Positions 1 to 64,000 of a stretch of DNA of 64,000 bases are shown here, one piece after another. A program made the position numbers and the translations under genes. The notes under the pieces were generated by a model, which was not told the origin of the DNA, ran no database searches, and was given only the letters and a program-made list of their open reading frames with translations. The stretch comes from a virus, in IMG/VR virus record IMGVR_UViG_3300050821_004237, positions 1 through 64,000 of that record; one strand, written 5' to 3'. Each line of letters starts with the position of its first letter. The first letter of the stretch is position 1.

Positions 1-464
1 TTGACGACGCGGTTCGCGGCGCGGTTCGCGGCGCGGTTGACGACGCGGTTCGCGGCGCGGTTCGCGGCGCGGTTGACGACGCGGTTCGCGGCGCGGTTGA
101 CGACGCGGTTCGCGGCGCGGTTGGCGACGCGGTTCGCGGCGCGGTTGGCGACGCGGTTCGCGACGCGGTTCGCGGCGCGGTTGACGACGCGGTTGACGAC
201 GCGGTTCGCGGCGCGGTTCGCGGCGCGGTTGGCGGCGCGGTTGGCGGCGCGGTTGGCGACGCGGTTCGCGGCGCGGTTGACGACGCGGTTCGCGGCGCGG
301 TTGGCGACGCGGTTCGCGGCGCGGTTGACGGCGCGGTTGGCGGCGCGGTTGACGACGCGGTTGACGACGCGGTTGACGACGCGGTTCGCGGCGCGGTTCG
401 CGGCGCGGTTGGCGGCGCGGTTGGCGGCGCGGTTGGCGGCGCGGTTGGCGGCGCGGTTCGCGGA
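1..464. repeat. 12-bp tandem repeat array (39 units)
   Basis: The array consists of a 12-bp unit GCGGTT-NNC-GNC repeated without interruption; 38 complete units and one cut by the window edge are visible. Only two places vary: the third codon (GAC, CGC or GGC) and the fourth (GAC or GGC). Reading third and fourth codons as amino acids, I count 16 RG, 10 DD, 7 GG, 4 GD, 1 RD and 1 DG units. The array ends at GCGGTTCGCGGA and continues leftward out of the window. It is coding sequence for the gene ending at 1271. Confidence 0.97.
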
Positions 465-1271
465 TCAGTATCTAAATCCGCCATTCAAGAGGTCGTCATG
501 GAATGCATCGAAAAGATGTGGCCGAATTACTTAGGCGGTCAGTTCTGGGCAGGCGGATGGTATTGGGGTGGCGCGTATACATCGTTCTTTCGCGAGGTCG
601 GGAATCTCGATTTAAATGGCGATTTATGGCGCCGCGGGATCGCGTACGAAGAGACGATTCAGTCTGCCTGCTGGTGGTACCCGCACAAAGATTTCCTCAT
701 GGTCTGCGAGAGGCCGCGCCAAATTCACCGCGAACTCGTCGATCCGGCACGCCCACGCGGTTGGGGTTCGCATCGCCTGCACAATGATTCAGGCGCTGCA
801 GTGTCCTGGGGCGATGGCTGGGGCATCTATTCGATTCACGGCGTACGCGTAACGCAGCAGATCGTTGAGACACCAGAGACTCTCACCGTGCATCAGATCG
901 AGACCGAGAAGAATGCCGAAGTGCGCCGCATCATGATCGATCGGTATGGGCCAAAGAAATACCTTTCTGACTCAGGCGCTGTTGTCGTCCAGGAATGCAA
1001 GGCAGATCACTACCTAATTGGCCTACGCAGTGCGCGACTTTTGCGCAAAGAAGTCCCTGAGGATGAGGCAATCGTCATGATAGATCTGCTCAACTCCACG
1101 CCCGAGCCCGATGGCACGGTGAAGCGATATCTCTTGCGCGTGCAGCCGGACGCCTATGACGGCGAAGCCTCGCGCGATTGCTTAGCAGCGGTAGCAAGTA
1201 CGTGGCGCAATGCGGATGGGAGTCTCGCGTTTAAGCGCCCGCAGGATTACGCGCCAGTATTCGAGAGCTGA
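1..1271 (+). CDS. DUF6745-type protein with AV-x-x tetrapeptide repeats (5' end outside window)
   Basis: The reading frame that starts at base 3 is open from the window edge to the stop at 1269-1271, 422 residues. Residues 1-154 are the 12-bp repeat read as Ala-Val-[D/R/G]-[D/G]. A conserved region follows, with WPNYLGGQFWAGGWYW, YTSFFREVG, ESACWW-like QSACWWYPHKDF and WGDGWGIYSIHGVRV. I recognise these as DUF6745 family signatures, where repetitive N-termini of this kind are common. An internal ATG at 498 would give only the 257-residue conserved part, but the open upstream frame and unbroken repeat argue that the gene extends left. Family function is unknown. The frame that reads the repeat as (L/F)(A/T)(A/T)R ends at 534 and looks spurious. 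Confidence 0.85.
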   Translation, partial: DDAVRGAVRGAVDDAVRGAVRGAVDDAVRGAVDDAVRGAVGDAVRGAVGDAVRDAVRGAVDDAVDDAVRGAVRGAVGGAVGGAVGDAVRGAVDDAVRGAVGDAVRGAVDGAVGGAVDDAVDDAVDDAVRGAVRGAVGGAVGGAVGGAVGGAVRGSVSKSAIQEVVMECIEKMWPNYLGGQFWAGGWYWGGAYTSFFREVGNLDLNGDLWRRGIAYEETIQSACWWYPHKDFLMVCERPRQIHRELVDPARPRGWGSHRLHNDSGAAVSWGDGWGIYSIHGVRVTQQIVETPETLTVHQIETEKNAEVRRIMIDRYGPKKYLSDSGAVVVQECKADHYLIGLRSARLLRKEVPEDEAIVMIDLLNSTPEPDGTVKRYLLRVQPDAYDGEASRDCLAAVASTWRNADGSLAFKRPQDYAPVFES

Positions 1272-1272
1272 T

Positions 1273-1389
1273 ATGACCAAACGCATCCCCGAATCCGTGA
1301 GCGAATACATGCGCCGCATCGGCCGAAAAGGCGGCAAGAACGGCAAGGGAAAGCCGAAGCGGCCGAGGACCAAGCGTGCCAAGGGGTAG
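1273..1389 (+). CDS. small basic phage protein (38 aa)
   Basis: The ATG lies one base after the stop of the DUF6745 gene, suggesting translational coupling. The product is very basic: an N-terminal ESVSEYMRRIGRKGG segment followed by a Lys/Arg/Gly tail ending in TKRAKG. Short proteins with a RRxGRKGG motif are frequent in phage genomes and could bind nucleic acid, but no function is established. It is too short for any firm family assignment. Confidence 0.6.
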   Translation: MTKRIPESVSEYMRRIGRKGGKNGKGKPKRPRTKRAKG

Positions 1390-1579
1390 GATCATCGCCG
1401 AGTGGATCGCCTTTATCCTAGTGATGTGGGCAGTCGTATTTATTACCGTTATCGTGACTTTGACATTCCCCGTTTGGGGGCCAATTTTGTATTCAAGGAG
1501 GGTTAGCGATGCTCGTATTGACGCGCCGAATCGGGGAAATTGTCTGCATCGGGCCGGATATTACAGTGACTGTGATTGA
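1376..1579 (+). CDS. small single-pass membrane protein (67 aa)
   Basis: A GTG start at 1376 is preceded by GAGG at a spacing of 7 and overlaps the end of the 38-aa gene. Residues 6-31 ([16 protein letters not shown] onward) form one strongly hydrophobic segment. The last 23 codons overlap csrA in another frame, which is a long overlap for this genome, so the true end of the functional protein is uncertain. Function unknown. Confidence 0.45.
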
Positions 1580-1703
1580 CGTACAGGGAAGTCAAGTACG
1601 GCTAGGGTTTTCAGCGCCGAAAGATATTCGCGTGGATCGCGAAGAGATCCGCCAGCGAGTGGACGCCGGGATTCCGCATAAGCATGATGCGTCGCAGCGA
1701 TGA
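1509..1703 (+). CDS. csrA: CsrA-family RNA-binding translational regulator
   Basis: The 64-aa product matches CsrA along its whole length: [10 protein letters not shown] at the N-terminus, a central [18 protein letters not shown] block and a short charged tail. Leu4 and Arg44, the residues that contact GGA motifs in target RNAs in bacterial CsrA, are present. Bacterial CsrA dimers bind GGA hairpins in leader RNAs and change translation or stability. A strong AAGGAGG lies 6 nt before the ATG. A TTGACA hexamer at 1460-1465 could be a -35 element, but no good -10 follows at normal spacing. Its position in the phage's small-gene operon suggests reprogramming of host or phage translation. Confidence 0.95.
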
Positions 1704-1795
1704 GCGAGAAGAAACGTTACATTCCCGTCAGTTGGCGTCCAAACGGGCCTATCGTTTGGATTCCGAAGCCGGTCAGAACTTGGAAAACACTGTGA
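1700..1795 (+). CDS. 31-aa ORF coupled to csrA
   Basis: The ATG overlaps the csrA stop codon as ATGA, so ribosomes finishing csrA could reinitiate here. The peptide begins [14 protein letters not shown] and is rich in Trp, Pro and basic residues. No family is recognised. Evidence for coding is the overlap and the lack of a competing frame; the longer frame starting at 1684 would overlap csrA out of frame. Confidence 0.45.
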
Positions 1796-1818
1796 CTATC
1801 GCAAGCGAAGGTACCTTT

Positions 1819-2001
1819 ATGCAGGCTAGAGAAATCGTAATGTTTGGCAAGCTCGCTAGTGCTCAGGGGTATTGCGACGCGATCATAAAGACATCCAGCG
1901 AGAGCGGCGCGGTGAAGTGCGCCGAGATGGCGCTTGCGGATATAACGGAAGTCCTGCAGCACTTTCGTAGTCAGTCTGCAAAGGATTGTGGCAATGGCTG
2001 A
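1819..2001 (+). CDS. hypothetical phage protein (60 aa)
   Basis: I start this gene at the ATG at 1819, preceded by GAAGG, rather than at an in-frame ATG at 1684 that would overlap csrA. The product begins MQAREIVMFGKLASAQGY and is predicted to be mostly helical, with three cysteines. It overlaps the next gene by 8 bases. No known domain is recognised. Confidence 0.6.
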   Translation: MQAREIVMFGKLASAQGYCDAIIKTSSESGAVKCAEMALADITEVLQHFRSQSAKDCGNG

Positions 2002-2776
2002 AAACAGCGCAATCGAGTGGACGGACGCGACCTTCAATCCATGGTGGGGGTGCGCTGAGGTCTCGCCTGGCTGCAAGAACTGCTATGCCAAAGCCTTTGC
2101 TGCACGCCTCCTGCCGAACCATACGACGCTCTGGGAGCCGAACGGCGAGCGTCGGTTCTTCGGTGAGGAACATTGGTCTGCGCCGCTCCGGTGGGAGCGT
2201 AGGGCCAGGAAAGAGGGTAAACGGCTGAGAGTGTTCTGCGCCTCCATGGCTGACGTGTTCGACAATGCAGATGACCTGGCGCCGGTTCGCGAGATGCTTT
2301 GGGACCTGATCCGCAAGACGCCCAACCTTGATTGGCTGATCCTCACGAAGCGAATCGGCAATGTCGCCAAGATGGTGCCGTTTGGCGTGATATGGCCGCC
2401 GAATGTCTGGCTAGGTATCAGCGTGGTAAATCAGGAAGAAGCTGACCGCGACATTCCGAAGCTGCTGGCGATGCCTGCGCGTATCCGGTTCCTGTCATGC
2501 GAACCCCTGTTAGGGCCGATCAGATTCGTAGATCGATTTGACCATCTCGATTGGGTGATCGTCGGCGGCGAGAGCGGCCACGGCGCAAGGCCAATGGAGC
2601 GCGAGTGGGCTGACTTCATTCGCGCGCAATGCGCTGTGACTGAAACGGCCTTTTTCATGAAGCAGGGATCGCAGGCCAACTGGCCGACGTTTAAGGATTT
2701 CGACAGCTTCCCTAGCTATTTACAGGTTCGCCAGTGGCCTATGACAGCACTGCAAAGAGCCTCTGAACATGAATGA
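1994..2776 (+). CDS. DUF5131 / phage Gp37-Gp68 family protein
   Basis: The 260-aa product has the family's typical opening (IEWTDATFNPWWGC) followed by VSPGCKNCYA, giving a C-x6-C-x2-C cluster at Cys20, Cys27 and Cys30. Further conserved blocks are FCASMADVFD, WLILTKR, WLGISV, RFLSCEPLLGPI and VIVGGESG, with a late FFMKQGS. The family (PF07505) is widespread in phages and is suspected to be iron-sulfur or radical-SAM related; its reaction is not known. I chose ATG 1994 because AAGG lies 9 bases upstream and the protein then starts at the usual MAEN. A GTG at 1988 is possible. Confidence 0.92.
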   Translation: MAENSAIEWTDATFNPWWGCAEVSPGCKNCYAKAFAARLLPNHTTLWEPNGERRFFGEEHWSAPLRWERRARKEGKRLRVFCASMADVFDNADDLAPVREMLWDLIRKTPNLDWLILTKRIGNVAKMVPFGVIWPPNVWLGISVVNQEEADRDIPKLLAMPARIRFLSCEPLLGPIRFVDRFDHLDWVIVGGESGHGARPMEREWADFIRAQCAVTETAFFMKQGSQANWPTFKDFDSFPSYLQVRQWPMTALQRASEHE

Positions 2777-3326
2777 CCCAAAGACGCTGGTAGAGCGCCT
2801 AACGCGAAAGACTGTCGCCGGCATTCCTGTATTCAATACGCCGATTGAACAAGAGGCTGCGGACCGTATCCGCGAGCTTGAGGCACGGCTGGCATATATC
2901 GATTCTACCGAGACACCGATAGTCGGCTGGCCATGGGAAACGCCTTTCCAGGATGGCTACGACACAGCAAAGGAACAGTATCAAGAGCGAGAGGCCAAGC
3001 TTGAGGCGGCGCTGCGGGAGATCTATGAAGTCCACGCTGGCAGCGAGGGATTCATCCCCGAGACTGCGCCAGAGGCTTACCAGGAGCGATTGATCAAACA
3101 GATAGCGGAAGTCGCCAGCAGGCACATGACATCAAAGGAAACGCCGCGCCAAGTCCACTCGAAAAGCGAATACAAACGCCTCACAGCCCTTGGCGTTGAG
3201 AGCGTGGTGACACCAAAGGAAACGTGCTGCACTTGCTCGGCTCCCGAAGGAGCGCTTCACATGGATACCTGCGCGAAGAAATATTCAGCTTTGGAAACGA
3301 AAGGAGATGCAGATGTGCGTGGTTAG
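2769..3326 (+). CDS. hypothetical phage protein with C-terminal Cys cluster (185 aa)
   Basis: Overlaps the DUF5131 gene by 8 bases. The N-terminal half is helical and charged (EQEAADRIRELEARLAYI), a pattern common in small phage early proteins. The C-terminal part contains ETCCTCSAPEGALHMDTC, a cysteine/histidine cluster that could bind zinc. No named family is recognised. Confidence 0.75.
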   Translation: MNDPKTLVERLTRKTVAGIPVFNTPIEQEAADRIRELEARLAYIDSTETPIVGWPWETPFQDGYDTAKEQYQEREAKLEAALREIYEVHAGSEGFIPETAPEAYQERLIKQIAEVASRHMTSKETPRQVHSKSEYKRLTALGVESVVTPKETCCTCSAPEGALHMDTCAKKYSALETKGDADVRG

Positions 3327-3627
3327 CAATATCACCCAGCCGTGGGGGAATCTTCCCACCTATCCGTATCCTGAGAAGCCTTGGCCGAAGGAACCACCGG
3401 AGCCGTGGCACCCAAAACAATGGCCCCTGCCGCCTATCGAGACAATTGATCCGAAGATTGCCAAACAATTGCTGGACGTTATCTCGCGTCTCGAAAAGAT
3501 CGATAAGGCGCTCGGGCTACTTGACTGCAAGGTCGAGAAGCTGGAAAAGCAAAAGATCGTGCGCCGGCTCAAGAAACAGTCGAAGCGTAAACGCACTACT
3601 GCGAACCAGGGAGGTGTCACGAAATGA
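3313..3627 (+). CDS. proline-rich / coiled-coil hypothetical protein (104 aa)
   Basis: An AAAGGAG site at 3300-3306 is 6 bases from the ATG at 3313 and overlaps the alternative ATG at 3307, so 3313 is the better start. The first 45 residues are rich in Pro and Trp (PYPEKPWPKEPPEPWHPKQW). A helical coiled-coil-like stretch (VISRLEKIDKALGLLDCKVEKLEKQ) and a very basic tail follow. Function unknown. Confidence 0.65.
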   Translation: MCVVSNITQPWGNLPTYPYPEKPWPKEPPEPWHPKQWPLPPIETIDPKIAKQLLDVISRLEKIDKALGLLDCKVEKLEKQKIVRRLKKQSKRKRTTANQGGVTK

Positions 3628-3836
3628 AACTTTGTAGGGACATTCCTAAGGGCAGCTACGAGGTTACGTATCAGGCAGATTGCAGCAGAGCCAATCTCTG
3701 CCAGTTGCTTTGGGGATTCGTAAAAACTTGGTGGAAAGGCGCTGATTCGGTGAAAGTAATTTTGCATTGCTTCGAACCTCCGACCCTTTTCCACAACGGC
3801 GTGCAAGTTTATCCGCCACAAGCGAGTGACAAATGA
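3624..3836 (+). CDS. hypothetical protein (70 aa)
   Basis: The ATG overlaps the previous stop (ATGA) and has GGAGGTG upstream. The product contains three cysteines in the first half (MKLCRDI, ADCSRANLC) and an aromatic LLWGFVKTWWKG segment. No family is recognised. Confidence 0.6.
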   Translation: MKLCRDIPKGSYEVTYQADCSRANLCQLLWGFVKTWWKGADSVKVILHCFEPPTLFHNGVQVYPPQASDK

Positions 3837-3854
3837 GTCAGAAATACATTTTGG

Positions 3855-4157
3855 ATGGGGCATAAAGCCAAGAAGTGCAACGACCTAATGAAGTGGGCTC
3901 ATTGGTTCGAGACGGCCGATCGCCGAGTTGCTGAGACGATTGTTGACGGCAAGCGCGTGTCTACCGTGTTCATCGGCCTCGATCACCAATTTGGTGACGG
4001 CGATCCGCTGATATTCGAGACCATGATTTTTGGAGATGACAACGACGGCGAATATCAGACGCGCTGCGCAACATGGGAAGAGGCCGAAGAGATGCACCGC
4101 GTTGCCGTCGCGTCTCTGACAGAACGTACTTCACGTGCTGTCACGGAGGAAAAATGA
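3855..4157 (+). CDS. conserved phage hypothetical protein, probably frameshifted at its 5' end
   Basis: The open frame from ATG 3855 begins MGHKAKKCNDLMKWAHWFE and continues with TADRRVAETIVDG and STVFIGLDHQFGDGDPLIFETM, a pattern I know from small phage proteins of unknown function. The natural start is probably elsewhere: ATG 3833 overlaps the upstream stop (ATGA) and encodes MSQKYILDGA before a stop at 3863. Removing one G from the run at 3857-3860 would join MSQKYILDG to HKAKKCNDL, a typical N-terminus for such proteins. Either the gene carries a real indel or the G run is a sequencing error. If neither, the 3855 start lacks a good ribosome site. Confidence 0.7.
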   Translation: MGHKAKKCNDLMKWAHWFETADRRVAETIVDGKRVSTVFIGLDHQFGDGDPLIFETMIFGDDNDGEYQTRCATWEEAEEMHRVAVASLTERTSRAVTEEK

Positions 4158-4351
4158 ACATCACCGCAGAACAGTTCGAGCAAGCGGCCGGACATCCGCC
4201 GATTCAAGATGACCTAGAGCGCGCCAACTGCACTCGCGCCGGGGAGATAGGGCATTTCTACTGCGGCTGGTGCCATGTTCACAATCACCCGAAGGCCGAG
4301 TGTGGGGATTGTTTCGAGGCGACAGCACGTCAATCCAAAGGTGGCGAATGA
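4154..4351 (+). CDS. small Cys/His-rich protein, probable zinc ribbon (65 aa)
   Basis: The ATG overlaps the previous stop (ATGA) and follows ACGGAGGA. The C-terminal half holds NCTRAGEIGHFYCGWC, then HVHNHPKAECGDC, giving paired CxxC motifs plus histidines that look like a zinc-binding ribbon. The protein is probably a small cytoplasmic early protein. No specific family is recognised. Confidence 0.65.
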   Translation: MNITAEQFEQAAGHPPIQDDLERANCTRAGEIGHFYCGWCHVHNHPKAECGDCFEATARQSKGGE

Positions 4352-4569
4352 ACGCAGAAGAAGCAGCGGCGTCAGCGGACATGCTAGAGCGGCAATTCGA
4401 AGCGGCTGTCGATGACCTGGTGGAGCTGGGCAAGCATTGGCGCCGCAACCGAGATAGGAAAATCCTGTCTTACAACGTTAGGCGCGCAATCCTAGGCACC
4501 TGCGCCGACCTTCTGTCTGTCGATGCTGCGATGAGCACGCCACAAGCCAATCCAGATTCCAAGCCATGA
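4348..4569 (+). CDS. hypothetical helical protein (73 aa)
   Basis: Starts with an ATGA overlap. The product is helical and charged (ADMLERQFEAAVDDLVELGKHWRRNRDRK). No known domain is recognised; its support comes from the continuous chain of coupled genes. Confidence 0.6.
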   Translation: MNAEEAAASADMLERQFEAAVDDLVELGKHWRRNRDRKILSYNVRRAILGTCADLLSVDAAMSTPQANPDSKP

Positions 4570-4787
4570 AACTGCGTCCCGACATAATTAGGCTGATCGA
4601 ATCTGCCCGCAGCACAGCGAATGTGAGCAAAGACGTGTCATATCCATCCCGTGTTTCCGCGCAGCACGTGCGGGGAGTAATCCTGCAATTAGCAGACGCC
4701 CTCGAACAGACCGAGACCGAGCGTCGCCGACTCGCCGAAGAATTGTGCAGAGCGCATGGTCACGAAATAAGCGATTCGCTCGTATGA
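4566..4787 (+). CDS. hypothetical protein (73 aa)
   Basis: Starts with an ATGA overlap to the preceding gene. It begins MKLRPDIIRLIESARST and ends in a coiled-coil-like helix (LADALEQTETERRRLAEEL). No family is recognised. Confidence 0.6.
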   Translation: MKLRPDIIRLIESARSTANVSKDVSYPSRVSAQHVRGVILQLADALEQTETERRRLAEELCRAHGHEISDSLV

Positions 4788-5098
4788 CTAATTCCGCGCG
4801 TGACGAAGATCATCTGCAAGCCGAGTTCGAGCGCTATTACGGCTCGCCAATTGTATCTTGGGAACGATGGGAGGCTTGGCAATGGGGCATAGACGCGATG
4901 AAGTGCCGATGCAAAGAACTTGAGACCGAATTGAAGCTGGCTAACGAGGAAATTAGTAATTGTCACGCATGGTATAGCAAGCGCCAGGAACGCATCCGCG
5001 TTCTTGAAGAGACCTTGAAGCAGGAGCGCGCTGCGCCGTCTGGCCCACGTAACGGGCTTTCGCCACAGGCTAATACAGAGGCTAGACATGGCAACTGA
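4784..5098 (+). CDS. hypothetical coiled-coil protein (104 aa)
   Basis: The ATG at 4784 overlaps the upstream stop (ATGA), which favours it over an in-frame upstream codon. The N-terminal part contains RYYGSPIVSWERWEAWQWG, an aromatic segment seen in small phage proteins. The second half is a long helix (CKELETELKLANEEIS) likely to form a coiled coil. Function unknown. Confidence 0.65.
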   Translation: MTNSARDEDHLQAEFERYYGSPIVSWERWEAWQWGIDAMKCRCKELETELKLANEEISNCHAWYSKRQERIRVLEETLKQERAAPSGPRNGLSPQANTEARHGN

Positions 5099-5318
5099 TA
5101 CCAAAAACGCATGGGATTGGGCTCACTACTCAAAAGCCAATTCAGGTCACTCGCGCGCATTCCTTGAGGCCGTTGATTTGCTACGCGGTGCGCAGACTCA
5201 CTTACTAGACGGCGACAACTCTCTGTGGCGCAAGCGGCTGGACGCATTTCTCAGGCAATGCGCTGGCTCCGAAGAAATCGCCGCATCACAATCCGATGGA
5301 GGCGATGAGCATGGCTAA
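5088..5318 (+). CDS. hypothetical protein (76 aa)
   Basis: The ATG overlaps the previous gene by 11 bases and has GAGG 6 bases upstream. The product starts MATDTKNAWDWAHYSKANSG and is likely helical and soluble. No family is recognised. Confidence 0.6.
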   Translation: MATDTKNAWDWAHYSKANSGHSRAFLEAVDLLRGAQTHLLDGDNSLWRKRLDAFLRQCAGSEEIAASQSDGGDEHG

Positions 5319-5706
5319 GTGCCGGTACTGCGGATGGGAATACAACACGATCACCGCGCCGCGCTGCCGAGATTGCGATGGTCGCATCGATCAGATGCGC
5401 AATTGCATCGCATGTGGCGAGACGGGTTGCGAGCATACCTGCATGGCAAATCAGGCAATCAACACATTCCGTGAGGGGATGCGCGCTGCCAATGCCAAGG
5501 ACGAGATAGCGTGGCTCATTGAGATGGATGCTGCTGGGCATACGCTTTACTGGTCTGAACAGGGATTTTGCTCAATCGCGAACCACGGCGAGAGATTTCC
5601 AACACGCGAGGAAGCCGAGGAAATCGCCCGCACCATGAAGACACCGACAAGAATCTGCGAGCATTTATGGACAGGCTCTCCTGCCAGCGGAGGCGCTGAG
5701 CCATGA
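5311..5706 (+). CDS. zinc-ribbon hypothetical protein (131 aa)
   Basis: GGAGG at 5298-5302 fits the ATG at 5311 (spacing 8) better than the in-frame ATGs at 5296 or 5305. The first 45 residues carry three CxxC-like pairs (CRYCGWEYN, CRDCDG, CIACGETGCEHTC), a likely two-site zinc ribbon. The rest includes WLIEMDAAGHTLYW, FPTREEAEEIARTM, a pattern of small phage proteins that end in a TREEAE helix. Function unknown. Confidence 0.7.
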   Translation: MAKCRYCGWEYNTITAPRCRDCDGRIDQMRNCIACGETGCEHTCMANQAINTFREGMRAANAKDEIAWLIEMDAAGHTLYWSEQGFCSIANHGERFPTREEAEEIARTMKTPTRICEHLWTGSPASGGAEP

Positions 5707-5882
5707 GACCGCCGAAGGGAACGCGAGCGCATTGCACGGATTGCGGCCGGACATGGGATGACCCTCGCGGACACACGCGAGCTTGCCGCGCTGGCGTCGG
5801 AGCCGAGCACATGGAGGGTTGCCGCTGCCCTGAATGCGATCCTGATTTCAACGATCCTAGAACCATCGCGGAGTCAGAATGA
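5703..5882 (+). CDS. small Cys-rich zinc-ribbon protein (59 aa)
   Basis: Opens with an ATGA overlap and closes with one to the next gene. The product has HCTDCGRTWDDPRGHTRAC and later GCRCPECDPD, so three cysteine pairs in 59 residues, suggesting one or two zinc sites. No family is recognised. Confidence 0.6.
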   Translation: MRPPKGTRAHCTDCGRTWDDPRGHTRACRAGVGAEHMEGCRCPECDPDFNDPRTIAESE

Positions 5883-6091
5883 CACTGGTACAGAGCCTTA
5901 GAGTAGCGGGAGGCCACTATGCAAAGCCGAACATCTACGATGATGCGGCTGACCGTATAAATGAACTTGAGGCGGCCGTATTACGATTCTGCGAGTTAGA
6001 AGCCGAGAACAAAAGGCTCCGCGAGCAATTGGCTACGGAGTTGGTATATGGCCCCGACAGGTCACAATCTGATGCCGGAGCAGCCAAGTGA
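5879..6091 (+). CDS. hypothetical helical protein (70 aa)
   Basis: Starts with an ATGA overlap. The segment YDDAADRINELEAAVLRFCE matches a recurring phage early-protein pattern (aspartate-rich turn then a RIxELE helix) that is also seen in the 185-aa protein at 2769. The second half is a probable coiled coil. Function unknown. Confidence 0.65.
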   Translation: MTLVQSLRVAGGHYAKPNIYDDAADRINELEAAVLRFCELEAENKRLREQLATELVYGPDRSQSDAGAAK

Positions 6092-6411
6092 CAACCGAAT
6101 ACCAAGTTGCCTACGCCGAGGGGTACGAAGCAGGAGCGCAGGAACTCCACAAACGCGACGCTGCGCTTGCTCAATGTCGCAGTCTGTTAAAGCAGCAAGT
6201 CGAGGATGTGACGCCGCTGCGCGAACGTGTTGCCGTTCTTGAGGCGTCAATGAGACGGTACGGGCAACACATGTCCGATTGCCACGGATTGCTATACCAC
6301 GGCAGGCACCATCCGTACGGGGATTGTTCATGTGGTTTCAATCAAGCCGCTATCGATTGTGGATTACGCCATGCCTCACAATCTCATGATGCCGCAGGAG
6401 ATGTGAAATGA
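6088..6411 (+). CDS. hypothetical protein with C-terminal Cys/His cluster (107 aa)
   Basis: A GTG start overlaps the previous stop (GTGA). The N-terminal two thirds is helical (YAEGYEAGAQELHKRDAALA), and a C-terminal region with SDCHGLLYHGRHHPYGDCSC carries three cysteines and four histidines that could bind a metal. No family is recognised. Confidence 0.6.
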   Translation: MTTEYQVAYAEGYEAGAQELHKRDAALAQCRSLLKQQVEDVTPLRERVAVLEASMRRYGQHMSDCHGLLYHGRHHPYGDCSCGFNQAAIDCGLRHASQSHDAAGDVK

Positions 6412-7526
6412 CGCGCGGCCGAATTCCAACACTCGATGGGCTGCGAGCGGTGGCGATTCTAATGGTTATCACTTCGCACGCTACCAAAGGACGTATCCAG
6501 GCACTCGGACGCACCGGTGTGCTGCTGTTCTTCGCCCTATCAGGCTACCTGATCACTACGCGGTTGATTGATGAATACCGCAAGAGCGGCCACATTTCAT
6601 TGAGTAACTTCTACCTGCGTCGTATATTTCGTATTATACCGCCAGCGTTAGTGTATTTGGCTGTTCTCGCCGTAGCAAGCGCGATTGGAATCGTTATATG
6701 CACCGACAAGCCGATACTAGCCGCGATGTTTTTCTATGTGAATTACATAGATCCAGCAGATCATCTAGGCTTTCGTGCCGGTCATTTCTGGTCACTCTCT
6801 GTGGAAGAGCATTTCTATCTTCTATGGCCACTCGCGCTGATCACGTTTGGCGTGGCCAAGGGATGGCGCACTGCGCTGACATTAATATGTGGCGTAATCG
6901 TATGGCGCGCGCTCGATCACCATTTCAATATCCTGGCAGGAATATTCCACGCACCATGGCTGGTCTGGAATCAGCACGGGACCGATGCGGTTGTTGATAC
7001 GCTGCTGTGGGGATGTTCGCTCGCGTTTTTCTCATTCAAGTTAAGGCCGTGGATATCGGCTGGTATCACGGTTATAGGAGTAATTGCTCTGATTCTTTGC
7101 GTCATGGGATTGCCACCAGTGAATGCCAATATCGTACTGACCGCAGAAGACTTACTACCAGTGGTCATTTTAGGAGCTATCGTATCGTGTCCATCGAACT
7201 GGATAGGCAGATTCCTAGAACTCGCGCCCATGAGATTCATAGGCCACATCTCGTACAGCCTATACATCTGGCAGCAGATGTTTATTTGGGGGCCTGGGCG
7301 CACGCTACCTGTACCGCTCGGTATCGCCGCAGCCTTCGCATGCGCTTACTTTAGCTACCGATTTATTGAGCTACCAAATATTGAGTTTGGCCGAACAAAT
7401 GCAAGGAAATATATGTGCGTGATTAAGGACGTCATTTGCATGACGCTGGCGGTGGTTATAATTCTCGGCAGACATATTATGACGCCGATACTTGGGCCAA
7501 TAGATAAGGGTAGGAACGAAGCATGA
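6408..7526 (+). CDS. membrane-bound acyltransferase family 3 (OafA/YrhL-like)
   Basis: The 372-aa product has the AcylT_3 signatures: RIPTLDGLRAVAILMV with the R-x10-H motif (Arg13, His24), LLFFALSGYLITTRL, FYLRRIFRIIPPALVY and the catalytic-loop-like SLSVEEHFYLLWPL. About ten hydrophobic segments are visible. Family members transfer acetyl or other acyl groups to sugars at the inner membrane, for example to O-antigen in serotype-converting phages. It ends the plus-strand operon with ATGA overlaps on both sides. A role in altering the host surface to exclude other phages is inferred. Substrate cannot be told from sequence. A short downstream extension after the last membrane segment is normal. 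Confidence 0.93.
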   Translation: MTRGRIPTLDGLRAVAILMVITSHATKGRIQALGRTGVLLFFALSGYLITTRLIDEYRKSGHISLSNFYLRRIFRIIPPALVYLAVLAVASAIGIVICTDKPILAAMFFYVNYIDPADHLGFRAGHFWSLSVEEHFYLLWPLALITFGVAKGWRTALTLICGVIVWRALDHHFNILAGIFHAPWLVWNQHGTDAVVDTLLWGCSLAFFSFKLRPWISAGITVIGVIALILCVMGLPPVNANIVLTAEDLLPVVILGAIVSCPSNWIGRFLELAPMRFIGHISYSLYIWQQMFIWGPGRTLPVPLGIAAAFACAYFSYRFIELPNIEFGRTNARKYMCVIKDVICMTLAVVIILGRHIMTPILGPIDKGRNEA

Positions 7527-7693
7527 CCGACGATGAACGCGACGCGAGGCGCTACCGATGGCTACGCGATCATGAAGACGGTTATACCGTAATCAACGGC
7601 GAACTTGCTCAGGGCGAGAGCCTGGATAATATTGTTGACGAGCAAATTTGGCGCTCAGGCTATCTGCGCTCCAACCTTCCCGATCGACGTTGA
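7523..7693 (+). CDS. small conserved phage protein (56 aa)
   Basis: The ATG overlaps the acyltransferase stop (ATGA). The product ([20 protein letters not shown], then [10 protein letters not shown]) fits a common small phage protein type with an RYRWLR motif and a D-rich helix. Its last 39 bases overlap the 3' end of the convergent spike gene, so the two transcription units end inside each other. Function unknown. Confidence 0.7.
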
Positions 7694-9583
7694 GAATGCA
7701 AGAGTCAGAGCGCCGGTCGATGTCAACAGACCGGATGATTCAATGAGATTCAATCCATCGGTTTGAACTGAGGCGCCAACCGGGAGCCCTCCTCCTTGCA
7801 CCGCGTTTGAATCGAATACATAAGGGCCGTCGGATCCCGGTTGCCCACACACTACGCCATTCGTTCCCTCTACGCTGTTTCGATAGCACCACATCGTTCC
7901 GTAAGGAAAGGTCCCAATCGGGAAAGTGATACTGCCTCCGCCCATGAGAGTGCTATAGCAAACCTCGAAATTATTGAACGACGGAACAATGGCCTGCAGT
8001 GGGCTGTACGCATACTGGACTGATGCAACAATGGTCGTGTTACCGCGCCAGCTAGAGTTGCTAACATCGCTCTTCGGCTGCCACGCTTCATCGATTACCA
8101 GGGTTGGCTGGATGATAGAACATCCTTGCACCAACGAATCACTCACCGTGTAGAAAGAACATCCGGCGAAATTATTGCCAGCGTTTCCAGACTGTCTATT
8201 CGTCTCCGAGCAGTTATTTAGGAAAACATACTGCATGGCAGTACCTCCAGCGCCATCGATAAAGAACATCGTTGCGTTGCTGCCTGCCGAGACGCCGTAT
8301 CCTGAATTTGACCATACGTCATTATCGAATGTCATGCGATTCGATGCGGTCGCCCAGAAGAATCTGAAGCTGCTAGATCCGGTTCCTGAATGAATATAAG
8401 AATTTGGATTAATACCCTGCACGAACAAATCGAAACCCTTGTTGTTTGCGGCAAATCCTGCAGCGCTTAAATCAAATATGGGCGGCGTATCTCCAGGGAA
8501 TCCGATCAATGCGCTAGGCTTAGTGGTCGTATTCAACTCGCATACGGACCAGAACGTGTTTAGATCCTGATCGTTGTATTGCGGTACGGAATAAGTGCCA
8601 GATCGGAAATAACAGATCGCTCCCGCATTGGCGCTCTCCCCGTAAGTGGTACCGAACGCTTTCGTGAACGATGCCCATGGTGCTGAAATAGTTCCTGTAC
8701 CGCTCGAGTCGTTGCCATGCACCGAATCGACGAATATGAACTGAGCCGTGCTCGATGAGGTGCTGACGGTGAAGGTAATGGTTAGTGTATTTTTCTGCTG
8801 GTCGGTTACGAGGACACTCACAGTTGCGCCGCTCACTGCAGCGGTTGGCGTCCACACGAGGTATCCATAACCGGCAGTCGCGGCTTGCGCGAAAGACCAT
8901 CCTGGCTGCCATGCGCTCGCGCCTATGCTCATGCCAGGCGGTCCTGACAGAAGTTGATAGACATACGGGAATGCGCCGAAGGAGACCCCTAACGGAATCT
9001 TGTACTCGACCGGATTCTTCCCATCAAAGTATGCCCAATGGTGCCGCGCGAAGGCTCCAGTCTCTGAGTCTGGACGCGGATACACCTGGATCATGGGCTG
9101 CTTAGCTGAGATCCAGTGACCATCAGGGAAGAATCCGGCCGCCGGCGTTCCGGTTGGGCCTGTGGGTGCGGTGGGCCCCGTTGGAGCAGTCGGGCCCGTC
9201 GGCCCAGTAGGCGCCGTAGGTCCAGTGGGCGCTGTCGGACCGGTCGGCGCGGTCGGTCCCGTCGGATCGCTCGGGCCAGTGGGTCCCGTTGGCCCAGAAG
9301 CTCCGGTAGGTCCAGTCGGGCCAGTGATCGAAGCACCCTGCGTGCCCACGCCTTTAGCGCCAGTTGGCCCCATGGGCCCTGGGTTGCCTGGTACGCCCTG
9401 CTGACCTTGAGGTCCAGTTGGACCGACAGCGCCCGGAGCACCTGGCGCGCCGCTGCCGGTTGGACCGGTGGGTCCAGTACCGGATGGCCCTGTAGGGCCG
9501 GCAGGCGGGTCGGCCGATAGAGTCCCGGTGAATGGGACGGCGACGCCGTTGACTAGAAACGTGCCGGAGACTGTGGTGGTCAT
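7655..9583 (-). CDS. collagen-like tail spike / fibre (642 aa)
   Basis: The start is set at the ATG overlapping the upstream hydrolase stop (ATGA), not at an in-frame codon 28 residues earlier. Residues 1-28 are a short anchor-like segment, 29 to about 146 are Gly-Pro-Thr collagen-like triplets, and the rest is a large Ser/Thr/Asn/Gly-rich domain. The latter has [18 protein letters not shown], an Ig-like LVTDQQ segment and many short beta repeats typical of right-handed beta-helix spikes. Residues 150-642 are clearly paralogous to the spike at 32639-34282. Both end with GAQIA. Role: receptor or surface-polysaccharide binding is inferred. Confidence 0.85.
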
Positions 9584-10146
9584 TGTAGATGCGCCTGTAA
9601 ATTCTTCGCCAAGAATGGCCCCCAACTCGCCAGTTTTGAGGGCGTGAAAAAATCGCTGTGACCGCACACGACCGGTAATCCGGTAGTGGCGCCGCAGTTG
9701 TAATTCGTGACTCGCTTATCGTTTCCGATATATCCGCCATGGCCCATGGCACCCCAGACCGGATCATCGATGCCGAGTTCTGCACCTAATTTTGCTGCCT
9801 CGGTGATGTCATCGCCAGAATTGTAGTAAACATCGATCCAGGGGCAGCGACAAATGATGTCCTGCTGAAGCGCCGCGTTTATGAACACTGCGCCAGCTAC
9901 TGGAGCGCCAGAATTGATCAATGAGTACGCGATCGCGCAGCCGTTCGAGTGGCCGATAATGATGTCGTCTTTGGCGATGTATGGGAGTAGCGTGCCGATG
10001 ATCAATGGATTAACGATTCGGGTTTCTACCCCTAATATATAGCCGTAATCAGGATACTTCACAGCCAAAGGAATCAGGTAAGAAATCAGCCCTTCGACCG
10101 GGCTGACTCCTTCCGTGTGAATTCCGTGTATTACGTGTACCGTCAC
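9580..10146 (-). CDS. alpha/beta hydrolase-fold protein, possible lysis esterase
   Basis: A GTG start overlaps the preceding stop (GTGA). The 188-aa product begins with a beta strand and oxyanion-type loop VIHGIHTEG, has the nucleophile elbow GHSNG near residue 66 and a late GHSDFF histidine, so Ser and His of a catalytic triad are visible. An Asp such as in YYNSGDD could complete it. It is short for the fold. Its place between the lysis genes and the terminal spike suggests a role in cell envelope breakdown or in spike-linked de-esterification. The substrate is not evident. Confidence 0.8.
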
Positions 10147-10409
10147 TTCGGCGCGAGCGCCTGCAGCTTCGCGACCAGCGCACTCAATCTCGCTTGAACA
10201 TCGGTATTAACGGTTCCAACTTCGGCAGTGGCCAGACCTGGAAGCAGCAGTTCAAGTTGCGATACCAAAATTGCGAAAGCAGGCCCTGCGCGCAGCCCAA
10301 TCTGAAGAGGATCTCCTGTGAGAACTGTATTGGCTGCGGCCTGCACCAATTGCACGGCCTGAATGAGCGTCGGCGCGGCGGCGACTAGAACGGGATTAGG
10401 CGTAGACAT
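10143..10409 (-). CDS. hypothetical helical virion/lysis protein (88 aa)
   Basis: The ATG at 10409 has GAGG 6 bases upstream and begins MSTPNPVLV, a start also used by two other genes here. The product is Ala/Leu/Val-rich and likely helical, with LIQAVQLVQAAANTVL and LLLPGLATAEVG stretches. It lies in the same frame as, and at the 3' end of, the lytic transglycosylase frame, so it could be an internal start product as well. Function unknown. Confidence 0.65.
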   Translation of the reverse strand: MSTPNPVLVAAAPTLIQAVQLVQAAANTVLTGDPLQIGLRAGPAFAILVSQLELLLPGLATAEVGTVNTDVQARLSALVAKLQALAPK

Positions 10410-11045
10410 AGATACCTCAGGGTGATTTATTTGGAATGAAATATGTACAGAGTGTGGTGATGAGACCGCCGATGGCAATTCCAAGGGCGGGACTTGGGGC
10501 TTTCGAAAGATACTGGTCACACGCGAGAATAACGACTTGCCCGAGGAACTGCCCGATGGTGGCGCCGATGACGACTTTTTGACCGGGGACCCAATTGGCT
10601 GGAGGGGACTCTGGATCTTGCACAAAACTCCTGGCACCGGTACATCGGCGACTATTTGAGTGACGTAGTTTCTGGTCTCCAGCGGCAGTGTAGCGAAAGT
10701 TCCTTGACTTTTCTGCCATTTACTTAAGTTTCCCGGCCCAAAATCGTAGGCAGCGAGTCCGAGTTGCCAATCTCCGCCAAATCGCTTGGCGAGGGAGGCG
10801 AGATAGGCGGTAGCGGTTCCGATGTCTTTAACGGGATTACTACCTGCCCCACGGAAAAACTGAGGGAGCAGCTGGAAGAGTCCGATGGCCCCGGAAGCGG
10901 GATTTCTAGCGCTAGGGTTAAATCTTGACTCTTGATAGCACTGGCGAGACGAGAGTCCAGTTGGGATGCCATTGTTAATCTCCGCGGCCGATATGACCGG
11001 TATCCATTTGGCGGCGTTTGGGCCATCGCGCCAGTTAGCGGGCAT
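10143..11045 (-). CDS. SLT-domain lytic transglycosylase (endolysin); real C-terminus uncertain
   Basis: An AGGA 6 bases upstream supports ATG 11045 (MPANWRDG) over four earlier in-frame ATGs. The product has the SLT lysozyme-like fold signatures: catalytic Glu39 in CYQESRFNPSARNP, then SGAIGLFQLLPQFF and GLAAYDFGPGNLSKW, within residues 1-135. It would cleave peptidoglycan. The frame has no stop until 10143, so it runs through a Ser/Pro-rich stretch antagonised by the holin frame and then into the 88-aa protein. That could be one 300-aa fusion, or the functional endolysin may be shorter through a missed frameshift. The overlap with the upstream membrane gene is 11 bases. Confidence 0.8.
   Translation of the reverse strand: MPANWRDGPNAAKWIPVISAAEINNGIPTGLSSRQCYQESRFNPSARNPASGAIGLFQLLPQFFRGAGSNPVKDIGTATAYLASLAKRFGGDWQLGLAAYDFGPGNLSKWQKSQGTFATLPLETRNYVTQIVADVPVPGVLCKIQSPLQPIGSPVKKSSSAPPSGSSSGKSLFSRVTSIFRKPQVPPLELPSAVSSPHSVHISFQINHPEVSMSTPNPVLVAAAPTLIQAVQLVQAAANTVLTGDPLQIGLRAGPAFAILVSQLELLLPGLATAEVGTVNTDVQARLSALVAKLQALAPK
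10417..10623 (-). CDS. probable holin, nested in another frame of the transglycosylase gene
   Basis: A GTG start at 10623 follows AGGAG at a spacing of 4. The 68-aa product has a short ESPPANWVPGQK segment, then two hydrophobic helices (KVVIGATIGQFLGQVVILA and LGIAIGGLITTLCTYF) separated by a short loop, and a short tail. The combination PxNWxPxxK before a hydrophobic helix recurs in phage holin-like proteins. In the lysis cassette this would form the membrane holes or control endolysin release. The gene lies wholly within the open frame of the transglycosylase; the other frame here is low-complexity Ser/Pro, so this frame is probably the functional one. Confidence 0.65.
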   Translation of the reverse strand: MQDPESPPANWVPGQKVVIGATIGQFLGQVVILACDQYLSKAPSPALGIAIGGLITTLCTYFIPNKSP

Positions 11046-11412
11046 GCCCATTCCTAAATAGCGCATCGACACGCTCATGCACCGCTCTGATGTCAGAGCG
11101 TGTAGCCATGCCGTTATCGAGATTTTCTTTGTGCATCCGCAAGCGTTCTTCCTTCATATCCTGCATGAAGGCCATCAGTTCAATGCGTGTTACCAGACTA
11201 GGGATTTTCTCTTCCACATCATTCACCATACGAATCGTTGCGTAAATAGAACCAAGTGATTCGATCACCTTGTCGTGGCTGTCTACCTTCACCACATACT
11301 TGCGCTGAATCCATCCATAAATACCGATGAAAATTCCAGAGACGGCGAGCGCGAACCAACTTAAGATCTGTATTGCCCATGGTGGTAGCGGGGTCGAGTT
11401 GTCGATTGCCAT
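11035..11412 (-). CDS. membrane-anchored coiled-coil protein of the lysis cassette (125 aa)
   Basis: The ATG shares one base with the upstream stop (TAATG). An N-terminal hydrophobic segment (residues 12-30, WAIQILSWFALAVSGIFIG) is followed by a charged, helical tail with DVEEKIPSLVTRIELMAFM and RAVHERVDALF. One anchor plus a long helix resembles inner-membrane spanin or accessory holin proteins, but no Rz signature is visible. It directly precedes the endolysin, so a lysis role is inferred. Confidence 0.65.
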   Translation of the reverse strand: MAIDNSTPLPPWAIQILSWFALAVSGIFIGIYGWIQRKYVVKVDSHDKVIESLGSIYATIRMVNDVEEKIPSLVTRIELMAFMQDMKEERLRMHKENLDNGMATRSDIRAVHERVDALFRNGHAR

Positions 11413-11912
11413 TACGTGCGCTGCAAAATGACCGCAATGGTTTGGCTTGCACCGAAGTGAAACCCACTCGCCCAGGTCCACACCGCCGAGCCTCCTGGCG
11501 TCCCGCCTGAGAATGAGGCCGAAGCGGCCGTAAAGAGCGCGGCGTTTAGACTAAGGGATGTCAAATACGATGAGCCAATCGTGCCGGGATAGCCTCGGAT
11601 GGTGAGATTCAAAGGAAATGGACTCGTTACGCTCGCTGCAATTTCCGTAACCGTTGAGCCATCGCCCAAAGTAGTCGGCGTGAGGCTGCCGAAGCCGCCT
11701 TGTATGTAGCCGTTAGATCCAGCCACGGGCGCACCGGCAGTTACCAACGTTAGGTAATCTGCCCCGGTGAATACGAGACGACTCACGCTGCCGGAATCGA
11801 CCACGAAAATTCTCTTCACAAGTCTCGAGACAGACCCAGAATCCACGATAAACATTCGCTTCGCTTGCCGCGTTGTGCCGCCGGAATCAACGATGAGGGT
11901 GCGCGCTGACAT
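11412..11912 (-). CDS. virion structural protein with VDSG repeats (166 aa)
   Basis: Starts directly after the upstream stop (TAAATG). The first 50 residues contain three copies of a short repeat, each close to (I/V)VDSGxxxRxxxR, similar to repeats I know from phage structural proteins. The rest is Gly/Ser/Thr-rich beta sequence with FHFGASQTIAV near the end. Probably a fibre-associated or decoration protein; exact role unknown. Confidence 0.65.
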   Translation of the reverse strand: MSARTLIVDSGGTTRQAKRMFIVDSGSVSRLVKRIFVVDSGSVSRLVFTGADYLTLVTAGAPVAGSNGYIQGGFGSLTPTTLGDGSTVTEIAASVTSPFPLNLTIRGYPGTIGSSYLTSLSLNAALFTAASASFSGGTPGGSAVWTWASGFHFGASQTIAVILQRT

Positions 11913-12578
11913 TTAGTAGTAGTAAAAAATATCGCCCGGTGAACCAGATGGCGTGCCACCCGGATCTGCTTGAATCGTGATGCCGGAAAGATTCCCAGCA
12001 AGCGGCAGATTTGCAGCCGGAACAGTGCCTGTATTTATATTTGATCCGTTTGCCGCGAAGGTCTCCGCATTGCTCTGCGCGGTCGCCGCCGCCGCACTAG
12101 CGAAGGACTCGGCAGAGGATAGGACTACCGCGTCGGCGGCGGTCGCGAAAGCTTCGGCATTCGCTTGCGCCTGAGCGGGCGCGGATGTATCGGCAAGCGT
12201 GACATTTGAGCCATCAGAATTGATAAGCGTGCGAAATCCCTGTAGCACGGCAACTGCGCCACCCCCCGATACACCGATCGATATCGTGAATGCGCCGCTC
12301 GTGTTATTTGCTATCGTCCAAATGCCGCCGACGCCTAAGGGGACAACATATGTAAGGTTTCCCGATAGCGTGCCGGAGAACTCTATATTAGGAGGTGTGT
12401 ACTGCGCGAGCGTGAAGGCATACGTGCCAGCGGACACACCCGTTACTACTATTCCGACGCTACCGCCAAATGCCGTATCGATAATCCCCCAATCGGCGTT
12501 GACTGGCAGGTCCCAATCGTTCGTGAACGAGCCTCTATCCGGCTGCTCAATATTCTTGTTAGGCGTGAATGTTGGCAT
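11913..12578 (-). CDS. tail fibre-type protein (221 aa)
   Basis: The N-terminus MPTFTPNKNIEQP...FTNDWDLPVNADWGIIDTAFGG is characteristic of a family of phage tail fibre or collar proteins. A beta-rich middle with GVGGIWTIANNTSGAFTI follows, then an Ala-rich helix (AQANAEAFATAADAVVL) and a Gly-rich end. It is the last gene before the plus-strand island. It probably forms trimeric fibres; receptor unknown. Confidence 0.75.
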   Translation of the reverse strand: MPTFTPNKNIEQPDRGSFTNDWDLPVNADWGIIDTAFGGSVGIVVTGVSAGTYAFTLAQYTPPNIEFSGTLSGNLTYVVPLGVGGIWTIANNTSGAFTISIGVSGGGAVAVLQGFRTLINSDGSNVTLADTSAPAQAQANAEAFATAADAVVLSSAESFASAAAATAQSNAETFAANGSNINTGTVPAANLPLAGNLSGITIQADPGGTPSGSPGDIFYYY

Positions 12579-12593
12579 AAGTTAACTCAAAAA

Positions 12594-12622
12594 TTGACTT
12601 TTTCGAGAAGCGGCTTTAGCAT
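12594..12622 (+). promoter_or_regulatory. sigma-70-type promoter for the plus-strand island
   Basis: TTGACT at 12594-12599 (5 of 6 to consensus), a 17-bp spacer, and TAGCAT at 12617-12622 (4 of 6). The expected transcription start, 7-8 bases downstream, falls at 12629-12630, on or next to the ATG of the first gene, so the mRNA could be leaderless. A GGAGG at 12624-12628 is only 1 base from that ATG. Confidence 0.6.
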
Positions 12623-12629
12623 TGGAGGC

Positions 12630-12938
12630 ATGAACCAGTTAGAAACTAGACAGGCAGTCCAAGCGGGCGTCACCGATTCGGTAGGCGCCTTCATCAAAGG
12701 CGCTTTCATCATGGTTTGCGTCTTCTCGTTTTTTAAAGCGCCTGGTCCGTGGCTACCTTGGCTCGCCGTCTTCGGAGTCATATATGGCGTGTTCGCGCTA
12801 GCAGACAGCAAAAATAAAGTTACATCATGGATCGGCGGCGCGCTTCTCTCGATCATAGGTTTCGTTTTCTTATTGGCAATTCTAGCCGCCGCTATAGCCG
12901 CAGTGTATTTCGTGGTCGCCGTATTGTCTGGAAAATAG
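12630..12938 (+). CDS. integral membrane protein, moron-type gene (102 aa)
   Basis: Encoded opposite to its neighbours and with its own promoter. The product has an N-terminal MNQLETRQAVQAG segment and three or four hydrophobic helices (GAFIKGAFIMVCVFSFF, WLPWLAVFGVIYGVFAL, IGGALLSIIGFVFLLAILAAAIAAVYF). No family is recognised. Small membrane proteins expressed alone from phages often act on the host envelope, for instance in superinfection exclusion, but this is inference. The start at 12630 could be leaderless. Confidence 0.65.
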   Translation: MNQLETRQAVQAGVTDSVGAFIKGAFIMVCVFSFFKAPGPWLPWLAVFGVIYGVFALADSKNKVTSWIGGALLSIIGFVFLLAILAAAIAAVYFVVAVLSGK

Positions 12939-12940
12939 TC

Positions 12941-13165
12941 ATGCACACCTTTTTCATTCTCATTCTGTCGTACGGGTTTCATCCTATTATCGACGGTGAC
13001 GGCGTGTGGGAAACAAAGATCGATTGTGTTACGGCCGGGCGAGTCAGGATTTCTGAAATTCACAATATACCGAGTGCAAAATGGAGTTGCCAAATGGCGC
13101 ATATGGAAATCGACAGTGCCGGGAAAATTGTCGTTAAGCAAGTTGGCGCTCCTATACACGATTAA
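12941..13165 (+). CDS. small possibly exported protein (74 aa)
   Basis: The ATG is 3 bases after the stop of the membrane gene. The N-terminus MHTFFILILSYGF is hydrophobic and could be a short signal or anchor; the rest is polar with two cysteines (KIDCVTAG, WSCQMAH) that could form a disulfide. It ends 3 bases before the stop of the convergent gene. No family is recognised. Confidence 0.55.
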   Translation: MHTFFILILSYGFHPIIDGDGVWETKIDCVTAGRVRISEIHNIPSAKWSCQMAHMEIDSAGKIVVKQVGAPIHD

Positions 13166-13167
13166 TT

Positions 13168-14982
13168 TCACAGCGCGTTACCTGAAATCTCTAGTGCTTT
13201 AGCTACTACGTTGTCCGGTAAATTAAGCATAGGCTTAGTCGTCTTATCCGTCTCTTTCTTTGCAGCTTTCCAGCGCTTCATAAGCCTTTCGACTAGCGCT
13301 TCGTGATCCACCTTTCCGCCGCGCGCTCGCACGATATCGGCCCCTTCATTCTCAGCGTTTTGTGTAGCAGGAACTCCGGTAGATAGCGATTTTCGCGCAG
13401 TATCGGTAGCTCCCTTTAGTATCTTGCTGTTATTCCAACCTGTAACGGCTTTGCCTATTGTCGGATTCTCTATCAATTGGCGCCCCACCCAAGGAGCGGC
13501 GGCGACACCCGCACCAACTTTCAACGCCTCTGTCGGATCACCATGTAGAATTTCATCCACTCCACCGGCCGCCGCACCAACACCAGCCATGCCAGCCAAT
13601 CGTCGCGCTGTTCCAGAGTTAGGGTTGACAGGCGCTAAGGTGCTCTTTCCTGCCTTCGCCAATTCAACCAATGATTGATCCCCTTGACCATAGAGAGACT
13701 GGTTGCGGTTCGCTTTCGTGTTGATCTGATTTAGTAATCTTCCTGGGCTGATATCTCCTGTGTCAGGATTGATCGCTCCCTCGATCTGCTTCATGGCACG
13801 ATAATGTTGGCGCGCGGTCGATAACGCTTGCTGATCTTCAGGTGAAGTCGAACGTTGAAAAGCGTCATCTAGAGATTCTTGAATATCTCCTACCACCGGC
13901 GCGTATCTAGGATCTTTCGACAGTGATCCGAGTTGAGAGCGCATCTTCTGATATACAGCACCTGGAATCTCGCCGTTATTGTCTGCGGCTGCCTGCACTA
14001 TATTATTCAGATGTTGCTTTACGGGCGCCAGATCGTTTGGCGACAGTTGGCCGCTGGCATTTTTCTCGATATCGGCTAAGTCACTTTCTAGTCCGTTGTC
14101 GTACTTGATCGGGTTGCGCGCGGCGACGTCGTTCATCGTATCGGTTATCGCAGTACGTCCAGCCTGCATGGTGTCAGGATCCGCTGCTGTAACTGACGGA
14201 TCATTCACGCCCATCTTTTTAAGCACGGCGCGGTTAAATGACTTTCCCTGCTCTTCTGGAAATACGGAATGACCTATGATGGGATTATCCGCCACGACAT
14301 TTTTAATAGTCTGCGCAATGCGATTGCCGGTCGATTGCGCCAGATCTAGGGGAATGCCAGCTTGCTTAAGTACGTCGACGGCGTGCTGTCCAGCGGTACT
14401 CAAAGCGTTTTTCAATGGCTGCGCGATAAATCCAATGCCTTTTCCGACCAGCGAACCAGCTGCGCCGCCAGCTGCGCCGAGTGCGGTATTCTCGCCGCGA
14501 CTTTCACCAGTAGATGTTGGCTGCGCACCACTGAAAGCTCCAGCGCTCGCGGTATCCGCCAGCAAAGGCGCGGCCGCTAATTTTGCTGGCAGCAACTCGG
14601 GAAGCGCGGCAATCTGCGTAGCAGATCCAGCTATATCACCGACAGTGCCAGCGGTCGTATTCATGAGCGGCTTATCTAGATGCTTGGCTTCGTCGGCGTC
14701 CGCCTGAATCTGCTTCATCTTTTCGTCTGACACCATCCCGGCTGCGTGCCCAATCGAGGCCCCCAATTGATACATGCCGCGGCCCGTATCTACGAATGAT
14801 TTGCCGACGCCGGAGACAAATTTATCGCTGGTGGACATGCCTTCGGTTGGATCTATTGGAGCAGCAGTTTTCGGCGTAGCCTGCGCGTCGAACTGATCGA
14901 ACGGATTCGCGTCCCCAGGCGATGAAGCAGCGGTCGATGCTGGCGCTGAATCAAATTGATCAAATGGATTTGGCGTAGACAT
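13168..14982 (-). CDS. internal virion / ejection-type protein (604 aa)
   Basis: The start overlaps the upstream gene by one base. The N-terminus has two copies of NPFDQFD (residues 5-11 and 26-32), a motif recurrent at the start of phage internal proteins. A helical, Ala/Gly/Asp-rich body follows with a hydrophobic Ala/Gly-rich part (AAGGAAGSLVGKGIGFIAQP) and long amphipathic helices, ending in a Lys-rich region (KRWKAAKKETDKTTK). No enzyme motif is seen. Probably ejected with the DNA or part of the internal core. Confidence 0.7.
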   Translation of the reverse strand: MSTPNPFDQFDSAPASTAASSPGDANPFDQFDAQATPKTAAPIDPTEGMSTSDKFVSGVGKSFVDTGRGMYQLGASIGHAAGMVSDEKMKQIQADADEAKHLDKPLMNTTAGTVGDIAGSATQIAALPELLPAKLAAAPLLADTASAGAFSGAQPTSTGESRGENTALGAAGGAAGSLVGKGIGFIAQPLKNALSTAGQHAVDVLKQAGIPLDLAQSTGNRIAQTIKNVVADNPIIGHSVFPEEQGKSFNRAVLKKMGVNDPSVTAADPDTMQAGRTAITDTMNDVAARNPIKYDNGLESDLADIEKNASGQLSPNDLAPVKQHLNNIVQAAADNNGEIPGAVYQKMRSQLGSLSKDPRYAPVVGDIQESLDDAFQRSTSPEDQQALSTARQHYRAMKQIEGAINPDTGDISPGRLLNQINTKANRNQSLYGQGDQSLVELAKAGKSTLAPVNPNSGTARRLAGMAGVGAAAGGVDEILHGDPTEALKVGAGVAAAPWVGRQLIENPTIGKAVTGWNNSKILKGATDTARKSLSTGVPATQNAENEGADIVRARGGKVDHEALVERLMKRWKAAKKETDKTTKPMLNLPDNVVAKALEISGNAL

Positions 14983-17900
14983 TACGGCAGATATCCATAT
15001 TTTTTCTTAAATAGCGGCGCGGCTTCCGGATGCGTCGCCAGATAAGCCTTTGCCGCTTGCGGCGTAGATAGTTCACCATTGACGTAATCAGCCCGATGGG
15101 CTTGATTCTCTATAGCGCCTGGAACTTTGATCGGATCGGCGCCGTTTCGGATTGCTTCAATGGCGGTGTTGGCAGCCTTCAAATCATAAGTGTTGCCAGC
15201 CTTGCCGAAGGATGCCAAATTCTTGATGACTTGCAATGGCTGATCGATATTCGGATTAGCGTGAGCCATGAGCAGCATCATTTCTTGCTGTCGTAGTTGT
15301 TGATCTGCCCCTAGCAGCTGTTTAGATCCGCCAACGCCCAACTGGGCAAGATATTTATCTGCCTCCGCTTGATTCACCAGTCCGTCTGGCGGGAGGCCGC
15401 TCAAATATGTTTTTAGATTCGCAAGCGCTTTATAGGATGCCGAACTCGGGCCAAACTCGCGCGGGTTAGCATTCGCGAGCGTCTTTTCAAGTTGAGAATA
15501 GATCGCCGTATTGCGAGCTGCCTGTGATACCTGATCGCGCAACGGTACGAGCGCCTGATTTTGAATCTCTCGATTGGCATCATTCGTCTTTTTCGCATTT
15601 TCGAGAGACACTTGATCTGTCGCAGCCGGGGGTGGTGGCAACTTAGGAATTGCACGCAAATCCACGCCGTTAAGAATTTCAGTCTGAGGTGCCTGCGTCG
15701 GAATAGATGTAGGCGCTACCGGTCGCTGCGGAGGATTTGTAGTTACTGGAGTATTTGCCGCTGGAACATTGGTTTTCGGTTGCTGAGCCTTGAAGACAGA
15801 TGCTCTCGTCTGAGGTAATCCGGCCCCCAATGTAACCGGGTCGGTAGCCTGCATGGGAGTAAGTGTCTGCGCCATCGAACCTATCAATGGTTCTGATGTG
15901 CGAGAATTGACGCGAGCACCCGCTATGTCTATTGGTTTATCGCCAGTCCATTGGAATAGAGATCCGACCTTGGAAGTTGCATATTGACCAGCAGCAGCAT
16001 TAGCTTTCGCTCGATCCTGATCTGTCCATTGATTTTCGCGTGCTGGATCTAATCCAACCGATTGCGCTATCTGAGCCGCATCCCCAGGACTGACCATTTT
16101 TGCATTCGTATATTCTTGATCTCCAGCTTTTGTAGAGGTCGCTACGTTATACCATTTGTCATACTGATCCTGAGCATCGTTCTGATTGGCAATTTGTAGA
16201 GATGCGATGCGTTGGTCATGTGAGAACTGCGGATTTTGACTAAATGCGGGATTCTTCGATATTCCTGAAACCACATTCCCAGCTTCCTTAGCCTGTACTT
16301 CCTGCGGCGTGTAGTTCGACGGTATGAAGTAACGATTTCTGGTAGCCGCCGCAATGTCTACGGGGTTCATACTGAATGGAGACGATTTAACTGGATTATT
16401 TCCCGGCGTGGACGGAGCGGCTGTAGCAGATGACAGCGCCTTTTGATACGCACTTAAATTCATCTGCGCCATCTGATTCTGGATATTTTTACCTGCAACT
16501 TCGGCTTCAGTCTCGCGCGTTGAGGCCAACCCCTGCTGCGTCGGCACATACGCCCCAGCTCCAGCCCCCAACCCCGCCGCGAGCGCCACGCCTAGATGCT
16601 TAGTCGGAGCCGTCCCCATAGCCGCCAAGCCCTCAAGCAGCGGTATCGCTTTGCCCTTATTTCGATCCCACCATGAGGGGCCTGAGTCCATCTTCAGCGG
16701 CGCCGCGGCGACACCACTGGCGGCCGGCGCGTCCGAAGCCGTCGACGGACCAGCATCCGTGTCATCGACATCCCCGCCATCGTCATAGCCGCGCCGTCCT
16801 GCGACCCCGCCACGCCTCAAAGCCTGATTGCTGAACATCCCGCTGATCGCCCCTTGCGCCCCTTGCTGGGTGCCCAAGGTCTCGAGCGTCTGCAACCCGG
16901 TCGGCTGCTTCACTAACGGCCCTGCGGTTTGCAGCTTAGGCGCACTCGATCCATCGTCCGGGATGTCCAATTGCCCATCATCCGATGAGTACGGCATTCC
17001 GCCAGCATCGTACCCAGGGCGCCGGATCCGCCCACCGCGCTTAGCCGCGAGCAGTGCCACCGTGCCTACATCCGCTGCGGCGTACTCTGCCGCAATAGCA
17101 GCAGCGGCCTCAGCCGCCGCCGTGCCACCGGCATCGGCTGCTGCTGCCCCGGCCGCGCCCGCAGCGGCGCTCCCAGCCGCATCAGCAGCGGCTCCTGAGC
17201 CAGCTCCGGCCGCAGCGCTCGTCGCCGCAGCGTCAGCCGCAGGCGCCGTCGAGGCAATCCCTGATATGGTCCCGGAATCGGCCGCAGGCGCGGTGGCCGT
17301 CATGGCGCCTTGCGAGAGGCCAGAGGTGTCGCCCAGGGTCGCTGTCGGCGCGCTCGGGCCAGACATCTTGCCGTAGATCTGCTGGCCCTTTTGGACCAGC
17401 CCTAAGCCAGTGTTGAGGTTCGAGCCGCCAGAGGGCGCCGGTTGAGGCGTCCCGGAGGCAACCGCCAACGTATGCGTGCCGCCCTGATTGGGGATGTCTT
17501 CCTGCTTCTGGCCGCTACCTTGGCCGTACATCGCCCCGTGGGCGGCGGCTAGGTCATCGAAATCAACCCCGCCGCCATCATCAAAGCCACGCCGGCCGCC
17601 GCGTGCCGTAGGCGTAGGCGGTCCTTGCGTGTCATCCACATCATCCACTGCCACAGGCTGCGATGGCGCTATACCGCCAGGGGTCGTGGTGGTCACGGTG
17701 CGCTGCACTGGCTTGTGAGAATCGTTGTAGATGCCTCTACCTTTCTCATACAGGCCGAACGTGCTCGAGAGATTCTGCGCCCCCGTAGGCTGCGCCCTTA
17801 ATCCTCCTTCCGCAGTGACTAAGTGCGGCACCGCCCCTTCAGGCGCTGGCACTCGGCTCGAGCCACCACGCGGCACGCTCCCGCCGACACCGCCGTAGAC

Positions 17901-19199
17901 CCCACTAGCCCCGCCAGACATCGGCGCATACATGCCCTGCTGCGCCTGCAAGATCGCCGACAGATCGCCCGCATCGACAATCGATGGACCACCGCCCGCC
18001 TTAGCGACTCGGCGCATCGGCACGACGCCACCCTCATAGAAGTGCCCGCGGTTCGCAGCCTTTTCTGTCGCCGCGCCGTAGTCAACCATCTTATAGCCAG
18101 AGCCTGGATCGACACCGACCGCGCGCGGGCGCTTCTTCTCGACGTCCTGCGCCATCAAACCGATGTGCGTGCGATCGTCGCCGTGCATTTTGTAGGAATA
18201 AATCTTCTGCTTGTCGAAGGTCTCGCCGATTTTTTTGATGTCGTGTTTTAGGCGGCGGTCGGAGAAGAAGCCCCCGGGCTGGGTCGTGGTCGTATCCGAT
18301 CCCTCTAACGCACCTGTCCCCTCGGAAATTGACGCGAGCCAACTTTGGACCTGAAATGGATAAGATTCTTGTTGAAGAAATTGATTATAAAGCGCTTGGT
18401 CTTGAGCTTGTTGTGTCTGCTGCTGAACAGTACCTGCCGCGATCTGCGCATTTGCGCCTTGCAATCTAGCAGTCTGCGCGCCGCTTGCCAACGCTCCCTG
18501 CTCACTGGCGGTGTTTGCTCCTTCGCCGTAAGCAGTTTGTCCAATCGATGCGAGTTCATTACCCGAAGACGCAAGTGCTGCACGATTCACCTGGCCAGCA
18601 GATAAGTTAACGCCCTGCTGTTGTTGAGCGGTTCCGAGTGCAGTGTTATACCCGGTGTTCAATATATTCGCGTTAGTCGCGTTCTCAGCGAGTTCATTTT
18701 GTTGATTCAGGTTCGCCGCAGCTATGCCGGTCCTGTCACTGCCGAATGCGCCACTGCTGATCGCGGTGCCGAGTGCGCCACTCTGCGCGATGCTATTATT
18801 TTGATTCGCAAGGGCGTCAGTAGTGTTTAGCACGTCGCCTATGTATGGCGACATGTAAGAATTTATTTGTTGGCCTGTTAGCGGATCTGCATTTACTTGT
18901 TCAGAACTGGCGGCCGCTAACCCAGTAGCCGCATTATTAATCCCTGTAGTTCCGGCTTGCGCTGTTCCTAAAGTATTTTGCGCAGCGGTGTAGCCTGGTT
19001 GAGCTTCGTTGGCTGCGGCATTCGTGCCAGCGATTCCTTGAGATTGCTCGGCATTAACAGGCGCGACGAATTCTCCGCTATAAGTCTGGAATGGAGTTTG
19101 TGCAACTTGGTTAGATGAATTTACAACGCTCTGGTATTGCGCCAATACCGCCGGCGGTATGGACACATTTTGTTGGCTAGTTGCGGTCTTGCCCCCCAA
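14982..19199 (-). CDS. giant virion protein with an internal peptidase S74 chaperone domain (1405 aa)
   Basis: Residues 1-300 are Gln/Asn/Ala-rich and helical. Residues about 310-385 form an S74 intramolecular chaperone domain: FFSDRRLKHDIKKIGETFD, IYSYKMHGD, HIGLMAQDVE and AVGVDPGSGYKMVDY. Such domains normally sit at the C-terminus of spikes and cut themselves off; the visible Ser (FFSDRR) and Lys (RLKHD) match the catalytic dyad. The next 450 residues are Gly/Ala/Pro-rich with three GRRGYDDGG-like motifs near 535, 725 and 800. The last 550 residues are mostly helical. It may be an internal-core or tail-needle-like protein. The mid-protein location of S74 is unusual. Confidence 0.75.
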   Translation of the reverse strand: MGGKTATSQQNVSIPPAVLAQYQSVVNSSNQVAQTPFQTYSGEFVAPVNAEQSQGIAGTNAAANEAQPGYTAAQNTLGTAQAGTTGINNAATGLAAASSEQVNADPLTGQQINSYMSPYIGDVLNTTDALANQNNSIAQSGALGTAISSGAFGSDRTGIAAANLNQQNELAENATNANILNTGYNTALGTAQQQQGVNLSAGQVNRAALASSGNELASIGQTAYGEGANTASEQGALASGAQTARLQGANAQIAAGTVQQQTQQAQDQALYNQFLQQESYPFQVQSWLASISEGTGALEGSDTTTTQPGGFFSDRRLKHDIKKIGETFDKQKIYSYKMHGDDRTHIGLMAQDVEKKRPRAVGVDPGSGYKMVDYGAATEKAANRGHFYEGGVVPMRRVAKAGGGPSIVDAGDLSAILQAQQGMYAPMSGGASGVYGGVGGSVPRGGSSRVPAPEGAVPHLVTAEGGLRAQPTGAQNLSSTFGLYEKGRGIYNDSHKPVQRTVTTTTPGGIAPSQPVAVDDVDDTQGPPTPTARGGRRGFDDGGGVDFDDLAAAHGAMYGQGSGQKQEDIPNQGGTHTLAVASGTPQPAPSGGSNLNTGLGLVQKGQQIYGKMSGPSAPTATLGDTSGLSQGAMTATAPAADSGTISGIASTAPAADAAATSAAAGAGSGAAADAAGSAAAGAAGAAAADAGGTAAAEAAAAIAAEYAAADVGTVALLAAKRGGRIRRPGYDAGGMPYSSDDGQLDIPDDGSSAPKLQTAGPLVKQPTGLQTLETLGTQQGAQGAISGMFSNQALRRGGVAGRRGYDDGGDVDDTDAGPSTASDAPAASGVAAAPLKMDSGPSWWDRNKGKAIPLLEGLAAMGTAPTKHLGVALAAGLGAGAGAYVPTQQGLASTRETEAEVAGKNIQNQMAQMNLSAYQKALSSATAAPSTPGNNPVKSSPFSMNPVDIAAATRNRYFIPSNYTPQEVQAKEAGNVVSGISKNPAFSQNPQFSHDQRIASLQIANQNDAQDQYDKWYNVATSTKAGDQEYTNAKMVSPGDAAQIAQSVGLDPARENQWTDQDRAKANAAAGQYATSKVGSLFQWTGDKPIDIAGARVNSRTSEPLIGSMAQTLTPMQATDPVTLGAGLPQTRASVFKAQQPKTNVPAANTPVTTNPPQRPVAPTSIPTQAPQTEILNGVDLRAIPKLPPPPAATDQVSLENAKKTNDANREIQNQALVPLRDQVSQAARNTAIYSQLEKTLANANPREFGPSSASYKALANLKTYLSGLPPDGLVNQAEADKYLAQLGVGGSKQLLGADQQLRQQEMMLLMAHANPNIDQPLQVIKNLASFGKAGNTYDLKAANTAIEAIRNGADPIKVPGAIENQAHRADYVNGELSTPQAAKAYLATHPEAAPLFKKKYGYLP

Positions 19200-19204
19200 A
19201 TTCG

Positions 19205-19936
19205 CTATTCCTTATTTTCCAATTGGAGTGCTATCTGATCTTCCGCTTCTTTTTCTCGCTTGCGAGCGAAATACGCCTTTAATCCTTTGCTGACATTTCT
19301 TTTATGCTCCTCTGATTTTGGTCCGCGCATATTGGCGACATGCTCAGGAGAATGCGGCCTGCCTTTTTGCTTCGCAATTATTTTCGCAATTGTCTCAGGC
19401 TTTTGCGGGTGTCCAATGCCTTTTTTGGCTGCAGAAATCCGTGCACGCGTCTCAGGACTTCGCTTTGTACCCCTATGAATTGCGGCTAATGCCTCGACAA
19501 CGTGTCTCGGCTTTTTCTTTCCCTTTCCACGCTGATTACCCATTGCCGCGCGAGAAAGCTTCTGGCGAGTTTCTTCAGAAATTGGAGGGCGTGCGCGTAG
19601 TATTTCACTGATTTGCTTTCTGCGTTCTTCCGTAAACTTTATGCCAGAAGAACCTTCGCCGCCGCTGGTGTAGTTGCAAAGATCCGCGCCGTCGTTTTTC
19701 CAAAATGCAATGCGCTCAATTTCCCTTGAAAAGGCATCTTTCTCGGATAGATTGTCGGCAATTATTCTGACTTCGACTATCAATCCAAGGCCACTCAGCT
19801 TCTGTTGAACGCGCTTGTGATATTTATTACGCACGCGCATATCGTGCGCACGCATTCCATTGCCTTTTCCGACGTAGAAGCATTCGCCGCGGTCTGGCCG
19901 CCAGTGCTCGTAAACATAAAATTTCTGATCACTCAT
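19205..19936 (-). CDS. GIY-YIG homing endonuclease with NUMOD3 repeats
   Basis: The 243-aa product has a GIY-YIG nuclease domain at 1-95 (FYVYEH and FYVGKG, a basic RNKYHKR stretch, then FSREIERIAFWKN) followed by at least four NUMOD3-type DNA-binding repeats (ISEETRQKLSRAAMG, RSPETRARISAAKKG, QKPETIAKIIAKQKG, HSPEHVANMRGPKSEEH). It cuts DNA at recognition sites to spread its own gene. It sits between two virion genes without disturbing them and looks AT-richer than its neighbours, consistent with recent insertion. The target is probably near the gene junctions at 19.2 or 19.9 kb. Confidence 0.9.
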   Translation of the reverse strand: MSDQKFYVYEHWRPDRGECFYVGKGNGMRAHDMRVRNKYHKRVQQKLSGLGLIVEVRIIADNLSEKDAFSREIERIAFWKNDGADLCNYTSGGEGSSGIKFTEERRKQISEILRARPPISEETRQKLSRAAMGNQRGKGKKKPRHVVEALAAIHRGTKRSPETRARISAAKKGIGHPQKPETIAKIIAKQKGRPHSPEHVANMRGPKSEEHKRNVSKGLKAYFARKREKEAEDQIALQLENKE

Positions 19937-20422
19937 TTAGCTAACTACGTGGCCGCCGGTTTTCGTTTTATATAAAAAATAAGCCCCGGCAGGAGGGCCA
20001 AATATCCGCTCATACATTTTCACCTTGCCAGCGGTTCTATGAGAGCTACATACACCTATAAGTAGCGGTAAATCAAGGGTATCCGCCACTTTCTTGCTAA
20101 ATTCACACAATCTACGAGCGCGGCCTCCCTTAGCTGATCTAAAATCAGGATGGCAAAATACAACTTTTTCCTCGACGCATGGTTGCGTTGAATAAAATAG
20201 CGTACCTATTTGAAGAAGCACAAACGCCTCCAGTGGAGAGTTTTTTGCGCCTATTACCCCGCATAATCCGTGATCATTATTCAAGGCTGGCCATAAGGCT
20301 TCCGCAAGCAGTATTTGGCTGGCGTTGAGAAATCCATTTTCCTCCGCCGCCATAACCGCCAACCGCATCACCTCCGTCATATCATCGGTGGTGGCGAGGC
20401 GGATTTGGAGGTTCTCTTCCAC
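19937..20422 (-). CDS. GNAT-like N-acetyltransferase (161 aa)
   Basis: The sequence opens IRLATTDDMTEVMRLAVMAAEENG, a typical GNAT N-terminal strand and helix, and continues through EKVVFCHPDFRSAKGGRARRLCEF, which resembles the acetyl-CoA binding beta4-alpha3 region (R-x-x-G-x-A/G). The end (MYERIFGPPAGAYFLYKT) matches the late strands of the fold. Phage GNAT proteins of this kind lie among head-tail genes, and their substrate is unknown. Confidence 0.75.
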   Translation of the reverse strand: MEENLQIRLATTDDMTEVMRLAVMAAEENGFLNASQILLAEALWPALNNDHGLCGVIGAKNSPLEAFVLLQIGTLFYSTQPCVEEKVVFCHPDFRSAKGGRARRLCEFSKKVADTLDLPLLIGVCSSHRTAGKVKMYERIFGPPAGAYFLYKTKTGGHVVS

Positions 20423-20428
20423 TGGCGG

Positions 20429-21133
20429 TCAGTCCTTCTGCGGGCCGGGCAGGCCCTTCAACGTGTGAATCAATTCCGCGCGAATTCGTTTAACGAAAGA
20501 ATCGAGCACCTTGTGCCCGGTGTCGAGATCCCCACCGCCGACGCTCCGCACGCCATCAGGATGCACAACGTACTCGCCGCCGGCCGCGACGATCGGCACG
20601 CCGCTGGCGGCTCCGCCCTTCGCCATGCCGTAAGGGCCTTTGCCTTGGCCGTACGGAGTCGCGCCTGAGCCGCCATAGGGATTGCCGCCGAAGACGCGCT
20701 TAGCGTGCTTGAAGCCCGCGATGGTGTTCCCCTCCCCACCTGCGGAAATCACGTCCGCAGGAATAACGTACGACCCTGACGGGACGTGCATCGGTAAGTG
20801 GTCGGTGCGCCCAGCGACGGAACTGTGGATCGGCCCCACATGCATCTTCGTCGGCGGTTTATGCGTGTGAACTTTGACGTGTCCGCCTTCAGCTTTTCCC
20901 TGTCGGATTTCCTCACCCAGTCCTTTATGCCCCTTTGGCGCCGGATATTCGATGTGCTCTTTTAAGACCGATTTAGCTATATGGTGCGCCTCGGATGCTG
21001 TGACGCCGCCTCGAGCGTGGTGCTTACGTGCGACGTTGAGCGCTGCGGCGATGGCTTGATCGCGCGGATGGCCTAATGATTCCATTTCCGAAATGTTATG
21101 GCCGATCTCTTTTTTACCTTTCAGCAATGGCAT
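20429..21133 (-). CDS. virion-associated protein with Gly-rich body (234 aa)
   Basis: ATG 21133 shares a base with the upstream stop (TAATG), and is preferred over a start 21 residues earlier. The first 40 residues (MPLLKGKKEIGHNISEMESLGHPRDQAIAAALNVARK) match a small domain recurrent in phage structural proteins. The body has histidine- and glycine-rich parts and the end contains GVPIVAAGGEYVVHPDGV, VGGGDLDTGHKVLDSFV and a KGLPGPQKD tail, also recurrent in podoviral genomes. Function unknown. Confidence 0.65.
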   Translation of the reverse strand: MPLLKGKKEIGHNISEMESLGHPRDQAIAAALNVARKHHARGGVTASEAHHIAKSVLKEHIEYPAPKGHKGLGEEIRQGKAEGGHVKVHTHKPPTKMHVGPIHSSVAGRTDHLPMHVPSGSYVIPADVISAGGEGNTIAGFKHAKRVFGGNPYGGSGATPYGQGKGPYGMAKGGAASGVPIVAAGGEYVVHPDGVRSVGGGDLDTGHKVLDSFVKRIRAELIHTLKGLPGPQKD

Positions 21134-21504
21134 TACGAGTAACTCACGCTGACCGTCTGGCCAGAACCTGGCACTACCAATATACCAAAACTGCAAGGAA
21201 AATTAACCACATACGGTTCAGTGCCAACCGTGTCCGGGATTATATAGATCGGTTTAGTGGTCGCCGTGAGTGTCGCGCCATCGTAAATCGTGCCCACCGC
21301 GCCTCCAACTATGACGCTCACCGAGCACACTCGCCCGGCTACTGCCTTGACGACCGTTGGCGCCGTGATGGCGGCGGCGTTAATGACGCCTTGCACATTC
21401 AGATAGTTCTGCGCCGCGGTGGCGAGTGCGGTAACGATATTCTTTATCGCGGAAAGGACATCTGAGGTCGACGCGGTCTGGGCGGTAGGATTAGGGCCTG
21501 CCAT
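21133..21504 (-). CDS. small structural protein (123 aa)
   Basis: Helical Ala-rich N-terminus (DVLSAIKNIVTALATAAQNYLNVQG) followed by a beta-rich part with VCSVSVIVGGAVGTIYDGAT and GILVVPGSGQTVSVSYS. Overlaps the upstream gene by one base. Proteins like this occur between neck and tail genes in many phages as accessory virion proteins. Confidence 0.65.
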   Translation of the reverse strand: MAGPNPTAQTASTSDVLSAIKNIVTALATAAQNYLNVQGVINAAAITAPTVVKAVAGRVCSVSVIVGGAVGTIYDGATLTATTKPIYIIPDTVGTEPYVVNFPCSFGILVVPGSGQTVSVSYS

Positions 21505-23633
21505 CAGATTTTACCGTCTTGACTGAAGCGATACCTAATGAGACCGATTCTCCAGAAACTTCCTAAATCATTACTCGCGATCAGCACCGAGACTAATCGA
21601 CCGCGCAAGCGCGTGTAGAAAAAAGGCGTTATCTGAGTGACCGCGTAAGGCCCGAAAACTTTCGGCGTATCTGATGGGTAATCCTTGACGAAAAACGAAA
21701 TATTAATCGTCGATGTTTTAGGCTGCGAGACCTGGCCATATTTAAAATCCGGCCACACCCAGTCGATGAAGGTTTTGAAATCCCCTTCCGCCATCGCGAA
21801 GTATCCAGTCTGAAACGATGAGGCCATCGCCGTGCCATCCGCATCGTTCGAAGTCTCATGCTGCTGCAGCAGATCGGTCAATGGATCGGCGCCGATGGGT
21901 GGGCCTAATACCGACTGATCTACCCACGCCGAGCGCCCCAGCGTACCGTAATCCCATTCGTTCAAGTACACGTTGTACTTAACGTAAGAATCGACTTCGC
22001 CGCTGCCCCCGGTGATAGACGGATAAAACCAGCCAATCTCGCCAAAGCGTGAGTTCACTGCGACACGAATCTTCTGCGCGTGAGATACCCCACTGATGGG
22101 GTCAATGGAGGTGTCAATGTTTTGAAATACGATATCCCACACCGAGCACAGCAACGGCTGTACGCCGTTTCCAGAGAGCGTATAGAACTGCGCGAAACTC
22201 ATCCAATAGTAGATGCCGTTGAAGGACGCTGCGGCCTTTCGCCCGATAAGCCCGCACCCGGTGCCAATCTCATTGAAGCTGTATACAAACGGCTGACCGA
22301 TGTACTGCATCGACCAGACATCAATATCGGTCCAAATTATGCCCTGTTGCGGGCCTTGCACGCCTGCGACTATCTTCGATCCCTTTGGAATGCGAAACGA
22401 TCCTGCTTGGTTAGTCACCAGCGCTATCCACTGATTTAAATTCCCGATATCGCACCAGTTAATCAGCAACGGGTCAGGAATCCCGGTCTGCGTCGATCCC
22501 CAAGCGATGATCTGTCGCTGCGGCATCGCGACGAATATCCCGTCATTCACCGGTGGCGCATTGGTGATTATAGTCGCGCTCGAGGCGCCTTCATCCCACT
22601 GATATATGGGTTGAAACGGCGTCGTTTCGAACGGCTGATCCCGATCTGGGCACGCGATTAAAATCTCGCCGAAATTATCCAGCGTCCAGTCGATTGCATC
22701 TATCGCCGTTCCGGTTGATGGGATAACTGGCGTGCCTGTGCCGTAGCCGCCTAGGCCGTAACCACCGATGCCGTAGCCTGAGCCTCCAGGGAGTGCGCCT
22801 TGGCCGAAACTGTAGATGTATTCGGCCAAGCCGTTATTCATCGTTCCAGAAGCGGTCGACGTAGCTTGAGTATTTGATTGGATCGTAAAGTTATTCACAT
22901 CGATCAGCGATTGCACGACGTAGTTACCGAAAAATGTAATACCGCCTACCGTTGTGGCAACAAGCACTGGAAACGTCTCGCCGATCGCATAAGTGTAATT
23001 AGGCAAATTAACGGTAACCGTGATCGACATATTCACAGTATTAAATGTCGGCAGCACTGCGGTAGTTGAGTTCGATGTCGCGGGCAACAAGTTTCCCAAC
23101 TTATCGCGCGCAAATACCGTATACGCATCGGCCGCTAAGAAGCCGTCAGGATCGCAGGCGTAGAGACCAAATAGAATAACGCCACCAATGGATATCTGCG
23201 TCGCGATATACACAGTATTGAAATGCGTGACTCCTGGCACTGTGGCGTCAGTAATTTCAATGCTGGGATTTCCAGCAAAGGACTGCGCCAATGGAGCTAC
23301 ATTATCTGTAAGCGCGGTCGGCGTGATGTTGTCTATAGAACCATTAGTGATAACCGAAAGCTGCGCAGAATCTGTGCCGGTGATTGTTTGCGTGCCGACG
23401 GCTAGGTGAGCGTTTAGGTTAAGGTCTTCCCATGCCCACAGCGCTCGCACTATGGCCGGTTGCGCAAGTGCGTTGAAGCGACTCCAGCCGCCTAACTTTT
23501 CGACTAATACGACGCCGTTTGGATCGTATTTGTAGCGTATTAAATTCGACTGCGAGACGCCTGAGTTCTCGTTAAGAGTTGGCGTCTCTTCAGTGTTTAC
23601 GCCCGAAATAAGCTTGAGGGCAGCGTGTGGCAT
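21504..23633 (-). CDS. packaged-DNA stabilisation / tail hub protein (P22 gp10-like)
   Basis: At 709 residues it has the arrangement of the P22 gp10-type stabilisation protein: an N-terminal region with RYKYDPNGVVLVEKLGGWSRF, a central block with ILIACPDRDQPFETTPFQP, WCDIGNLNQW, GSFRIPKGSKIVAGVQGPQQG and WTDIDVWSMQYIG, and a C-terminal FGEIGWFYPS...YVKYNVYLNEW. The family caps the portal channel and forms the tail nozzle. It follows an adaptor gene and precedes small structural genes, consistent with neck assembly. Confidence 0.85.
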   Translation of the reverse strand: MPHAALKLISGVNTEETPTLNENSGVSQSNLIRYKYDPNGVVLVEKLGGWSRFNALAQPAIVRALWAWEDLNLNAHLAVGTQTITGTDSAQLSVITNGSIDNITPTALTDNVAPLAQSFAGNPSIEITDATVPGVTHFNTVYIATQISIGGVILFGLYACDPDGFLAADAYTVFARDKLGNLLPATSNSTTAVLPTFNTVNMSITVTVNLPNYTYAIGETFPVLVATTVGGITFFGNYVVQSLIDVNNFTIQSNTQATSTASGTMNNGLAEYIYSFGQGALPGGSGYGIGGYGLGGYGTGTPVIPSTGTAIDAIDWTLDNFGEILIACPDRDQPFETTPFQPIYQWDEGASSATIITNAPPVNDGIFVAMPQRQIIAWGSTQTGIPDPLLINWCDIGNLNQWIALVTNQAGSFRIPKGSKIVAGVQGPQQGIIWTDIDVWSMQYIGQPFVYSFNEIGTGCGLIGRKAAASFNGIYYWMSFAQFYTLSGNGVQPLLCSVWDIVFQNIDTSIDPISGVSHAQKIRVAVNSRFGEIGWFYPSITGGSGEVDSYVKYNVYLNEWDYGTLGRSAWVDQSVLGPPIGADPLTDLLQQHETSNDADGTAMASSFQTGYFAMAEGDFKTFIDWVWPDFKYGQVSQPKTSTINISFFVKDYPSDTPKVFGPYAVTQITPFFYTRLRGRLVSVLIASNDLGSFWRIGLIRYRFSQDGKI

Positions 23634-23636
23634 GCA

Positions 23637-24431
23637 TCACGAACCGCGCGTGGGAGTGGCGGCCGTAGGAGTGGTGTACCCAGTCCAAGCGGAGTTCTCT
23701 AGGTTGCGCGCGTTCTCATCATTGATTGCGCCTAGGCGCAGCGCCTGGTATTGCTTCTCGTACGTCATCCCCATCGCCGGGTCATCGCTAGCGACGCCAA
23801 AGTTACGCTGAAATGCCGATATGTAAATCATGCTTGCCATCAGCAGCATGTCCGAATAGTACGAACTGATATAAGTGAATTTCGTATCAGCAACACCCGC
23901 CGATGCGTACTGAAACAGCGATGGAATCTTAATCAATCCAGTGACGCGAATCGAGTACGCGAAGTTTGGCGTAGGCCCGAGCAAAATATTATTCACCGTA
24001 TCCGCGCCATCGCCGAAATTACTCCCATACATCGCGTAGAACTGCGGCGTGCCAGCATTAGCTAATCCTGAGTAGCAATTCTGAATTAGCTCTTTTGAAA
24101 CCGGCAGAAGCGTAGATGAATTGACTACTTGAGAGCCATTCATCTGTAATAGTTCGAGAGTCTCGACGGTGAAGAAATCATCTATCGGCAGAGGAAAAAT
24201 CGGGTTACTCGCGGTGAGCGTGTAGACATTAGATGTCTGACCTGCTAGCAAATCTAAATCGCGCTGTATACGCCCTTCGGAATAATTCAAAATCATCGGC
24301 ACGATTGTCTGCAACGGTGCATCAACGAATTGCCACACGCCACTGACTTCGGATGCGGTCACTACCGCCATCGCGGCGACTTGCTGAATCCATGCGTTGA
24401 AACTAAGCGGATTGGTGTTTGGGGCGCTCAT
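23637..24431 (-). CDS. virion neck-region protein (264 aa)
   Basis: ATG 24431 overlaps the upstream stop (ATGA). The product begins [25 protein letters not shown] and has a C-terminal [33 protein letters not shown] with an [14 protein letters not shown] helix that I recognise from podoviral structural genes adjacent to gp10-like proteins. It probably belongs to the head-tail connector. No enzyme signature is seen. Confidence 0.7.
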
Positions 24432-25456
24432 GTGATGTCGTACACAAAGCAAACGCCGCCAGTACCGGGGATGCCTAGGCTTCTCACTCCAGTCGTCCAG
24501 GCGGTAGAATTTGCGGCTAGAAAGAATGTCAAGGCCGCACTACTGGCATTCACAAAGGCGGTGATATTTTCGCTGAATACCGAGTTATTTTGGCCAATGG
24601 TTGAGCCTGCGGCGAATTTAGCCGTGACCGCTTGAATGGCGGTAGGCAAATTAGTGATGCCGAATGTTCCTCCTGAGCCGGTGGTGCCGGTTGCTATTCC
24701 GATAAACAGCGTCACCGAATTGCCGATCAGCGTCCACGAGCAGGGCATCGTGGCCCCAGAGAGTCCATTGGTGCTAGCCGTAAAAGTCCCCGTGGTGACG
24801 GCACCGCCGGCAGGCCCGGTTGGTCCAGTTGGGCCTCCCGCGCCCGTGGCTCCGCTGGAGCCCGTGCTGCCTGTCGATCCTGTGGCGCCAATCGGACCTG
24901 TGGGTCCAGTCGGACCACCCGCACCCGTGCCGCCGCCAGCACCTGTGGGTCCAGTGGGTGCTTGAGGACCTGTGGGCCCAGTGGGACCACCGGCCCCAGT
25001 GAGGCCGATCGATCCAGTTGGCCCCGTGGGTCCAGTCGCCCCGTTGCTGCCGGTAGAGCCGGTATTCCCAGTCGGTCCACTTGAGCCGGTCGGACCGGTT
25101 GCGCCGACGCCTGCGGGGCCCGTTGGACCAGTGCCAGTAGGGCCCATCGCGCCGGTTGGTCCAGTAGCGCCAACGCCTGGACCGGTTGGGCCGCCTATGC
25201 CAGTGGGGCCTGTTGGGCCAGTTGGACCTGGCACACTCGGTCCTGTCGCCCCAGTCGGCCCGCTCGCCGGTCCCGTGGGACCAGGGGCGCCAGTGGGGCC
25301 GGTTGGTCCAGCCCCAGGAGGTCCGGTGGGACCACCTAAGTTCGCAATCTGCAGCACCGTGGTGCGCATCGATGTGCCAGCCTGCACTATTTCCAATTGC
25401 TCATCGCCCGTGAGTCCGATCGATTGCGGCAGCATCGGTATGGTGACGTTGCCCAT
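24428..25456 (-). CDS. collagen-like fibre protein (342 aa)
   Basis: Residues 1-40 ([19 protein letters not shown] onward) form a virion-anchor segment. Residues 42 to about 220 are Gly-Pro-Thr/Gly-x-x collagen-like triplets, and the last 120 residues form a C-terminal beta-rich trimerisation or knob domain ([21 protein letters not shown] and on). Such proteins form long stiff trimeric fibres. It is the second of three collagen-like proteins in this region. Confidence 0.85.
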
Positions 25457-25457
25457 T

Positions 25458-26441
25458 TTACGGCCCCCGCTCTTGCTCTAAGAAGAACGCGCCATTCTCA
25501 AGCAAGATGTCACCAGAATTGTCTTCGAGAGCGAAGAAAAAATCTCCAATTGGGGTCTGCATGCACTGCTCAAGCTGGATAAATCCGGAGCCATCCTCGA
25601 GGAAAAACATCCCCGTTCCATCCTCGGTCTCAAGGAAGCATATCGCGGCCTCGACTTCGGGAAATAGCGTCGGCCCGAAGATCTTCGGAATGCGTTTGTA
25701 GCCGCGCGGCAGGCCAACAAGCGCTGTGATAATGCGCGTCGTTGGTGTCAAGAGCGACTGCGCCGGGTTAGCTCCATAGGTCATATACGTGAACGCCGTG
25801 GCCGTCGTGACATTGACGGAATAGAAGCCACACGCTGGCGCGTAATTCAATCCCTGCACTGCTACTTGCGATGGACCTATTACGCCATCGCCTAATTGCG
25901 TCGAATTTTGCAGCCCATGCACCGCCGAGCATGTGACGGTGACGGTGGCTGAGCCGTCGCCGGTGACGGAGAGTATTTGTAGTGGCACGCCAAATGGCGC
26001 CTGCACCACGCCAGAGTACGGCATCACGGCATTGGCATCTAAGCCGACAGGTCGGCCGAAGGGGAATGGCGTGCGATTCTCGCAGTCTTCGGTGACGCGA
26101 AGTAAATCTGACTGGACAGGCAGGCCGGTGATGGGATGCACCGAGAAGGGGATGGATGCGGCGCGGTAGTTGTTTTCGGCTACGGTGAAGTCTTGGACGC
26201 GCGCTTGAATGATCGGTTCAGGATCTGCGGGCAACGTGATAGCGCGCAACTGCTCCTGCATATTGTCGCGGCAACGATTGCAAACCAGGATGCGAAGGTT
26301 CTGCGGCTGTACGCCACGCCAGTCAAACTGCCAACTGAGATTGACGAAGTTATAGCGGAAGCCGCACCTGTCGCAAATCGCATGGGCTTGCGGTTTTTTA
26401 GCCGAGGTCCTAGCGCGACCGCTTAAACTTGCATAACTCAT
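25458..26441 (-). CDS. structural protein with zinc ribbon and C-terminal LEDGSG repeats (327 aa)
   Basis: Residues 23-57 contain CDRCG and CNRC, a zinc-ribbon pair unusual in a virion protein. The middle is beta-rich. The last 60 residues repeat a pattern of (F/L)LE-D-G-(S/T)G five times: [18 protein letters not shown] and [16 protein letters not shown]. The repeats resemble short aspartate-rich tags seen in phage fibre proteins. Role unknown. Confidence 0.65.
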
Positions 26442-27145
26442 TGCCGGTAATATCCGCCAACCATTGGCGAGATGTACACGGAACTGGTTTCTACGTTCTG
26501 ATCCGCGAAATCGTTATAAGCTTCATCCGCTAGTGGCTTAAGCATCGGCACCTTATCCTGTGCCCAGCTTAATGCGAGACGATATGCTAGTCCTAGCACA
26601 TAGGCCTCCAGCGCATATGGCTGAATTTCCACCTGCGTGCCGTTTGCCATAACAGAATCTTGCGTCTGTCGCAGGCGATAGTATTTGAAGCAACTCTGCG
26701 TGCCATCTGGCACGGGCCAAAGAGTTACCGTCGGGGCGAGTAATCGATCGAACCAGAATGTAGTTGGGAATCCAATTGACTGCTTGTTCGCGTAGCTCGC
26801 ATATTCAGTGCGGCTGATCGGCAAAATCAGACGATCAATTCCAGCCGCGCCAGTGTTCAGAGTGATATACGCATCCAGCATCACAATCGTATTGGAAGGT
26901 ACCGAGTACGTTGATTGACCGCGGCATAGCGGTATCTGATCTAGCTCGACCTGCCATAAATTCACGCCCTTCGACGACCACCTCAGCATCATCATATTGG
27001 TAGCTAAGCGCGCGTCCTCAAAATGCTGCTGAGTCAATGCAGTGCGGCGAACACCACATAAACCATACGCGTATAGCACCGCTTCGCCCATCGATGGAGC
27101 GAAGTTAAATGTGCCTGATGTTTTCGGCGGATTCGGCGTACTCAC
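26438..27145 (-). CDS. head-tail adaptor (P22 gp4 / tail accessory factor-like)
   Basis: The 235-aa product is largely helical and carries MGEAVLYAYGLCGVRRTALTQQHFEDARLATNMMMLRWSSKGVNLW, then YSVPSNTIVMLDAYITL and a late YALEAYVLGLAYRLALSWAQ. This layout matches portal-bound adaptors of P22-like and related short-tailed phages, which close the head after packaging and receive the tail hub. It overlaps the glycosyltransferase gene by 4 bases. Confidence 0.8.
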   Translation of the reverse strand: MSTPNPPKTSGTFNFAPSMGEAVLYAYGLCGVRRTALTQQHFEDARLATNMMMLRWSSKGVNLWQVELDQIPLCRGQSTYSVPSNTIVMLDAYITLNTGAAGIDRLILPISRTEYASYANKQSIGFPTTFWFDRLLAPTVTLWPVPDGTQSCFKYYRLRQTQDSVMANGTQVEIQPYALEAYVLGLAYRLALSWAQDKVPMLKPLADEAYNDFADQNVETSSVYISPMVGGYYRQ

Positions 27146-28203
27146 GCAGCCTTCACCTTATCTTCGCAAAATTTCAAATTCTGCCGCAGCCTTAAATCAT
27201 CGCCGTCAATCTCAACGGCGTTGCGAGCATGCTCCAGCGCCAATTCATACAGTCCCATGTTATACGCCGCAATGGATGCGGTGTCGTGCGGCTGGCTGCC
27301 CCACACTGCCGGATCTACCGTGTAGACTTTCTCGCGATTCTTTATTCCTAAGCAGCATAGCGCCGCGCCCAAGGCTTCCGGCCAGCGCGATAGTCGATAG
27401 CACAGCATGGCAAGTTCCGCCCACGGCTCGCGCGTATCTGGCGCTTCGTTCGTCGCGCGCCGGTGCCAGCGCAGCGCCTCATCCCAATTGCCTAACTCCT
27501 GGTAGCAGCGGCCGATGACGCGCATGGCGTAGCAGCGCTCGTTGGGCCATGTGGCGCGCGGGAGCGATAAATAACGCTCGGCTTGTGTGATGGCATCTTG
27601 CCAGTGCCGGTTAAATGAAAGCTCCCGCGCATAGTAAAACGCATTGCGCGGACAGGATGGATCTTCCTCGATTGAGACGCGCAGAAGATCAAGATACTGG
27701 CCGCGTGATTTAGTGGGGTCTGGCTTATGGACCACCATAAGCATATCTGTCTGCGCCCATACTGTCGGTACGCGATCTGCAACCGGGTATTCGTGGCAAG
27801 GATGGTGCCAGCGAATGCCATGTCGGGCGTGGATCTTCTCGTACTGAAATGCTATCCCGCAGCCCCAGTCAAATCCATATCGCATCTGCGTAGTGCCTGG
27901 TACCCATACGCGCTCTATCTCCGCGCGCCACCCAGGCTGCAATACCTCATCCAAGTCGAGCGACACGCACACATCGATATCATTCGGCAGCAGCGCGAGC
28001 GCGGCATTTCGCGCATCATCGAACCGCCATGGGGTGATCCTAATATTGACCACTTCCGCATCATTCTCGCGCAGTATTTCTTGAGTCCCGTCAGTAGATC
28101 CGGTGTCTGCGACAAATATAAGATCTGCATCGCACGCCGCATCGCAGAAACGTTGCGCGTGCAATTTTTCGTTCAAGGCGATAGCGTAGACGGCAATCTT
28201 CAT
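27142..28203 (-). CDS. family-2 glycosyltransferase with TPR repeats (353 aa)
   Basis: ATG 28203 overlaps the fibre stop (ATGA). The N-terminus [15 protein letters not shown] is the GT-A opening, followed by [14 protein letters not shown] and the SLDLDEVL acidic (DxD-like) motif, all typical of GT2. From about residue 195 to 350 there are TPR-type helix pairs ([68 protein letters not shown]). GT2-TPR enzymes transfer sugars to proteins or glycans. Its placement directly after a collagen-like spike gene suggests virion glycosylation, though host-surface modification is possible. Confidence 0.88.
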
Positions 28204-30317
28204 CCGATGTAATCCACCAAGCAATAAAGTCCCGTAAAAATCCCGGCTCTCCCAGCAGTATCTATCACTTGCACCGTGCGTGCCAAATCAGTAGTCATAA
28301 CGAAATTAGGGGTCACCGAGGTCATGGCGCTCGCTGCTACAGGAGTGGACGCATTGGCGCCTGATATCGTCGCAAGCACCGTCGGCGTCCCTTCGGTAGT
28401 CTGAATGGAATAGTTGTACGCACCTCCAGCGCCTGAGCCTGCCGGGTTCCAATAGCGTACGCGTGTGATCATGGCATTTAGAGGCAATCTAAAAGTTAGG
28501 ATGCCGCTATTGATCGGCCAATCAGAATTGGTGCCAACAAAGCTTATTACTTGCGTCTCGGTCTGACCGCCGCAACTCACATTCCAATTGACATCGGAGT
28601 CAACCACTTCATGCCACCCTACGGTGCTGGCGTTATTGCCATTGCGGCATTTTCGAAAGCGTACGCGCGGGAATCCTCCGGTGTTGCCGTTATTGGTAAC
28701 GCTGATAAAATTCGCTGCGGAGTTATTCTGCAGCAGCGTGCAGCCTTCATACAAGATGTCGTTTTGAAATTGGAAATTATTGACGTTGCAAACGTAGTTA
28801 TGGATTCCAGATAGTTGAGAGTCTCGAAACGTAACAATTGGTCCAGGCTGATTCACGAAGTTAAATGTACACAGCACATCAGTTGCGGAGCGTGACGCGA
28901 CCTGAGAGGACTGATCAAGATTTACAAAACTGATATTTCCGAAATTCCAATTGCTTTTCATCAGCAATGAGAAATCGCTCGTATGCTCAATGCGCAATCC
29001 ATTGGAGCGAAATTGCTGCACGCCTGCTGCATTTGGCTGACCTAGCAGATTGAATATGTACGTTGCAGATGTCGGCCCATTGGCGGATATATCGCAATCA
29101 TCGACATTGAACTGGCCGCCGAAACTGGCATTTATCCACGGTCCTTTCATGTCCCAAAACTTGCACTTGGTCCACCAGAAATTTAAGAATTGATCGGTGG
29201 CATTAGTGGCTATCGAAGATCCATTCGCATTCGGCGTAATTGCTGATCCCATGAAAGTTGCCGATACCTGAATACCGGTAGGAGATGCGGCAACGATGAA
29301 ATATGTCGTTCCGGTAGCAATCTGTCCGGCGCCAGTGCCTACCGTGGTACCGAAGCTGCATGTCTGACCGACAGCAAAGCCGCCATTGATATTCGTCATC
29401 GCAAGCGTCGCATTGCCGCTTGATATCGTGCAATTAGCAGGCGCCGCTATATAAAGCCAATTGGCGATTGTTCCTGCGCCCGCATCCACCGTGCAGCGAT
29501 CCCATCGCCATTCGCTATTATTATTTGCACCGCTGACGAGCGTAATATTCTGCCAATTATTTGCCCATGCGCAATCTGAATGGTTGAAATACTGAATGTT
29601 CGACAGTCCACCTTGCTCTGAGGACTGATAGAAATCTGAGGTGGTGGAATTTCCGAAAAAGGTAATGCCTTCGAACTGCACATTGCCAATCAGGCGGTTA
29701 TAGCAAAGAGGGCCAGGCGTCGACGGCGTGTAGACAATCCATGTAAGGCTAGACCCGGCGCCCTTGAACTTAAGTCCCGACATCTTCACGGTCGGTCCCT
29801 TAGTGATCCCAGGCATCATCGCGTAGGCTTGGTTGATGTAGAAAATCCCGCCATTCAAAGCAATAACCGCATATCCGCCGAATGCCGATCCCCCAGGTTC
29901 AATGAGCGGATTGCTGATCGCTAAATTATAGGCGGCGATAAATGCCGCTGTGTCGGTTATCCCGGATATGTCGCCAGAGGCACTGAGAGGCGAACCAAGG
30001 ACGCCGAGAAGATTAGATCCTGTGCCAGCAGCGCCAGTGGGACCGGTAGGTCCAGTGCCAGCGCCCGTTGGACCGGTGGGGCCAATTGGTCCGGTCGGAG
30101 CGACACCAGCAGGCCCGGTGGGGCCGGTAGCCCCTATCCCTGGGCCAGTGGGGCCGCCGACGCCTGTGGGCCCTGTTGGGCCCTGCACACCAAATGCTGG
30201 GCCAGTGGGGCCAGGATTTCCCATAGGTCCCGTCGGACCTTGCGGGCCAGCAGTGACCACTTGCACGACATTGGTATTGGTTTCTTGAACGATGACTTCG
30301 GTTGGCGGCACGCTCAT
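28200..30317 (-). CDS. collagen-like tail spike with beta-helix domain (705 aa)
   Basis: Residues 1-23 are a short anchor, 24 to about 100 are Gly-Pro-Thr triplets, and the remainder is a beta-helix-type domain with [36 protein letters not shown] and many short Asn/Ser-rich turns. The first block (GTDDTAA-like) is typical of phage tailspikes that form right-handed parallel beta helices, often with polysaccharide depolymerase activity; no active site can be assigned. [14 protein letters not shown] segment and an [22 protein letters not shown] insert interrupt it. Confidence 0.82.
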
Positions 30318-30688
30318 GGCGTCACTCCAGGAGTTACGATCACTGAGCCTTGCAGGAGGCGCGTCACGTTGCCGCTAGAGTCAGTCAGAATTAAATCGTA
30401 AACCCCATTCCACCATGTAAATAGCGCGGTCGCGGTCGCCGGGATATCTAGCGTGATCGTGCCGGCCGTGCCGCCTAGGGTGATGTTCGAGGAAGCATCG
30501 TAGAGGATCGTTGTCGAGAGCGAGAATGGGCGAATCTGCAAATTAGCTGTGTAGCCAGTCAAATCCACCGGCCCGGAAGTGGCGCCGATAGTACCGCATC
30601 CGCAGAAACCCGCAATCCATATGAACACTTTCTCGTAAGTGGCATATTGATTGATGCAGAGGTTATACGTGCCGGTCTGTTGGCTCAT
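30314..30688 (-). CDS. small beta-rich structural protein (124 aa)
   Basis: The product has [58 protein letters not shown]. This pattern (Ig-like beta sandwich with a ...YDLxLTDSSG strand) recurs in phage neck or baseplate-attached proteins and resembles the N-terminal domain of upper baseplate proteins. Overlaps both neighbours by 4 bases. Confidence 0.65.
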
Positions 30689-31260
30689 TCAGCCTTCTTG
30701 CCCTGCGCAGTGACCGTCATCACCGTATCTGTACAAGCCTCTTTGTACCACTTCTGCGCATACTGCTGGCGCTCCGCATTCCATAGATTCATGTCAGCGT
30801 GCAGCGAATAGCCGCCGCCCCACGAGAAGTCGCAATCGAAGCCTTGCGGGTTGAATTCGATATCGATATGCGGCGCATTGGCTTTGCGCCACTCACGCCA
30901 CAGGTAGTAATAGGCGAATTCAGATACTGGTGGCCACTTATGCGTCGGGTCTCCATACGCGCGCTGTGATGCCCAGTGCGGGGTAATGATGGTGCATTTA
31001 CCACCATTGATGAGTACTCGATACATCTCGTTGAAGATATGCACGCGCTCCATCGCGTCGAAGTGCTCGAGCGCGTGGGATAAGTGGATATCTGAAACTG
31101 AGTTATCAGCCCACGGCCATGGCTGGCGAAGATCGGCGACAAGATCTAGACCATCAAAGGCGATCTGATCGACTGACAGATAGCCTTCCATCTTTGACTT
31201 GCCGGAGCACAGATTGAGTTTCAATAGCGCTGCGGATTCTTCTTTTACTACTGCGTTCAT
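30685..31260 (-). CDS. class I SAM-dependent methyltransferase (191 aa)
   Basis: Motif I appears as LNLCSGKSKMEGYLSVD (residues 15-31); a later acidic DLRQPWPWADNSVSD, LSHALEHF and MYRVLINGGKCTIITPHW complete the Rossmann methyltransferase pattern. GDPTHKWPP is a further conserved block in phage relatives. The protein is short and lacks a DNA-recognition domain, so it is more likely to act on a small molecule, sugar or protein than on DNA. It lies between two fibre-region genes and one gene from a glycosyltransferase. Confidence 0.85.
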   Translation of the reverse strand: MNAVVKEESAALLKLNLCSGKSKMEGYLSVDQIAFDGLDLVADLRQPWPWADNSVSDIHLSHALEHFDAMERVHIFNEMYRVLINGGKCTIITPHWASQRAYGDPTHKWPPVSEFAYYYLWREWRKANAPHIDIEFNPQGFDCDFSWGGGYSLHADMNLWNAERQQYAQKWYKEACTDTVMTVTAQGKKAE

Positions 31261-31272
31261 TTATTTTTCCTT

Positions 31273-32010
31273 TTACCACATCATGTCGGCAGGCCCGAAC
31301 GTACCATCCAAATCATGGTGTCCAACTTTTACAGAGCAATCAATCGCGCAACGATATCCGTTTTTTCTGGCGTCCGACCAGAAATATAAATCTTGTGTAG
31401 ATAGACCATCTTTTTTTTGCGTGACGAACCAAGGCTTGCGAAGTTTAGGATCCTTGAAAATCGCGAGACGAAATAGTGTAAACCCTTGTCCGGTACCGCA
31501 ACATTCAATCAATCCGCCGTTTGGATCTGGCAACTGAGGGCGGAAATTCGGCGTTGGGTCTCTAGGGTCGCCCCACGCCTGAAACACGCCGCCCTCTCCT
31601 TTTGTGAAATATCCTCCGCCAATGGCAGCAAATTCTGGATGTGATTCCATGCGTTCAATGAGCTTTATAAGTCCATCCGACGGGGGCGCGTTATCGTGTT
31701 CCAAGCACAGCAGATACTCCCATTGAGAAAGTTCTGGATGCGCGAGAATTTGTTCAATTGCAGTTGAGTAAGCGACGCCTACTTCATCGCCGAGCGCCAA
31801 CCATTTAACCACTCCATTGTTTGGCGGAAACATCAAATTCCACCAAGACAGCATACATTTCGCAGATACTTTTTCTGCAGCAGGGAGTACAACGACAACT
31901 CGCTGTTTTTTCCAACTTCCACCACGCTGCAACCTAGATACTGTCTCCGGCATATTGGTATTGTGGTATCCAGACATATCCGTGACGACCAGTTCTAACG
32001 GCTTACTCAT
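31273..32010 (-). CDS. GT-A-type glycosyltransferase (245 aa)
   Basis: ATG 32010 shares one base with the upstream stop. The protein has the GT-A pattern of an N-terminal (M)SKPLELVVTDMSGYH, a central YLLCLEHDNAPPSDGLIKLI with a metal-binding acidic HDN near residue 100, GGGYFTKGEGG, an aromatic CGTGQGFTLFRLAIF, and a C-terminal GHHDLDGTFG. The arrangement fits phage-encoded glycosyltransferases of unclear substrate. Transcribed just before the methyltransferase. Confidence 0.78.
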   Translation of the reverse strand: MSKPLELVVTDMSGYHNTNMPETVSRLQRGGSWKKQRVVVVLPAAEKVSAKCMLSWWNLMFPPNNGVVKWLALGDEVGVAYSTAIEQILAHPELSQWEYLLCLEHDNAPPSDGLIKLIERMESHPEFAAIGGGYFTKGEGGVFQAWGDPRDPTPNFRPQLPDPNGGLIECCGTGQGFTLFRLAIFKDPKLRKPWFVTQKKDGLSTQDLYFWSDARKNGYRCAIDCSVKVGHHDLDGTFGPADMMW

Positions 32011-32642
32011 CAACTCACCCACGCAATGGTTGCGACGTTCAATGCGGGCGCATCATAGATGCCTGCTGATTGCAGCGCCCATGCCTGACTCGTGCCCCAC
32101 GTTCCATTAAAGGCAACAGATGCTGGAGTCGCTTGAATATTGTAGAGAGCGTTGAACCCGTTATCGGTGCTGGTAGTACCGTTAGACCAACCGGTTGCGG
32201 TAACCGCTTGCGTGTAGGCAGTACCAATGGCCATCAAAGCTATCTCATTCGAGAAATTCGTAGATAGCGGCGACATCGTAGGCGTCGTACTCGTTCCTGT
32301 TGCAGTCGCAGCGATAGATGTATCGATAGTCGGGGTGCCTACGAATCCATTTACTCCAATTCCCCATATGTCGGTGAACCCGCCAGGGGATGCTATAGAT
32401 ATTGTAGGCGTTCCACTCGCATTGGTGATCTTGTAAAAGATCATCATATTCTGAGCGACGAAAGATTCCAGGACGAGATAATTGCCGGTATTAACATTAT
32501 CTGAAACCGTGGCGCTTCCTGGCAATCCACCGCCGGTAGCGAACAAGAGGACTATTTGTCCGATGCCAACACTTCCAGAAAGAGCTATTCCGCCCGGTGG
32601 ATTACCTGACCCGTGAATGCCAGTGACAACGCTCAAGCTCAT
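32010..32642 (-). CDS. beta-rich virion protein (210 aa)
   Basis: The product has alternating Gly/Thr/Ser-rich strands, a GGGLPGSATVSDNVNTG turn and an NGWGTSQAW-like FNGTWGTSQAWALQSAG near the end. No repeat or enzyme motif is visible. It is probably a fibre-tip or fibre-associated protein, judged only from its neighbours. Confidence 0.6.
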   Translation of the reverse strand: MSLSVVTGIHGSGNPPGGIALSGSVGIGQIVLLFATGGGLPGSATVSDNVNTGNYLVLESFVAQNMMIFYKITNASGTPTISIASPGGFTDIWGIGVNGFVGTPTIDTSIAATATGTSTTPTMSPLSTNFSNEIALMAIGTAYTQAVTATGWSNGTTSTDNGFNALYNIQATPASVAFNGTWGTSQAWALQSAGIYDAPALNVATIAWVS

Positions 32643-34282
32643 GCAATTTGTGCTCCGATCGTGCCAACATCAGAGGAGAAGGAACTGGTTAGGTAGCCGG
32701 TAGTGCCGTCAAGAAGTCCCGATCCTTGAAAGATATTTCCACTCGCAGTAACGCCAGTTCCGGTGGGAACAGAATTCGACCCTTGAGATGCATTGTTCTC
32801 AAAAACATAAGGGCCGCCGACTCCCTGACCGTTACACGAAATTCCAAGATTAGCTCGACAGTTGTTTCGATAACACCAAAGCGCCCCGTAGTTCTGTCCA
32901 GTGGGTCCAACCGGAATAGCCATGCCAGTAGTTCCGCCAACATCAATGTTGTAGCAAATCTCCACACTCGACATCACACCGGCATTGCCGCTAACCGATT
33001 GGAGTGGGCTACAGATATATTGAACCGAAGCCACCTGGCAATAGTTGCCCCTCCAGGTGCCGTTCGTGATGTTGCTCTTGGGCATACAAAATTCATCAAT
33101 CGTGAGCGTGGGATCGATGATGAAATTGCCTTGTGCGAGAACGTTCTGGCAACTATAGACAGAGCAAATACAGTAGTTATTCCCTGCGTTTCCAGACTGT
33201 CGATTGGTCTCCGAACAGCCATTAATGAAAATGTAACTCGCAACCGAATTTGTGGGGTTGACATAGTAACTGCTGGCGTTGCTGCCAGCGCTAGATCCAT
33301 ACCCGGAATTGGTCCATTGGTTTATATCCATTGTGGTGCGCGAAGATAACAAGCCGCCACCGTTACCACCGCCTCCACCAATCCAGAAAAATCGACAGTT
33401 CTGCGTTGCAGTGTGATAGCCATTGGGGTTCAAGTTCTGCACGAACAAATCGGCCGAGTGGGCGCACGCAAAAAAGCTATTGGACAGATCTATGTACGAG
33501 GTCAGCGCATCTCCTGGGAATCCCATGTAAGCGGATGGCTTGGTTAAAGTGTTGACCTCGAAACAGGTAGAGCCATCATTAAAATCAGTGGCACTCGCAG
33601 AACCTGCTGGCATCGTGTAGGGGAAAGATGACCCTCGACCTCTGAAATAACACAAGGTGCTGGCATTATTGGTGGTTGAGAAAGATGTGCCAATCGCCTG
33701 TGCCATCGTTTGCCATGGAGCGCTGATCGTTCCTGTACCAGTCGAATCGTTTCCAAACTGAGAATCAAAGAATAAGAATTGCGCGGTGGAACTGGATGTG
33801 CTTACCGTGAATGTGATCGTGGTCGTATTGAGCTGCTGATCGGTGACCAGCACAGAAACAGTCGCGCCGCTGACGGAACCCGTTGGAGTCCACTGCAAGA
33901 CACCGTAGCCTGCGTTTCGTGCATCAACGAATGGCGGATTACTGCCCGTACCCCATGATGTATTCCAAAATGTCGCGCCAATGCTCATGCCGGGCGGCCC
34001 GCTCTGAAGCGAAAACACATACGGGAATGCACCGAAAGCAACGCCTAGAGGAATCTGATACAGCACCGGATTTGTGCCGTCGTAGTATGCCCAGCGATGG
34101 CGCGCGAAGGTATTGGTCTCCGTATCAGGCCGCGGATAGATCTGGATCATCGCCTGTTTGGCATTGATAAAATGCCCAACCGGAAGAAATCCGCTTCCTC
34201 CGCCACCGCCGCTGCCATTGCTAAATACAAAGCCACCAGGCGCATTAGGCACGTGGCCACCAACTTCAAATACCGCGCTCAT
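32639..34282 (-). CDS. tail spike paralogous to the 7.7 kb spike (547 aa)
   Basis: A short N-terminus with a Gly/Ser linker (residues 1-35) leads into the same domain as the spike at 7655-9583: [80 protein letters not shown] and a GAQIA end. The collagen-like part of its paralog is missing. It overlaps the next gene by 4 bases. Adhesin or spike role is inferred. Confidence 0.82.
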   Translation of the reverse strand: MSAVFEVGGHVPNAPGGFVFSNGSGGGGGSGFLPVGHFINAKQAMIQIYPRPDTETNTFARHRWAYYDGTNPVLYQIPLGVAFGAFPYVFSLQSGPPGMSIGATFWNTSWGTGSNPPFVDARNAGYGVLQWTPTGSVSGATVSVLVTDQQLNTTTITFTVSTSSSTAQFLFFDSQFGNDSTGTGTISAPWQTMAQAIGTSFSTTNNASTLCYFRGRGSSFPYTMPAGSASATDFNDGSTCFEVNTLTKPSAYMGFPGDALTSYIDLSNSFFACAHSADLFVQNLNPNGYHTATQNCRFFWIGGGGGNGGGLLSSRTTMDINQWTNSGYGSSAGSNASSYYVNPTNSVASYIFINGCSETNRQSGNAGNNYCICSVYSCQNVLAQGNFIIDPTLTIDEFCMPKSNITNGTWRGNYCQVASVQYICSPLQSVSGNAGVMSSVEICYNIDVGGTTGMAIPVGPTGQNYGALWCYRNNCRANLGISCNGQGVGGPYVFENNASQGSNSVPTGTGVTASGNIFQGSGLLDGTTGYLTSSFSSDVGTIGAQIA

Positions 34283-37107
34283 GCCGTCACATTAGCAAAC
34301 TGCACGGGAGAATAGTTATCTACCGCATTTCCTCCCGATCCTGCTCCGGAAATTGCCGATAGCGCCATAGAGGATGGCATACCAGCCGAGGTCGTGGACC
34401 ATAGTCCCATACCAGGTACGAACTGCATGCTGTTAGCGGGCACTTGACCGATCAAGCCCTGCAACTGCTGCCCAGGGCCCAATGGCACGACAACGTTGCT
34501 AAAGGACATACCATTCGTATTCACGAACGTCGTATTGGTCATTTGGCCGATGAATAGATCGAATCCGCCGGTGTAGTTGACGTTGATCGGTATCGATAGC
34601 CGCCTAATGCCAGTGATGGATGCGTTCGAGGCGTTGCTGGAATTCGTCATCGCGTAGGACTGCGAGCCGCTCGAGAGCAGCGTCAGGGTGGATGCATTCA
34701 GTGAATACAGGCCCACATACGCCGATATCGTCTGCGCCATTGTGGAGACCGCAAGCACTGCAGCAGAAGCTGAAATCATGATATCTGCGCGGCTCGCGGT
34801 GAACGGGAAAGGCGCAATTGCAGGATAAACTTGCACGCTTCCTAAGCCATTTTGCGTCACGGTCGTGCTCTGCACCGGGCCTAGAGGCTGGAAGAACGAG
34901 AGCTGCGGAATAGCAGCGCCAATCGAAATAGTTGATGCATTGACGACGACTGAAACTAATCCGGTGCCTGAAATAGAGGATGTTGCGGGGGCCGATAGCA
35001 ACACAGATCCGTTCGACATGCCGCCGGATATCGCACCGCCCAAAGAATACGATATGGACTGGTCCGCCACGGTGCTGCTGGAAGATTGGCCAACGGTATT
35101 TCCCTGAAAGAATAGGGCCTGAGTTGTGGCGACAATTCCGCCAACGCTGCCGGCGGTGTTGGTGAAGCTAACGCCATTGCCATTGGTGAAAGAAAGTGTT
35201 GAGAATGTTGACGATCCGCCGCCAGCCGAGAATGCTTGGCCAGATTGGGTATAGGATGCGGTTATCGCCTGTCCGGCACTGCTACCGAATGATATTCCAT
35301 TTGCGTTGCTAAATGAGATCGTGCCTGACGTGTAGGTAGTGTTTGAGACGATGACACCGCTGATGCCAGTCTGCGCGCCACCTGCATTCGCGCCGCTGAT
35401 CGTGATAGTCTGCGCGCCAGCCGCGCCGCTCGAGACGGACAGGGTAATGTTATTTCCGCCCGCTAATACAATCTGTCCGCTATAGATGCCGGTATTGCCG
35501 AGAGTATTACCACCCGTTGAGACACCGGCCGACAGTTGCGCGCCTCCTCCTGCGCCAGCGCTGATCGTTACAGAAGCGCCGTTTTGGGACAGCGTAATAT
35601 TGTTTCCGCCAGCGAGTACTAATGTTCCTGAACTGACGTTAGAGTACCCCGCGCCCGCGGAAGTGCTATTACCTCCAATGGATATTGCCGCCGCGTTCGC
35701 CCCTAGCGAAATCGTTGAACCCGCGACGGCAACGCTGAGATTGCCAGTCCCGGAAATGCTCGAGGTAGCTGGTGCATTGATGGTGATTGTGGCAGCAGAG
35801 CCTGCAGCGCCGGTCGCCTGGGATAGAGATATAGGCCCGGAACCCACGAGGACCACGTTGCCAGTGGATACCGTGCCAGTGGCACCTGCGGTGTTTCCGG
35901 CAGTTGAGACGCCAAAGTTAACGCCGCCGCCCCCGCCACCAGCCGCGCCGCTGATGACATACGAGCCATTGGATACCCCTACTGAGACGTTGCCAGCGCC
36001 AGCGAGCGTCAATTGGCCGATGGTTTGCGTGCCGCTGGTGCCTAAGGTTGTATTGGACGCGGCAAACATCGACTGCGATATGCCGGTTGTGGCTGGCGCC
36101 GAGATGATCAAGCTATTCGAGGACCAGCCAGCCGATATCAACCCAGCCGCAGAGATATTGAAGGAATTTAAGGGATACGCGCTCGAACTGCTTTGGCCCG
36201 TGGTATTGCCGGCGACGAAAATATCCCCAGAAGCGCCAGAATTAGAGGCCCCCGAGATGAAGATCGAGGCCCCTGACTGTCCAATCAGCACATTTCCCTG
36301 GCCAACCAGAGTGAGCGAGCGTGCATCGTAGGTGGACGAAGAGGATTGCCCGTAGGTCTGGGAAGAGCCGTAAAGCCCAATCGTTTGTACCGTCTGACTA
36401 GGCACGTTGATCGACACTGTGCCGGAGCCTCCCGCTGCAGATCCAGAGAGCGTGACATTATTTCCGCCCACCAGCACGAGCTGCTGCGACTGCACGCCGG
36501 TTATACCAGCGGAATTGCCACCAGTGGAAATGCCAGCCCCGGAGAACAGTGGCGGCAGCGTGGGCGCTGAGATAAGGATTGATCCGCCGCTCCAGCCTGC
36601 CGATACCAAGCCGCTGGCGACAATCGAGAGCGATCGCGCATCGTGGGTATTCGAAGTCGATTGGCCGGTGGTATTGCCAAACAGGTACACGCCATCGGTT
36701 TGATTCGACTGCGAAGCCGTGGCTGTGATGGTGCCGTTATTTAGGCCAAATGAGACGTTATTGGCATTGCCGAAGGTCACGCCGCCGAAGGCTCCAGAGG
36801 TCGTGCCGGCACTAATCGATAGGTTCGCTGCGGCAGCCGTATTAGCGGAGATAGTGACGGAGTTGCCGTTCTGCGAGAGGGTGACGTTGTTGCCGCCAGC
36901 CAAAAAGAGTGTTCCAGTGGATACCAGCGACAGCACGCCGGCAGTATTGCCGCCGAAGGACGCATTTATCCCCCCGCCTCCGCCGCCCCCACCACCGATG
37001 TCTGATACAGCAATGCTGAAATTCTGGCCGCCACGGGCAATAGGGATCGCATCACTCGGCTGTGCGGGTGAGCCTGCCGGCAGTTCGGATATCTTCTCGT
37101 TTGCCAT
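34279..37107 (-). CDS. long repetitive tail fibre (942 aa)
   Basis: The N-terminus ANEKISELPAGSPAQPSDAIPIARGGQNFSI resembles virion-anchoring domains. The next 700 residues contain repeats in which GGNT, TGxxSxGxLVLAGGNNITLS, QNGxSVTISA and SAGGNTT-type blocks recur (for example LVLAGGNNITLSQNG and LVLVGGNNVTLSG). This gives a beta-helical fibre shaft. The C-terminal 200 residues (SFFQPLGPVQSTTV onward) are a distinct domain. Role: distal receptor binding. Confidence 0.8.
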   Translation of the reverse strand: MANEKISELPAGSPAQPSDAIPIARGGQNFSIAVSDIGGGGGGGGGINASFGGNTAGVLSLVSTGTLFLAGGNNVTLSQNGNSVTISANTAAAANLSISAGTTSGAFGGVTFGNANNVSFGLNNGTITATASQSNQTDGVYLFGNTTGQSTSNTHDARSLSIVASGLVSAGWSGGSILISAPTLPPLFSGAGISTGGNSAGITGVQSQQLVLVGGNNVTLSGSAAGGSGTVSINVPSQTVQTIGLYGSSQTYGQSSSSTYDARSLTLVGQGNVLIGQSGASIFISGASNSGASGDIFVAGNTTGQSSSSAYPLNSFNISAAGLISAGWSSNSLIISAPATTGISQSMFAASNTTLGTSGTQTIGQLTLAGAGNVSVGVSNGSYVISGAAGGGGGGVNFGVSTAGNTAGATGTVSTGNVVLVGSGPISLSQATGAAGSAATITINAPATSSISGTGNLSVAVAGSTISLGANAAAISIGGNSTSAGAGYSNVSSGTLVLAGGNNITLSQNGASVTISAGAGGGAQLSAGVSTGGNTLGNTGIYSGQIVLAGGNNITLSVSSGAAGAQTITISGANAGGAQTGISGVIVSNTTYTSGTISFSNANGISFGSSAGQAITASYTQSGQAFSAGGGSSTFSTLSFTNGNGVSFTNTAGSVGGIVATTQALFFQGNTVGQSSSSTVADQSISYSLGGAISGGMSNGSVLLSAPATSSISGTGLVSVVVNASTISIGAAIPQLSFFQPLGPVQSTTVTQNGLGSVQVYPAIAPFPFTASRADIMISASAAVLAVSTMAQTISAYVGLYSLNASTLTLLSSGSQSYAMTNSSNASNASITGIRRLSIPINVNYTGGFDLFIGQMTNTTFVNTNGMSFSNVVVPLGPGQQLQGLIGQVPANSMQFVPGMGLWSTTSAGMPSSMALSAISGAGSGGNAVDNYSPVQFANVTA

Positions 37108-37449
37108 TTAGTATGGCACCGAGCTCGCCTGGACCACCGTCGCTGTTACGCCGTTACCGGCAGTGCCAACGGTTTGATTGATGCTGATGAATAATGGTAT
37201 TGCAGTGAGGATGGTGTAAATAGATGTCGTAGCCCCTGTCGCGGCGACGTCGGGCGATGGAAGCCAAGTCATTGATCCTTGCGCCACCGGGTTCGTGGGG
37301 CTGTTTGGATCATCGTTTGAGACTTGTACCGAGTAAGTCGGCGCACCGGTTATGACGCAGGCGATGGATATCTGCCCAGGCGCCCAGTCATCCATGCGCG
37401 CTAGATTAGACCTGCCTACGCCGTTTGTCGTGATTACTATGGGACGCAT
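37108..37449 (-). CDS. virion structural protein (113 aa)
   Basis: The product opens MRPIVITTNGVGRSN and continues with VITGAPTYSVQVSNDDP, the pattern of a small beta-sandwich virion protein found next to fibre genes in many phages. It ends just before the long fibre gene. Function unknown. Confidence 0.65.
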   Translation of the reverse strand: MRPIVITTNGVGRSNLARMDDWAPGQISIACVITGAPTYSVQVSNDDPNSPTNPVAQGSMTWLPSPDVAATGATTSIYTILTAIPLFISINQTVGTAGNGVTATVVQASSVPY

Positions 37450-37462
37450 TTATCTACTCTCC

Positions 37463-37492
37463 AAAATGAAACGGGCCCCGCATGAGGGCCCG
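37463..37492 (-). terminator. rho-independent terminator on the minus strand
   Basis: In minus-strand RNA a 7-bp stem CGGGCCC/GGGCCCG with a 7-base loop (UCAUGCG) is followed by UUUCAUUUU. It lies between the 118-aa gene and the virion protein at 37108. It would reduce transcription passing from the head genes to the tail fibre genes, though the T-run is interrupted so it may be leaky. Confidence 0.7.
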
Positions 37493-37533
37493 CTTCGCTA
37501 CACCTGGGCCTGCCGGCGCCCCGCGGCTTTCTT

Positions 37534-37890
37534 TCAGTCCTCACCCATCGAGTATTCGCCCTTCATCAGCTTGCGCCCCGGCGCATCCTCACCCTTGAGC
37601 GCGCTAGTGAAAGGGTGCGCTTCTGAGCCGGTGCGACCGCCGCTCTTGCGAGGTTTGCGGCCGGCGTGCATGTTCGGCTTATCGCCCGTGACTTTCGGCT
37701 CATCCGAGCCGTGCTTCTCCGGACCGAAGCCTGCCTTACCACCGCGCTTCTTCTTCGCGCGACCGCCTTTCTTCATCTCTTCGGCTTCCGAGTCGATGTT
37801 CTTGGCGTTGGTGCGCGCTTCGTTCTTGGTCTTCGCGTCCTCTTCGGGTTCGTTCACGCCGCCAGTTTCTCGATGCTTTCTGCCTTTCAT
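37534..37890 (-). CDS. basic Lys/Gly/Arg-rich protein with HAGRKPR motif (118 aa)
   Basis: ATG 37890 is used because the earlier in-frame ATG overlaps the next gene's coding region. The product is disordered and basic (KKGGRAKKKRGG) and includes MHAGRKPRKSGG, also present in the 286-aa protein at 44778-45638. It ends in GRKLMKGEYSMGED. It lies downstream of the capsid genes in transcription order. Probable virion-associated or DNA-associated protein; function unknown. Confidence 0.6.
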   Translation of the reverse strand: MKGRKHRETGGVNEPEEDAKTKNEARTNAKNIDSEAEEMKKGGRAKKKRGGKAGFGPEKHGSDEPKVTGDKPNMHAGRKPRKSGGRTGSEAHPFTSALKGEDAPGRKLMKGEYSMGED

Positions 37891-37910
37891 TCGATTACTC
37901 CGAAGCCAAT

Positions 37911-38444
37911 TTAGGACGCGAGATTTATTCCCTGCAAATAAGATACCGTCAACGTGCCCACAAACGTATTCGTTGCGGTGAATGTAACCGTAATCTGCAC
38001 ATCGGTGTTGCCAACGTTGTCCCATAGCAGCGCCTGCGCGGAAGTGCTTGGCGATATCCCTGTCGCTTGCTGACCCAAGGTCACCGTGGTGCCAACGGTG
38101 CCTGCGGTGAGCGCGGTTGTGCCTCCGGCGCTCGTGCCGATGCCAAACGTGCCGGTACCCACAGTGGTGGTCATCATGTAAATATCGATGATCTGGCTCT
38201 GCGCCGGGATGACGATCGTTGTAGTGAAAGTGGTCGCAGCATTCGTGACGCCAGCTTGGGACTGCGACATCTGCACGTAGCCCTGATTGGCCGTGCCGAC
38301 GTTGGTTTCGCCAACTGCCGCGAGCGTGCCAGAGCCATCGGAATGGATGATGTTGCCAGCGATCAAAGGACCCGTGAAGACGGTTCCCGGAAAAATCGGG
38401 GAACCTGCCGGATTTGGACTCTGACCACCGTTGATATCGCTCAC
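37911..38444 (-). CDS. head decoration / capsid-associated protein (177 aa)
   Basis: A Gly/Thr/Ser-rich beta protein directly downstream of the major capsid gene, with a PNPAGSPIFPGTVFTGPL opening and a long Thr/Gly-rich C-terminus. The position just after the major capsid gene and beta-rich composition suggest an external decoration or head-fibre protein. Confidence 0.65.
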   Translation of the reverse strand: MSDINGGQSPNPAGSPIFPGTVFTGPLIAGNIIHSDGSGTLAAVGETNVGTANQGYVQMSQSQAGVTNAATTFTTTIVIPAQSQIIDIYMMTTTVGTGTFGIGTSAGGTTALTAGTVGTTVTLGQQATGISPSTSAQALLWDNVGNTDVQITVTFTATNTFVGTLTVSYLQGINLAS

Positions 38445-38456
38445 GTGGCGGTCCCC

Positions 38457-39371
38457 TTATGTCGTCGGGAAGAAGCCGAAGGCGGCTCGGGGGTTAAAAT
38501 AGCTAAAACTTAGTCTTTGATAGCCCTTCACAAGGAGGTTGTCAGTAGTGAAGTCCACCTGCATATCCGTTTCAAACGGAATTCTGCTCATGAACGCCAA
38601 TCCAGCGATGTTGGTCAACAGGAACCACGCGAAGTTGGAGGTGAGGAAGTCCATGACCATGTAGCCTTCCGGCACGCCGCCGGCCGTGGTCAGGATCGCG
38701 TTCACGTCGTTGTCCGCGGTGCCGGGGCGAAGCTCGGTCTTCAGCAGCCGAATCGCAACCGGTTCTAACGTCGGCGGCACGATCAACTTGCGGCCGCGCG
38801 AGAACATCTTCAGGCCCGCTTGGTCCTTGAAGTTCGTGCGAATCGAGATCATGCCATTAAGCAGCGTCGCTTCGTTCAAATCGACCTGCGTCGCCGGTGT
38901 GTTGGCGAACGTCCCGCCATCGATCGGATGCGCGGTTGAGAAAAGGGCCACACCATCGCCACCGATTGCCGCGTTGTAGGTCGTGCCGGTATTGAGCACA
39001 TTGGCGCCGTAGATTTCCAGCGCCTGGCTGAATGACTCAATCAACCCCAGGTTAGAGGGGTGAAACTGCGTCTTGTACAGATTGTCATCGATCGCCTTGC
39101 GGGTGATCGCATAGCCCAACCCCAGTTCGATGTGCTCCTGGTTGTAGACGTAGCGTTCGCCGGCGTTGTTATCGAAGCCGGTTTGGCCGCCTTCGGTCTT
39201 CAGCTGCGCGAGGCCTAGATACCTCATCTCGGCTGTACGTTCAAGCGCTAACTTGCTGTCAAACTTGGTGAAAACTTTAGAATATTGATTTGGGATTTGC
39301 TCGTACTTTCCACTGATCCCCCTAAGGCCAGGAAGCAAGAGGTCTTTTATTGCTGAAAGATTAACGGCCAT
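38457..39371 (-). CDS. major capsid protein (Mu gpT-like, HK97 fold)
   Basis: The 304-aa product has helical N-terminal KDLLLPGLRGISGKYEQIP, EMRYLGLAQLKTEGG, YVYNQEHIELGLGYAITRKAI, then a P-domain-like LIESFSQALEIYGANVLNTG with GDGVALFSTAHPIDGGTFANTP and a late VPPTLEPVAIRLL. This matches capsid proteins related to the Mu major head subunit gpT and the HK97 fold. It is followed by a decoration gene and preceded by an inserted HNH nuclease gene whose stop overlaps its start by 11 bases. Confidence 0.88.
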   Translation of the reverse strand: MAVNLSAIKDLLLPGLRGISGKYEQIPNQYSKVFTKFDSKLALERTAEMRYLGLAQLKTEGGQTGFDNNAGERYVYNQEHIELGLGYAITRKAIDDNLYKTQFHPSNLGLIESFSQALEIYGANVLNTGTTYNAAIGGDGVALFSTAHPIDGGTFANTPATQVDLNEATLLNGMISIRTNFKDQAGLKMFSRGRKLIVPPTLEPVAIRLLKTELRPGTADNDVNAILTTAGGVPEGYMVMDFLTSNFAWFLLTNIAGLAFMSRIPFETDMQVDFTTDNLLVKGYQRLSFSYFNPRAAFGFFPTT

Positions 39372-39885
39372 TGACGGTCTCCAGAGCCACTATGTGTGCC
39401 CAACTTTGTCCTGTGCGAATCCGCCAAATATGTGTTGACGACACGCCGTATTTTTCGGCTAAAACTTTCTGAGAAATATTCGGAGATGATTTTATGAATT
39501 TAACATCATCTTCCGTGAGACGAGATGTTCCAATCTGCTCTCCGCGTACATCGCGCCGCTTTCGCGAGTCACGATCCGCCATGTTTTCCTTGACGGTTCC
39601 GGGTCGAAGATGCGCCGGATTTATGCACGAAGGCGTATCGCACGCGTGCAAGATATGAAGCCCTTCAGGTATCGGACCGACGAAAACTTCGTAGCTAACG
39701 CGATGTGTCAACCTGGTGTTATTAACCATGTTGAACATCCCGTAACCCTTACCGTTAGTCGCGCCAATCCAGAGCCAGCAGCCGCTTTCGCCAAGACGAC
39801 ACTGATGAAACAGTTTCGCCTTAAGCAAGTCGTTCGCAGAAACTTTCTCGAACGGTACGTACTGGTTGAAAGGAATCTCTCTCAC
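39361..39885 (-). CDS. HNH homing-type endonuclease (174 aa)
   Basis: The HNH core reads THRVSYEVFVGPIPEGLHILHACDTPSCINPAHLRPG, with the first His in LHILHAC and the catalytic-type Asn-His in CINPAHL. The C-terminus is a helix-turn-helix (KVLAEKYGVSSTHIWRIRTG) for DNA binding. It is placed between two head-protein genes, a typical site for such free-standing nucleases. Likely cuts near the capsid gene of relatives lacking it. Confidence 0.85.
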   Translation of the reverse strand: MREIPFNQYVPFEKVSANDLLKAKLFHQCRLGESGCWLWIGATNGKGYGMFNMVNNTRLTHRVSYEVFVGPIPEGLHILHACDTPSCINPAHLRPGTVKENMADRDSRKRRDVRGEQIGTSRLTEDDVKFIKSSPNISQKVLAEKYGVSSTHIWRIRTGQSWAHIVALETVNGR

Positions 39886-39887
39886 GA

Positions 39888-40502
39888 TTATGCGACCACG
39901 CTCAGCGTGACTCTGTTTTCCATGTTATTAAAGGCTACGACCACGTAGTTGAAAGCACCCGCCTGCGTGCCCTGCTGTCCTGGAGGGTCGAGTACCAATT
40001 TCACCATGCGCCATGGCAGAGTCGCTGTGACCGCGGCCGTGGTTCCCGGCGTAATGAAGGCGCCAGAGAGGCCGTTGGCGACGTTGCCGCCCGAGACGTT
40101 GTGATTGACGTTCGCGCCCATTTGCGCCTGCGTCGCGCCCGTGGCGTCCGACTGAACCACGAACTGCGCGAGCGGATCGTTGATCACGTACGCTTCGATG
40201 GTGGACTGCGCCGTTGAGGCTACATCGGTGCCTGGCCAGTAGTTGCTCCACACCGTGCGCTTTTGCGAGGTTGAGAGATATTTGCAGCCCTGGAAGACGC
40301 CGCAAGTCGCGACCGCCGTGGCAGTCGTTGAAGGAATGATGGTGCCATCGCCTGCGCCGGCGCGCTGCACTGGGTCGCCGTAGAAAATTGCAGCGGCGTT
40401 GAAGTCGATGCCGCCATTCGCAAACGTAGTTTGCTCCATGGTCGGCGATGAGCCGGTGCCTTGGAACTGGCGGAAGCCGAAAGGACTTGACACATTTGGC
40501 AC
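39888..40502 (-). CDS. capsid-associated protein (204 aa)
   Basis: The N-terminus MPNVSSPFGFRQFQGTGSSPT matches a family of phage head proteins that begin with ANVxxPFGFRP. The rest is beta-rich, with YGDPVQRAGAGDGT, GVFQGCKYLS and LPWRMVKLVLDPPGQ. It is transcribed just before the major capsid gene and separated from it only by the HNH gene. Probably a capsid cement or minor head protein. Confidence 0.75.
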   Translation of the reverse strand: MPNVSSPFGFRQFQGTGSSPTMEQTTFANGGIDFNAAAIFYGDPVQRAGAGDGTIIPSTTATAVATCGVFQGCKYLSTSQKRTVWSNYWPGTDVASTAQSTIEAYVINDPLAQFVVQSDATGATQAQMGANVNHNVSGGNVANGLSGAFITPGTTAAVTATLPWRMVKLVLDPPGQQGTQAGAFNYVVVAFNNMENRVTLSVVA

Positions 40503-40604
40503 GCGAATCTCCTACTGGAGTCGCATAGCCACCGGGGATATGTGGGACCCGAAAATCTTACTTCTAACGAACCGCACCTGGCAGTTCAATCTTCGTAGGT
40601 GCTA

Positions 40605-40633
40605 GTTATCCTACATGGAATATAGAAAGTCAA
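40605..40633 (-). promoter_or_regulatory. sigma-70-type promoter for the capsid genes
   Basis: On the minus strand: TTGACT (5 of 6) at 40633-40628, a 17-bp spacer, and GATAAC at 40610-40605 (4 of 6). The expected start, near 40598, is about 95 bases before the ATG of the capsid-associated protein. The -35 overlaps the stop of the preceding HNH gene. This supplies the highly expressed head genes independently. Confidence 0.6.
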
Positions 40634-41289
40634 GCATTGCGCCATGATTTACCTGCTGGTGTTGTCAATATTTCTTTTGGCGTCCAGCCAGCATGAAATC
40701 TAGCTTCTAAAGTTCTGCGGTTAATTCCGACACGGATGGACCACTCGGCAACAGTTAGAGTTAGCCCATCAAACGTGATTTTCACACTACTGCGCCTGTT
40801 TCTAGCCTGATCAATTCGCGTCTTCCACGCACAATTTTCCTTGAAATATCCCTTGTCATTATCCAATCGATCGATTGTCAATCCAGACGGCGGTTCGCCC
40901 ATATCTTCAAGGAAATTCTCAAATTCAAACCATCGTTCGCACACTGTTATGCCGCGCGCGCCGTAATCCTCATACGCTGGATTTTTAGGATTCGTGCACC
41001 TGCCGAGCATAGAGCACCAAACCTTATAAATTCTGGTTTTGTTATATCGCGGCGCGTGACCATGCTTAGTGCTTCTTTTCGCGGTCACTTCTGCCTGAAG
41101 GCATCCGCAACTGCGACTGTGGCCGCTTCTTAATTTTTGTTCGGCAACGAATTGAATTTTCCCGCAATCACACTGACACAGGCGAAAACGTATGTTCGTT
41201 CCAGACGGATACGTGCGAATTTCAGTAGTTTCTAGGGTGGTCCAGCGAGCAAAACGTTCGCCAGTAATGATAGGCTTCGCAGCAGGCAT
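40630..41289 (-). CDS. HNH-like / AP2-type homing endonuclease (219 aa)
   Basis: ATG 41289 follows GGAG at a 6-base spacing. The protein has a zinc-ribbon-like CQCDCGK...SCGC, then IYKVWCSMLGRCTNPKNPAYEDYGARGITVCERWFEF and TIDRLDNDKGYFKENCAWKT, the pattern of phage HNH endonucleases with AP2-like DNA binding. The last 50 residues (LTVAEWSIRVGINRRTLEARFHAG) form a helix-turn-helix. It is free-standing between virion genes. Confidence 0.85.
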   Translation of the reverse strand: MPAAKPIITGERFARWTTLETTEIRTYPSGTNIRFRLCQCDCGKIQFVAEQKLRSGHSRSCGCLQAEVTAKRSTKHGHAPRYNKTRIYKVWCSMLGRCTNPKNPAYEDYGARGITVCERWFEFENFLEDMGEPPSGLTIDRLDNDKGYFKENCAWKTRIDQARNRRSSVKITFDGLTLTVAEWSIRVGINRRTLEARFHAGWTPKEILTTPAGKSWRNA

Positions 41290-41319
41290 GACGGTCTCCA
41301 ATCCAGATCGTTGAGCTTA

Positions 41320-41351
41320 GGATGTCGCGGTGTATCAGCACCGCGGCGTCC
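41320..41351. other. long hairpin between virion and HNH genes
   Basis: GGATGTCGCGGTG and CACCGCGGCGTCC can pair over all 13 positions in plus-strand RNA (with two G-U pairs), across a 6-base loop TATCAG. In minus-strand RNA two positions become C-A mismatches. No T-run follows on either strand, so it is not a classical terminator. It sits 12 bases beyond the stop of the 59-aa membrane gene. Confidence 0.5.
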
Positions 41352-41363
41352 GTTAATTATAAG

Positions 41364-41543
41364 CTAATGCGTGCCGTAAGTCGCGTGTAATTGGATGCCG
41401 CTGACCATCAGTGACAGTAGCCAAAGTGCCATACCGAGCCAGCCCCAAACCGGACGCTGAGGTGGTCCGCCGAAGAGATTGAACGCGGCGAAAAATAGAA
41501 AGACCAGTGCGAAGAGTTGGATTATTAGCGGGATTATATTCAT
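41364..41543 (-). CDS. small membrane protein (59 aa)
   Basis: ATG 41543 overlaps the upstream stop (ATGA). The peptide is almost fully hydrophobic in two helices (residues 2-24 NIIPLIIQLFALVFLFFAAF onward and 34-50 GWLGMALWLLSLMVSGI) joined by a GGPPQRPVW loop. Two-helix proteins of this size can act as holins or small envelope proteins. Here it is placed upstream of the capsid genes, so no specific function is assigned. Confidence 0.6.
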   Translation of the reverse strand: MNIIPLIIQLFALVFLFFAAFNLFGGPPQRPVWGWLGMALWLLSLMVSGIQLHATYGTH

Positions 41544-41740
41544 CTTCGCACCGGAGTTAGGACTGGGCCCTGAGTGTCAAATTGAGCCGGAATGACGACT
41601 ATTGCCGTGGATGGGAAATACTTTGGCGGACCAACGTCATCTAGGATTTCTTGCACCAACTCAAAGAGGCGGTCGAGTCTTTCATCGATCCGCCTCACGC
41701 GGTGCAATATGTCCATTTCCTCCCAAGTCAACAGTGTCAT
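41540..41740 (-). CDS. small protein with helical N-terminus (66 aa)
   Basis: MTLLTWEEMDILHRVRRIDERLDRLFELV forms a likely coiled-coil helix, followed by a Pro-rich tail. It is coupled to the membrane gene by a 4-base overlap. No known family. Confidence 0.5.
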   Translation of the reverse strand: MTLLTWEEMDILHRVRRIDERLDRLFELVQEILDDVGPPKYFPSTAIVVIPAQFDTQGPVLTPVRR

Positions 41741-41749
41741 GACGTGGGA

Positions 41750-42118
41750 CTACTTCGCTCGGCGAACGCTCGCGGCCGCTGCCACCGTCGCGGTGACCGG
41801 AGTCACGCTGATGCCGGTGCTCGGCAGGAAGTTCGCAGGCGTACCGGCTTCGGTGAATGCCTGGCTGATCGGCGTGCCCAAGGTGGCGCCATTCACGTCA
41901 AGGTCCGTGGCGACAACCGTGCCATTGCCCGGCGCGACTGAAGTCGAAAATGCCCACGGGGTCGGGGTTTCGACGCCGGTCAAAAGGACCGCGGCCTGCG
42001 CGACGCCGCTCGAGTCAGTGACCACGACGGAGGTGGAAGCGAACTGCGCGCCGGTCGGCGTGGCAATGGAGGCGCCCTTTTGGATGGCGACAATTACGGG
42101 GACAAGAGGGGTGGACAT
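41750..42118 (-). CDS. small beta-rich virion protein (122 aa)
   Basis: A Val/Ala/Thr/Gly-rich product with LVPVIVAIQKGASIATPTG, VVVTDSSGVAQAAVLLTG and TATVAAAASVRR. Resembles Ig-like phage decoration or accessory head proteins. A possible extended -10 promoter lies upstream at 42174-42182. Confidence 0.6.
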   Translation of the reverse strand: MSTPLVPVIVAIQKGASIATPTGAQFASTSVVVTDSSGVAQAAVLLTGVETPTPWAFSTSVAPGNGTVVATDLDVNGATLGTPISQAFTEAGTPANFLPSTGISVTPVTATVAAAASVRRAK

Positions 42119-42173
42119 GTGATTTCCTTTATGGACTGATCGGTGGAAAAACCTAGGCGAAAACTACGCTTAA

Positions 42174-42182
42174 ATCATAACA
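42174..42182 (-). promoter_or_regulatory. possible extended -10 promoter
   Basis: On the minus strand TGTTATGAT gives a TATGAT -10 hexamer (5 of 6) with an upstream TG one base away, the extended -10 pattern. No good -35 is present at normal spacing, as is common for such promoters. Transcription would start near 42167, about 50 bases before the 122-aa gene. Confidence 0.4.
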
Positions 42183-42224
42183 GCAATATGTCAGTGCTGA
42201 CGCCGATGTGGCGTGAGCGTTGGA

Positions 42225-42836
42225 CTACTTCGGCACCGCAATCGACTCGCGATCACGCCGAATATTGGTGAGCGGCGTGCCCTTGTTGTCCCGGTCAAAC
42301 GTTCCAGGAGGGGCGCCCTTCAACTGCTCTTCCTTCTGGCGCACCTGGGATGTCGCCTTGCGATGCTCGCGGGCGACCGCTTCAGCGGTGATGACTGCGG
42401 GGCGCTCCATCAACACCATGCCTTGACGGTCAATCGTGGTGCCTTTGTAGGTGTCTGGCATTAATTCAGGGTGACGGCTGGCTGGAACCGGCTCCCAGCC
42501 CTTCATCGCGATTTGCACCTGATAGCCGGGATCTTGAGCGCCAAGCACGGTAAAGCGCTTCCATTCATAGCTCCAGCCGTCGGGGACCATGCGCGGGTCG
42601 ATGTAGAATTCATTCACACCGTCATCATCCAATCCTGCGCCCATGTGCTCATGGAGCTCGGCGGCGCGGCGCGCGGCGCGCGTGCGGGGGTCTTCTTCGG
42701 CGAAGGTCTCCGTGGGCTTAGGCTGTGGCGGCGTCACGGCGGCTGCACCGAGTCCGGCAGTTGGAAGCGGCGCGTGCGGGCCGGAGCGGCGGCGCGGGGG
42801 TTCGCCGATGATGGGGTCGTCGTTGTCGGTACTCAA
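42225..42836 (-). CDS. conserved podoviral head-region protein (203 aa)
   Basis: A TTG start overlaps the stop of the scaffold gene. A Pro/Arg-rich N-terminus leads to DDDGVNEFYIDPRMVPDGWSYEWKRFTVLGAQDPGYQVQI, KGWEPVPASRHPELMP and a MVLMERP segment, which I recognise as a conserved protein near portal and scaffold genes in other phages. Function is not known; possibly capsid assembly. Confidence 0.65.
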   Translation of the reverse strand: MSTDNDDPIIGEPPRRRSGPHAPLPTAGLGAAAVTPPQPKPTETFAEEDPRTRAARRAAELHEHMGAGLDDDGVNEFYIDPRMVPDGWSYEWKRFTVLGAQDPGYQVQIAMKGWEPVPASRHPELMPDTYKGTTIDRQGMVLMERPAVITAEAVAREHRKATSQVRQKEEQLKGAPPGTFDRDNKGTPLTNIRRDRESIAVPK

Positions 42837-43753
42837 TTTAGGCGTCCTTCTTGCTTGAGCGCAACCACTTGGCGCGCATATTCTTCATCCGTCATGTCGT
42901 TCAATTTCGCAATCTCGCGCTGCTCGGCTGAGAGGCGTACGACGTTCGGGCGCGAGCCTCCGCCATTGCCGGAGCGGCTCACGGGCGCGGCGGCGGGCGC
43001 CGGCGAGCGCTGGCTTGTGGGCCGCGCGGCATCAGACAAAGCCACTTCGGTCTCACCCGCATCATCTGGCGGCGCTTGCTTGAGTTCCAACCGTCGCTCA
43101 ATCGCATCGAAGTACTCATCCGTGTCGGGCTTAATCCCCTCATCGATCGCATCCTCATGCGCACGGATCATTTTGCGATTCAAACGCGCATCGCGCACGT
43201 AATCCGGATGCGCGCGCACCCAAGCGGCGCTGCGCGGCGTCATATTGGCGGTGAATTGCTCAACTGGGTCGCTCGGCTCGCGCATGACAGGCTTTGGCGC
43301 TTTCTCAAGCTGAGTTTTGCCATTCTCGAGCTGCAACAGACGCGCCGAATTCGTTCCAATCTCGCGCTGCACCTTCGCAGCGGCCGCCCAGTCGCCCGCG
43401 GCGGCGGCTTCGGCGTATTTTCCTTCCAAAACGTCGAGTGATTGCGTCACGGTGGCGATTGCGCCCTTCACTAGGTCAAGTTGGGTGGCTTGAACGTCGG
43501 TTTTCGCCTTTACCTCACCCGATTCAGCCTCGCGCGCACGCTGTTCAGCAGCTACGCGCGCCGCTTGCTCATCGGCCAGCTGCTTTTTGAGCTTTTTGAT
43601 GCCCTCTTCGGTGTCGGTGGCGGCTGCGGGCGTCGCTACGGCAGGGGACTCGACGACTTCGGCGGCTTTCGCGGGCTTCTTGGCCGGTTTTTCCGCAGCC
43701 TTAGCGTCGATTTCGTCCAAATCGATCTTAATTTCATCGGTTGATGCGCTCAT
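42833..43753 (-). CDS. probable scaffolding protein (306 aa)
   Basis: AGAGGA just upstream supports ATG 43753 over an ATG 13 residues earlier. The protein is highly charged and mostly helical, with an Ala/Lys/Pro-rich N-terminus, a coiled coil (GIKKLKKQLADEQAARVAAEQRAREAE), a Pro-rich linker and a short helical C-terminal tail (REIAKLNDMTDEEYARQVVAL). These are features of phage scaffolds, and the position between portal and capsid genes fits. Confidence 0.75.
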   Translation of the reverse strand: MSASTDEIKIDLDEIDAKAAEKPAKKPAKAAEVVESPAVATPAAATDTEEGIKKLKKQLADEQAARVAAEQRAREAESGEVKAKTDVQATQLDLVKGAIATVTQSLDVLEGKYAEAAAAGDWAAAAKVQREIGTNSARLLQLENGKTQLEKAPKPVMREPSDPVEQFTANMTPRSAAWVRAHPDYVRDARLNRKMIRAHEDAIDEGIKPDTDEYFDAIERRLELKQAPPDDAGETEVALSDAARPTSQRSPAPAAAPVSRSGNGGGSRPNVVRLSAEQREIAKLNDMTDEEYARQVVALKQEGRLN

Positions 43754-43796
43754 TCGTCCTCTGTCGTGTAGATCGGCGGCGGGGATGGACATTTTT

Positions 43797-44234
43797 CTAC
43801 CAAATCATCCCTGGGTTCGGAATTTTCATGCGAATTTGGTCATCGAACACGAGGCGGCAGTTCGTAAATGCCTTGGGATCTGAAGTGTCTTCGCCGCCGT
43901 TGACATCCATCGGCCACGTGTCGCTCGGGCGCGTGACTACCCAGTCATAAAGATCGATCGGGACGCCATAAGTAACGCCGGTGTCAGGATCGGTGCGCAC
44001 GAACCGGCACGCGGAACCAATCTTAACCACCAATCCGACCTTGCCCTGGTAGTTGTCTTCCTTGCGAGTGCGATCGGTGAGCAAGATGCCGCCTGCGGAT
44101 TTCTCAGGTCTGATGTAAATCGCGACTAGGACTTCGTTTTGCGCGATCTGAACCGCCGATAAATCGCCTAATTTAGATAAGATCGCTTCTTTTTCGTCAA
44201 GGATTGGGTCGGATTTCTTCAATGCGGATGGCAT
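43797..44234 (-). CDS. GroES-like co-chaperonin fold protein (145 aa)
   Basis: The sequence has NEVLVAIYIRPEKSAGGILLTDRTRKEDNYQGKVGLVVKIGSA, matching the GroES barrel including the region of the mobile loop and the Gly-Lys-V-G-x-V-V strand. WVVTRPSDTWPMDVNGGEDT is an insertion, and the protein ends CRLVFDDQIRMKIPNPGMIW. Phage relatives (T4 gp31 and others) work with host GroEL to fold the major capsid protein. It lies between portal and scaffold genes. Confidence 0.85.
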   Translation of the reverse strand: MPSALKKSDPILDEKEAILSKLGDLSAVQIAQNEVLVAIYIRPEKSAGGILLTDRTRKEDNYQGKVGLVVKIGSACRFVRTDPDTGVTYGVPIDLYDWVVTRPSDTWPMDVNGGEDTSDPKAFTNCRLVFDDQIRMKIPNPGMIW

Positions 44235-44235
44235 A

Positions 44236-44571
44236 TTACAGCGCCCGTAGCCGACTGATTTCGACCTGCAGTAAGGTCAGCATATTTTCGTACGAGTCGA
44301 TTTCCGCGTGCACCGCCTGGATGTCACCATTCGGAACAGCTTGCGGCGCGGTTCCGTTCTTCACGTCTTGCGGCTGAGTTCCAATCAATCGATCAAGTAT
44401 TTCGCGAATATCGATAATCGATTTCGACAACTGGCCGCCGCTACTACCAAGTCGGTGCACAGCATGACGCAACATGGTCATTGGCTCTGCAGACGTTTGT
44501 GGATTTGAAATCGTCATCGTGGTCGCCGTGTTGCCTAGAACGCGGGCGCCGGTGGAATAATTACGATCCAT
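44236..44571 (-). CDS. hypothetical helical protein (111 aa)
   Basis: A Ser/Thr-rich start is followed by two helical stretches (QLSKSIIDIREILDRLIG and QAVHAEIDSYENMLTLLQVEISRL), the latter coiled-coil-like. It is separated from the GroES-like gene by one base. No family recognised. Confidence 0.6.
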   Translation of the reverse strand: MDRNYSTGARVLGNTATTMTISNPQTSAEPMTMLRHAVHRLGSSGGQLSKSIIDIREILDRLIGTQPQDVKNGTAPQAVPNGDIQAVHAEIDSYENMLTLLQVEISRLRAL

Positions 44572-44573
44572 GA

Positions 44574-44777
44574 CTACCTCTTATTTATTATCGACGTGAC
44601 TTCATCGCAATACGAGCCAGATACCTTATTCAGCGCTTCAATCTGCCCGACGTGAAAGCGATACTCGGCATAGTCTTTGACGGCCATACCTACCGCCATG
44701 ATGTCTTTGATGCGCTCGATTTCATCCGCTATGAGTTTTTTTAGCTCGCTCTCGAACTGGGTGTTTAGCGTCTGCAC
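44574..44777 (-). CDS. hypothetical small helical protein (67 aa)
   Basis: A charged helix (SELKKLIADEIERIKDIMAV) leads to DYAEYRFHVGQIEALNKVSG and SYCDEVTSIINK, the pattern of a small, widespread phage protein near portal genes. Its function is not established. Confidence 0.65.
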   Translation of the reverse strand: MQTLNTQFESELKKLIADEIERIKDIMAVGMAVKDYAEYRFHVGQIEALNKVSGSYCDEVTSIINKR

Positions 44778-45638
44778 TTAAGCCGGGCGAGCGCCATACG
44801 CGCGCATCTTCTCCAAGCGTGCGAGTCCGCCACCGGCCCCGGTATCAATCGGATAATTCGTGCGTCCGCCATGCTTTCGCGCCATCGGCGGCGGACCCAT
44901 CGGCGGGGCAGCGCCAGGAGGTGGCATCTGCGGCGGGGGAGCCGGGATACCAGCAGGCCCCGGCGCTGCGCCCATAGGCATCGGAGGACGCGGAGGCGCA
45001 CCGCCGCCTTGCGGGGCGATGACGATATTCACATTCATGCCCTTCTTTGATCGGCCGCCAGATGCGCGCGCGATGCGCCCGCTTTCCGGGCGCGTGCCAT
45101 CATCAATGCCACCGCCCTTGGCTTTGCCGACTCGACCGCCCGAGCATTTGGCACAATCGCAACCTGAGCCGTGAGCCGCGCCGCCTTTGGCGAATGCACG
45201 AACTCCGGGGCGTTGCATTGGCATCGCTTGACGGCCCGCAGTGGCCATCGGAGCGGATGCCGGCATACCGGGACGTCCCATCATCGGGCCGCCGACCATC
45301 TTGTGAGCTCGGCCGCCCTTTTTCATGCCGCCGATGTGCTTCTCGCCCTCGCGTTCTTCGTTGGCAGATTTCATGTCGCGATTCATGAATGCGTTCGCGG
45401 TCATGCCGCCCGAGGCGCGGGGCTTGCGGCCGGCGTGCATAATGGCCTTGGCGCCGGTGACTTTGCCGCCTTTGCGGAAGGCTGGGCGACTGACCGGCCT
45501 TGGACCCGTCTGAATGCCGCCTTTTTCGCCCAAGGGTTCCCTCCATCCCGATGCGTCTATGTCGCCCTTCGGCGTGCGCGTCAGGCGCTCTGCCTTGTCT
45601 TCGGCGAGTTCGCGGGCTTTCTTGGATAGGTCTGACAT
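44778..45638 (-). CDS. basic KGG-repeat virion-type protein (286 aa)
   Basis: The N-terminus (KKARELAEDKAERLTRTP) is helical. The rest is low-complexity, with IMHAGRKPRASGG, MKKGGRAHKM, GGRVGKAKGGG and SGGRSKKGMNVNIVIAPQ, then a Pro/Met/Gly-rich tail. The GGRxxKG..VNxxIAP segment recurs in podoviral genomes. It shares the HAGRKPR motif with the 118-aa protein at 37534. An SGCDCAKCSGG cysteine group could bind a metal. Function unknown. Confidence 0.6.
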   Translation of the reverse strand: MSDLSKKARELAEDKAERLTRTPKGDIDASGWREPLGEKGGIQTGPRPVSRPAFRKGGKVTGAKAIMHAGRKPRASGGMTANAFMNRDMKSANEEREGEKHIGGMKKGGRAHKMVGGPMMGRPGMPASAPMATAGRQAMPMQRPGVRAFAKGGAAHGSGCDCAKCSGGRVGKAKGGGIDDGTRPESGRIARASGGRSKKGMNVNIVIAPQGGGAPPRPPMPMGAAPGPAGIPAPPPQMPPPGAAPPMGPPPMARKHGGRTNYPIDTGAGGGLARLEKMRAYGARPA

Positions 45639-45653
45639 CGTAGGCTCCTGAAA

Positions 45654-45893
45654 TTACTCTGAATCTGGCGCGTTCGCAACTTTTACACGCGTCGAATCCT
45701 GCCACATATACTGCCAGAAGGCTTTGTTGCGCCATTGAGATTTGAAACAGGCCCGTATCTGCGGCCAGCAGTCACGTCGGCGGACATCGTAAATGTATCG
45801 GTAGAACTTCGTTGGTGTAACCGCGACAGGACCTTTGATCATCGAGGCGGCTTTGCAAATTTCCTCAAGCGATGCTTCCGTAAGATCTGTCAT
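45654..45893 (-). CDS. hypothetical protein (79 aa)
   Basis: MTDLTEASLEEICKAASMIK is followed by YRYIYDVRRRDCWPQIRACFKSQWRNKAFWQYMWQ, an aromatic and basic stretch. It overlaps the portal stop by 4 bases. No family recognised. Confidence 0.6.
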   Translation of the reverse strand: MTDLTEASLEEICKAASMIKGPVAVTPTKFYRYIYDVRRRDCWPQIRACFKSQWRNKAFWQYMWQDSTRVKVANAPDSE

Positions 45894-48283
45894 TTGAGGC
45901 CCTTATCAACGTCTTTGATGATCTTTGAGGTGCGTTTTCCGACTTTATCAGTGCTCACTTGCTTGCCCGACTCACCCGCCGTAGGAGCGCCGATAACTTT
46001 ACCGGCAAGCGCAATGGCGGATTCTTTGAATTTATCGGCGCGATCCAAGTCACGGTTTTGGTTTTCGGTCTTCGCTTCCATCTCATGCACTGCAACCTCG
46101 CGTTCTTTCACCGCCACTTCGCGAGACTTCGAATCCGCGTCAATTAATTTTGCCTGCGCGAGCGCCGTATCGGCCGGCGTGTCTGACGGTGGCGCTTCTG
46201 GGCCGGCCGCTACGCCTTCGCCCTTGGGGGCATAGTGGCCGACGTCGATTTTGTTCTGTGCTTCGGCGGCGGTGGCTTTGGCCTCTGCCGTTTTCGCTTG
46301 GGCTTCCATGAGCTTGGCCTGCGCTTCGGTGGCTTTGTTTTTCATCTCCGCTTGCATCTGCTGAAGCTGTGGCGGCGGAGCACCTTGAGCCGCTGGGGGT
46401 ACCATAAATTGTTGAGGATTTGCCCAGCCTATCCCACGGATCGCAGCTTTACAGATTGCTACCGGGTCCATGAGACTCGGGAAGGTAGTCTGAAGCGTAG
46501 CCAATCCCTGCAATTTTAGTATCCGCTGCCCCATGCTGGCCGTATTCGGATCCGCCTGCGGCACCAGCTCGCAGTTCTTCGCCGCCTGCAAAAATCTCTC
46601 CACATCCCACTTCGACTTGCACCCATTGCCGGCGAATGACTCGGGATGCTCAATAAAGCACTTCACGATGAGTTTAAATTCCTCAGCCTGCGCTGAGTGC
46701 AGCCGCTTATGCACGGAATTCATGATCTTTACCGCTTGATCGATGAGCGCGAGCGTCGTGCCGACCGGGGCTTCGGCGCGACCTTCGCCGACCTGCAGCT
46801 CCGATGTCCCGCCAACGCGCTGCCCGGTCTGCACCATGTCCTGAACGAGCGCCATCATCGGCGCCATGTGCGCCGTCTCATACGGCAGCGGCATGGCAAA
46901 TTGCCCTATCGGCATGCCAGCGGTGTCAATCTGCGCCGATCCTCCTGGAGGAATTCGAAAAATATTCGTATTCTGGCGAGTGCCGGATTTGGCGGTCAAA
47001 AACCCTGGGAAGTTCGCGTACATGCCGTTATCGAGCATCTCGCGCCAGGCGGCAGTGACGGCATTGGTAGTGTTGCCCAAAATATGCAGCAATCCAATGT
47101 CGTAAAATCCTAAACCAGGGACGAAGGTGTACTTAACATAGCGCGTGCGGGCGGTCGGCAGCACCTGATCGTCTTCGTCGAAGTTGCGACTTACCGCCAG
47201 CACTTCGCGCGTAGAGACATCAATCGTCACAACATACGGAATCTCGAGCCCCGAATCCTTGCCCTTGTGCTGATGCTCAAGCCCAGGGATATTGAGCTCG
47301 CAGCAGATTTCATAGATTTCCCTGTCTCGGTCATCCTGCCGGTAGTTGTTAACCGTGAGCCCTTGTTGGGATTTTTTTTCCTCTTCCAGCGCATCTTCCT
47401 TGCGCGGCAACGGGTCCGATAGCGGTATGTCCTTGTAGACGCCAAGGATCTGCATGCGCCGAACTTCGGATTTTCGAAGGTACGTGCGATGCGTGACGCG
47501 CCGGGCGTTGGGTAAGCTGATCGCCGACTGATTGACGATGATGTCCTCCGCATCGACCGAAATAGATACTGGGCGGCTCTTGATGGGGCAGAAGTACACC
47601 TTTTTGAACGTCGTGCCGCCGAAGCCGAGCATCAACAGCATCCGATCCGTGTCGGGGTAGTACTCCGTCGCGCGCGCGGTCAAGTAGTGATTCATGTCGC
47701 GCTCGTAATCGTTCGCGAGTTCATCCTCGGCGAGCACGGCGTTGTTGTCGTCGTTTCGAATCTTAACAGGCCCGTCAGTGGGGAGTAGTTCTGAGCGTGC
47801 GTTGGCCTGAAAACGTAGCACCGCTTCTAAAAGGAGGGGGTGTCTGACCTTTGACATTCCCTCGACCGGCGCGCCATCGGCAGCGCCTTGGACGTTGGGG
47901 AGTTCGATTTTTAGCCCCAGAAGCTTGATGCCTAGGGCGCGATCGTCGATCCACTCAATCCGTGATAGAAGATCTTCATCCACGGCGCGCAGCAAATCCT
48001 CGGCAATGCCGCTGAGCGTGCCGGAATCGATTTCATCGACTAGATTGCGAAACCAGCCTTTGTTATCGTCATTGGCCGCCGCGGTGGAGATCGGCTTACC
48101 ATCCAGGCTGACCGATACGGAGCCGTCACCGTGCGTGATCTTGAGGATATTGCCCTTCGTGTCGAAGTCCGGCACATCGGCGGATTCGGGGGCGAGTTCT
48201 ACTGTGATGTCCGGCGGTAGCGGCGCGCCGTCGTCGCCTGTTAAGCGAAGATTGGCGTTGCCTAGGCCGGGGGCGGCGGCCAT
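45890..48283 (-). CDS. portal protein (797 aa)
   Basis: Length, position between terminase and capsid genes, and conserved blocks such as WFRNLVDEIDSGTL, DMNHYLTARATEYYPDTDRMLLMLGFGGTTFKKVYFCP, RVTHRTYLRKSEVRR, VPGLGFYDIGLLHILGNTTNAVTAAWREMLDNG and GRAEAPVGTTLALIDQAVKIM identify a portal of the P22/podoviral class. The last 190 residues are an Ala/Glu/Lys-rich coiled coil, an extended C-terminus. The portal forms the dodecameric gate of the head through which DNA is packaged and ejected. Confidence 0.88.
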   Translation of the reverse strand: MAAAPGLGNANLRLTGDDGAPLPPDITVELAPESADVPDFDTKGNILKITHGDGSVSVSLDGKPISTAAANDDNKGWFRNLVDEIDSGTLSGIAEDLLRAVDEDLLSRIEWIDDRALGIKLLGLKIELPNVQGAADGAPVEGMSKVRHPLLLEAVLRFQANARSELLPTDGPVKIRNDDNNAVLAEDELANDYERDMNHYLTARATEYYPDTDRMLLMLGFGGTTFKKVYFCPIKSRPVSISVDAEDIIVNQSAISLPNARRVTHRTYLRKSEVRRMQILGVYKDIPLSDPLPRKEDALEEEKKSQQGLTVNNYRQDDRDREIYEICCELNIPGLEHQHKGKDSGLEIPYVVTIDVSTREVLAVSRNFDEDDQVLPTARTRYVKYTFVPGLGFYDIGLLHILGNTTNAVTAAWREMLDNGMYANFPGFLTAKSGTRQNTNIFRIPPGGSAQIDTAGMPIGQFAMPLPYETAHMAPMMALVQDMVQTGQRVGGTSELQVGEGRAEAPVGTTLALIDQAVKIMNSVHKRLHSAQAEEFKLIVKCFIEHPESFAGNGCKSKWDVERFLQAAKNCELVPQADPNTASMGQRILKLQGLATLQTTFPSLMDPVAICKAAIRGIGWANPQQFMVPPAAQGAPPPQLQQMQAEMKNKATEAQAKLMEAQAKTAEAKATAAEAQNKIDVGHYAPKGEGVAAGPEAPPSDTPADTALAQAKLIDADSKSREVAVKEREVAVHEMEAKTENQNRDLDRADKFKESAIALAGKVIGAPTAGESGKQVSTDKVGKRTSKIIKDVDKGLK

Positions 48284-48549
48284 CAGTGCGAGCGCTCGGC
48301 GATATAGTCCATCAGTGGCGTGAGGGTAGACATTTGGTCAGAGAAAATCTTCAGGCCCAATAAAGCCGCATCATTATCAGATTTTGCAGCAATTTCATAG
48401 ACCCGCGTACAATTGTGCGGGGGAAGTCCGGTTACTGTTACCCGAAAAAGCCACGGGCGCATGACTTTGGATATCAGATCGACAGTGCAGCTGCACAAAA
48501 CCCGGACCGCGTCTCCGGTAATTATTGGCGATTTGTGGCCGTTGAGCAT
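48283..48549 (-). CDS. hypothetical protein (88 aa)
   Basis: MLNGHKSPIITGDAVRVLCSCTVDL leads to LFRVTVTGLPPHNCTRVYEIAAKSDNDAALLGLKIF and an ending MSTLTPLMDYIAERSH. Its stop overlaps the portal start as TGATG. A small beta/alpha pattern with one helical C-terminal part; no family recognised. Confidence 0.6.
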   Translation of the reverse strand: MLNGHKSPIITGDAVRVLCSCTVDLISKVMRPWLFRVTVTGLPPHNCTRVYEIAAKSDNDAALLGLKIFSDQMSTLTPLMDYIAERSH

Positions 48550-48551
48550 GG

Positions 48552-50189
48552 TTAGACAGGATACAGGGGTTCTTGTCTGCCGCGATAGCGCTGCAATTCC
48601 GCCAGCTCGGCGGCTTTCTCTGGAGCGCGCGCGATCAGTCCATTATCGCGCATGTGTCTTATGGCTTGAGAAACTGTGTCGGTCAAATCATCGAATTTCG
48701 CATACGGGAATTGCGCCACTTGCGTTATCACCATGTCGGCCCACTTTCGATCAGGCGCATAGATAATTCCCTCCGCGAATAAATGCTGAATTGAAAATAG
48801 ACGCGAGAGTTTGTCTTGGCTTTTCGGGTCATACAATTGCACGCCGAATTTTTCGTTAGCATAGAGGCGGCGAACTTCCTGAGCCACGCTATGGCCAGCC
48901 GCTTTTGCCTCCACTAGGAGAAGATCAACTTTTAATTTTATGCAAGTCTCAGCCACCTTTTCTACAAGCTTGTGCAATTCCAAACGGTCCTGCCATGCGT
49001 GCATGAGCATGACCTTCGGCGCTGTAGCTGCTTCAAAAGTTTCATTGTCGCGATACATGGGCTGCGAGTTTCCGCGCTTATCGATCACTCTGTTAGGAGC
49101 ATCAACTAGCGAGCGCTCACCGGAAAATACGCCCCACACAGTGAGCGCTGAAAAATCGTTGCTGGTCTTCTCCGTGTACGCGGTATCCAAACTCGCCATA
49201 ACGAAATCCATCGACGGGAATGTTTCTCTCTCCCACAGCTTCCAATAATCCCGTGGGATGATGCCGCCGCCCGCAGGCTCTGGTCGCTGCTGCAACTGAC
49301 CATTTGCGATCATCGGACCCAATGCGCGCTCGAGAGAAACGACTTCTTCTTCGCCAAATCGTTCCGGCCACATGAGTTCCCCGGCAACCGTGCGCGGATC
49401 CTTCCATCCGATCTGAGTTACGAATGATCGGTCCGGTTCATAGCGCATCGGGATCATCAAATGACACCACTCGCCGGTATTTTTCTCCAAAATATGACCG
49501 CTGATGTCGTTCTCGGCGAGCCTTTGCTGGATGACGATGAAAGCGCCAGTTTTTGGGTCGTTTAAGCGAGTTGAAGCGACCGAATCCCACCAGTCTGTCG
49601 TCGCTTTGATCGATGCGTCAGAAAAAGCCTCATTAGCAGCGTTTAAATCATCTCCCACGAGTATTTGAGCGCCTTCGCCAGTGGTAGCGCCATCGACGGA
49701 TGTTATTAAGCGCTCGCCGCCTTTGCTATTTGTGAAGCGGGACTTCGTATTCTGGTCAGAAACTAATGCGAATCGATTTCCCCATCGCTCCTGATACCAA
49801 TTCGACTCGATTAAGCGCCGACATTTCACCGAATCGCGCAATGAGAGCTGATTTGCGTACGAAGAATACAAAAACGGCACGCCAGGTCCGCTCACTGGCG
49901 TGACGCGCGATTGCGCCCAGCACCACGGCAGCAATGCAACGCTCACGAGCCCGGATTTAGAGCAGCGCGGACTAATATTTATGAGCAGCTTGCGGATTTC
50001 GCCGTCAATCACGGCCTGCAAATGTTCGGCCACCGCATCAATTGCCCAAGAATCTACCCATGGCGCAGAATCTATGAACGGCCATGCGGCTTTGTAGAAC
50101 TCGTAGAGACTATCCTGACAATCCGCGGCGTCTAGATCCAAAAGTTGGCGTTTCGGATCAATCCCGCTTAAGTCAAAGTCTTGGAGCAT
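48552..50189 (-). CDS. terminase large subunit (545 aa)
   Basis: The ATPase domain has a degenerate Walker A at residues 70-80 (INISPRCSKSG), a following LVSVALLPWCWAQS, and ILVGDDLNAA (Walker B-like). The nuclease domain shows ASLDTAYTEKTSNDFSALTVWGVF, a typical DxAxxxxxxSDxSAxxV metal-site motif, later LLLVEAKAAGHSVAQEVRR and a catalytic-like final Asp (KFDDLTDTVSQAI). This is the packaging motor. A probable small subunit is at 50696. Confidence 0.93.
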   Translation of the reverse strand: MLQDFDLSGIDPKRQLLDLDAADCQDSLYEFYKAAWPFIDSAPWVDSWAIDAVAEHLQAVIDGEIRKLLINISPRCSKSGLVSVALLPWCWAQSRVTPVSGPGVPFLYSSYANQLSLRDSVKCRRLIESNWYQERWGNRFALVSDQNTKSRFTNSKGGERLITSVDGATTGEGAQILVGDDLNAANEAFSDASIKATTDWWDSVASTRLNDPKTGAFIVIQQRLAENDISGHILEKNTGEWCHLMIPMRYEPDRSFVTQIGWKDPRTVAGELMWPERFGEEEVVSLERALGPMIANGQLQQRPEPAGGGIIPRDYWKLWERETFPSMDFVMASLDTAYTEKTSNDFSALTVWGVFSGERSLVDAPNRVIDKRGNSQPMYRDNETFEAATAPKVMLMHAWQDRLELHKLVEKVAETCIKLKVDLLLVEAKAAGHSVAQEVRRLYANEKFGVQLYDPKSQDKLSRLFSIQHLFAEGIIYAPDRKWADMVITQVAQFPYAKFDDLTDTVSQAIRHMRDNGLIARAPEKAAELAELQRYRGRQEPLYPV

Positions 50190-50235
50190 GGGCGCGACAA
50201 TAGCGCAAGTCCCTTACGGGGACCACTCGGCGGCA

Positions 50236-50508
50236 CTAATTTTCTCCGCGCGCCACAACAGTTAACGATTGCTGCTCGGCCGCCTCACTAAGCAGGGAAG
50301 GGCGGCGAACCCTCTCTTTGGATTCTATATTTGTCGGCTCCTTTGCGTACCCATCGCGCCGATGAATCGCATTCCAAAGCGTCCTAAGTGAGCAGCCCAT
50401 TTTATGCGCCATACACTTCGCTGGCGGCTGCTTGTTGCGGCCTTTGATCGAGTACCAGGCGTCGATGATCGAGACTTGCGCGGGGGTTAGGATGCGGCGG
50501 CGGGTCAT
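50236..50508 (-). CDS. probable HTH DNA-binding protein (90 aa)
   Basis: Residues 8-60 (LTPAQVSIIDAWYSIKGR..AHKMGCSLRTLWNAIHRRDG) have the length and pattern of a helix-turn-helix. The 3' part is polar. It lies between the terminase genes, so may belong to the packaging module, or may be a regulator. It overlaps its neighbour by 4 bases. Confidence 0.55.
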   Translation of the reverse strand: MTRRRILTPAQVSIIDAWYSIKGRNKQPPAKCMAHKMGCSLRTLWNAIHRRDGYAKEPTNIESKERVRRPSLLSEAAEQQSLTVVARGEN

Positions 50509-50699
50509 TTGACGCTAGGATCAACACCCAATACCTCAATGAGCCAATCTCTCATCTGCACCGCAACTTCATTCTTCACTAAAATCTCATGGCCATCTGG
50601 CCAATCGATTCGGATGTGAGTGAAAGAGCCGTCCGAATTCATCGGCGCTCGGCAGCGTATGTCGTCAATCGTCACGAAACGTGGGCCGAACTTCTTCAC
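50505..50699 (-). CDS. hypothetical protein (64 aa)
   Basis: A short protein with a VTIDDIRCRAPMNSDGSFTHIRIDWPDGHEILVKNEVAVQM pattern resembling a small beta-hairpin fold. Coupled by 4-base overlaps on both sides. No family recognised. Confidence 0.6.
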   Translation of the reverse strand: MKKFGPRFVTIDDIRCRAPMNSDGSFTHIRIDWPDGHEILVKNEVAVQMRDWLIEVLGVDPSVK

Positions 50700-51244
50700 T
50701 CAATCACCGGCTCATCCTCAGGATCGCCACTGCCGCCCGACTGCACGTGCTCGATCATCGCGCGCAGCTGGGCACGCTGCTCGTAAGTGAGCTTCGATGA
50801 GTCAATCACCGGCGCCTTGTTCCTGTTGTCATCGAGTTCAACCTGCTTCTTAGGCGGCTTCCATTCATCCCCGGCGCGCCGTTCGAGTATCGCCATGCCG
50901 ACCTTCGCGGCGTTTGGATCCGTATCCGATATCGCCTTGCGGTTCATATTCGCCGCGATGGCGGAGAGAATCTCGGCTGCTCCGAGTTCGTAGTCATCGG
51001 CATAGTGAGTCGTCAGCACGGCGACCGTGATACCCAATTGCTTCGCCGCGAGCGTCTTAGACAGCCCGAGTTCACCCGCGAGGCGCACAAATCTTTGATA
51101 GATCGGTGATGGATGCTCACCGGCCGTGCGCAGCAACTCGATTCTATCCTGGTGGGCTTTCTCGGACTCCTCGAGGCGAGATTTCACCCATAGCGTGATG
51201 GCTTCGCGTTTGTCGTCGGGGAGGTTTGGGAGGTCGTCAGTCAC
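50696..51244 (-). CDS. probable terminase small subunit (182 aa)
   Basis: A helical N-terminal part with LGLSKTLAAKQLGITVAVLTTHYADDYELGA holds a helix-turn-helix-like DNA-binding motif. The following AEILSAIAANMNRKAISDTDPNAAKVGMAILERRAGDEWKPP matches the oligomerisation region of small terminases of this type. The C-terminus is acidic and probably contacts the large subunit. Lies upstream of terL in transcription order. Confidence 0.7.
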   Translation of the reverse strand: MTDDLPNLPDDKREAITLWVKSRLEESEKAHQDRIELLRTAGEHPSPIYQRFVRLAGELGLSKTLAAKQLGITVAVLTTHYADDYELGAAEILSAIAANMNRKAISDTDPNAAKVGMAILERRAGDEWKPPKKQVELDDNRNKAPVIDSSKLTYEQRAQLRAMIEHVQSGGSGDPEDEPVIE

Positions 51245-51443
51245 GACGTTTCGCTAACTCAGGCGCTGCGATATCATACCCGCCAGATTTACCCACACTC
51301 CGCGCCCACTTCCCGCGCCGCTCAAGCAGCCCGCGGATGTACTCGCCGAGTTTCTCGCCGGACTCCCATGCCTCCACTTGAAGCTCGGACTTCAATCGCG
51401 GCGTCACGGTGAATGCAATCGTTGCGGTGCGGCCGCTAGACAT
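51237..51443 (-). CDS. ribbon-helix-helix-like DNA-binding protein (68 aa)
   Basis: I start at ATG 51443, which overlaps the upstream gene by 8 bases. TATIAFTVTPRLKSELQVEAWESGEKLGEYIRGLLERR has the strand-helix-helix pattern of CopG/Arc-type proteins. It may regulate the operon or act as a small regulator. C-terminal tail basic. Confidence 0.6.
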   Translation of the reverse strand: MSSGRTATIAFTVTPRLKSELQVEAWESGEKLGEYIRGLLERRGKWARSVGKSGGYDIAAPELAKRRD

Positions 51444-51720
51444 GGATGGCAGAGTCGGCATCATCAGTTGTCACTTTGTTGCGCCTGATCACAATCGTGA
51501 TTTCCTCGCCTTCCTCCATTTGATCCCATGCGCCCTCGGCTGCGGCGAGAACCGCTTCGCGGGCCTGGTCGTCGTCGTCGCAAACGAAAGTGTCAAAGTC
51601 GCTGCTGTTGTATGGATGCGGCTCGATCTCCCATTTGAAGATCCTGCCTTCGTCGAAAACTTCGCCGTCGTCGTCCGGCGGATCGCCCGCGTCGGGAATT
51701 TCGGCCATCGCGTTACCCAT
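51436..51720 (-). CDS. acidic hypothetical protein (94 aa)
   Basis: GGAGG 8 bases upstream favours ATG 51720, not the in-frame ATG 47 codons earlier. The product is strongly acidic (PPDDDGEVFDEGR, VCDDDDQAREAV), a feature of small phage proteins including DNA mimics. No specific fold is recognised. Confidence 0.6.
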   Translation of the reverse strand: MGNAMAEIPDAGDPPDDDGEVFDEGRIFKWEIEPHPYNSSDFDTFVCDDDDQAREAVLAAAEGAWDQMEEGEEITIVIRRNKVTTDDADSAIHV

Positions 51721-52021
51721 GTTCAGCGCCTCCGCTGGCAGTAGAGCCTTCAATCCGTTGAAGTTCGGCGCGCCGCCCGGCACGGATGTGTGCGCTAGAT
51801 TCAGATTCGATGAACTGCGAGCAAATAAAGCCATCGCAGCTTGGGCCAACTGAGCGGCCACGCTGCATGTCGTGGCGTTCCGCCGGACAAAGCGACGACT
51901 TCATCCAATTGGAGCAGTCCCCGCAGCGGATCTTCGCTATTTCCACACGAAGCTCATGCATGCGCACTCGACGGTGTATTTGATCCGACAGCATTCCGGC
52001 GAAGTCCCATACCTCATCCAT
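51713..52021 (-). CDS. small Cys-rich protein (102 aa)
   Basis: GGAGG 8 bases upstream supports ATG 52021. The segment CGDCSNWMKSSLC followed by GPSCDGFICSQF gives a probable zinc site, known from phage early proteins with CGDCxxW motifs. It overlaps the next gene by 8 bases. Confidence 0.6.
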   Translation of the reverse strand: MDEVWDFAGMLSDQIHRRVRMHELRVEIAKIRCGDCSNWMKSSLCPAERHDMQRGRSVGPSCDGFICSQFIESESSAHIRAGRRAELQRIEGSTASGGAEHG

Positions 52022-52054
52022 GCTCTGATCCTCCATCGTCCGCTGTCACGGCGC

Positions 52055-52297
52055 TCACTCCGTACACGCATAATCCATCGGACACGAAGACCTACCCGCA
52101 CACCTAACCGGATTGTGACAGAACGCCGGCTCATCGCCCGACTGGAAAATTACCGGCACGGCGAAGTAGGGTAAGGATTTGCCGCCGCTCACGGTGCGCC
52201 CAGTGAGATTCTCGGCTTTTGTGATCGCGGCGGCGAGCGTCTTGCCTTCGCAGGACCCGCTCGTGCCGTCGGTGAAGTTTAGCCAGTAGGCGCTCAC
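52055..52297 (-). CDS. hypothetical protein (80 aa)
   Basis: A GTG start overlaps the upstream stop (GTGA). The product includes LNFTDGTSGSCEGKTLAAAITKAENLTG and ends with CHNPVRCAGRSSCPMDYACT, a dense cysteine cluster that may be a zinc knuckle. No family recognised. Confidence 0.55.
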   Translation of the reverse strand: MSAYWLNFTDGTSGSCEGKTLAAAITKAENLTGRTVSGGKSLPYFAVPVIFQSGDEPAFCHNPVRCAGRSSCPMDYACTE

Positions 52298-52599
52298 TTT
52301 CCCTCACCGTGGATTGAATATTGAGAACATCGCGTTTCTTCTATCCAAATCTTGCCGGTAAATACTCGCGCCGTGTAGGTCGAACTGCAAGACCACGACG
52401 AGGTAGGAAGCTCGTACACCAATTGCGGCGGTCTGTGGTCCCACCAGTACTCGCCTATTGCGGCAATAATCAAAACATGCGCAGAAACCCAAGCACACAT
52501 GAGCCACCCATTCATGTTCCTGTCAACTCCGACGGTTAGCGGGATGCCAACAAACGCGATGGCCAGAAGAAAGCATAGTACGGGGACGAATATAGTCAT
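52294..52599 (-). CDS. membrane protein (101 aa)
   Basis: The start at 52599 forms an ATGA overlap with the stop of the tiny upstream gene. Two hydrophobic segments (IFVPVLCFLLAIAFVGIPLTV and WLMCAWVSAHVLIIAAIG) precede a soluble tail with cysteines. Function unknown. Confidence 0.6.
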   Translation of the reverse strand: MTIFVPVLCFLLAIAFVGIPLTVGVDRNMNGWLMCAWVSAHVLIIAAIGEYWWDHRPPQLVYELPTSSWSCSSTYTARVFTGKIWIEETRCSQYSIHGEGK

Positions 52600-52676
52600 A
52601 TGGTTAGCACCCATACTGCCACACCGAAAAGCATTCCGGCAGTGATAATACCGGCTAGCAGGCGATCGGCGTTCAT
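52596..52676 (-). CDS. 26-aa membrane peptide
   Basis: Between two ATGA overlaps (at 52676 with the preceding gene and at 52599 with the next) lies a 26-residue ORF, MNADRLLAGIITAGMLFGVAVWVLTI. One hydrophobic helix fills most of it. The chain of overlaps suggests it is translated. Confidence 0.5.
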   Translation of the reverse strand: MNADRLLAGIITAGMLFGVAVWVLTI

Positions 52677-52855
52677 GGCTCGCCCATCACGCATTCGACG
52701 TCCCGCCACTCGCCTTTGGCTAAATCGCGCATGTATCCAGGCATGTCCTCTGCCCAGTACTGCTGCAGGATTTTCATCGTGGCGGAATTCTCGGCGTCTA
52801 ACGAGACGGCGCGCTCGACGAAGCGTAGGCGGGCGGTGGGGATGAGCGCGTTCAA
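52673..52855 (-). CDS. hypothetical protein (60 aa)
   Basis: LRFVERAVSLDAENSATMKILQQYWAEDMPGYMRDLAKGEWRDV resembles a small phage protein with an RFVER and an ILQQxW motif. Overlaps its neighbours as ATGA. Function unknown. Confidence 0.6.
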   Translation of the reverse strand: MNALIPTARLRFVERAVSLDAENSATMKILQQYWAEDMPGYMRDLAKGEWRDVECVMGEP

Positions 52856-53169
52856 AATCGCACCTCATCTTCTTCGTCTTCCTCACTCAATCCTGAGTAC
52901 GTCACCGCCTTAGGATGGTCTTTCAACTCCCACACGAAGCTAGGAGCCTGCGAGATTTTCGAGCAGAGCTTGCGCGCTACTTCCTCGGAAACCACAGTGA
53001 GCCGATAGATTGCGCTCGAACCGAAGTAACTGGTTGAGAACGTTTCGCCATCCGGGATATCGACGCGCAGCATCGGACTGCCTGCGATCATCTCCTCAGT
53101 GCAGCGGCCTACAACGCGCTGGTGTCCCATCAGTTCGACGTTCGCCCATTGTTCGAATTTTTCTGTCAT
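52852..53169 (-). CDS. conserved phage/plasmid-type hypothetical protein (105 aa)
   Basis: The sequence KFEQWANVELMGHQRVVGRCTEEMIAGSPMLRVDIPD followed by SSAIYRLTVVSEEVARKL matches a small protein common in phages and mobile elements and of unknown function. The C-terminus is acidic. It lies within the small-gene operon. Confidence 0.7.
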   Translation of the reverse strand: MTEKFEQWANVELMGHQRVVGRCTEEMIAGSPMLRVDIPDGETFSTSYFGSSAIYRLTVVSEEVARKLCSKISQAPSFVWELKDHPKAVTYSGLSEEDEEDEVRF

Positions 53170-53369
53170 GGCGGAATTCCCTCATCCCACTCGTAAGTTT
53201 CTGGGCCATCTTCGCCGGCTTTTTGTTCTCGAACCCACGCTTGGTAGTCCGGAACCAAACAGCGCACCACTTGATCCAACACCCATTGCTTATGATGAGC
53301 GCCGTCAATTCCGGCGTAGCGCTCAATTACCGTGAGCGCTGATAGGATTTTTATCTCGTCGCTGTTCAT
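53166..53369 (-). CDS. conserved phage hypothetical protein (67 aa)
   Basis: AHHKQWVLDQVVRCLVPDYQAWVREQKAGEDGPETYEWDEGIPP is a pattern I recognise from small phage proteins (HHKQWVxDQ and GEDGPETYxWDEG). Function unknown. ATGA overlaps on both sides. Confidence 0.7.
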   Translation of the reverse strand: MNSDEIKILSALTVIERYAGIDGAHHKQWVLDQVVRCLVPDYQAWVREQKAGEDGPETYEWDEGIPP

Positions 53370-53623
53370 TTCAGCGCTTCCTCAATGAGTTCTAGAATCA
53401 GCACGAGCGTCTCCGTATCTTCCAGTGATCCGCGATCTTCGAATATCGACATCGCATTCTGGCACGCCCGCTTATACTTCTCCCGCTCCGCCGCCACGAT
53501 GTCCCAGTCTGTGCCCCGATACCACACCGCCGCGCGCGGCTCCACACCCTGAGCCGGCTGCATGGACAAAAAATGCCCTGCGCTGGTGGTCATGGGGATG
53601 TGGGGGCCGGTGGCGGTGCTCAC
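53366..53623 (-). CDS. hypothetical protein (85 aa)
   Basis: I start at the GTG at 53623, which overlaps the upstream stop (GTGA). The product begins MSTATGPHIPMTTSAGHF and has a helical C-terminus (AAEREKYKRACQNAM). No family recognised. Confidence 0.55.
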   Translation of the reverse strand: MSTATGPHIPMTTSAGHFLSMQPAQGVEPRAAVWYRGTDWDIVAAEREKYKRACQNAMSIFEDRGSLEDTETLVLILELIEEALK

Positions 53624-53859
53624 GCCGCCCACTCCTTCGACGGCGAAGCCCAGCGATAGCCGCACACCTTGCGTGATCGCCTCACCGACAGCATGCCAGC
53701 ATTGCCCGCAACCGCCATAATGTCAGTCGATGTCCAGCGGCGCGCAGCTTCAGGCTTCACGCCTTTTTTCTTCGCGCGAAGTATGCGCTTGCCCATCGCC
53801 ATAACTTTCGATCGGTTGAACGATCCGGGCTTGCGGCGTTGGCCGGCGGGCGTGCTCAC
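53620..53859 (-). CDS. basic hypothetical protein (79 aa)
   Basis: A GTG start overlaps the upstream stop. The product is very basic (RRKPGSFNRSKVMAMGKRILRAKKKG) with a later STDIMAVAGNAGMLSVRRSRKVCGYRW. It could bind nucleic acid. No family recognised. Confidence 0.55.
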   Translation of the reverse strand: MSTPAGQRRKPGSFNRSKVMAMGKRILRAKKKGVKPEAARRWTSTDIMAVAGNAGMLSVRRSRKVCGYRWASPSKEWAA

Positions 53860-54101
53860 GCATCCGCCGGCATGCGGGAGTTGTGGCGCACGGGCGGCGC
53901 CGACTCGTCCTCGATGTCCGGCAGCACGGTGGTGTCCAGCACCTCGAGCGTCCCCGCCTTCGCCGCGCCGTAGATATCCTCGGTCGTGGCCACCGCGGCG
54001 CTGAAGCGCTCGTTCACCACCGCCTTAATCGCGCCCGCCTGGTTTGCCGCGCGCACGTACCTGACCGGCTCACCGTTCGTCTTGACGATGTAGATTCTCA
54101 T
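53856..54101 (-). CDS. conserved phage hypothetical protein (81 aa)
   Basis: ATG 54101, preceded by a GGGGA, gives MRIYIVKTNGEPVRYVRAANQAGAIKAVVNERF, and AVATTEDIY, a pattern found in small phage proteins that begin with a VKT strand followed by VRAANxAQAL helix. Function unknown. Confidence 0.65.
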   Translation of the reverse strand: MRIYIVKTNGEPVRYVRAANQAGAIKAVVNERFSAAVATTEDIYGAAKAGTLEVLDTTVLPDIEDESAPPVRHNSRMPADA

Positions 54102-54267
54102 CGCAATTTCCCCTGATGTAATCGTAAAATCTGTTCGATATCTCAAGCAGCGACTCGACGCTGCGCGCGTTCCACCTTATCGCATGCCCCAACGCCTGAC
54201 TGCGCAGCCACGCATCGAAGGCCCCGCCCGACTCGCGCGCCAGCATCTCGAAGTCGGCGTCGTTCAT
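54070..54267 (-). CDS. hypothetical protein (65 aa)
   Basis: Overlaps the next gene by 32 bases. The product (MNDADFEMLARESGGAFDAWLRSQAL) is helical; no family recognised. Confidence 0.5.
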   Translation of the reverse strand: MNDADFEMLARESGGAFDAWLRSQALGHAIRWNARSVESLLEISNRFYDYIRGNCDENLHRQDER

Positions 54268-54500
54268 CGCGCACCATCGCTGCGCAACAAATACGCCAAC
54301 TCTCGCGCCTCGTTCACCAAATGGCTAACGTTATCGATCGCACCGTGTCTGTGGCCCTTCAGTTCTAGCCACAGCAGATAGTCGGATGCCGCGCCGAGCG
54401 CAAGCTGAAGGCGGTCGATATCGCCTAGCATTACAGTTACAGGCTGCGAGTAACGCGGATTGTATTGGCGAGATGGTATCGTCTTCGCAGCGTCGTTCAT
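54264..54500 (-). CDS. hypothetical protein (78 aa)
   Basis: The product has YNPRYSQPVTVMLGDIDRLQLALGAASDYLLWLELKGHRHG, likely helical after a short strand. Coupled by ATGA overlaps. No family recognised. Confidence 0.55.
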   Translation of the reverse strand: MNDAAKTIPSRQYNPRYSQPVTVMLGDIDRLQLALGAASDYLLWLELKGHRHGAIDNVSHLVNEARELAYLLRSDGAR

Positions 54501-54697
54501 GGCATCGGGCCCTCGGTCGGACCGGTATCGACGTGCGCAAAGGCTTTATCGAGGATGTCTGAAATCGCCCACTGCATCGTTAGTCCCTTGCGGGCGCACC
54601 AGACCTTAATGCGGCCGTGCGTCTCGGGCGTCAGCGTCAGGTTCACTCGCTTCCTCTTCACCGCCGGTGTCGTCTCCGTATTCGTCTGAGTACTCAT
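54497..54697 (-). CDS. ribbon-helix-helix protein (66 aa)
   Basis: ATG 54697 gives a protein with RKRVNLTLTPETHGRIKVWCARKGLTMQWAISDILDKAF, the strand-helix-helix pattern of MetJ/Arc repressors. It overlaps the 163-aa RHH gene by 92 bases in another frame. Two RHH genes at the start of the leftward operon suggest autoregulation. Confidence 0.65.
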   Translation of the reverse strand: MSTQTNTETTPAVKRKRVNLTLTPETHGRIKVWCARKGLTMQWAISDILDKAFAHVDTGPTEGPMP

Positions 54698-55097
54698 TTG
54701 CGTCAATACTATCATCTGGGCTAGGCGTGTCAATAGTATTTCCGTGTTCGTCATACGTACCCGGTGGCGGCTCGCCGAAACAGTCGCGGTATATCTGGCC
54801 TGCACTGCCTGGCCTGAAACCGCGCGGCTCTGGCGCAGGCGCAGGCTTCGGCGGCGCGGCGCGTACCGGCGCCGGCGTGGCCGCCCGCGGCAGCGGATCC
54901 GGCGCGCGCAAAACGGTTGGCACCACCGCTGTCGGCTGCGTTAGCCGCAACCCGTTCGGCCCAGACATCAGGGCTACCATTTCGACTAAGCCATCCTGCA
55001 TCGAGCGGCCGTTTCGAATGCACCAAGCTTTGAGGCTCGCGTGGACATCCTTCGGGAAATGCACGTTGATCCAGACGTGATTCTTCGTACTTGTCAC
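54606..55097 (-). CDS. ribbon-helix-helix protein with Pro/acid-rich tail (163 aa)
   Basis: A GTG start with AGGAG 5 bases upstream. Residues 5-50 (NHVWINVHFPKDVHASLKAWCIRNGRSMQDGLVEMVALM) form an RHH domain related in pattern to the adjacent protein. The tail is Pro/Ala-rich with QIYRDCFGEPPPGTYDEHGN and an acidic Asp/Glu/Tyr-rich end. It is the first gene left of the control region, so it is a candidate repressor. Confidence 0.65.
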   Translation of the reverse strand: MTSTKNHVWINVHFPKDVHASLKAWCIRNGRSMQDGLVEMVALMSGPNGLRLTQPTAVVPTVLRAPDPLPRAATPAPVRAAPPKPAPAPEPRGFRPGSAGQIYRDCFGEPPPGTYDEHGNTIDTPSPDDSIDANEYSDEYGDDTGGEEEASEPDADARDARPH

Positions 55098-56090
55098 ATT
55101 ATCTCCTAGTGATACTTATTCGGTACCGTATTAACTATGGCCTAAAATAATACCATATTGGATACTATGATGTATAGGATAAAAGGGGACCCATTTTCCA
55201 GATTGATTCCCAGAATCTGACTTTTCCCTATATGCCATCGCGGCGCGCAGGTACCGGTACAGGAGTCCCAAATTCCTAGAAAAGGGGGTGTACCGGGGTC
55301 GAAATTGCCTAATAGGCCAGGCGGGCGGCTGATATGGCCTAGAGACCGCCATGCCGTGAGCCGAGCTTCGAGCGTGCCTCGGTCGCTGGCGCCAGCGCGA
55401 TCCCATGCTGCATAGTGACTTCGCATAATCCTTATTATGTAACATAAGTATTACCAATGATATCAATGAGTTAACATATATCTACAATAGCTATCCACAG
55501 TTACGCGTGCAAACCAATACCAGTCAGCGGCACAGATCAAACTTGTGGCGAGTTCGCTAGGTCGAGGGTTAGTTGCACCGCATCATTGTTGCATCGCAGC
55601 GAATTCCATATGGATCGAAGGAGTGGCGATCGGGATTAGAGTTGGATTGATAAGCCAAACCTATCACCAATTTTATAACTGACTTATCAAAAAGTTGATA
55701 GACCGCGATTATCAATATAGACCGTAAGGACTGTAAGGCATACTGTAAGATATAAGTACATGTATTTAATATAATTATTACAGTCTTACAGTTAGTACAG
55801 TATAAATAGCATGGTACATGAGATATTTGACCATGGTAATGGTGGTAATTTAACAATAATAAAAATGATAAAATGAATGTTGCCTCCCAGACCTGTAAGA
55901 GCTGTACATCGCAGTGCAGCAATTGACCGAGGCAAACGAGTGCTGCGATGCGTGACCGAAGTGGAAACCGAGATACGCCTCACAGAGTTCGGTGTTGACA
56001 AGTGAGCCACATAAACATACCATTTGACACAGAAGAGATGAATCGCCCAATAGCGCATCAGAGATTGGACACATACGGAGATGAATATTT
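55098..56090. promoter_or_regulatory. AT-rich control region, candidate origin
   Basis: About 1 kb between divergent transcription units, without a convincing gene. It holds a DnaA-box-like CTATCCACA at 55491-55499, a 14-bp palindrome at 55384-55397, four TTGATA/TATCAA sites within 55647-55715, four CTGTAAG/CTTACAG sites between 55731 and 55899, long A/T runs from 55660 to 55880, and a good plus-strand promoter at its right end. The frames open across it are low-complexity translations of AT-rich DNA. Confidence 0.55.
55995..56023 (+). promoter_or_regulatory. sigma-70-type promoter for the 56-kb plus-strand genes
   Basis: TTGACA at 55995-56000 (6 of 6), a 17-bp spacer and TACCAT at 56018-56023 (4 of 6). 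Transcription would start near 56030, about 60 bases before the first gene. A second TTGACA follows at 56024-56029. Confidence 0.65.
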
Positions 56091-56309
56091 ATGCAACTCA
56101 CCGTTAAGATACCGAAGGTCGGAACTCTCACTGCGTCATCCATTGAGGCGTTAGGCAATGCCGCATGGGACGCCGTGCACACCGCACCAAATGGCTTCAG
56201 CACTGGCTTTGGCTGCTCCGAGGTCGGTAGCAACTGGCCAGTGAAATGCGATGGCGTAAAGATCGGCACGTTGCGTTATAACGGTCGCTTCGACGCGGCT
56301 GTGTCATGA
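56091..56309 (+). CDS. hypothetical protein (72 aa)
   Basis: First gene downstream of the promoter at 55995; GGAG lies 10 bases before the ATG. The product starts MQLTVKIPKVGTLTASSIEAL and contains FGCSEVGSNWPVKCDGVKIG. No family recognised. Confidence 0.65.
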   Translation: MQLTVKIPKVGTLTASSIEALGNAAWDAVHTAPNGFSTGFGCSEVGSNWPVKCDGVKIGTLRYNGRFDAAVS

Positions 56310-56437
56310 GAGACGGCATCGAAGTTGTATGGCACACGTGGGACACCGCGCCTGCCGATCTGTGGCCGCTGATCAGGGAGTGGATACGCGTGCAGCGGCA
56401 GGCATATGCGCTGTTCTTCGATGGGAAATTAATATGA
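56306..56437 (+). CDS. hypothetical protein (43 aa)
   Basis: ATG overlaps the previous stop (ATGA). A tryptophan-rich peptide (MRDGIEVVWHTWDTAPADLW, then PLIREWIRVQR). No family recognised. Support is the coupled position. Confidence 0.5.
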   Translation: MRDGIEVVWHTWDTAPADLWPLIREWIRVQRQAYALFFDGKLI

Positions 56438-56520
56438 GCGCCGATGTGTGGTATTGGCTCGCCGTCGCATCGCTTATAGTAATTGGCTTCGTTTGCCTGC
56501 TGGAGGAATTGCAGTCATGA
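56434..56520 (+). CDS. 28-aa membrane peptide
   Basis: ATGA overlap at its start. The peptide is a single hydrophobic segment (WYWLAVASLIVIGFVCLLEE). Coupling with neighbours is the main evidence for translation. Confidence 0.45.
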   Translation: MSADVWYWLAVASLIVIGFVCLLEELQS

Positions 56521-56678
56521 ATAACGTGAGATTAGACACGCGATCGATTAGATACTGGCGCATCGTCAACGGCCGCGTCGATCATGAGGCGCGCAATCGC
56601 TATGCCGCAGCTTTCGCTGTCGGACTCGCGATATTGGTTTGCGCGGCGCTCGCTGCGAGCGCTATTGCGTCAGCCTGA
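56517..56678 (+). CDS. small single-pass membrane protein (53 aa)
   Basis: Starts with an ATGA overlap. An N-terminal polar half is followed by AAAFAVGLAILVCAALAASAIA, one membrane segment. Its end overlaps the stop of the convergent primase gene by 9 bases. Confidence 0.5.
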   Translation: MNNVRLDTRSIRYWRIVNGRVDHEARNRYAAAFAVGLAILVCAALAASAIASA

Positions 56679-58973
56679 ATCTTCGGTAATTCTCTTCGGC
56701 TTAACCCACTGGCGCTTGTTATCGACGGTTTTCTGAATCCATCCATACGCCTTTAAGATATTGACCACACGCAGTTTCTCGATATGTGTCATATCCTTTG
56801 TTGTTAGTTGAATTCCACTGTCAGTGAGAATCTTGGCTACTTGTACTGGGTGTCCGGCAATAGCCCGCGGCTCGCAATAGACCAGCACATCCTCAGTCCA
56901 CAAATCCTCGGAATTACGAGCGCGCTGTTCAATTGAGGTCTCTTCCGCTGGCATCTTGTAGTAAGCCTCACCTTGGCGATATGCATGAAGCGCCTCAGCG
57001 AATATTTGCTCACGCTGGTTGCGCAGCGCCTCGAGGTTAATTGTTTTTCCGCAGCGCAGCGGCCAATAGCGGCGAATGCCGCGCATTTCAGGTAGATAGT
57101 CCTCGGTTTCTGATGTCGCTGCAAAGATGCATTTGCGCGGATGATCTTCATCATGACGCCCGTACTTGATTCTGTATCGATCGGTGCGCGTGGTAATAGT
57201 TGAGATAACGTGACTGTGATCACGGCGGCTGAATCCAGCCATATCCGGAATTTCAACCAGCCATTTGCCTTGAATAGTATTGATGAATTCATAGCTGCCA
57301 AAGGCCGTGCCGACTGCGGCATACCAGCGATCGCCTAGAATTTCTAGTGCAGATGATTTGCCAGCGCCCATGGTGCCTTCTAGTACTGGCATGTGATCGG
57401 CCTGTATGCCAGGCTTATACGCGCGCGCGATCATGGAAATGATCCAATTGCGACCTACCGCCATTGAATAGGCCGTGAGCGGCACATGCAAGCAATCGCC
57501 AAGCCAAGTGCTAAGTCTCTCCGTGCCGTCCCATTCGAGGGATTCGAGCCACTCCTGCGCCGAGTTGCGCGGGTTTTGATGTGCGGCGTGACCTATTGCG
57601 TCATCGACCATTTTCAGGGAAATCTTAGGCAATCGCAGCGTGTACTGAATAAAAGCGGCGAGATTCTTCGAATCTATATCAGTCCACTCCCGAGGATATG
57701 GCCCGGTCGTCGTGTGATAGACGCGCTCGCAGAAATGATCCCACCAGATCTTGCCTTTGAAGTTCTTATGAAATCGCATGATCATGCTGACATTGGCCAG
57801 CGTTGGGTAGGGGATGTCTTTCGAATCCGCTAAAAGCCCCATTTCTTTCCAGAGAACCAGATTCGATCGAGTCGGCTGCTCGTTGGGGTAATCCTCGGCG
57901 TGAGGATGTTCGTTCTTTGGGAGATATTCGGATGGCGCCAGGGCCGGCTCCGCCGCTGCAGCGACCGAAACCTCTTGTGTGGCCTGCGTAGGCGAAGTCG
58001 CGGGAGACAAGTCCGCTGCAACGGCTGGAGTCGGCGCCGGCTTATCCTCGGCCGGCTTCGATATCTTATCCGTAATATGCGCTGTCGCCCAATCCCGAAT
58101 TTGCGCCGGGCTCCAGCCTTCGGCGACCGCATCGCCGATATCCCACCCTGGATCCTGGCCATTGGGCTGCACCACGCGGACTCTGGTGGCAATTGGTGCC
58201 AATATCTGAGCGAGCTCGGCTCCGGCCGCGCGCCCCGGCTCATCGGCGTCCGGCCAAATGATGACATCGCGCCGCTCGAGGCATGTCCAGTCGGTCTGCT
58301 TAACGGCCCCCGAGCCCCCCGCCCAGGTCATGCACACATAGGCGCGCAGCTGCTGCGATGCGATATCGGCGCACTTCTCGCCCTCGACGATCATCACTGG
58401 GGCGGTGGGGTGCAATTTTAGGAGGTCGGCGTTGTAGGGCGGCTTTTGCCCTGTGTAGCCGCGCATGTGCCATTTCCCCTCCCGCCACGTCCATTGGCAG
58501 AACTCCTTGCCCTCAGGCAAATTGTAGCGAGTGATCCAAAAGGCCTCCCCATAGCGATAGGTGGCGTCAGCTTTGCCGTGAGTCGGGTGGTCCCTAGGAT
58601 TGGGTGCGTCGGGCGGGATCGGCTCTGAGATGCTCTGGGGCGGTTTGGCGGGCCTCGTGCGGGGGAGTGTTTTGGGCGCCACGCCATCGATTACCCCTAC
58701 CAACTGCGCGACCTGCTTAAGTGCGGCACCGTTATTGATATGGTTCAGCGCAGCATAAAGGCTTACGAGGTCGCCGCCCTTTTCGTTCCCCGCGCCGTGC
58801 ATCCACGCGCCAGTGTTCAAATTCACGGTCCAGGAGTCCCCCGGCCCGCCATTGGCCTTACGCTCACCCAAATACTCATGCCCGCGGCGCGTGCCGCCAG
58901 AGAGCCACTGGGGGAGCAGAATTAGGGCGTCCGCGAGCGCAGCGGAGCCAACGTCATCGAAAGTGATCGCCAT
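56670..58973 (-). CDS. TOPRIM primase fused to VapE-type helicase (767 aa)
   Basis: An N-terminal part with WTVNLNTGAWMHGAGNEKGGDLVSLYAAL resembles DnaG/primase-type zinc-free N-domains. TOPRIM features follow: VMIVEGEKCADIA near residue 193 and WPDADEPGRAAG near 243. The C-terminal half has VapE/virulence-associated E helicase features: WLESLEWDGTERL, a Walker A GTMGAGKS near 533, the ATPase motif region MAGFSRRDHSHVISTITTRTDRYRI, and RRYWPLRCG. It probably primes and unwinds phage DNA at the replication fork. Confidence 0.9.
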   Translation of the reverse strand: MAITFDDVGSAALADALILLPQWLSGGTRRGHEYLGERKANGGPGDSWTVNLNTGAWMHGAGNEKGGDLVSLYAALNHINNGAALKQVAQLVGVIDGVAPKTLPRTRPAKPPQSISEPIPPDAPNPRDHPTHGKADATYRYGEAFWITRYNLPEGKEFCQWTWREGKWHMRGYTGQKPPYNADLLKLHPTAPVMIVEGEKCADIASQQLRAYVCMTWAGGSGAVKQTDWTCLERRDVIIWPDADEPGRAAGAELAQILAPIATRVRVVQPNGQDPGWDIGDAVAEGWSPAQIRDWATAHITDKISKPAEDKPAPTPAVAADLSPATSPTQATQEVSVAAAAEPALAPSEYLPKNEHPHAEDYPNEQPTRSNLVLWKEMGLLADSKDIPYPTLANVSMIMRFHKNFKGKIWWDHFCERVYHTTTGPYPREWTDIDSKNLAAFIQYTLRLPKISLKMVDDAIGHAAHQNPRNSAQEWLESLEWDGTERLSTWLGDCLHVPLTAYSMAVGRNWIISMIARAYKPGIQADHMPVLEGTMGAGKSSALEILGDRWYAAVGTAFGSYEFINTIQGKWLVEIPDMAGFSRRDHSHVISTITTRTDRYRIKYGRHDEDHPRKCIFAATSETEDYLPEMRGIRRYWPLRCGKTINLEALRNQREQIFAEALHAYRQGEAYYKMPAEETSIEQRARNSEDLWTEDVLVYCEPRAIAGHPVQVAKILTDSGIQLTTKDMTHIEKLRVVNILKAYGWIQKTVDNKRQWVKPKRITEDSG

Positions 58974-58980
58974 TTTGGCC

Positions 58981-59166
58981 CTAGGCCGTTGTGGCGGATG
59001 GCTGACTGGTGCGAATGACGTGATCGCGGACGAGCTTTTCGATTGCGGCTGATCTGTTTCCGCCCGAGATCTTGGATAATTCCAGGAGAACCTGGGGCGA
59101 TAGATTCACATTCACCGAAATTCTACGCCCTTCTTTGAGGGGTTCTTGGCGCGTTGCATGGTACAT
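58981..59166 (-). CDS. ribbon-helix-helix-like protein (61 aa)
   Basis: RRISVNVNLSPQVLLELSKISGGNRSAAIEKLVRDHV fits the strand-helix-helix pattern. It is preceded by a promoter at 59202-59230 and followed immediately by the primase gene. It may regulate its own operon. Confidence 0.6.
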   Translation of the reverse strand: MYHATRQEPLKEGRRISVNVNLSPQVLLELSKISGGNRSAAIEKLVRDHVIRTSQPSATTA

Positions 59167-59201
59167 TTCGGCTCGGATATCAACATATGGTGGGGCGACC
59201 G

Positions 59202-59230
59202 AATGTAGGACTTACACGGACAACCGTCAA
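59202..59230 (-). promoter_or_regulatory. sigma-70-type promoter for the primase operon
   Basis: On the minus strand: TTGACG at 59230-59225 (5 of 6), a 17-bp spacer, TACATT at 59207-59202 (4 of 6). The start would fall near 59195, about 30 bases before the RHH gene. Confidence 0.55.
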
Positions 59231-59234
59231 GGCA

Positions 59235-59630
59235 TTATGACGAATCGGCGAGAATTATTTTCCGCGCTTCCTCCACACTCCGCGCCACCCCAGCCCGCCC
59301 GCCCGCGCGGCGCACTGTGTCGATGAAGGCGAGCTGCTCTGAGGTCACGCGCGTGCGCTCGCCCTTTACTTCGACGGCAGTGAATACGGCGATAGGAGCC
59401 ACGCCTTCGCTAGCAAATTTGCCCCATCGTTCAATCGTCGTCCACCCAATCAAATCGCTAATCCCGGTCGCGCCGAGTTTGATCGGATACCAGGGCGAGA
59501 GGATAAGGCGGTTGGGCGTCTGCTCAACGACGCGACCCTGCCACGCGCTGCCCGCATTCACGCGCAATAATCTGGTGGACCCTCGGCTCAGTTCTCGCTG
59601 GATATCGTTTTGGATGTCGCGCTCGGTCAC
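59235..59630 (-). CDS. VRR-NUC nuclease (131 aa)
   Basis: GTG 59630 overlaps the stop of the upstream tiny gene (GTGA) and yields MTERDIQNDIQRELSRG, the usual start of phage VRR-NUC proteins. Conserved features follow: RVNAGSAWQG, ILSPWYPIKLGATGISDLIGW with the metal-binding Asp, VFTAVEVKGERTRVTSEQLAFIDTVRRAGGRAGVARSVEEA with the E-x-K and the VARSVE signature. It is likely a nuclease of the Holliday-junction/flap-type superfamily used in phage DNA recombination or repair. Confidence 0.88.
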   Translation of the reverse strand: MTERDIQNDIQRELSRGSTRLLRVNAGSAWQGRVVEQTPNRLILSPWYPIKLGATGISDLIGWTTIERWGKFASEGVAPIAVFTAVEVKGERTRVTSEQLAFIDTVRRAGGRAGVARSVEEARKIILADSS

Positions 59631-59800
59631 TTCGGCCACCGCCAATACCAATGTCTGAAGTGTCCCATTGATATTCCGTGGCTTCCGATTGATAGATGCC
59701 ATTCGGCAGACCATCCCCAACGAATCCATAGCCCCATGTGGCTGCCTATGCTGACGCGCAGGCGGCGGCCGGGATGAAAGATGACGTCGCGATATCTCAT
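59627..59800 (-). CDS. small Trp/Arg-rich hypothetical protein (57 aa)
   Basis: ATG 59800 overlaps the preceding stop (ATGA), and its stop overlaps the VRR-NUC GTG. The peptide (MRYRDVIFHPGRRLRVSIG, WIRWGWSAEWHLSIG, WYWRWPK) is rich in Trp, His and Arg. Not assigned; kept because both overlaps fit the operon pattern. Confidence 0.5.
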   Translation of the reverse strand: MRYRDVIFHPGRRLRVSIGSHMGLWIRWGWSAEWHLSIGSHGISMGHFRHWYWRWPK

Positions 59801-60144
59801 ACCGTATAGCGCGTCTCAATTGTGCACGTGGTCACCGGTGGCGGCTGATAGTTAGGGCTCTGCCACGGCCCGAATCTGAAATAAATCTTAGGTGATGACG
59901 GTCCACCCCACGAATAACGGCACTTGCCATTTACGGTCCAGCGCACAAAGTGGCAATGTTCGCCGCGCTTCTCCAACTTTCGCTTGCGACGTGCTGATAT
60001 TTCACGCGGCTCGCGAAATTTAGGCTGCTTCGGGAAAAGATCGCGAAGTAAAGGCAGCGGATATTCTTCCTGCGTCCTAAACGATTGGATCATTTCAGCG
60101 AAGAATTTTGGATCTGCCAGAAGTGATGCGTTAGGTATTGCCAT
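59797..60144 (-). CDS. hypothetical protein (115 aa)
   Basis: The product has MAIPNASLLADPKFFAEMIQSFRT, a basic REISARRKRKLEKRGEHCHFVRWTVNGKCRYSWGG stretch and a Pro-rich end. It overlaps the HTH gene by 14 bases. No family recognised. Confidence 0.6.
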   Translation of the reverse strand: MAIPNASLLADPKFFAEMIQSFRTQEEYPLPLLRDLFPKQPKFREPREISARRKRKLEKRGEHCHFVRWTVNGKCRYSWGGPSSPKIYFRFGPWQSPNYQPPPVTTCTIETRYTV

Positions 60145-60310
60145 TTCGTTCCCAAAGGTATCTGCACGCCAATTCGACGGTGCGAGGGATTACGGCGTCA
60201 CCTGCGACATACAAGCGCATCGTGCGTTCGTTGATATCTAGCGCCACGGCCGCAGCGCGCTGCGACATGTCAGCGCGGTCCAGGAGGCGACGAAGTTGCA
60301 TGGAGTTCAT
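60131..60310 (-). CDS. small helix-turn-helix protein (59 aa)
   Basis: ATG 60310 overlaps the stop of the upstream gene (ATGA). Residues 4-50 (MQLRRLLDRADMSQRAAAVALDINERTMRLYVAG) follow the XRE/Cro-type HTH pattern, with a conserved-looking LxxxMSQRAAAxxLxIxExTxRxY. It may act as a small repressor. The 59-residue length is typical of minimal Cro-like proteins. Confidence 0.7.
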   Translation of the reverse strand: MNSMQLRRLLDRADMSQRAAAVALDINERTMRLYVAGDAVIPRTVELACRYLWERNGNT

Positions 60311-60669
60311 GCGTCCGCCTTGGTGAGAGCGGCGCGTGCTTTGACTTGAGCAGCGCGAATGCGCTCGTTAGCTTTGACGACGGACAACGTGTCATCCGAC
60401 GTGTAGGTATTTGCGTGATCGACATCAACGTAAGCGGCCACACACTCACGCAGCGCATCCACAAGTGCCTCTCGCTCTGCCAAAAGTCCGCGCCGAGTCT
60501 TCCAATGAATTTCGTCCTGCTCCCGCAGGTGCTTGATGACATCACGCAGACCTGGGGCGAGCATAGTTGTCTCTACCTCGACATATCCTGGCGGGATATC
60601 ACCTCTGGCAATTGAGACCAGATGAGTCAAATGCACGTAGGTGCGCAAGTGTGTTTCAGTGGCGCTCAT
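60307..60669 (-). CDS. hypothetical coiled-coil protein (120 aa)
   Basis: The product (YVHLTHLVSIARGDIPPGYVEVETTM onward) has a helical, charged second half (LLAEREALVDALRECVAAYVD; RIRAAQVKARAALTKA). Overlaps both neighbours by 4 bases. No family recognised. Confidence 0.6.
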   Translation of the reverse strand: MSATETHLRTYVHLTHLVSIARGDIPPGYVEVETTMLAPGLRDVIKHLREQDEIHWKTRRGLLAEREALVDALRECVAAYVDVDHANTYTSDDTLSVVKANERIRAAQVKARAALTKADA

Positions 60670-61037
60670 GACCGCACGTCCGGATCAGCGCCAACGCCAT
60701 TGGCGTTGCCCATGTATCCGACTTTGGTGGAGGCATCTTGCGCTTTAGCTATTGCAGCACGAGCGTTAATGCGGGCCTGCTTAGCTGTCATGGGCTCGCG
60801 GCCTTCCGCGTCGAGCATTCCGAGCAGCGCTTCCAAAAGATCCGGCGCTGCGGCGATTAGGCGGGCGTTTGCATCGGCTACGCGAATCGCCGCGCCATTG
60901 TCGTCCTCCGGCATAACGACGCAGATATCGGTTGATGTGAAGCCGGTATCTCGGCCCTCGAACGCTATGGTGCAGCCAAGACTGCCATTGGTATGCGGGA
61001 AAATATTCCAAGGGCCTTGTGTGAAGAAGTTGCTCAT
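60666..61037 (-). CDS. hypothetical phage protein with ANARLIAAAPDLLEAL motif (123 aa)
   Basis: ADANARLIAAAPDLLEALLGMLDAEGR followed by ARINARAAIAKA is characteristic of a widespread family of small phage proteins of unknown function, which carry a single-strand DNA-like early gene location. It is the first gene downstream of the operator region at 61079-61117. Confidence 0.7.
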   Translation of the reverse strand: MSNFFTQGPWNIFPHTNGSLGCTIAFEGRDTGFTSTDICVVMPEDDNGAAIRVADANARLIAAAPDLLEALLGMLDAEGREPMTAKQARINARAAIAKAQDASTKVGYMGNANGVGADPDVRS

Positions 61038-61078
61038 TTTCCTTTCTCCTATGCCCAGCGGTATTGCTGGATTAAGCG

Positions 61079-61117
61079 TAGGGTCTAATACCCTAAGTAG
61101 GGTGTCAAGCCCTACAT
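61079..61117 (-). promoter_or_regulatory. operator/promoter with CCCTA repeats
   Basis: A cluster of TAGGGT/ACCCTA hexamers (61079-61084, 61090-61095, 61098-61103) and a related GCCCTACA at 61110-61117. The middle pair forms an inverted repeat, ACCCTA-AG-TAGGGT. On the minus strand a perfect TTGACA -35 lies at 61108-61103 inside the cluster, but no good -10 at 17 bp, so the promoter may need an activator. Confidence 0.5.
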
Positions 61118-61329
61118 TAAATATCTAAATGCCCTTCGCCCCTACAGGCCCGGCACTCGCGCGGGCTGCCGTCCTCATAATGCGATCCGCTCAAACCGCT
61201 GCCCATGCAGTCTTGACATATTCGGCTTCCGACAATGCCGAAGTCTCCACTCATACAGTTGTCGCATATCGGCTTGAACAGCGTTGTCGGCTCACCGCAT
61301 CCAGCGCATACCAGGCCTGGGCCACTCAC
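61117..61329 (-). CDS. small zinc-binding protein (70 aa)
   Basis: GTG 61329 overlaps the preceding stop (GTGA). Cys pairs VCAGCG, CDNCM, CQDCMGSG and CRACRGEG include two DnaJ-like CxxCxGxG motifs, so zinc binding is likely. Phage proteins of this type are usually unannotated. Confidence 0.6.
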   Translation of the reverse strand: MSGPGLVCAGCGEPTTLFKPICDNCMSGDFGIVGSRICQDCMGSGLSGSHYEDGSPRECRACRGEGHLDI

Positions 61330-61439
61330 TTGCAAAGATCCTTGTACATCCACTCAAATTCACGTAACCGGTCAATCTCTTTGGCCAACTCCGCGTAATC
61401 CGAATACAGCACGTAATCGCCTTCCGTGTTCTCGCGCAT
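61326..61439 (-). CDS. small phage protein (37 aa)
   Basis: A short peptide, MRENTEGDYVLYSDYAELAK, then EIDRLREFEWMYKDLCK, matching tiny phage early proteins with a YVLYSDY start and a helical tail. Function unknown. Confidence 0.5.
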   Translation of the reverse strand: MRENTEGDYVLYSDYAELAKEIDRLREFEWMYKDLCK

Positions 61440-61472
61440 TGTTGCCGAATGGCGTAGTAAGGACGGAATCGC

Positions 61473-61706
61473 TTAACCACTTTTTCTCACCTGCGCCACG
61501 CCCCGCGGACAAGGCGTACAGTCATATCCCAATTGCGTGCCGTGCGCGCAAACGCTCCCGCTCATCACATGCCGGTCAAACTCTTCGAGCACTGAGCATC
61601 GCTGACAGAGCGGCTGGGAGTCGGCGTGCTTCCAAGCGAGTTTGCAGGCGCAGGGCATCAGGGAGATTATGCGATGTTGGGCGGCGAGTAACTCAGCGTC
61701 TGTCAT
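61473..61706 (-). CDS. small Cys-rich protein (77 aa)
   Basis: ATG 61706 overlaps the upstream stop by 14 bases. Cysteines CACK, LCQRC, VCAHG and DCTPCPRG suggest a zinc-binding protein. The N-terminus (MTDAELLAAQHRII) is helical. No family recognised. Confidence 0.55.
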   Translation of the reverse strand: MTDAELLAAQHRIISLMPCACKLAWKHADSQPLCQRCSVLEEFDRHVMSGSVCAHGTQLGYDCTPCPRGVAQVRKSG

Positions 61707-61947
61707 TGAATTTCTCGCGTGCCTTGCGCTCGATTTCGATTGCACGAGCGCGGTCTTCTTCGGTTGCGCCAGGGAACATCAGCATTTTGGGCGTTTTCAT
61801 ATGCTCGCGATCCTCGCGCCGAGCCGCTGCTAGGTCTAGACGGATGTGCGCCATTTGATTGAGCAACGTGCGCTTGAATTCGAGGACGTGACGGTAGGTG
61901 CGCTCGGAGAGGGCGGCGGCTGTGGGTTTGGCGTGGCGCTTGGTCAT
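61693..61947 (-). CDS. hypothetical basic protein (84 aa)
   Basis: A basic, helical product (TKRHAKPTAAALSERTYRHVLEFKRTLLNQ, later RAIEIERKAREKFNDRR). It overlaps the HerA-like gene by 4 bases. No family recognised. Confidence 0.6.
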   Translation of the reverse strand: MTKRHAKPTAAALSERTYRHVLEFKRTLLNQMAHIRLDLAAARREDREHMKTPKMLMFPGATEEDRARAIEIERKAREKFNDRR

Positions 61948-63584
61948 GCGAATAACTCCTCGCTCGCCCGCACTTCGCCGCGGCTTGGCTCAGTCACAAT
62001 CTGTTTGGACGCCATCCGGTAAATGTACGCATCGCGAGTTGACCGCTTGAATCCGGTACGCTGGGTCACTTCATCGCGCGCCAGCGCTTTCGGGTAAACG
62101 TCGATCAGATTCTCAAGAATCAGCCGCTCGCCCTGTGGGAGTTTGTCCAGCCAGAATTGCTGCAGCTCTGCGCCGCGTGGCAAAGGCTCGGCGTCCGGCA
62201 ATGCCAGTACCCCGTCCTCCGTCGCGGTCACGGTCTCGCCGTTGACATCTACCAGACTTTTTTCCTTGAGCCGATAGATGTAAGCGTCGCGGGTGCTGCG
62301 CTTGAATCCTGTAAGTACGGTGATCTGTTCGCGTCGCAGGCCATCAGGGTATTGAATGCATGCCGACAGCACGGCGACTTCGCCCTTCGGCAGATCGGTC
62401 GCAGGAGCATGTCCATTCGTCTTTGCACGCGGAGCGACCTTTGGCGGCGAGGGTCGATGACGCTCAAGTCTGACCGGGACGCCAGCCATCTGAGTCTTGA
62501 ATGCTGGCGCCGGCGGCATGTTCCTTGACCACGATTCGAGCGAACCGTAAAAGACTTCAAGCTGATCAGTGATGCTCTCCTGGCCCAGCCTGAACCCTTC
62601 CTCGAACCGGCTCTTTTCGAGCGCCGCGGTATCGACAGGCGCGGCGGCTAGTGTCGTCTTAATCTGCCGCTGTAACTCCGCAATCTTCGCCTTGAGGGCC
62701 GATGGGTCGTTAGCCAAGGCATCGGCCTTGACCGCCTGCAGCTTGGCGCTAATGGCTTCCTTGTCGATTGGAGCGAGAACTTGGCCATGCTGTTCGCTGC
62801 CGTCCGGCGCGCGACCCGTATCGAAGGTGCGGATCTTGGGGAAGCTGATGCGGTCGAGAATCCCCAGTTCAGGCGCCCACACCCAGCCTTGACCTGTCTT
62901 GAGCGAAGCCAGGCTCGATATGATTTCGTTGCCTTTTGCCTTGTCGGCATTGTCCTCGATCCATTCGCGCACGGCGTTGCGGTCCTGCGGAGCGATCAGG
63001 CGAAGTGCTACTAGCGTCTCGCATTGAGTAAGGCTGTCCTTGTGCAACTTCGCCGGGCGCTGGGTAATCATGATTATGCGTAGCCCACGCGATCTACCAA
63101 GGCTCACTAGATTGTTCGTAGCGGACAGCATCTCACCAGCCTGAGGGCTGTTCACCTTGCCCTGCGGCGCGAACAGATGCGCCTCGTCAATGACTAGATG
63201 AAGCGGTCCCTTGTTCTTGCGGATCAGCGCATCTGCAAAGTCCGCCATGAATCGTGTACGCTCGCCGACTCGCATTAGCGATGTGTCGATGATTGCTGGC
63301 GTCGAGGACGTGCCGATCGTCTCCGCGATTGCTTCGCCGTACTGACCGGCAAGCGTCAGATCCGCGTGACTTCCGCCAAAGATGACGACCGGATATCCGC
63401 CGCTCTTGCCGGTCGCGCTTGATCGTAGGCCATTCCACGCGCCGGTAGGATCTATGATACAGACCCTTGCATTCTCATCAAGTAATCCCTCGACGATGCC
63501 GCGAACAGCATAAGACTTGCCGGATCCGGTTTTTCCGAGCACTGCGATGTGCTGTGCGAGTGCGGCTTTCGGGAACTGATTCAC
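61944..63584 (-). CDS. HerA/FtsK-type ATPase with two C-terminal winged helices (546 aa)
   Basis: A GTG start overlaps the upstream stop. Walker A is at residues 17-24 (GKTGSGKS), Walker B at about 128-137 (LHLVIDEAHLF), and RIIMITQRP acts as sensor-like motif; these identify a HerA/DUF87-type ATPase. The C-terminal part contains two near-identical winged-helix modules sharing GFKRSTRDAYIYR (near residues 430 and 517). A VRR-NUC nuclease is encoded in the same operon, as HerA pairs with a nuclease in cellular systems. Likely pumps DNA or assists end processing. Confidence 0.85.
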   Translation of the reverse strand: MNQFPKAALAQHIAVLGKTGSGKSYAVRGIVEGLLDENARVCIIDPTGAWNGLRSSATGKSGGYPVVIFGGSHADLTLAGQYGEAIAETIGTSSTPAIIDTSLMRVGERTRFMADFADALIRKNKGPLHLVIDEAHLFAPQGKVNSPQAGEMLSATNNLVSLGRSRGLRIIMITQRPAKLHKDSLTQCETLVALRLIAPQDRNAVREWIEDNADKAKGNEIISSLASLKTGQGWVWAPELGILDRISFPKIRTFDTGRAPDGSEQHGQVLAPIDKEAISAKLQAVKADALANDPSALKAKIAELQRQIKTTLAAAPVDTAALEKSRFEEGFRLGQESITDQLEVFYGSLESWSRNMPPAPAFKTQMAGVPVRLERHRPSPPKVAPRAKTNGHAPATDLPKGEVAVLSACIQYPDGLRREQITVLTGFKRSTRDAYIYRLKEKSLVDVNGETVTATEDGVLALPDAEPLPRGAELQQFWLDKLPQGERLILENLIDVYPKALARDEVTQRTGFKRSTRDAYIYRMASKQIVTEPSRGEVRASEELFA

Positions 63585-63793
63585 GCCACATCCCCCATCT
63601 GATAAGTTACGAGCGGTGCGTACTGCGAGCTAATCCGCCGCTCCGCCTCCATCTTAAATATCTGCTCAGGAGATCGCAGCCGCACATGGTAAATCATATC
63701 CGCCCAGTGCTTACGCTGCTCGGCTTCAGTCGTTGCCGCAATGAGCTGCTCGTAGGCGGCGTCTATTAGGGATTCGCGGTCTGAGTCGGTCAT
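63581..63793 (-). CDS. hypothetical phage protein (70 aa)
   Basis: ATG 63793 overlaps the stop of the Lar-like gene (ATGA). Helical, with ESLIDAAYEQLIAATTEAEQRKHWADMIYHVRLRS. It is the small gene directly before the HerA-like ATPase in the transcript. No family recognised. Confidence 0.6.
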   Translation of the reverse strand: MTDSDRESLIDAAYEQLIAATTEAEQRKHWADMIYHVRLRSPEQIFKMEAERRISSQYAPLVTYQMGDVA

Positions 63794-64000
63794 ACGCCAC
63801 CGTTTATTGGATTCGCGTTATTCCAAAGCTCAATGCCTTGCGCCTCTGTCTTAGTGTGGAAGTGATCGCGGCCGTGATCGCGCTTTGAGCATGGTTTGCA
63901 GCCGACCCACCAGCCATTTTCTGGCGTCCCGAAGCATTCGATGAATTCGTTGCCGCATACGACACACGGATTGCAACGTGGCTTGACTACGTCGTGATAC
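63790..64000 (-). CDS. Lar-like zinc-ribbon protein (5' end outside window)
   Basis: The visible 69 residues end with CVVCGNEFIECFG, NGWWVGCKPCSK, and TKTEAQGIELWNNA. This C-x2-C, C, W-x-V-x-C-x2-C, then a TxxEAIxxWN pattern is characteristic of Lar restriction-alleviation type proteins and related zinc ribbons. It may protect phage DNA or modify host restriction; confirmed only by pattern. The start lies outside the window. Confidence 0.6.
   Translation of the reverse strand, partial: YHDVVKPRCNPCVVCGNEFIECFGTPENGWWVGCKPCSKRDHGRDHFHTKTEAQGIELWNNANPINGGV

Follow-up and report, generated by a model that had tools for sequence, protein, structure and literature searches.

A predicted collagen-threonine glycosyltransferase and a glycosyltransferase–methyltransferase pair as two neighboring candidate fiber-modification units of an environmental phage

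Collagen-like fibers are common in phages, and how they remain stable without hydroxyproline is unsettled; glycosylation of threonine is a known way of stabilizing collagen (PMC3368898). In a 64,000-nucleotide stretch (the window) of a phage known solely through environmental DNA (IMG/VR virus record IMGVR_UViG_3300050821_004237), two glycosyltransferase genes and a methyltransferase gene lie among fiber genes, which raises the question of whether the three enzymes form one system that glycosylates and methylates the fibers, as the initial annotation of 27142–32010 had proposed, or more than one. For phages that harbor collagen-like proteins together with glycosyltransferases, DNA protection or a change of the host envelope has been proposed as the role of the enzymes (PMC10202952, PMC7029224). 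A dedicated transferase that co-occurs with the collagens would offer a direct test of stabilization and would tie phage fibers to the exosporium proteins of spores.

All eleven genes of the run lie on the minus strand, in the transcription order F942, F547, F210, GT-A, MT, SMALL, SPIKE, GT-TPR, an SU10-type adaptor, G327 and COLL. F942 (34279–37107) encodes a Ser/Gly-rich repeat fiber and is followed by the fiber- or spike-like F547 (32639–34282) and by F210 (32010–32642), which is Thr/Ser/Gly-rich by composition. GT-A (31273–32022, with an alternative start ATG at 32010) encodes a 249-residue GT-A fold glycosyltransferase, MT (30685–31260) a class I SAM methyltransferase, and SMALL (30314–30688) a 124-residue fiber-associated protein that matches PHROG 1084 (E = 1e-22) and PHROG 3304, 'L-shaped tail fiber protein assembly' (E = 8e-9), and that follows MT in contigs L085, L098 and L162–L164 as well. 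SPIKE (28200–30317) is a 705-residue fiber with an N-terminal Gly-X-Y part, GT-TPR (27142–28224) a GT2-like glycosyltransferase with C-terminal TPRs, and COLL (24428–25456) a Thr-rich collagen-like fiber, with the adaptor (26438–27145) and G327 (25458–26441) between the latter two. Genes overlap by 1–4 nucleotides, with one 12-nucleotide gap between GT-A and MT; the likely GT-TPR start, ATG at 28203, overlaps the SPIKE stop codon as ATGA. The three enzyme genes are real and co-directional with the fiber genes, as annotated, and sit inside a podovirus-like structural block, translationally coupled to those fiber genes. They are not there by chance, because they are conserved across many other viral contigs.

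GT-TPR comprises a GT2-like GT-A domain (residues ≈8–170) and a TPR region (≈226–360). The protein matches PHROG 13126, 'beta-1,4-glycosyltransferase', over its full length (E = 3e-99); in Pfam, TPR_1 and TPR_2 are above the cut-off and GT2 slightly under it. An AlphaFold2 model (pLDDT 92) places helices at 227–359, the TPR region, and comparison of this model with PDB structures returns SunS/ThuS as closest (Z 22–24). Profile matches to GmaR (5e-8) and ThuS (6e-8) both run through the GT part, and D90, D92 and E93 of the DxD metal motif are invariant across 48 relatives. Against the NCBIfam equivalog for SunS S-glycosyltransferases, GT-TPR scores 20.8 bits and does not reach the 350-bit cut-off. 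The GT-A domain, the TPRs and this kinship place GT-TPR, as predicted from sequence and model, among GT2-TPR protein glycosyltransferases of the SunS/ThuS, GmaR and SgtA type.

What this enzyme acts on is suggested by its neighbors. COLL harbors 61 Gly-X-Y triplets, 35 of them with Thr in the Y position, and matches Pfam Collagen (E = 7e-8). SPIKE has 24 triplets in runs of at least three, 11 with Y = Thr; this collagen-like part is short (residues 24–100), matches PHROG tail-fiber families, and precedes a long C-terminal part with no recognized fold. The Thr-rich collagen-like spike of the initial annotation is thus SPIKE as regards its short N-terminal part, the long Thr-rich collagen being COLL, just outside 27142–32010. 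A count of the triplets found no Lys in either protein; glycosylation of collagen hydroxylysine (LH3/COLGALT1/L230 type) was ruled out because the triplets lack Lys and GT-A is unlinked to collagen.

Linkage was counted on six-frame DNA, since greedy gene calling misses some collagens (at L188 the antisense of the GPT repeats was picked). A Gly-X-Y run of at least eight triplets lies within 5.5 kb of GT-TPR in 38 of the 41 phage loci with enough flank, versus 3 of 64 loci for GT-A, and the collagens near phage GT-TPR have a median Y = Thr fraction of 0.75. Within the window's own lineage, searched over whole records, GT-TPR and a long Thr-rich collagen are present or absent together (14/16 versus 1/12; Fisher p = 5e-5, a descriptive value because the length and Thr thresholds were set after the first table had been seen). 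That first adaptor-lineage table counted any six-triplet Gly-X-Y run and gave p = 0.065, because such short runs are near chance and contigs are truncated. Median collagens measure 151 residues with 69% Thr where GT-TPR is present and 21 residues with 32% Thr where it is absent. L280 and L290 carry a long Thr-rich collagen with GT-TPR found farther along the contig, outside the initial locus; one phage group, L268–L270, has a 207-residue collagen-like fiber (36% Thr) and no GT-TPR.

The association extends to bacteria. Many bacterial homologues come from spore formers, and GPT-repeat collagens tend to adjoin them, collagen gene density being 12.8 per 100 kb at distances up to 1 kb and 1.5–3.2 beyond 3.5 kb; by gene calls, 29 of 62 homologues have a collagen gene nearby and about half do not. 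On a Peribacillus plasmid, a homologue of 41% identity comes immediately after the gene for a GPT-repeat 'collagen-like protein', and an 'exosporium protein C' is encoded close by. A Gly-X-Thr collagen gene is thus conserved near GT-TPR, the arrangement that characterizes the SgtA–BclA3 pair. Taken with the predicted fold, this makes O-glycosylation of Thr in collagen-like fibers the most likely activity of GT-TPR, and the evidence for the family points to the fiber as target rather than to DNA protection or a change of the host envelope. DNA modification was set aside because of the late structural location and the peptide-glycosyltransferase fold. The names given to the family in PHROG and GenBank ('beta-1,4-glycosyltransferase', an LOS glucosyltransferase) and a distant homologue in the jumbo phage PaBG with no annotated collagen gene nearby would instead suit an enzyme that makes a host-surface or LOS linkage, its collagen neighborhood being incidental; set against the strong clustering of the family with Thr-rich collagen genes, in phages as in bacteria, the in-lineage co-occurrence and a fold closest to peptide glycosyltransferases, we consider this very improbable.

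GT-A and MT behave differently. MT passes the Pfam cut-off for Methyltransf_11 (E = 1e-5) and matches PHROG 6636 (E = 1e-11), and GT-A matches the glycosyltransferase family PHROG 12406 (E = 1e-8) and Pfam GT2 at 0.11, its GT-A fold being supported by an AlphaFold2 model (pLDDT 89) and structure comparison. The nearest folds are STIV A197 (Z 19.9, 18% identity) and the LH3 GT domain (Z 17.6). The metal motif of GT-A is EHDN (residues 108–111), and E108, D110, N111 and H235 are invariant in relatives. An MT relative adjoins the GT-A relative in 79 of 80 loci, the sole exception being a contig end: the two are a separate, inseparable pair. A search of 299 genomes of one bacterial phylum returned no GT-A+MT; the four virus records that served as positive controls matched. 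In the window and in relatives, the two genes lie within virion structural genes, as in phage virion glycosylation sets.

The pair keeps company with another kind of fiber. F942-family fibers, found upstream of GT-A+MT in other phages, occur in 82 of 87 GT-A loci versus none of 80 GT-TPR loci; a profile of the F942 C-terminal domain matched in 75 GT-A loci, and a single-protein search found 4 loci. Positions 31287–34283 have no nucleotide match in L162/L243, although the flanks match at 78–82%, and by this comparison F547, F210 and GT-A are swapped together between close relatives. The GT-A+MT cassette most likely makes a methylated glycan on a fiber other than collagen, with F942, F547 and F210 as candidate acceptors. 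Linkage is the sole basis for this choice of acceptor, and a tie to a fiber that binds the receptor would also fit modification of the host receptor. In that case, GT-A+MT would alter a host surface glycan bound by the neighboring fiber, shielding receptors so that superinfection is prevented or progeny are not lost to debris, with GT-TPR still acting on collagen. The C-terminal domain of the F942 family is variable and resembles a receptor-binding tip, and a membrane O-acyltransferase at 6408–7526 makes surface modification plausible for this genome; yet GT-A and MT are small, have no membrane segment evident in sequence, lie within the late virion block, and the closest fold is that of a candidate viral coat-modifying enzyme, STIV A197. 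Among the window proteins scanned, a subset of its ORFs, no flippase, bactoprenol transferase or other Gtr-type O-antigen conversion partner was recognized, and we regard host-glycan modification as unlikely.

Do the two sets nevertheless form one system? GT-A+MT almost never has collagen nearby and mostly occurs without GT-TPR, and GT-TPR mostly without GT-A+MT, so that the proposed single system of three enzymes is not supported: the triple is two neighboring units. A search of other phages recovered the triple only in the window's kin, L098, L163, L164 and probably L162 with L002, a pair of partial contigs from a single metagenome. Enzymes without collagen-like fibers, named beforehand as evidence against the proposal, are what we find for GT-A+MT and not for GT-TPR; fiber modification is well supported for GT-TPR, collagen Thr as its acceptor included, and the tie of GT-A+MT to collagen falls away. 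A single pathway, in which GT-TPR primes collagen Thr, GT-A extends and MT caps to give one methylated oligosaccharide on collagen fibers, would explain why all three enzymes lie in one coupled gene run and has a precedent in the oligosaccharide side chains documented on the BclA collagen region (Daubenspeck et al. 2004, as reported in PMC9614988). Against it, GT-A+MT relatives have collagen nearby in just 3 of 64 loci and mostly lack GT-TPR, GT-TPR relatives mostly lack GT-A+MT, and related phages have one unit but not the other (L262 and L268 versus L265 and L291), which makes it quite unlikely. In the literature covered, which takes in a minority of subscription papers, we found no description of GT-TPR/collagen paired with GT-A+MT in phages, nor of phage collagen glycosylation.

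The genes present, their predicted folds and conserved catalytic motifs, and the linkage and co-occurrence observed lead us to regard as probable two independent fiber-modification units side by side, GT-TPR with the collagen fibers and GT-A+MT on a different fiber. From these we infer catalysis, sugar identity, exact acceptors and the purpose of the methylation, as follows. In the first unit, the TPR part would bind Gly-X-Thr chains that are still being made and have yet to fold, and the GT-A part would move a host nucleotide sugar to the Y-position Thr hydroxyls of COLL, the likely main acceptor, and SPIKE, the sugars stabilizing or coating the fiber shaft much as SgtA modifies BclA3 of spores; collagen-like fibers produced without GT-TPR may then miss their natural coat. 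In the second, GT-A would attach or extend a sugar on the F942 repeat-fiber family, or on F547/F210 in this phage, and MT would O-methylate that sugar as a cap, giving a further system of virion (or receptor) modification that is open to testing and tied to one fiber family. More tentatively, many tailed-phage lineages may use an exosporium-type Thr-O-glycosylated collagen shaft in which sugar replaces hydroxyproline as the triple-helix stabilizer, some, this phage among them, adding a second, orthogonal methyl-capped-glycan system on another fiber of the same particle.

Among known systems, SunS/ThuS are peptide S-glycosyltransferases on Cys of small glycocins; they match GT-TPR best from the GT-A domain into the helical region, but differ in their Cys acceptors and in the equivalog score given above. 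GmaR, the Listeria flagellin O-GlcNAc transferase, shares the GT2 domain and TPR part with GT-TPR and differs in its flagellin acceptor and additional antirepressor role. Podovirus ctKR88 (MW202524) harbors tandem GT-A (57%) and MT (46%) with an F942-family fiber two genes upstream, and no GT-TPR match in the stretch examined. STIV A197 is not known to have a methyltransferase partner. For this small glycosyltransferase of an archaeal virus, the coat protein is the presumed target (PMC10551542). Virus-encoded collagen glycosylation has a conceptual precedent in Mimivirus L230 (PMC9614988); L230, LH3 and COLGALT1, the GT-A likeness to LH3 notwithstanding, use hydroxylysine. In the actinobacteriophage virion glycosylation sets (Freeman et al. 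2023, as relayed in PMC13313380 and PMC12894461), phage Pound likewise has glycosyltransferase and methyltransferase genes in its structural block, GT-A being ≈26% identical (E = 2e-8); the hosts differ, and the stretch examined has no GT-TPR or collagen pairing. Finally, SgtA of Clostridioides difficile is a 358-residue GT-A + TPR protein whose gene adjoins bclA3; in vitro it modifies the Thr residues of GPT repeats with beta-O-GlcNAc (PMC7157674). SgtA serves the exosporium of spores and the window encodes phage tail fibers, but by architecture and gene order the two are alike: a single ≈360-residue protein with GT-A domain and C-terminal TPRs, a neighboring GPT-repeat collagen-like gene and, as predicted for GT-TPR, Thr acceptors.

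GT-TPR, a GT2-like glycosyltransferase with C-terminal TPRs (27142-28224), the SAM-dependent class I methyltransferase MT (30685-31260), and the 249-residue glycosyltransferase GT-A (31273-32022) are all encoded on the minus strand within a podovirus-like structural block of the window, which covers bases 1-64000 of a 68,871-base IMG/VR virus record. The block is marked by minus-strand genes for terminase (48552-50189), portal (45890-48283), major capsid protein (38457-39371), an SU10-type adaptor (26438-27145), a virion structural protein (21504-23633), and an ejection-type protein (14982-19199). The initial annotation saw the enzyme and fibre genes as one co-directional, mostly overlapping set, and this holds: from the fibre gene F942 (34279-37107) to the adaptor, junctions are 1- to 4-base overlaps, except that GT-A and MT are separated by 12 bases; the probable start codon of GT-TPR is an ATG that overlaps the stop codon of SPIKE. 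The Thr-rich collagen-like spike assigned to that set, SPIKE (28200-30317), does have a collagen-like N terminus, but a short one, with Thr at Y in 11 of its 24 triplets; the long Thr-rich collagen is instead COLL (24428-25456), which lies 1.7 kb downstream of GT-TPR and has Thr at Y in 35 of its 61 triplets.

A third collagen-like fibre (7655-9667, minus strand), whose post-collagen part resembles by eye the fibre-type protein F547 (32639-34282), adjoins a membrane-type O-acyltransferase (Acyl_transf_3; 6408-7526, plus strand), possibly a surface- or glycan-acetylation gene. Elsewhere on the minus strand, an HNH endonuclease (39361-39885) adjoins the capsid gene and, like a NUMOD3 protein (19205-19936), is likely a homing endonuclease; a HerA/FtsK/Zot-like ATPase (61944-63584) is present besides the terminase.

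GT-TPR matches PHROG 13126 over nearly its full length (E = 3e-99) and contains TPR repeats. Its AlphaFold2 model (pLDDT 92) matches the peptide S-glycosyltransferases SunS and ThuS at Z 22 to 24, the next glycosyltransferase being WrtF (Z 18), and the family profile matches GmaR (5e-8), ThuS (6e-8), and SunS (9e-7) via the glycosyltransferase domain. Modeled fold and kin thus predict a protein glycosyltransferase; assignment as a SunS was rejected (20.8 bits versus a cut-off of 350).

We counted Gly-X-Y runs of at least eight triplets directly from six-frame DNA around GT-TPR relatives. Among the best 80 of 528 viral stretches encoding them, 38 of the 41 loci with enough flank carry such a run within 5.5 kb, mostly on the same strand and upstream (median 75% Thr at Y), whereas only 3 of 64 GT-A loci do; looking in other phages for the enzymes next to collagen-like genes, as initially proposed, finds this arrangement regularly for GT-TPR and rarely for GT-A. 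Around GT-TPR, run density falls from 16.5 per 100 kb inside the first 1 kb to 4.2 at 5.5 to 8 kb. As an in-lineage control, 80 relatives were gathered by adaptor gene and near-copies collapsed into groups; 14 of the 16 GT-TPR groups have a long Thr-rich collagen gene, versus 1 of the 12 covered groups lacking the enzyme (Fisher p = 5e-5, descriptive because thresholds were set after a cruder first table with p = 0.065). Median collagen stretches are 151 residues (69% Thr) with GT-TPR and 21 residues (32% Thr) without. Both GT-TPR groups that lack collagen consist of contigs ending shortly upstream, and the one group with collagen but no GT-TPR was formed by merging, its collagen-bearing member being truncated; two contigs with long Thr-rich collagen but no GT-TPR in the fetched locus encode the enzyme further along the record. 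This linkage lends good support, for GT-TPR, to the earlier idea of fibre Thr glycosylation. The phages L268-L270 have a 207-residue collagen-like fibre (36% Thr) and no GT-TPR across up to 63.7 kb, so the enzyme is not universal among collagen fibres. In 36 of 78 viral loci, GT-TPR is followed immediately by a conserved ORF of ~80 residues, which was not seen beside GT-TPR in the window, and in Actinomycetia phage DSL-LC01 (L169, 1-7083) two collagen genes, a "tryptophan halogenase" (possibly another fibre-modifying enzyme), and GT-TPR cluster on one strand.

GT-TPR homologues occur at 69 bacterial genome loci, many of them 40 to 45% identical and from spore-forming genera, among them Shouchella, Brevibacillus, Paenibacillus, Cohnella, Desulforamulus, and Lachnotalea; in a tree, the window's gene groups within a clade made up mostly of phage sequences, itself nested among bacterial lineages. 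Collagen genes (median 68% Thr at Y) are enriched less than 1 kb from these homologues, at 12.8 per 100 kb versus 1.5 to 3.2 beyond 3.5 kb, although about half of the loci lack one within 5 kb. In Peribacillus frigoritolerans, a plasmid encodes a 41% identical homologue immediately after a protein with a long GPT/GAT/GDT repeat run, near an "exosporium protein C." Tandem paralogues occur in Firmicutes (L177, L179, L191, L217, and L233), with collagen adjoining in L177 and L217.

GT-A and MT form a separate cassette, and the single three-enzyme system put forward initially is not upheld, given the rarity of collagen near GT-A. MT lies just downstream of GT-A in 79 of 80 GT-A relatives (the remaining contig ends there), while other neighbors vary widely. 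An F942-family Ser/Gly/Thr-rich repeat fibre is found in 82 of 87 GT-A loci versus 0 of 80 GT-TPR loci, a family built by single linkage on repetitive proteins, where chaining is possible; the F942 C-terminal domain alone is found in 75 loci by iterative profile. The fibre is upstream of GT-A wherever both can be placed. A search of 299 genomes from one bacterial phylum found no GT-A, while the four virus records serving as controls matched. Its family matches are weak (PHROG 12406, E = 1e-8), and its confident GT-A fold model is closest to STIV A197 (Z 19.9), LH3 (17.6), mimivirus R699 (16.4), and COLGALT1 (14.7). A197 is the presumed glycosyltransferase for the STIV coat protein (PMC10551542); the acceptor is not inferable from the shared fold. 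In a close relative (L162/L243; capsid 98%, F942 93%, and MT 95% identical as proteins), GT-A is only 65% identical, and window positions 31287-34283, spanning F547, the fibre-type gene F210 (32010-32642), and GT-A, have no nucleotide match there while the flanks match. GT-A thus seems, from these alignments, to have been exchanged together with F547 and F210, which makes both candidate acceptors as well.

Most likely, the TPR part of GT-TPR would hold nascent collagen-like chains while the enzyme glycosylates Thr at Y, stabilizing or coating the shaft, a step that several independent lines support. GT-A and MT would most likely place a methyl-capped sugar on the F942-type fibre or its neighbors; the basis here is linkage, and the pair could instead modify the receptor. 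No nucleotide-sugar synthesis gene was recognized among the window proteins scanned, and donors are therefore assumed to be host-derived.

The GT-A and MT cassette resembles glycosyltransferase and methyltransferase sets reported from virions of actinobacteriophages (Freeman et al. 2023, as cited in PMC13313380 and PMC12894461); podovirus ctKR88 carries a close copy of it. Papers on phage glycosyltransferases and collagen-like proteins propose that the enzymes protect DNA or alter the host envelope (PMC10202952, PMC7029224), and the literature searched, with most subscription journals outside its scope, yielded no description of tailed phages with a glycosyltransferase dedicated to collagen. 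An experimental precedent is Clostridioides difficile SgtA (358 residues, GT-A plus TPR), encoded immediately beside bclA3, which in vitro adds beta-O-GlcNAc to Thr of GPT repeats (PMC7157674). By architecture, gene order, and partner, rather than direct sequence comparison, GT-TPR and its collagen may act in the manner of SgtA-BclA3.
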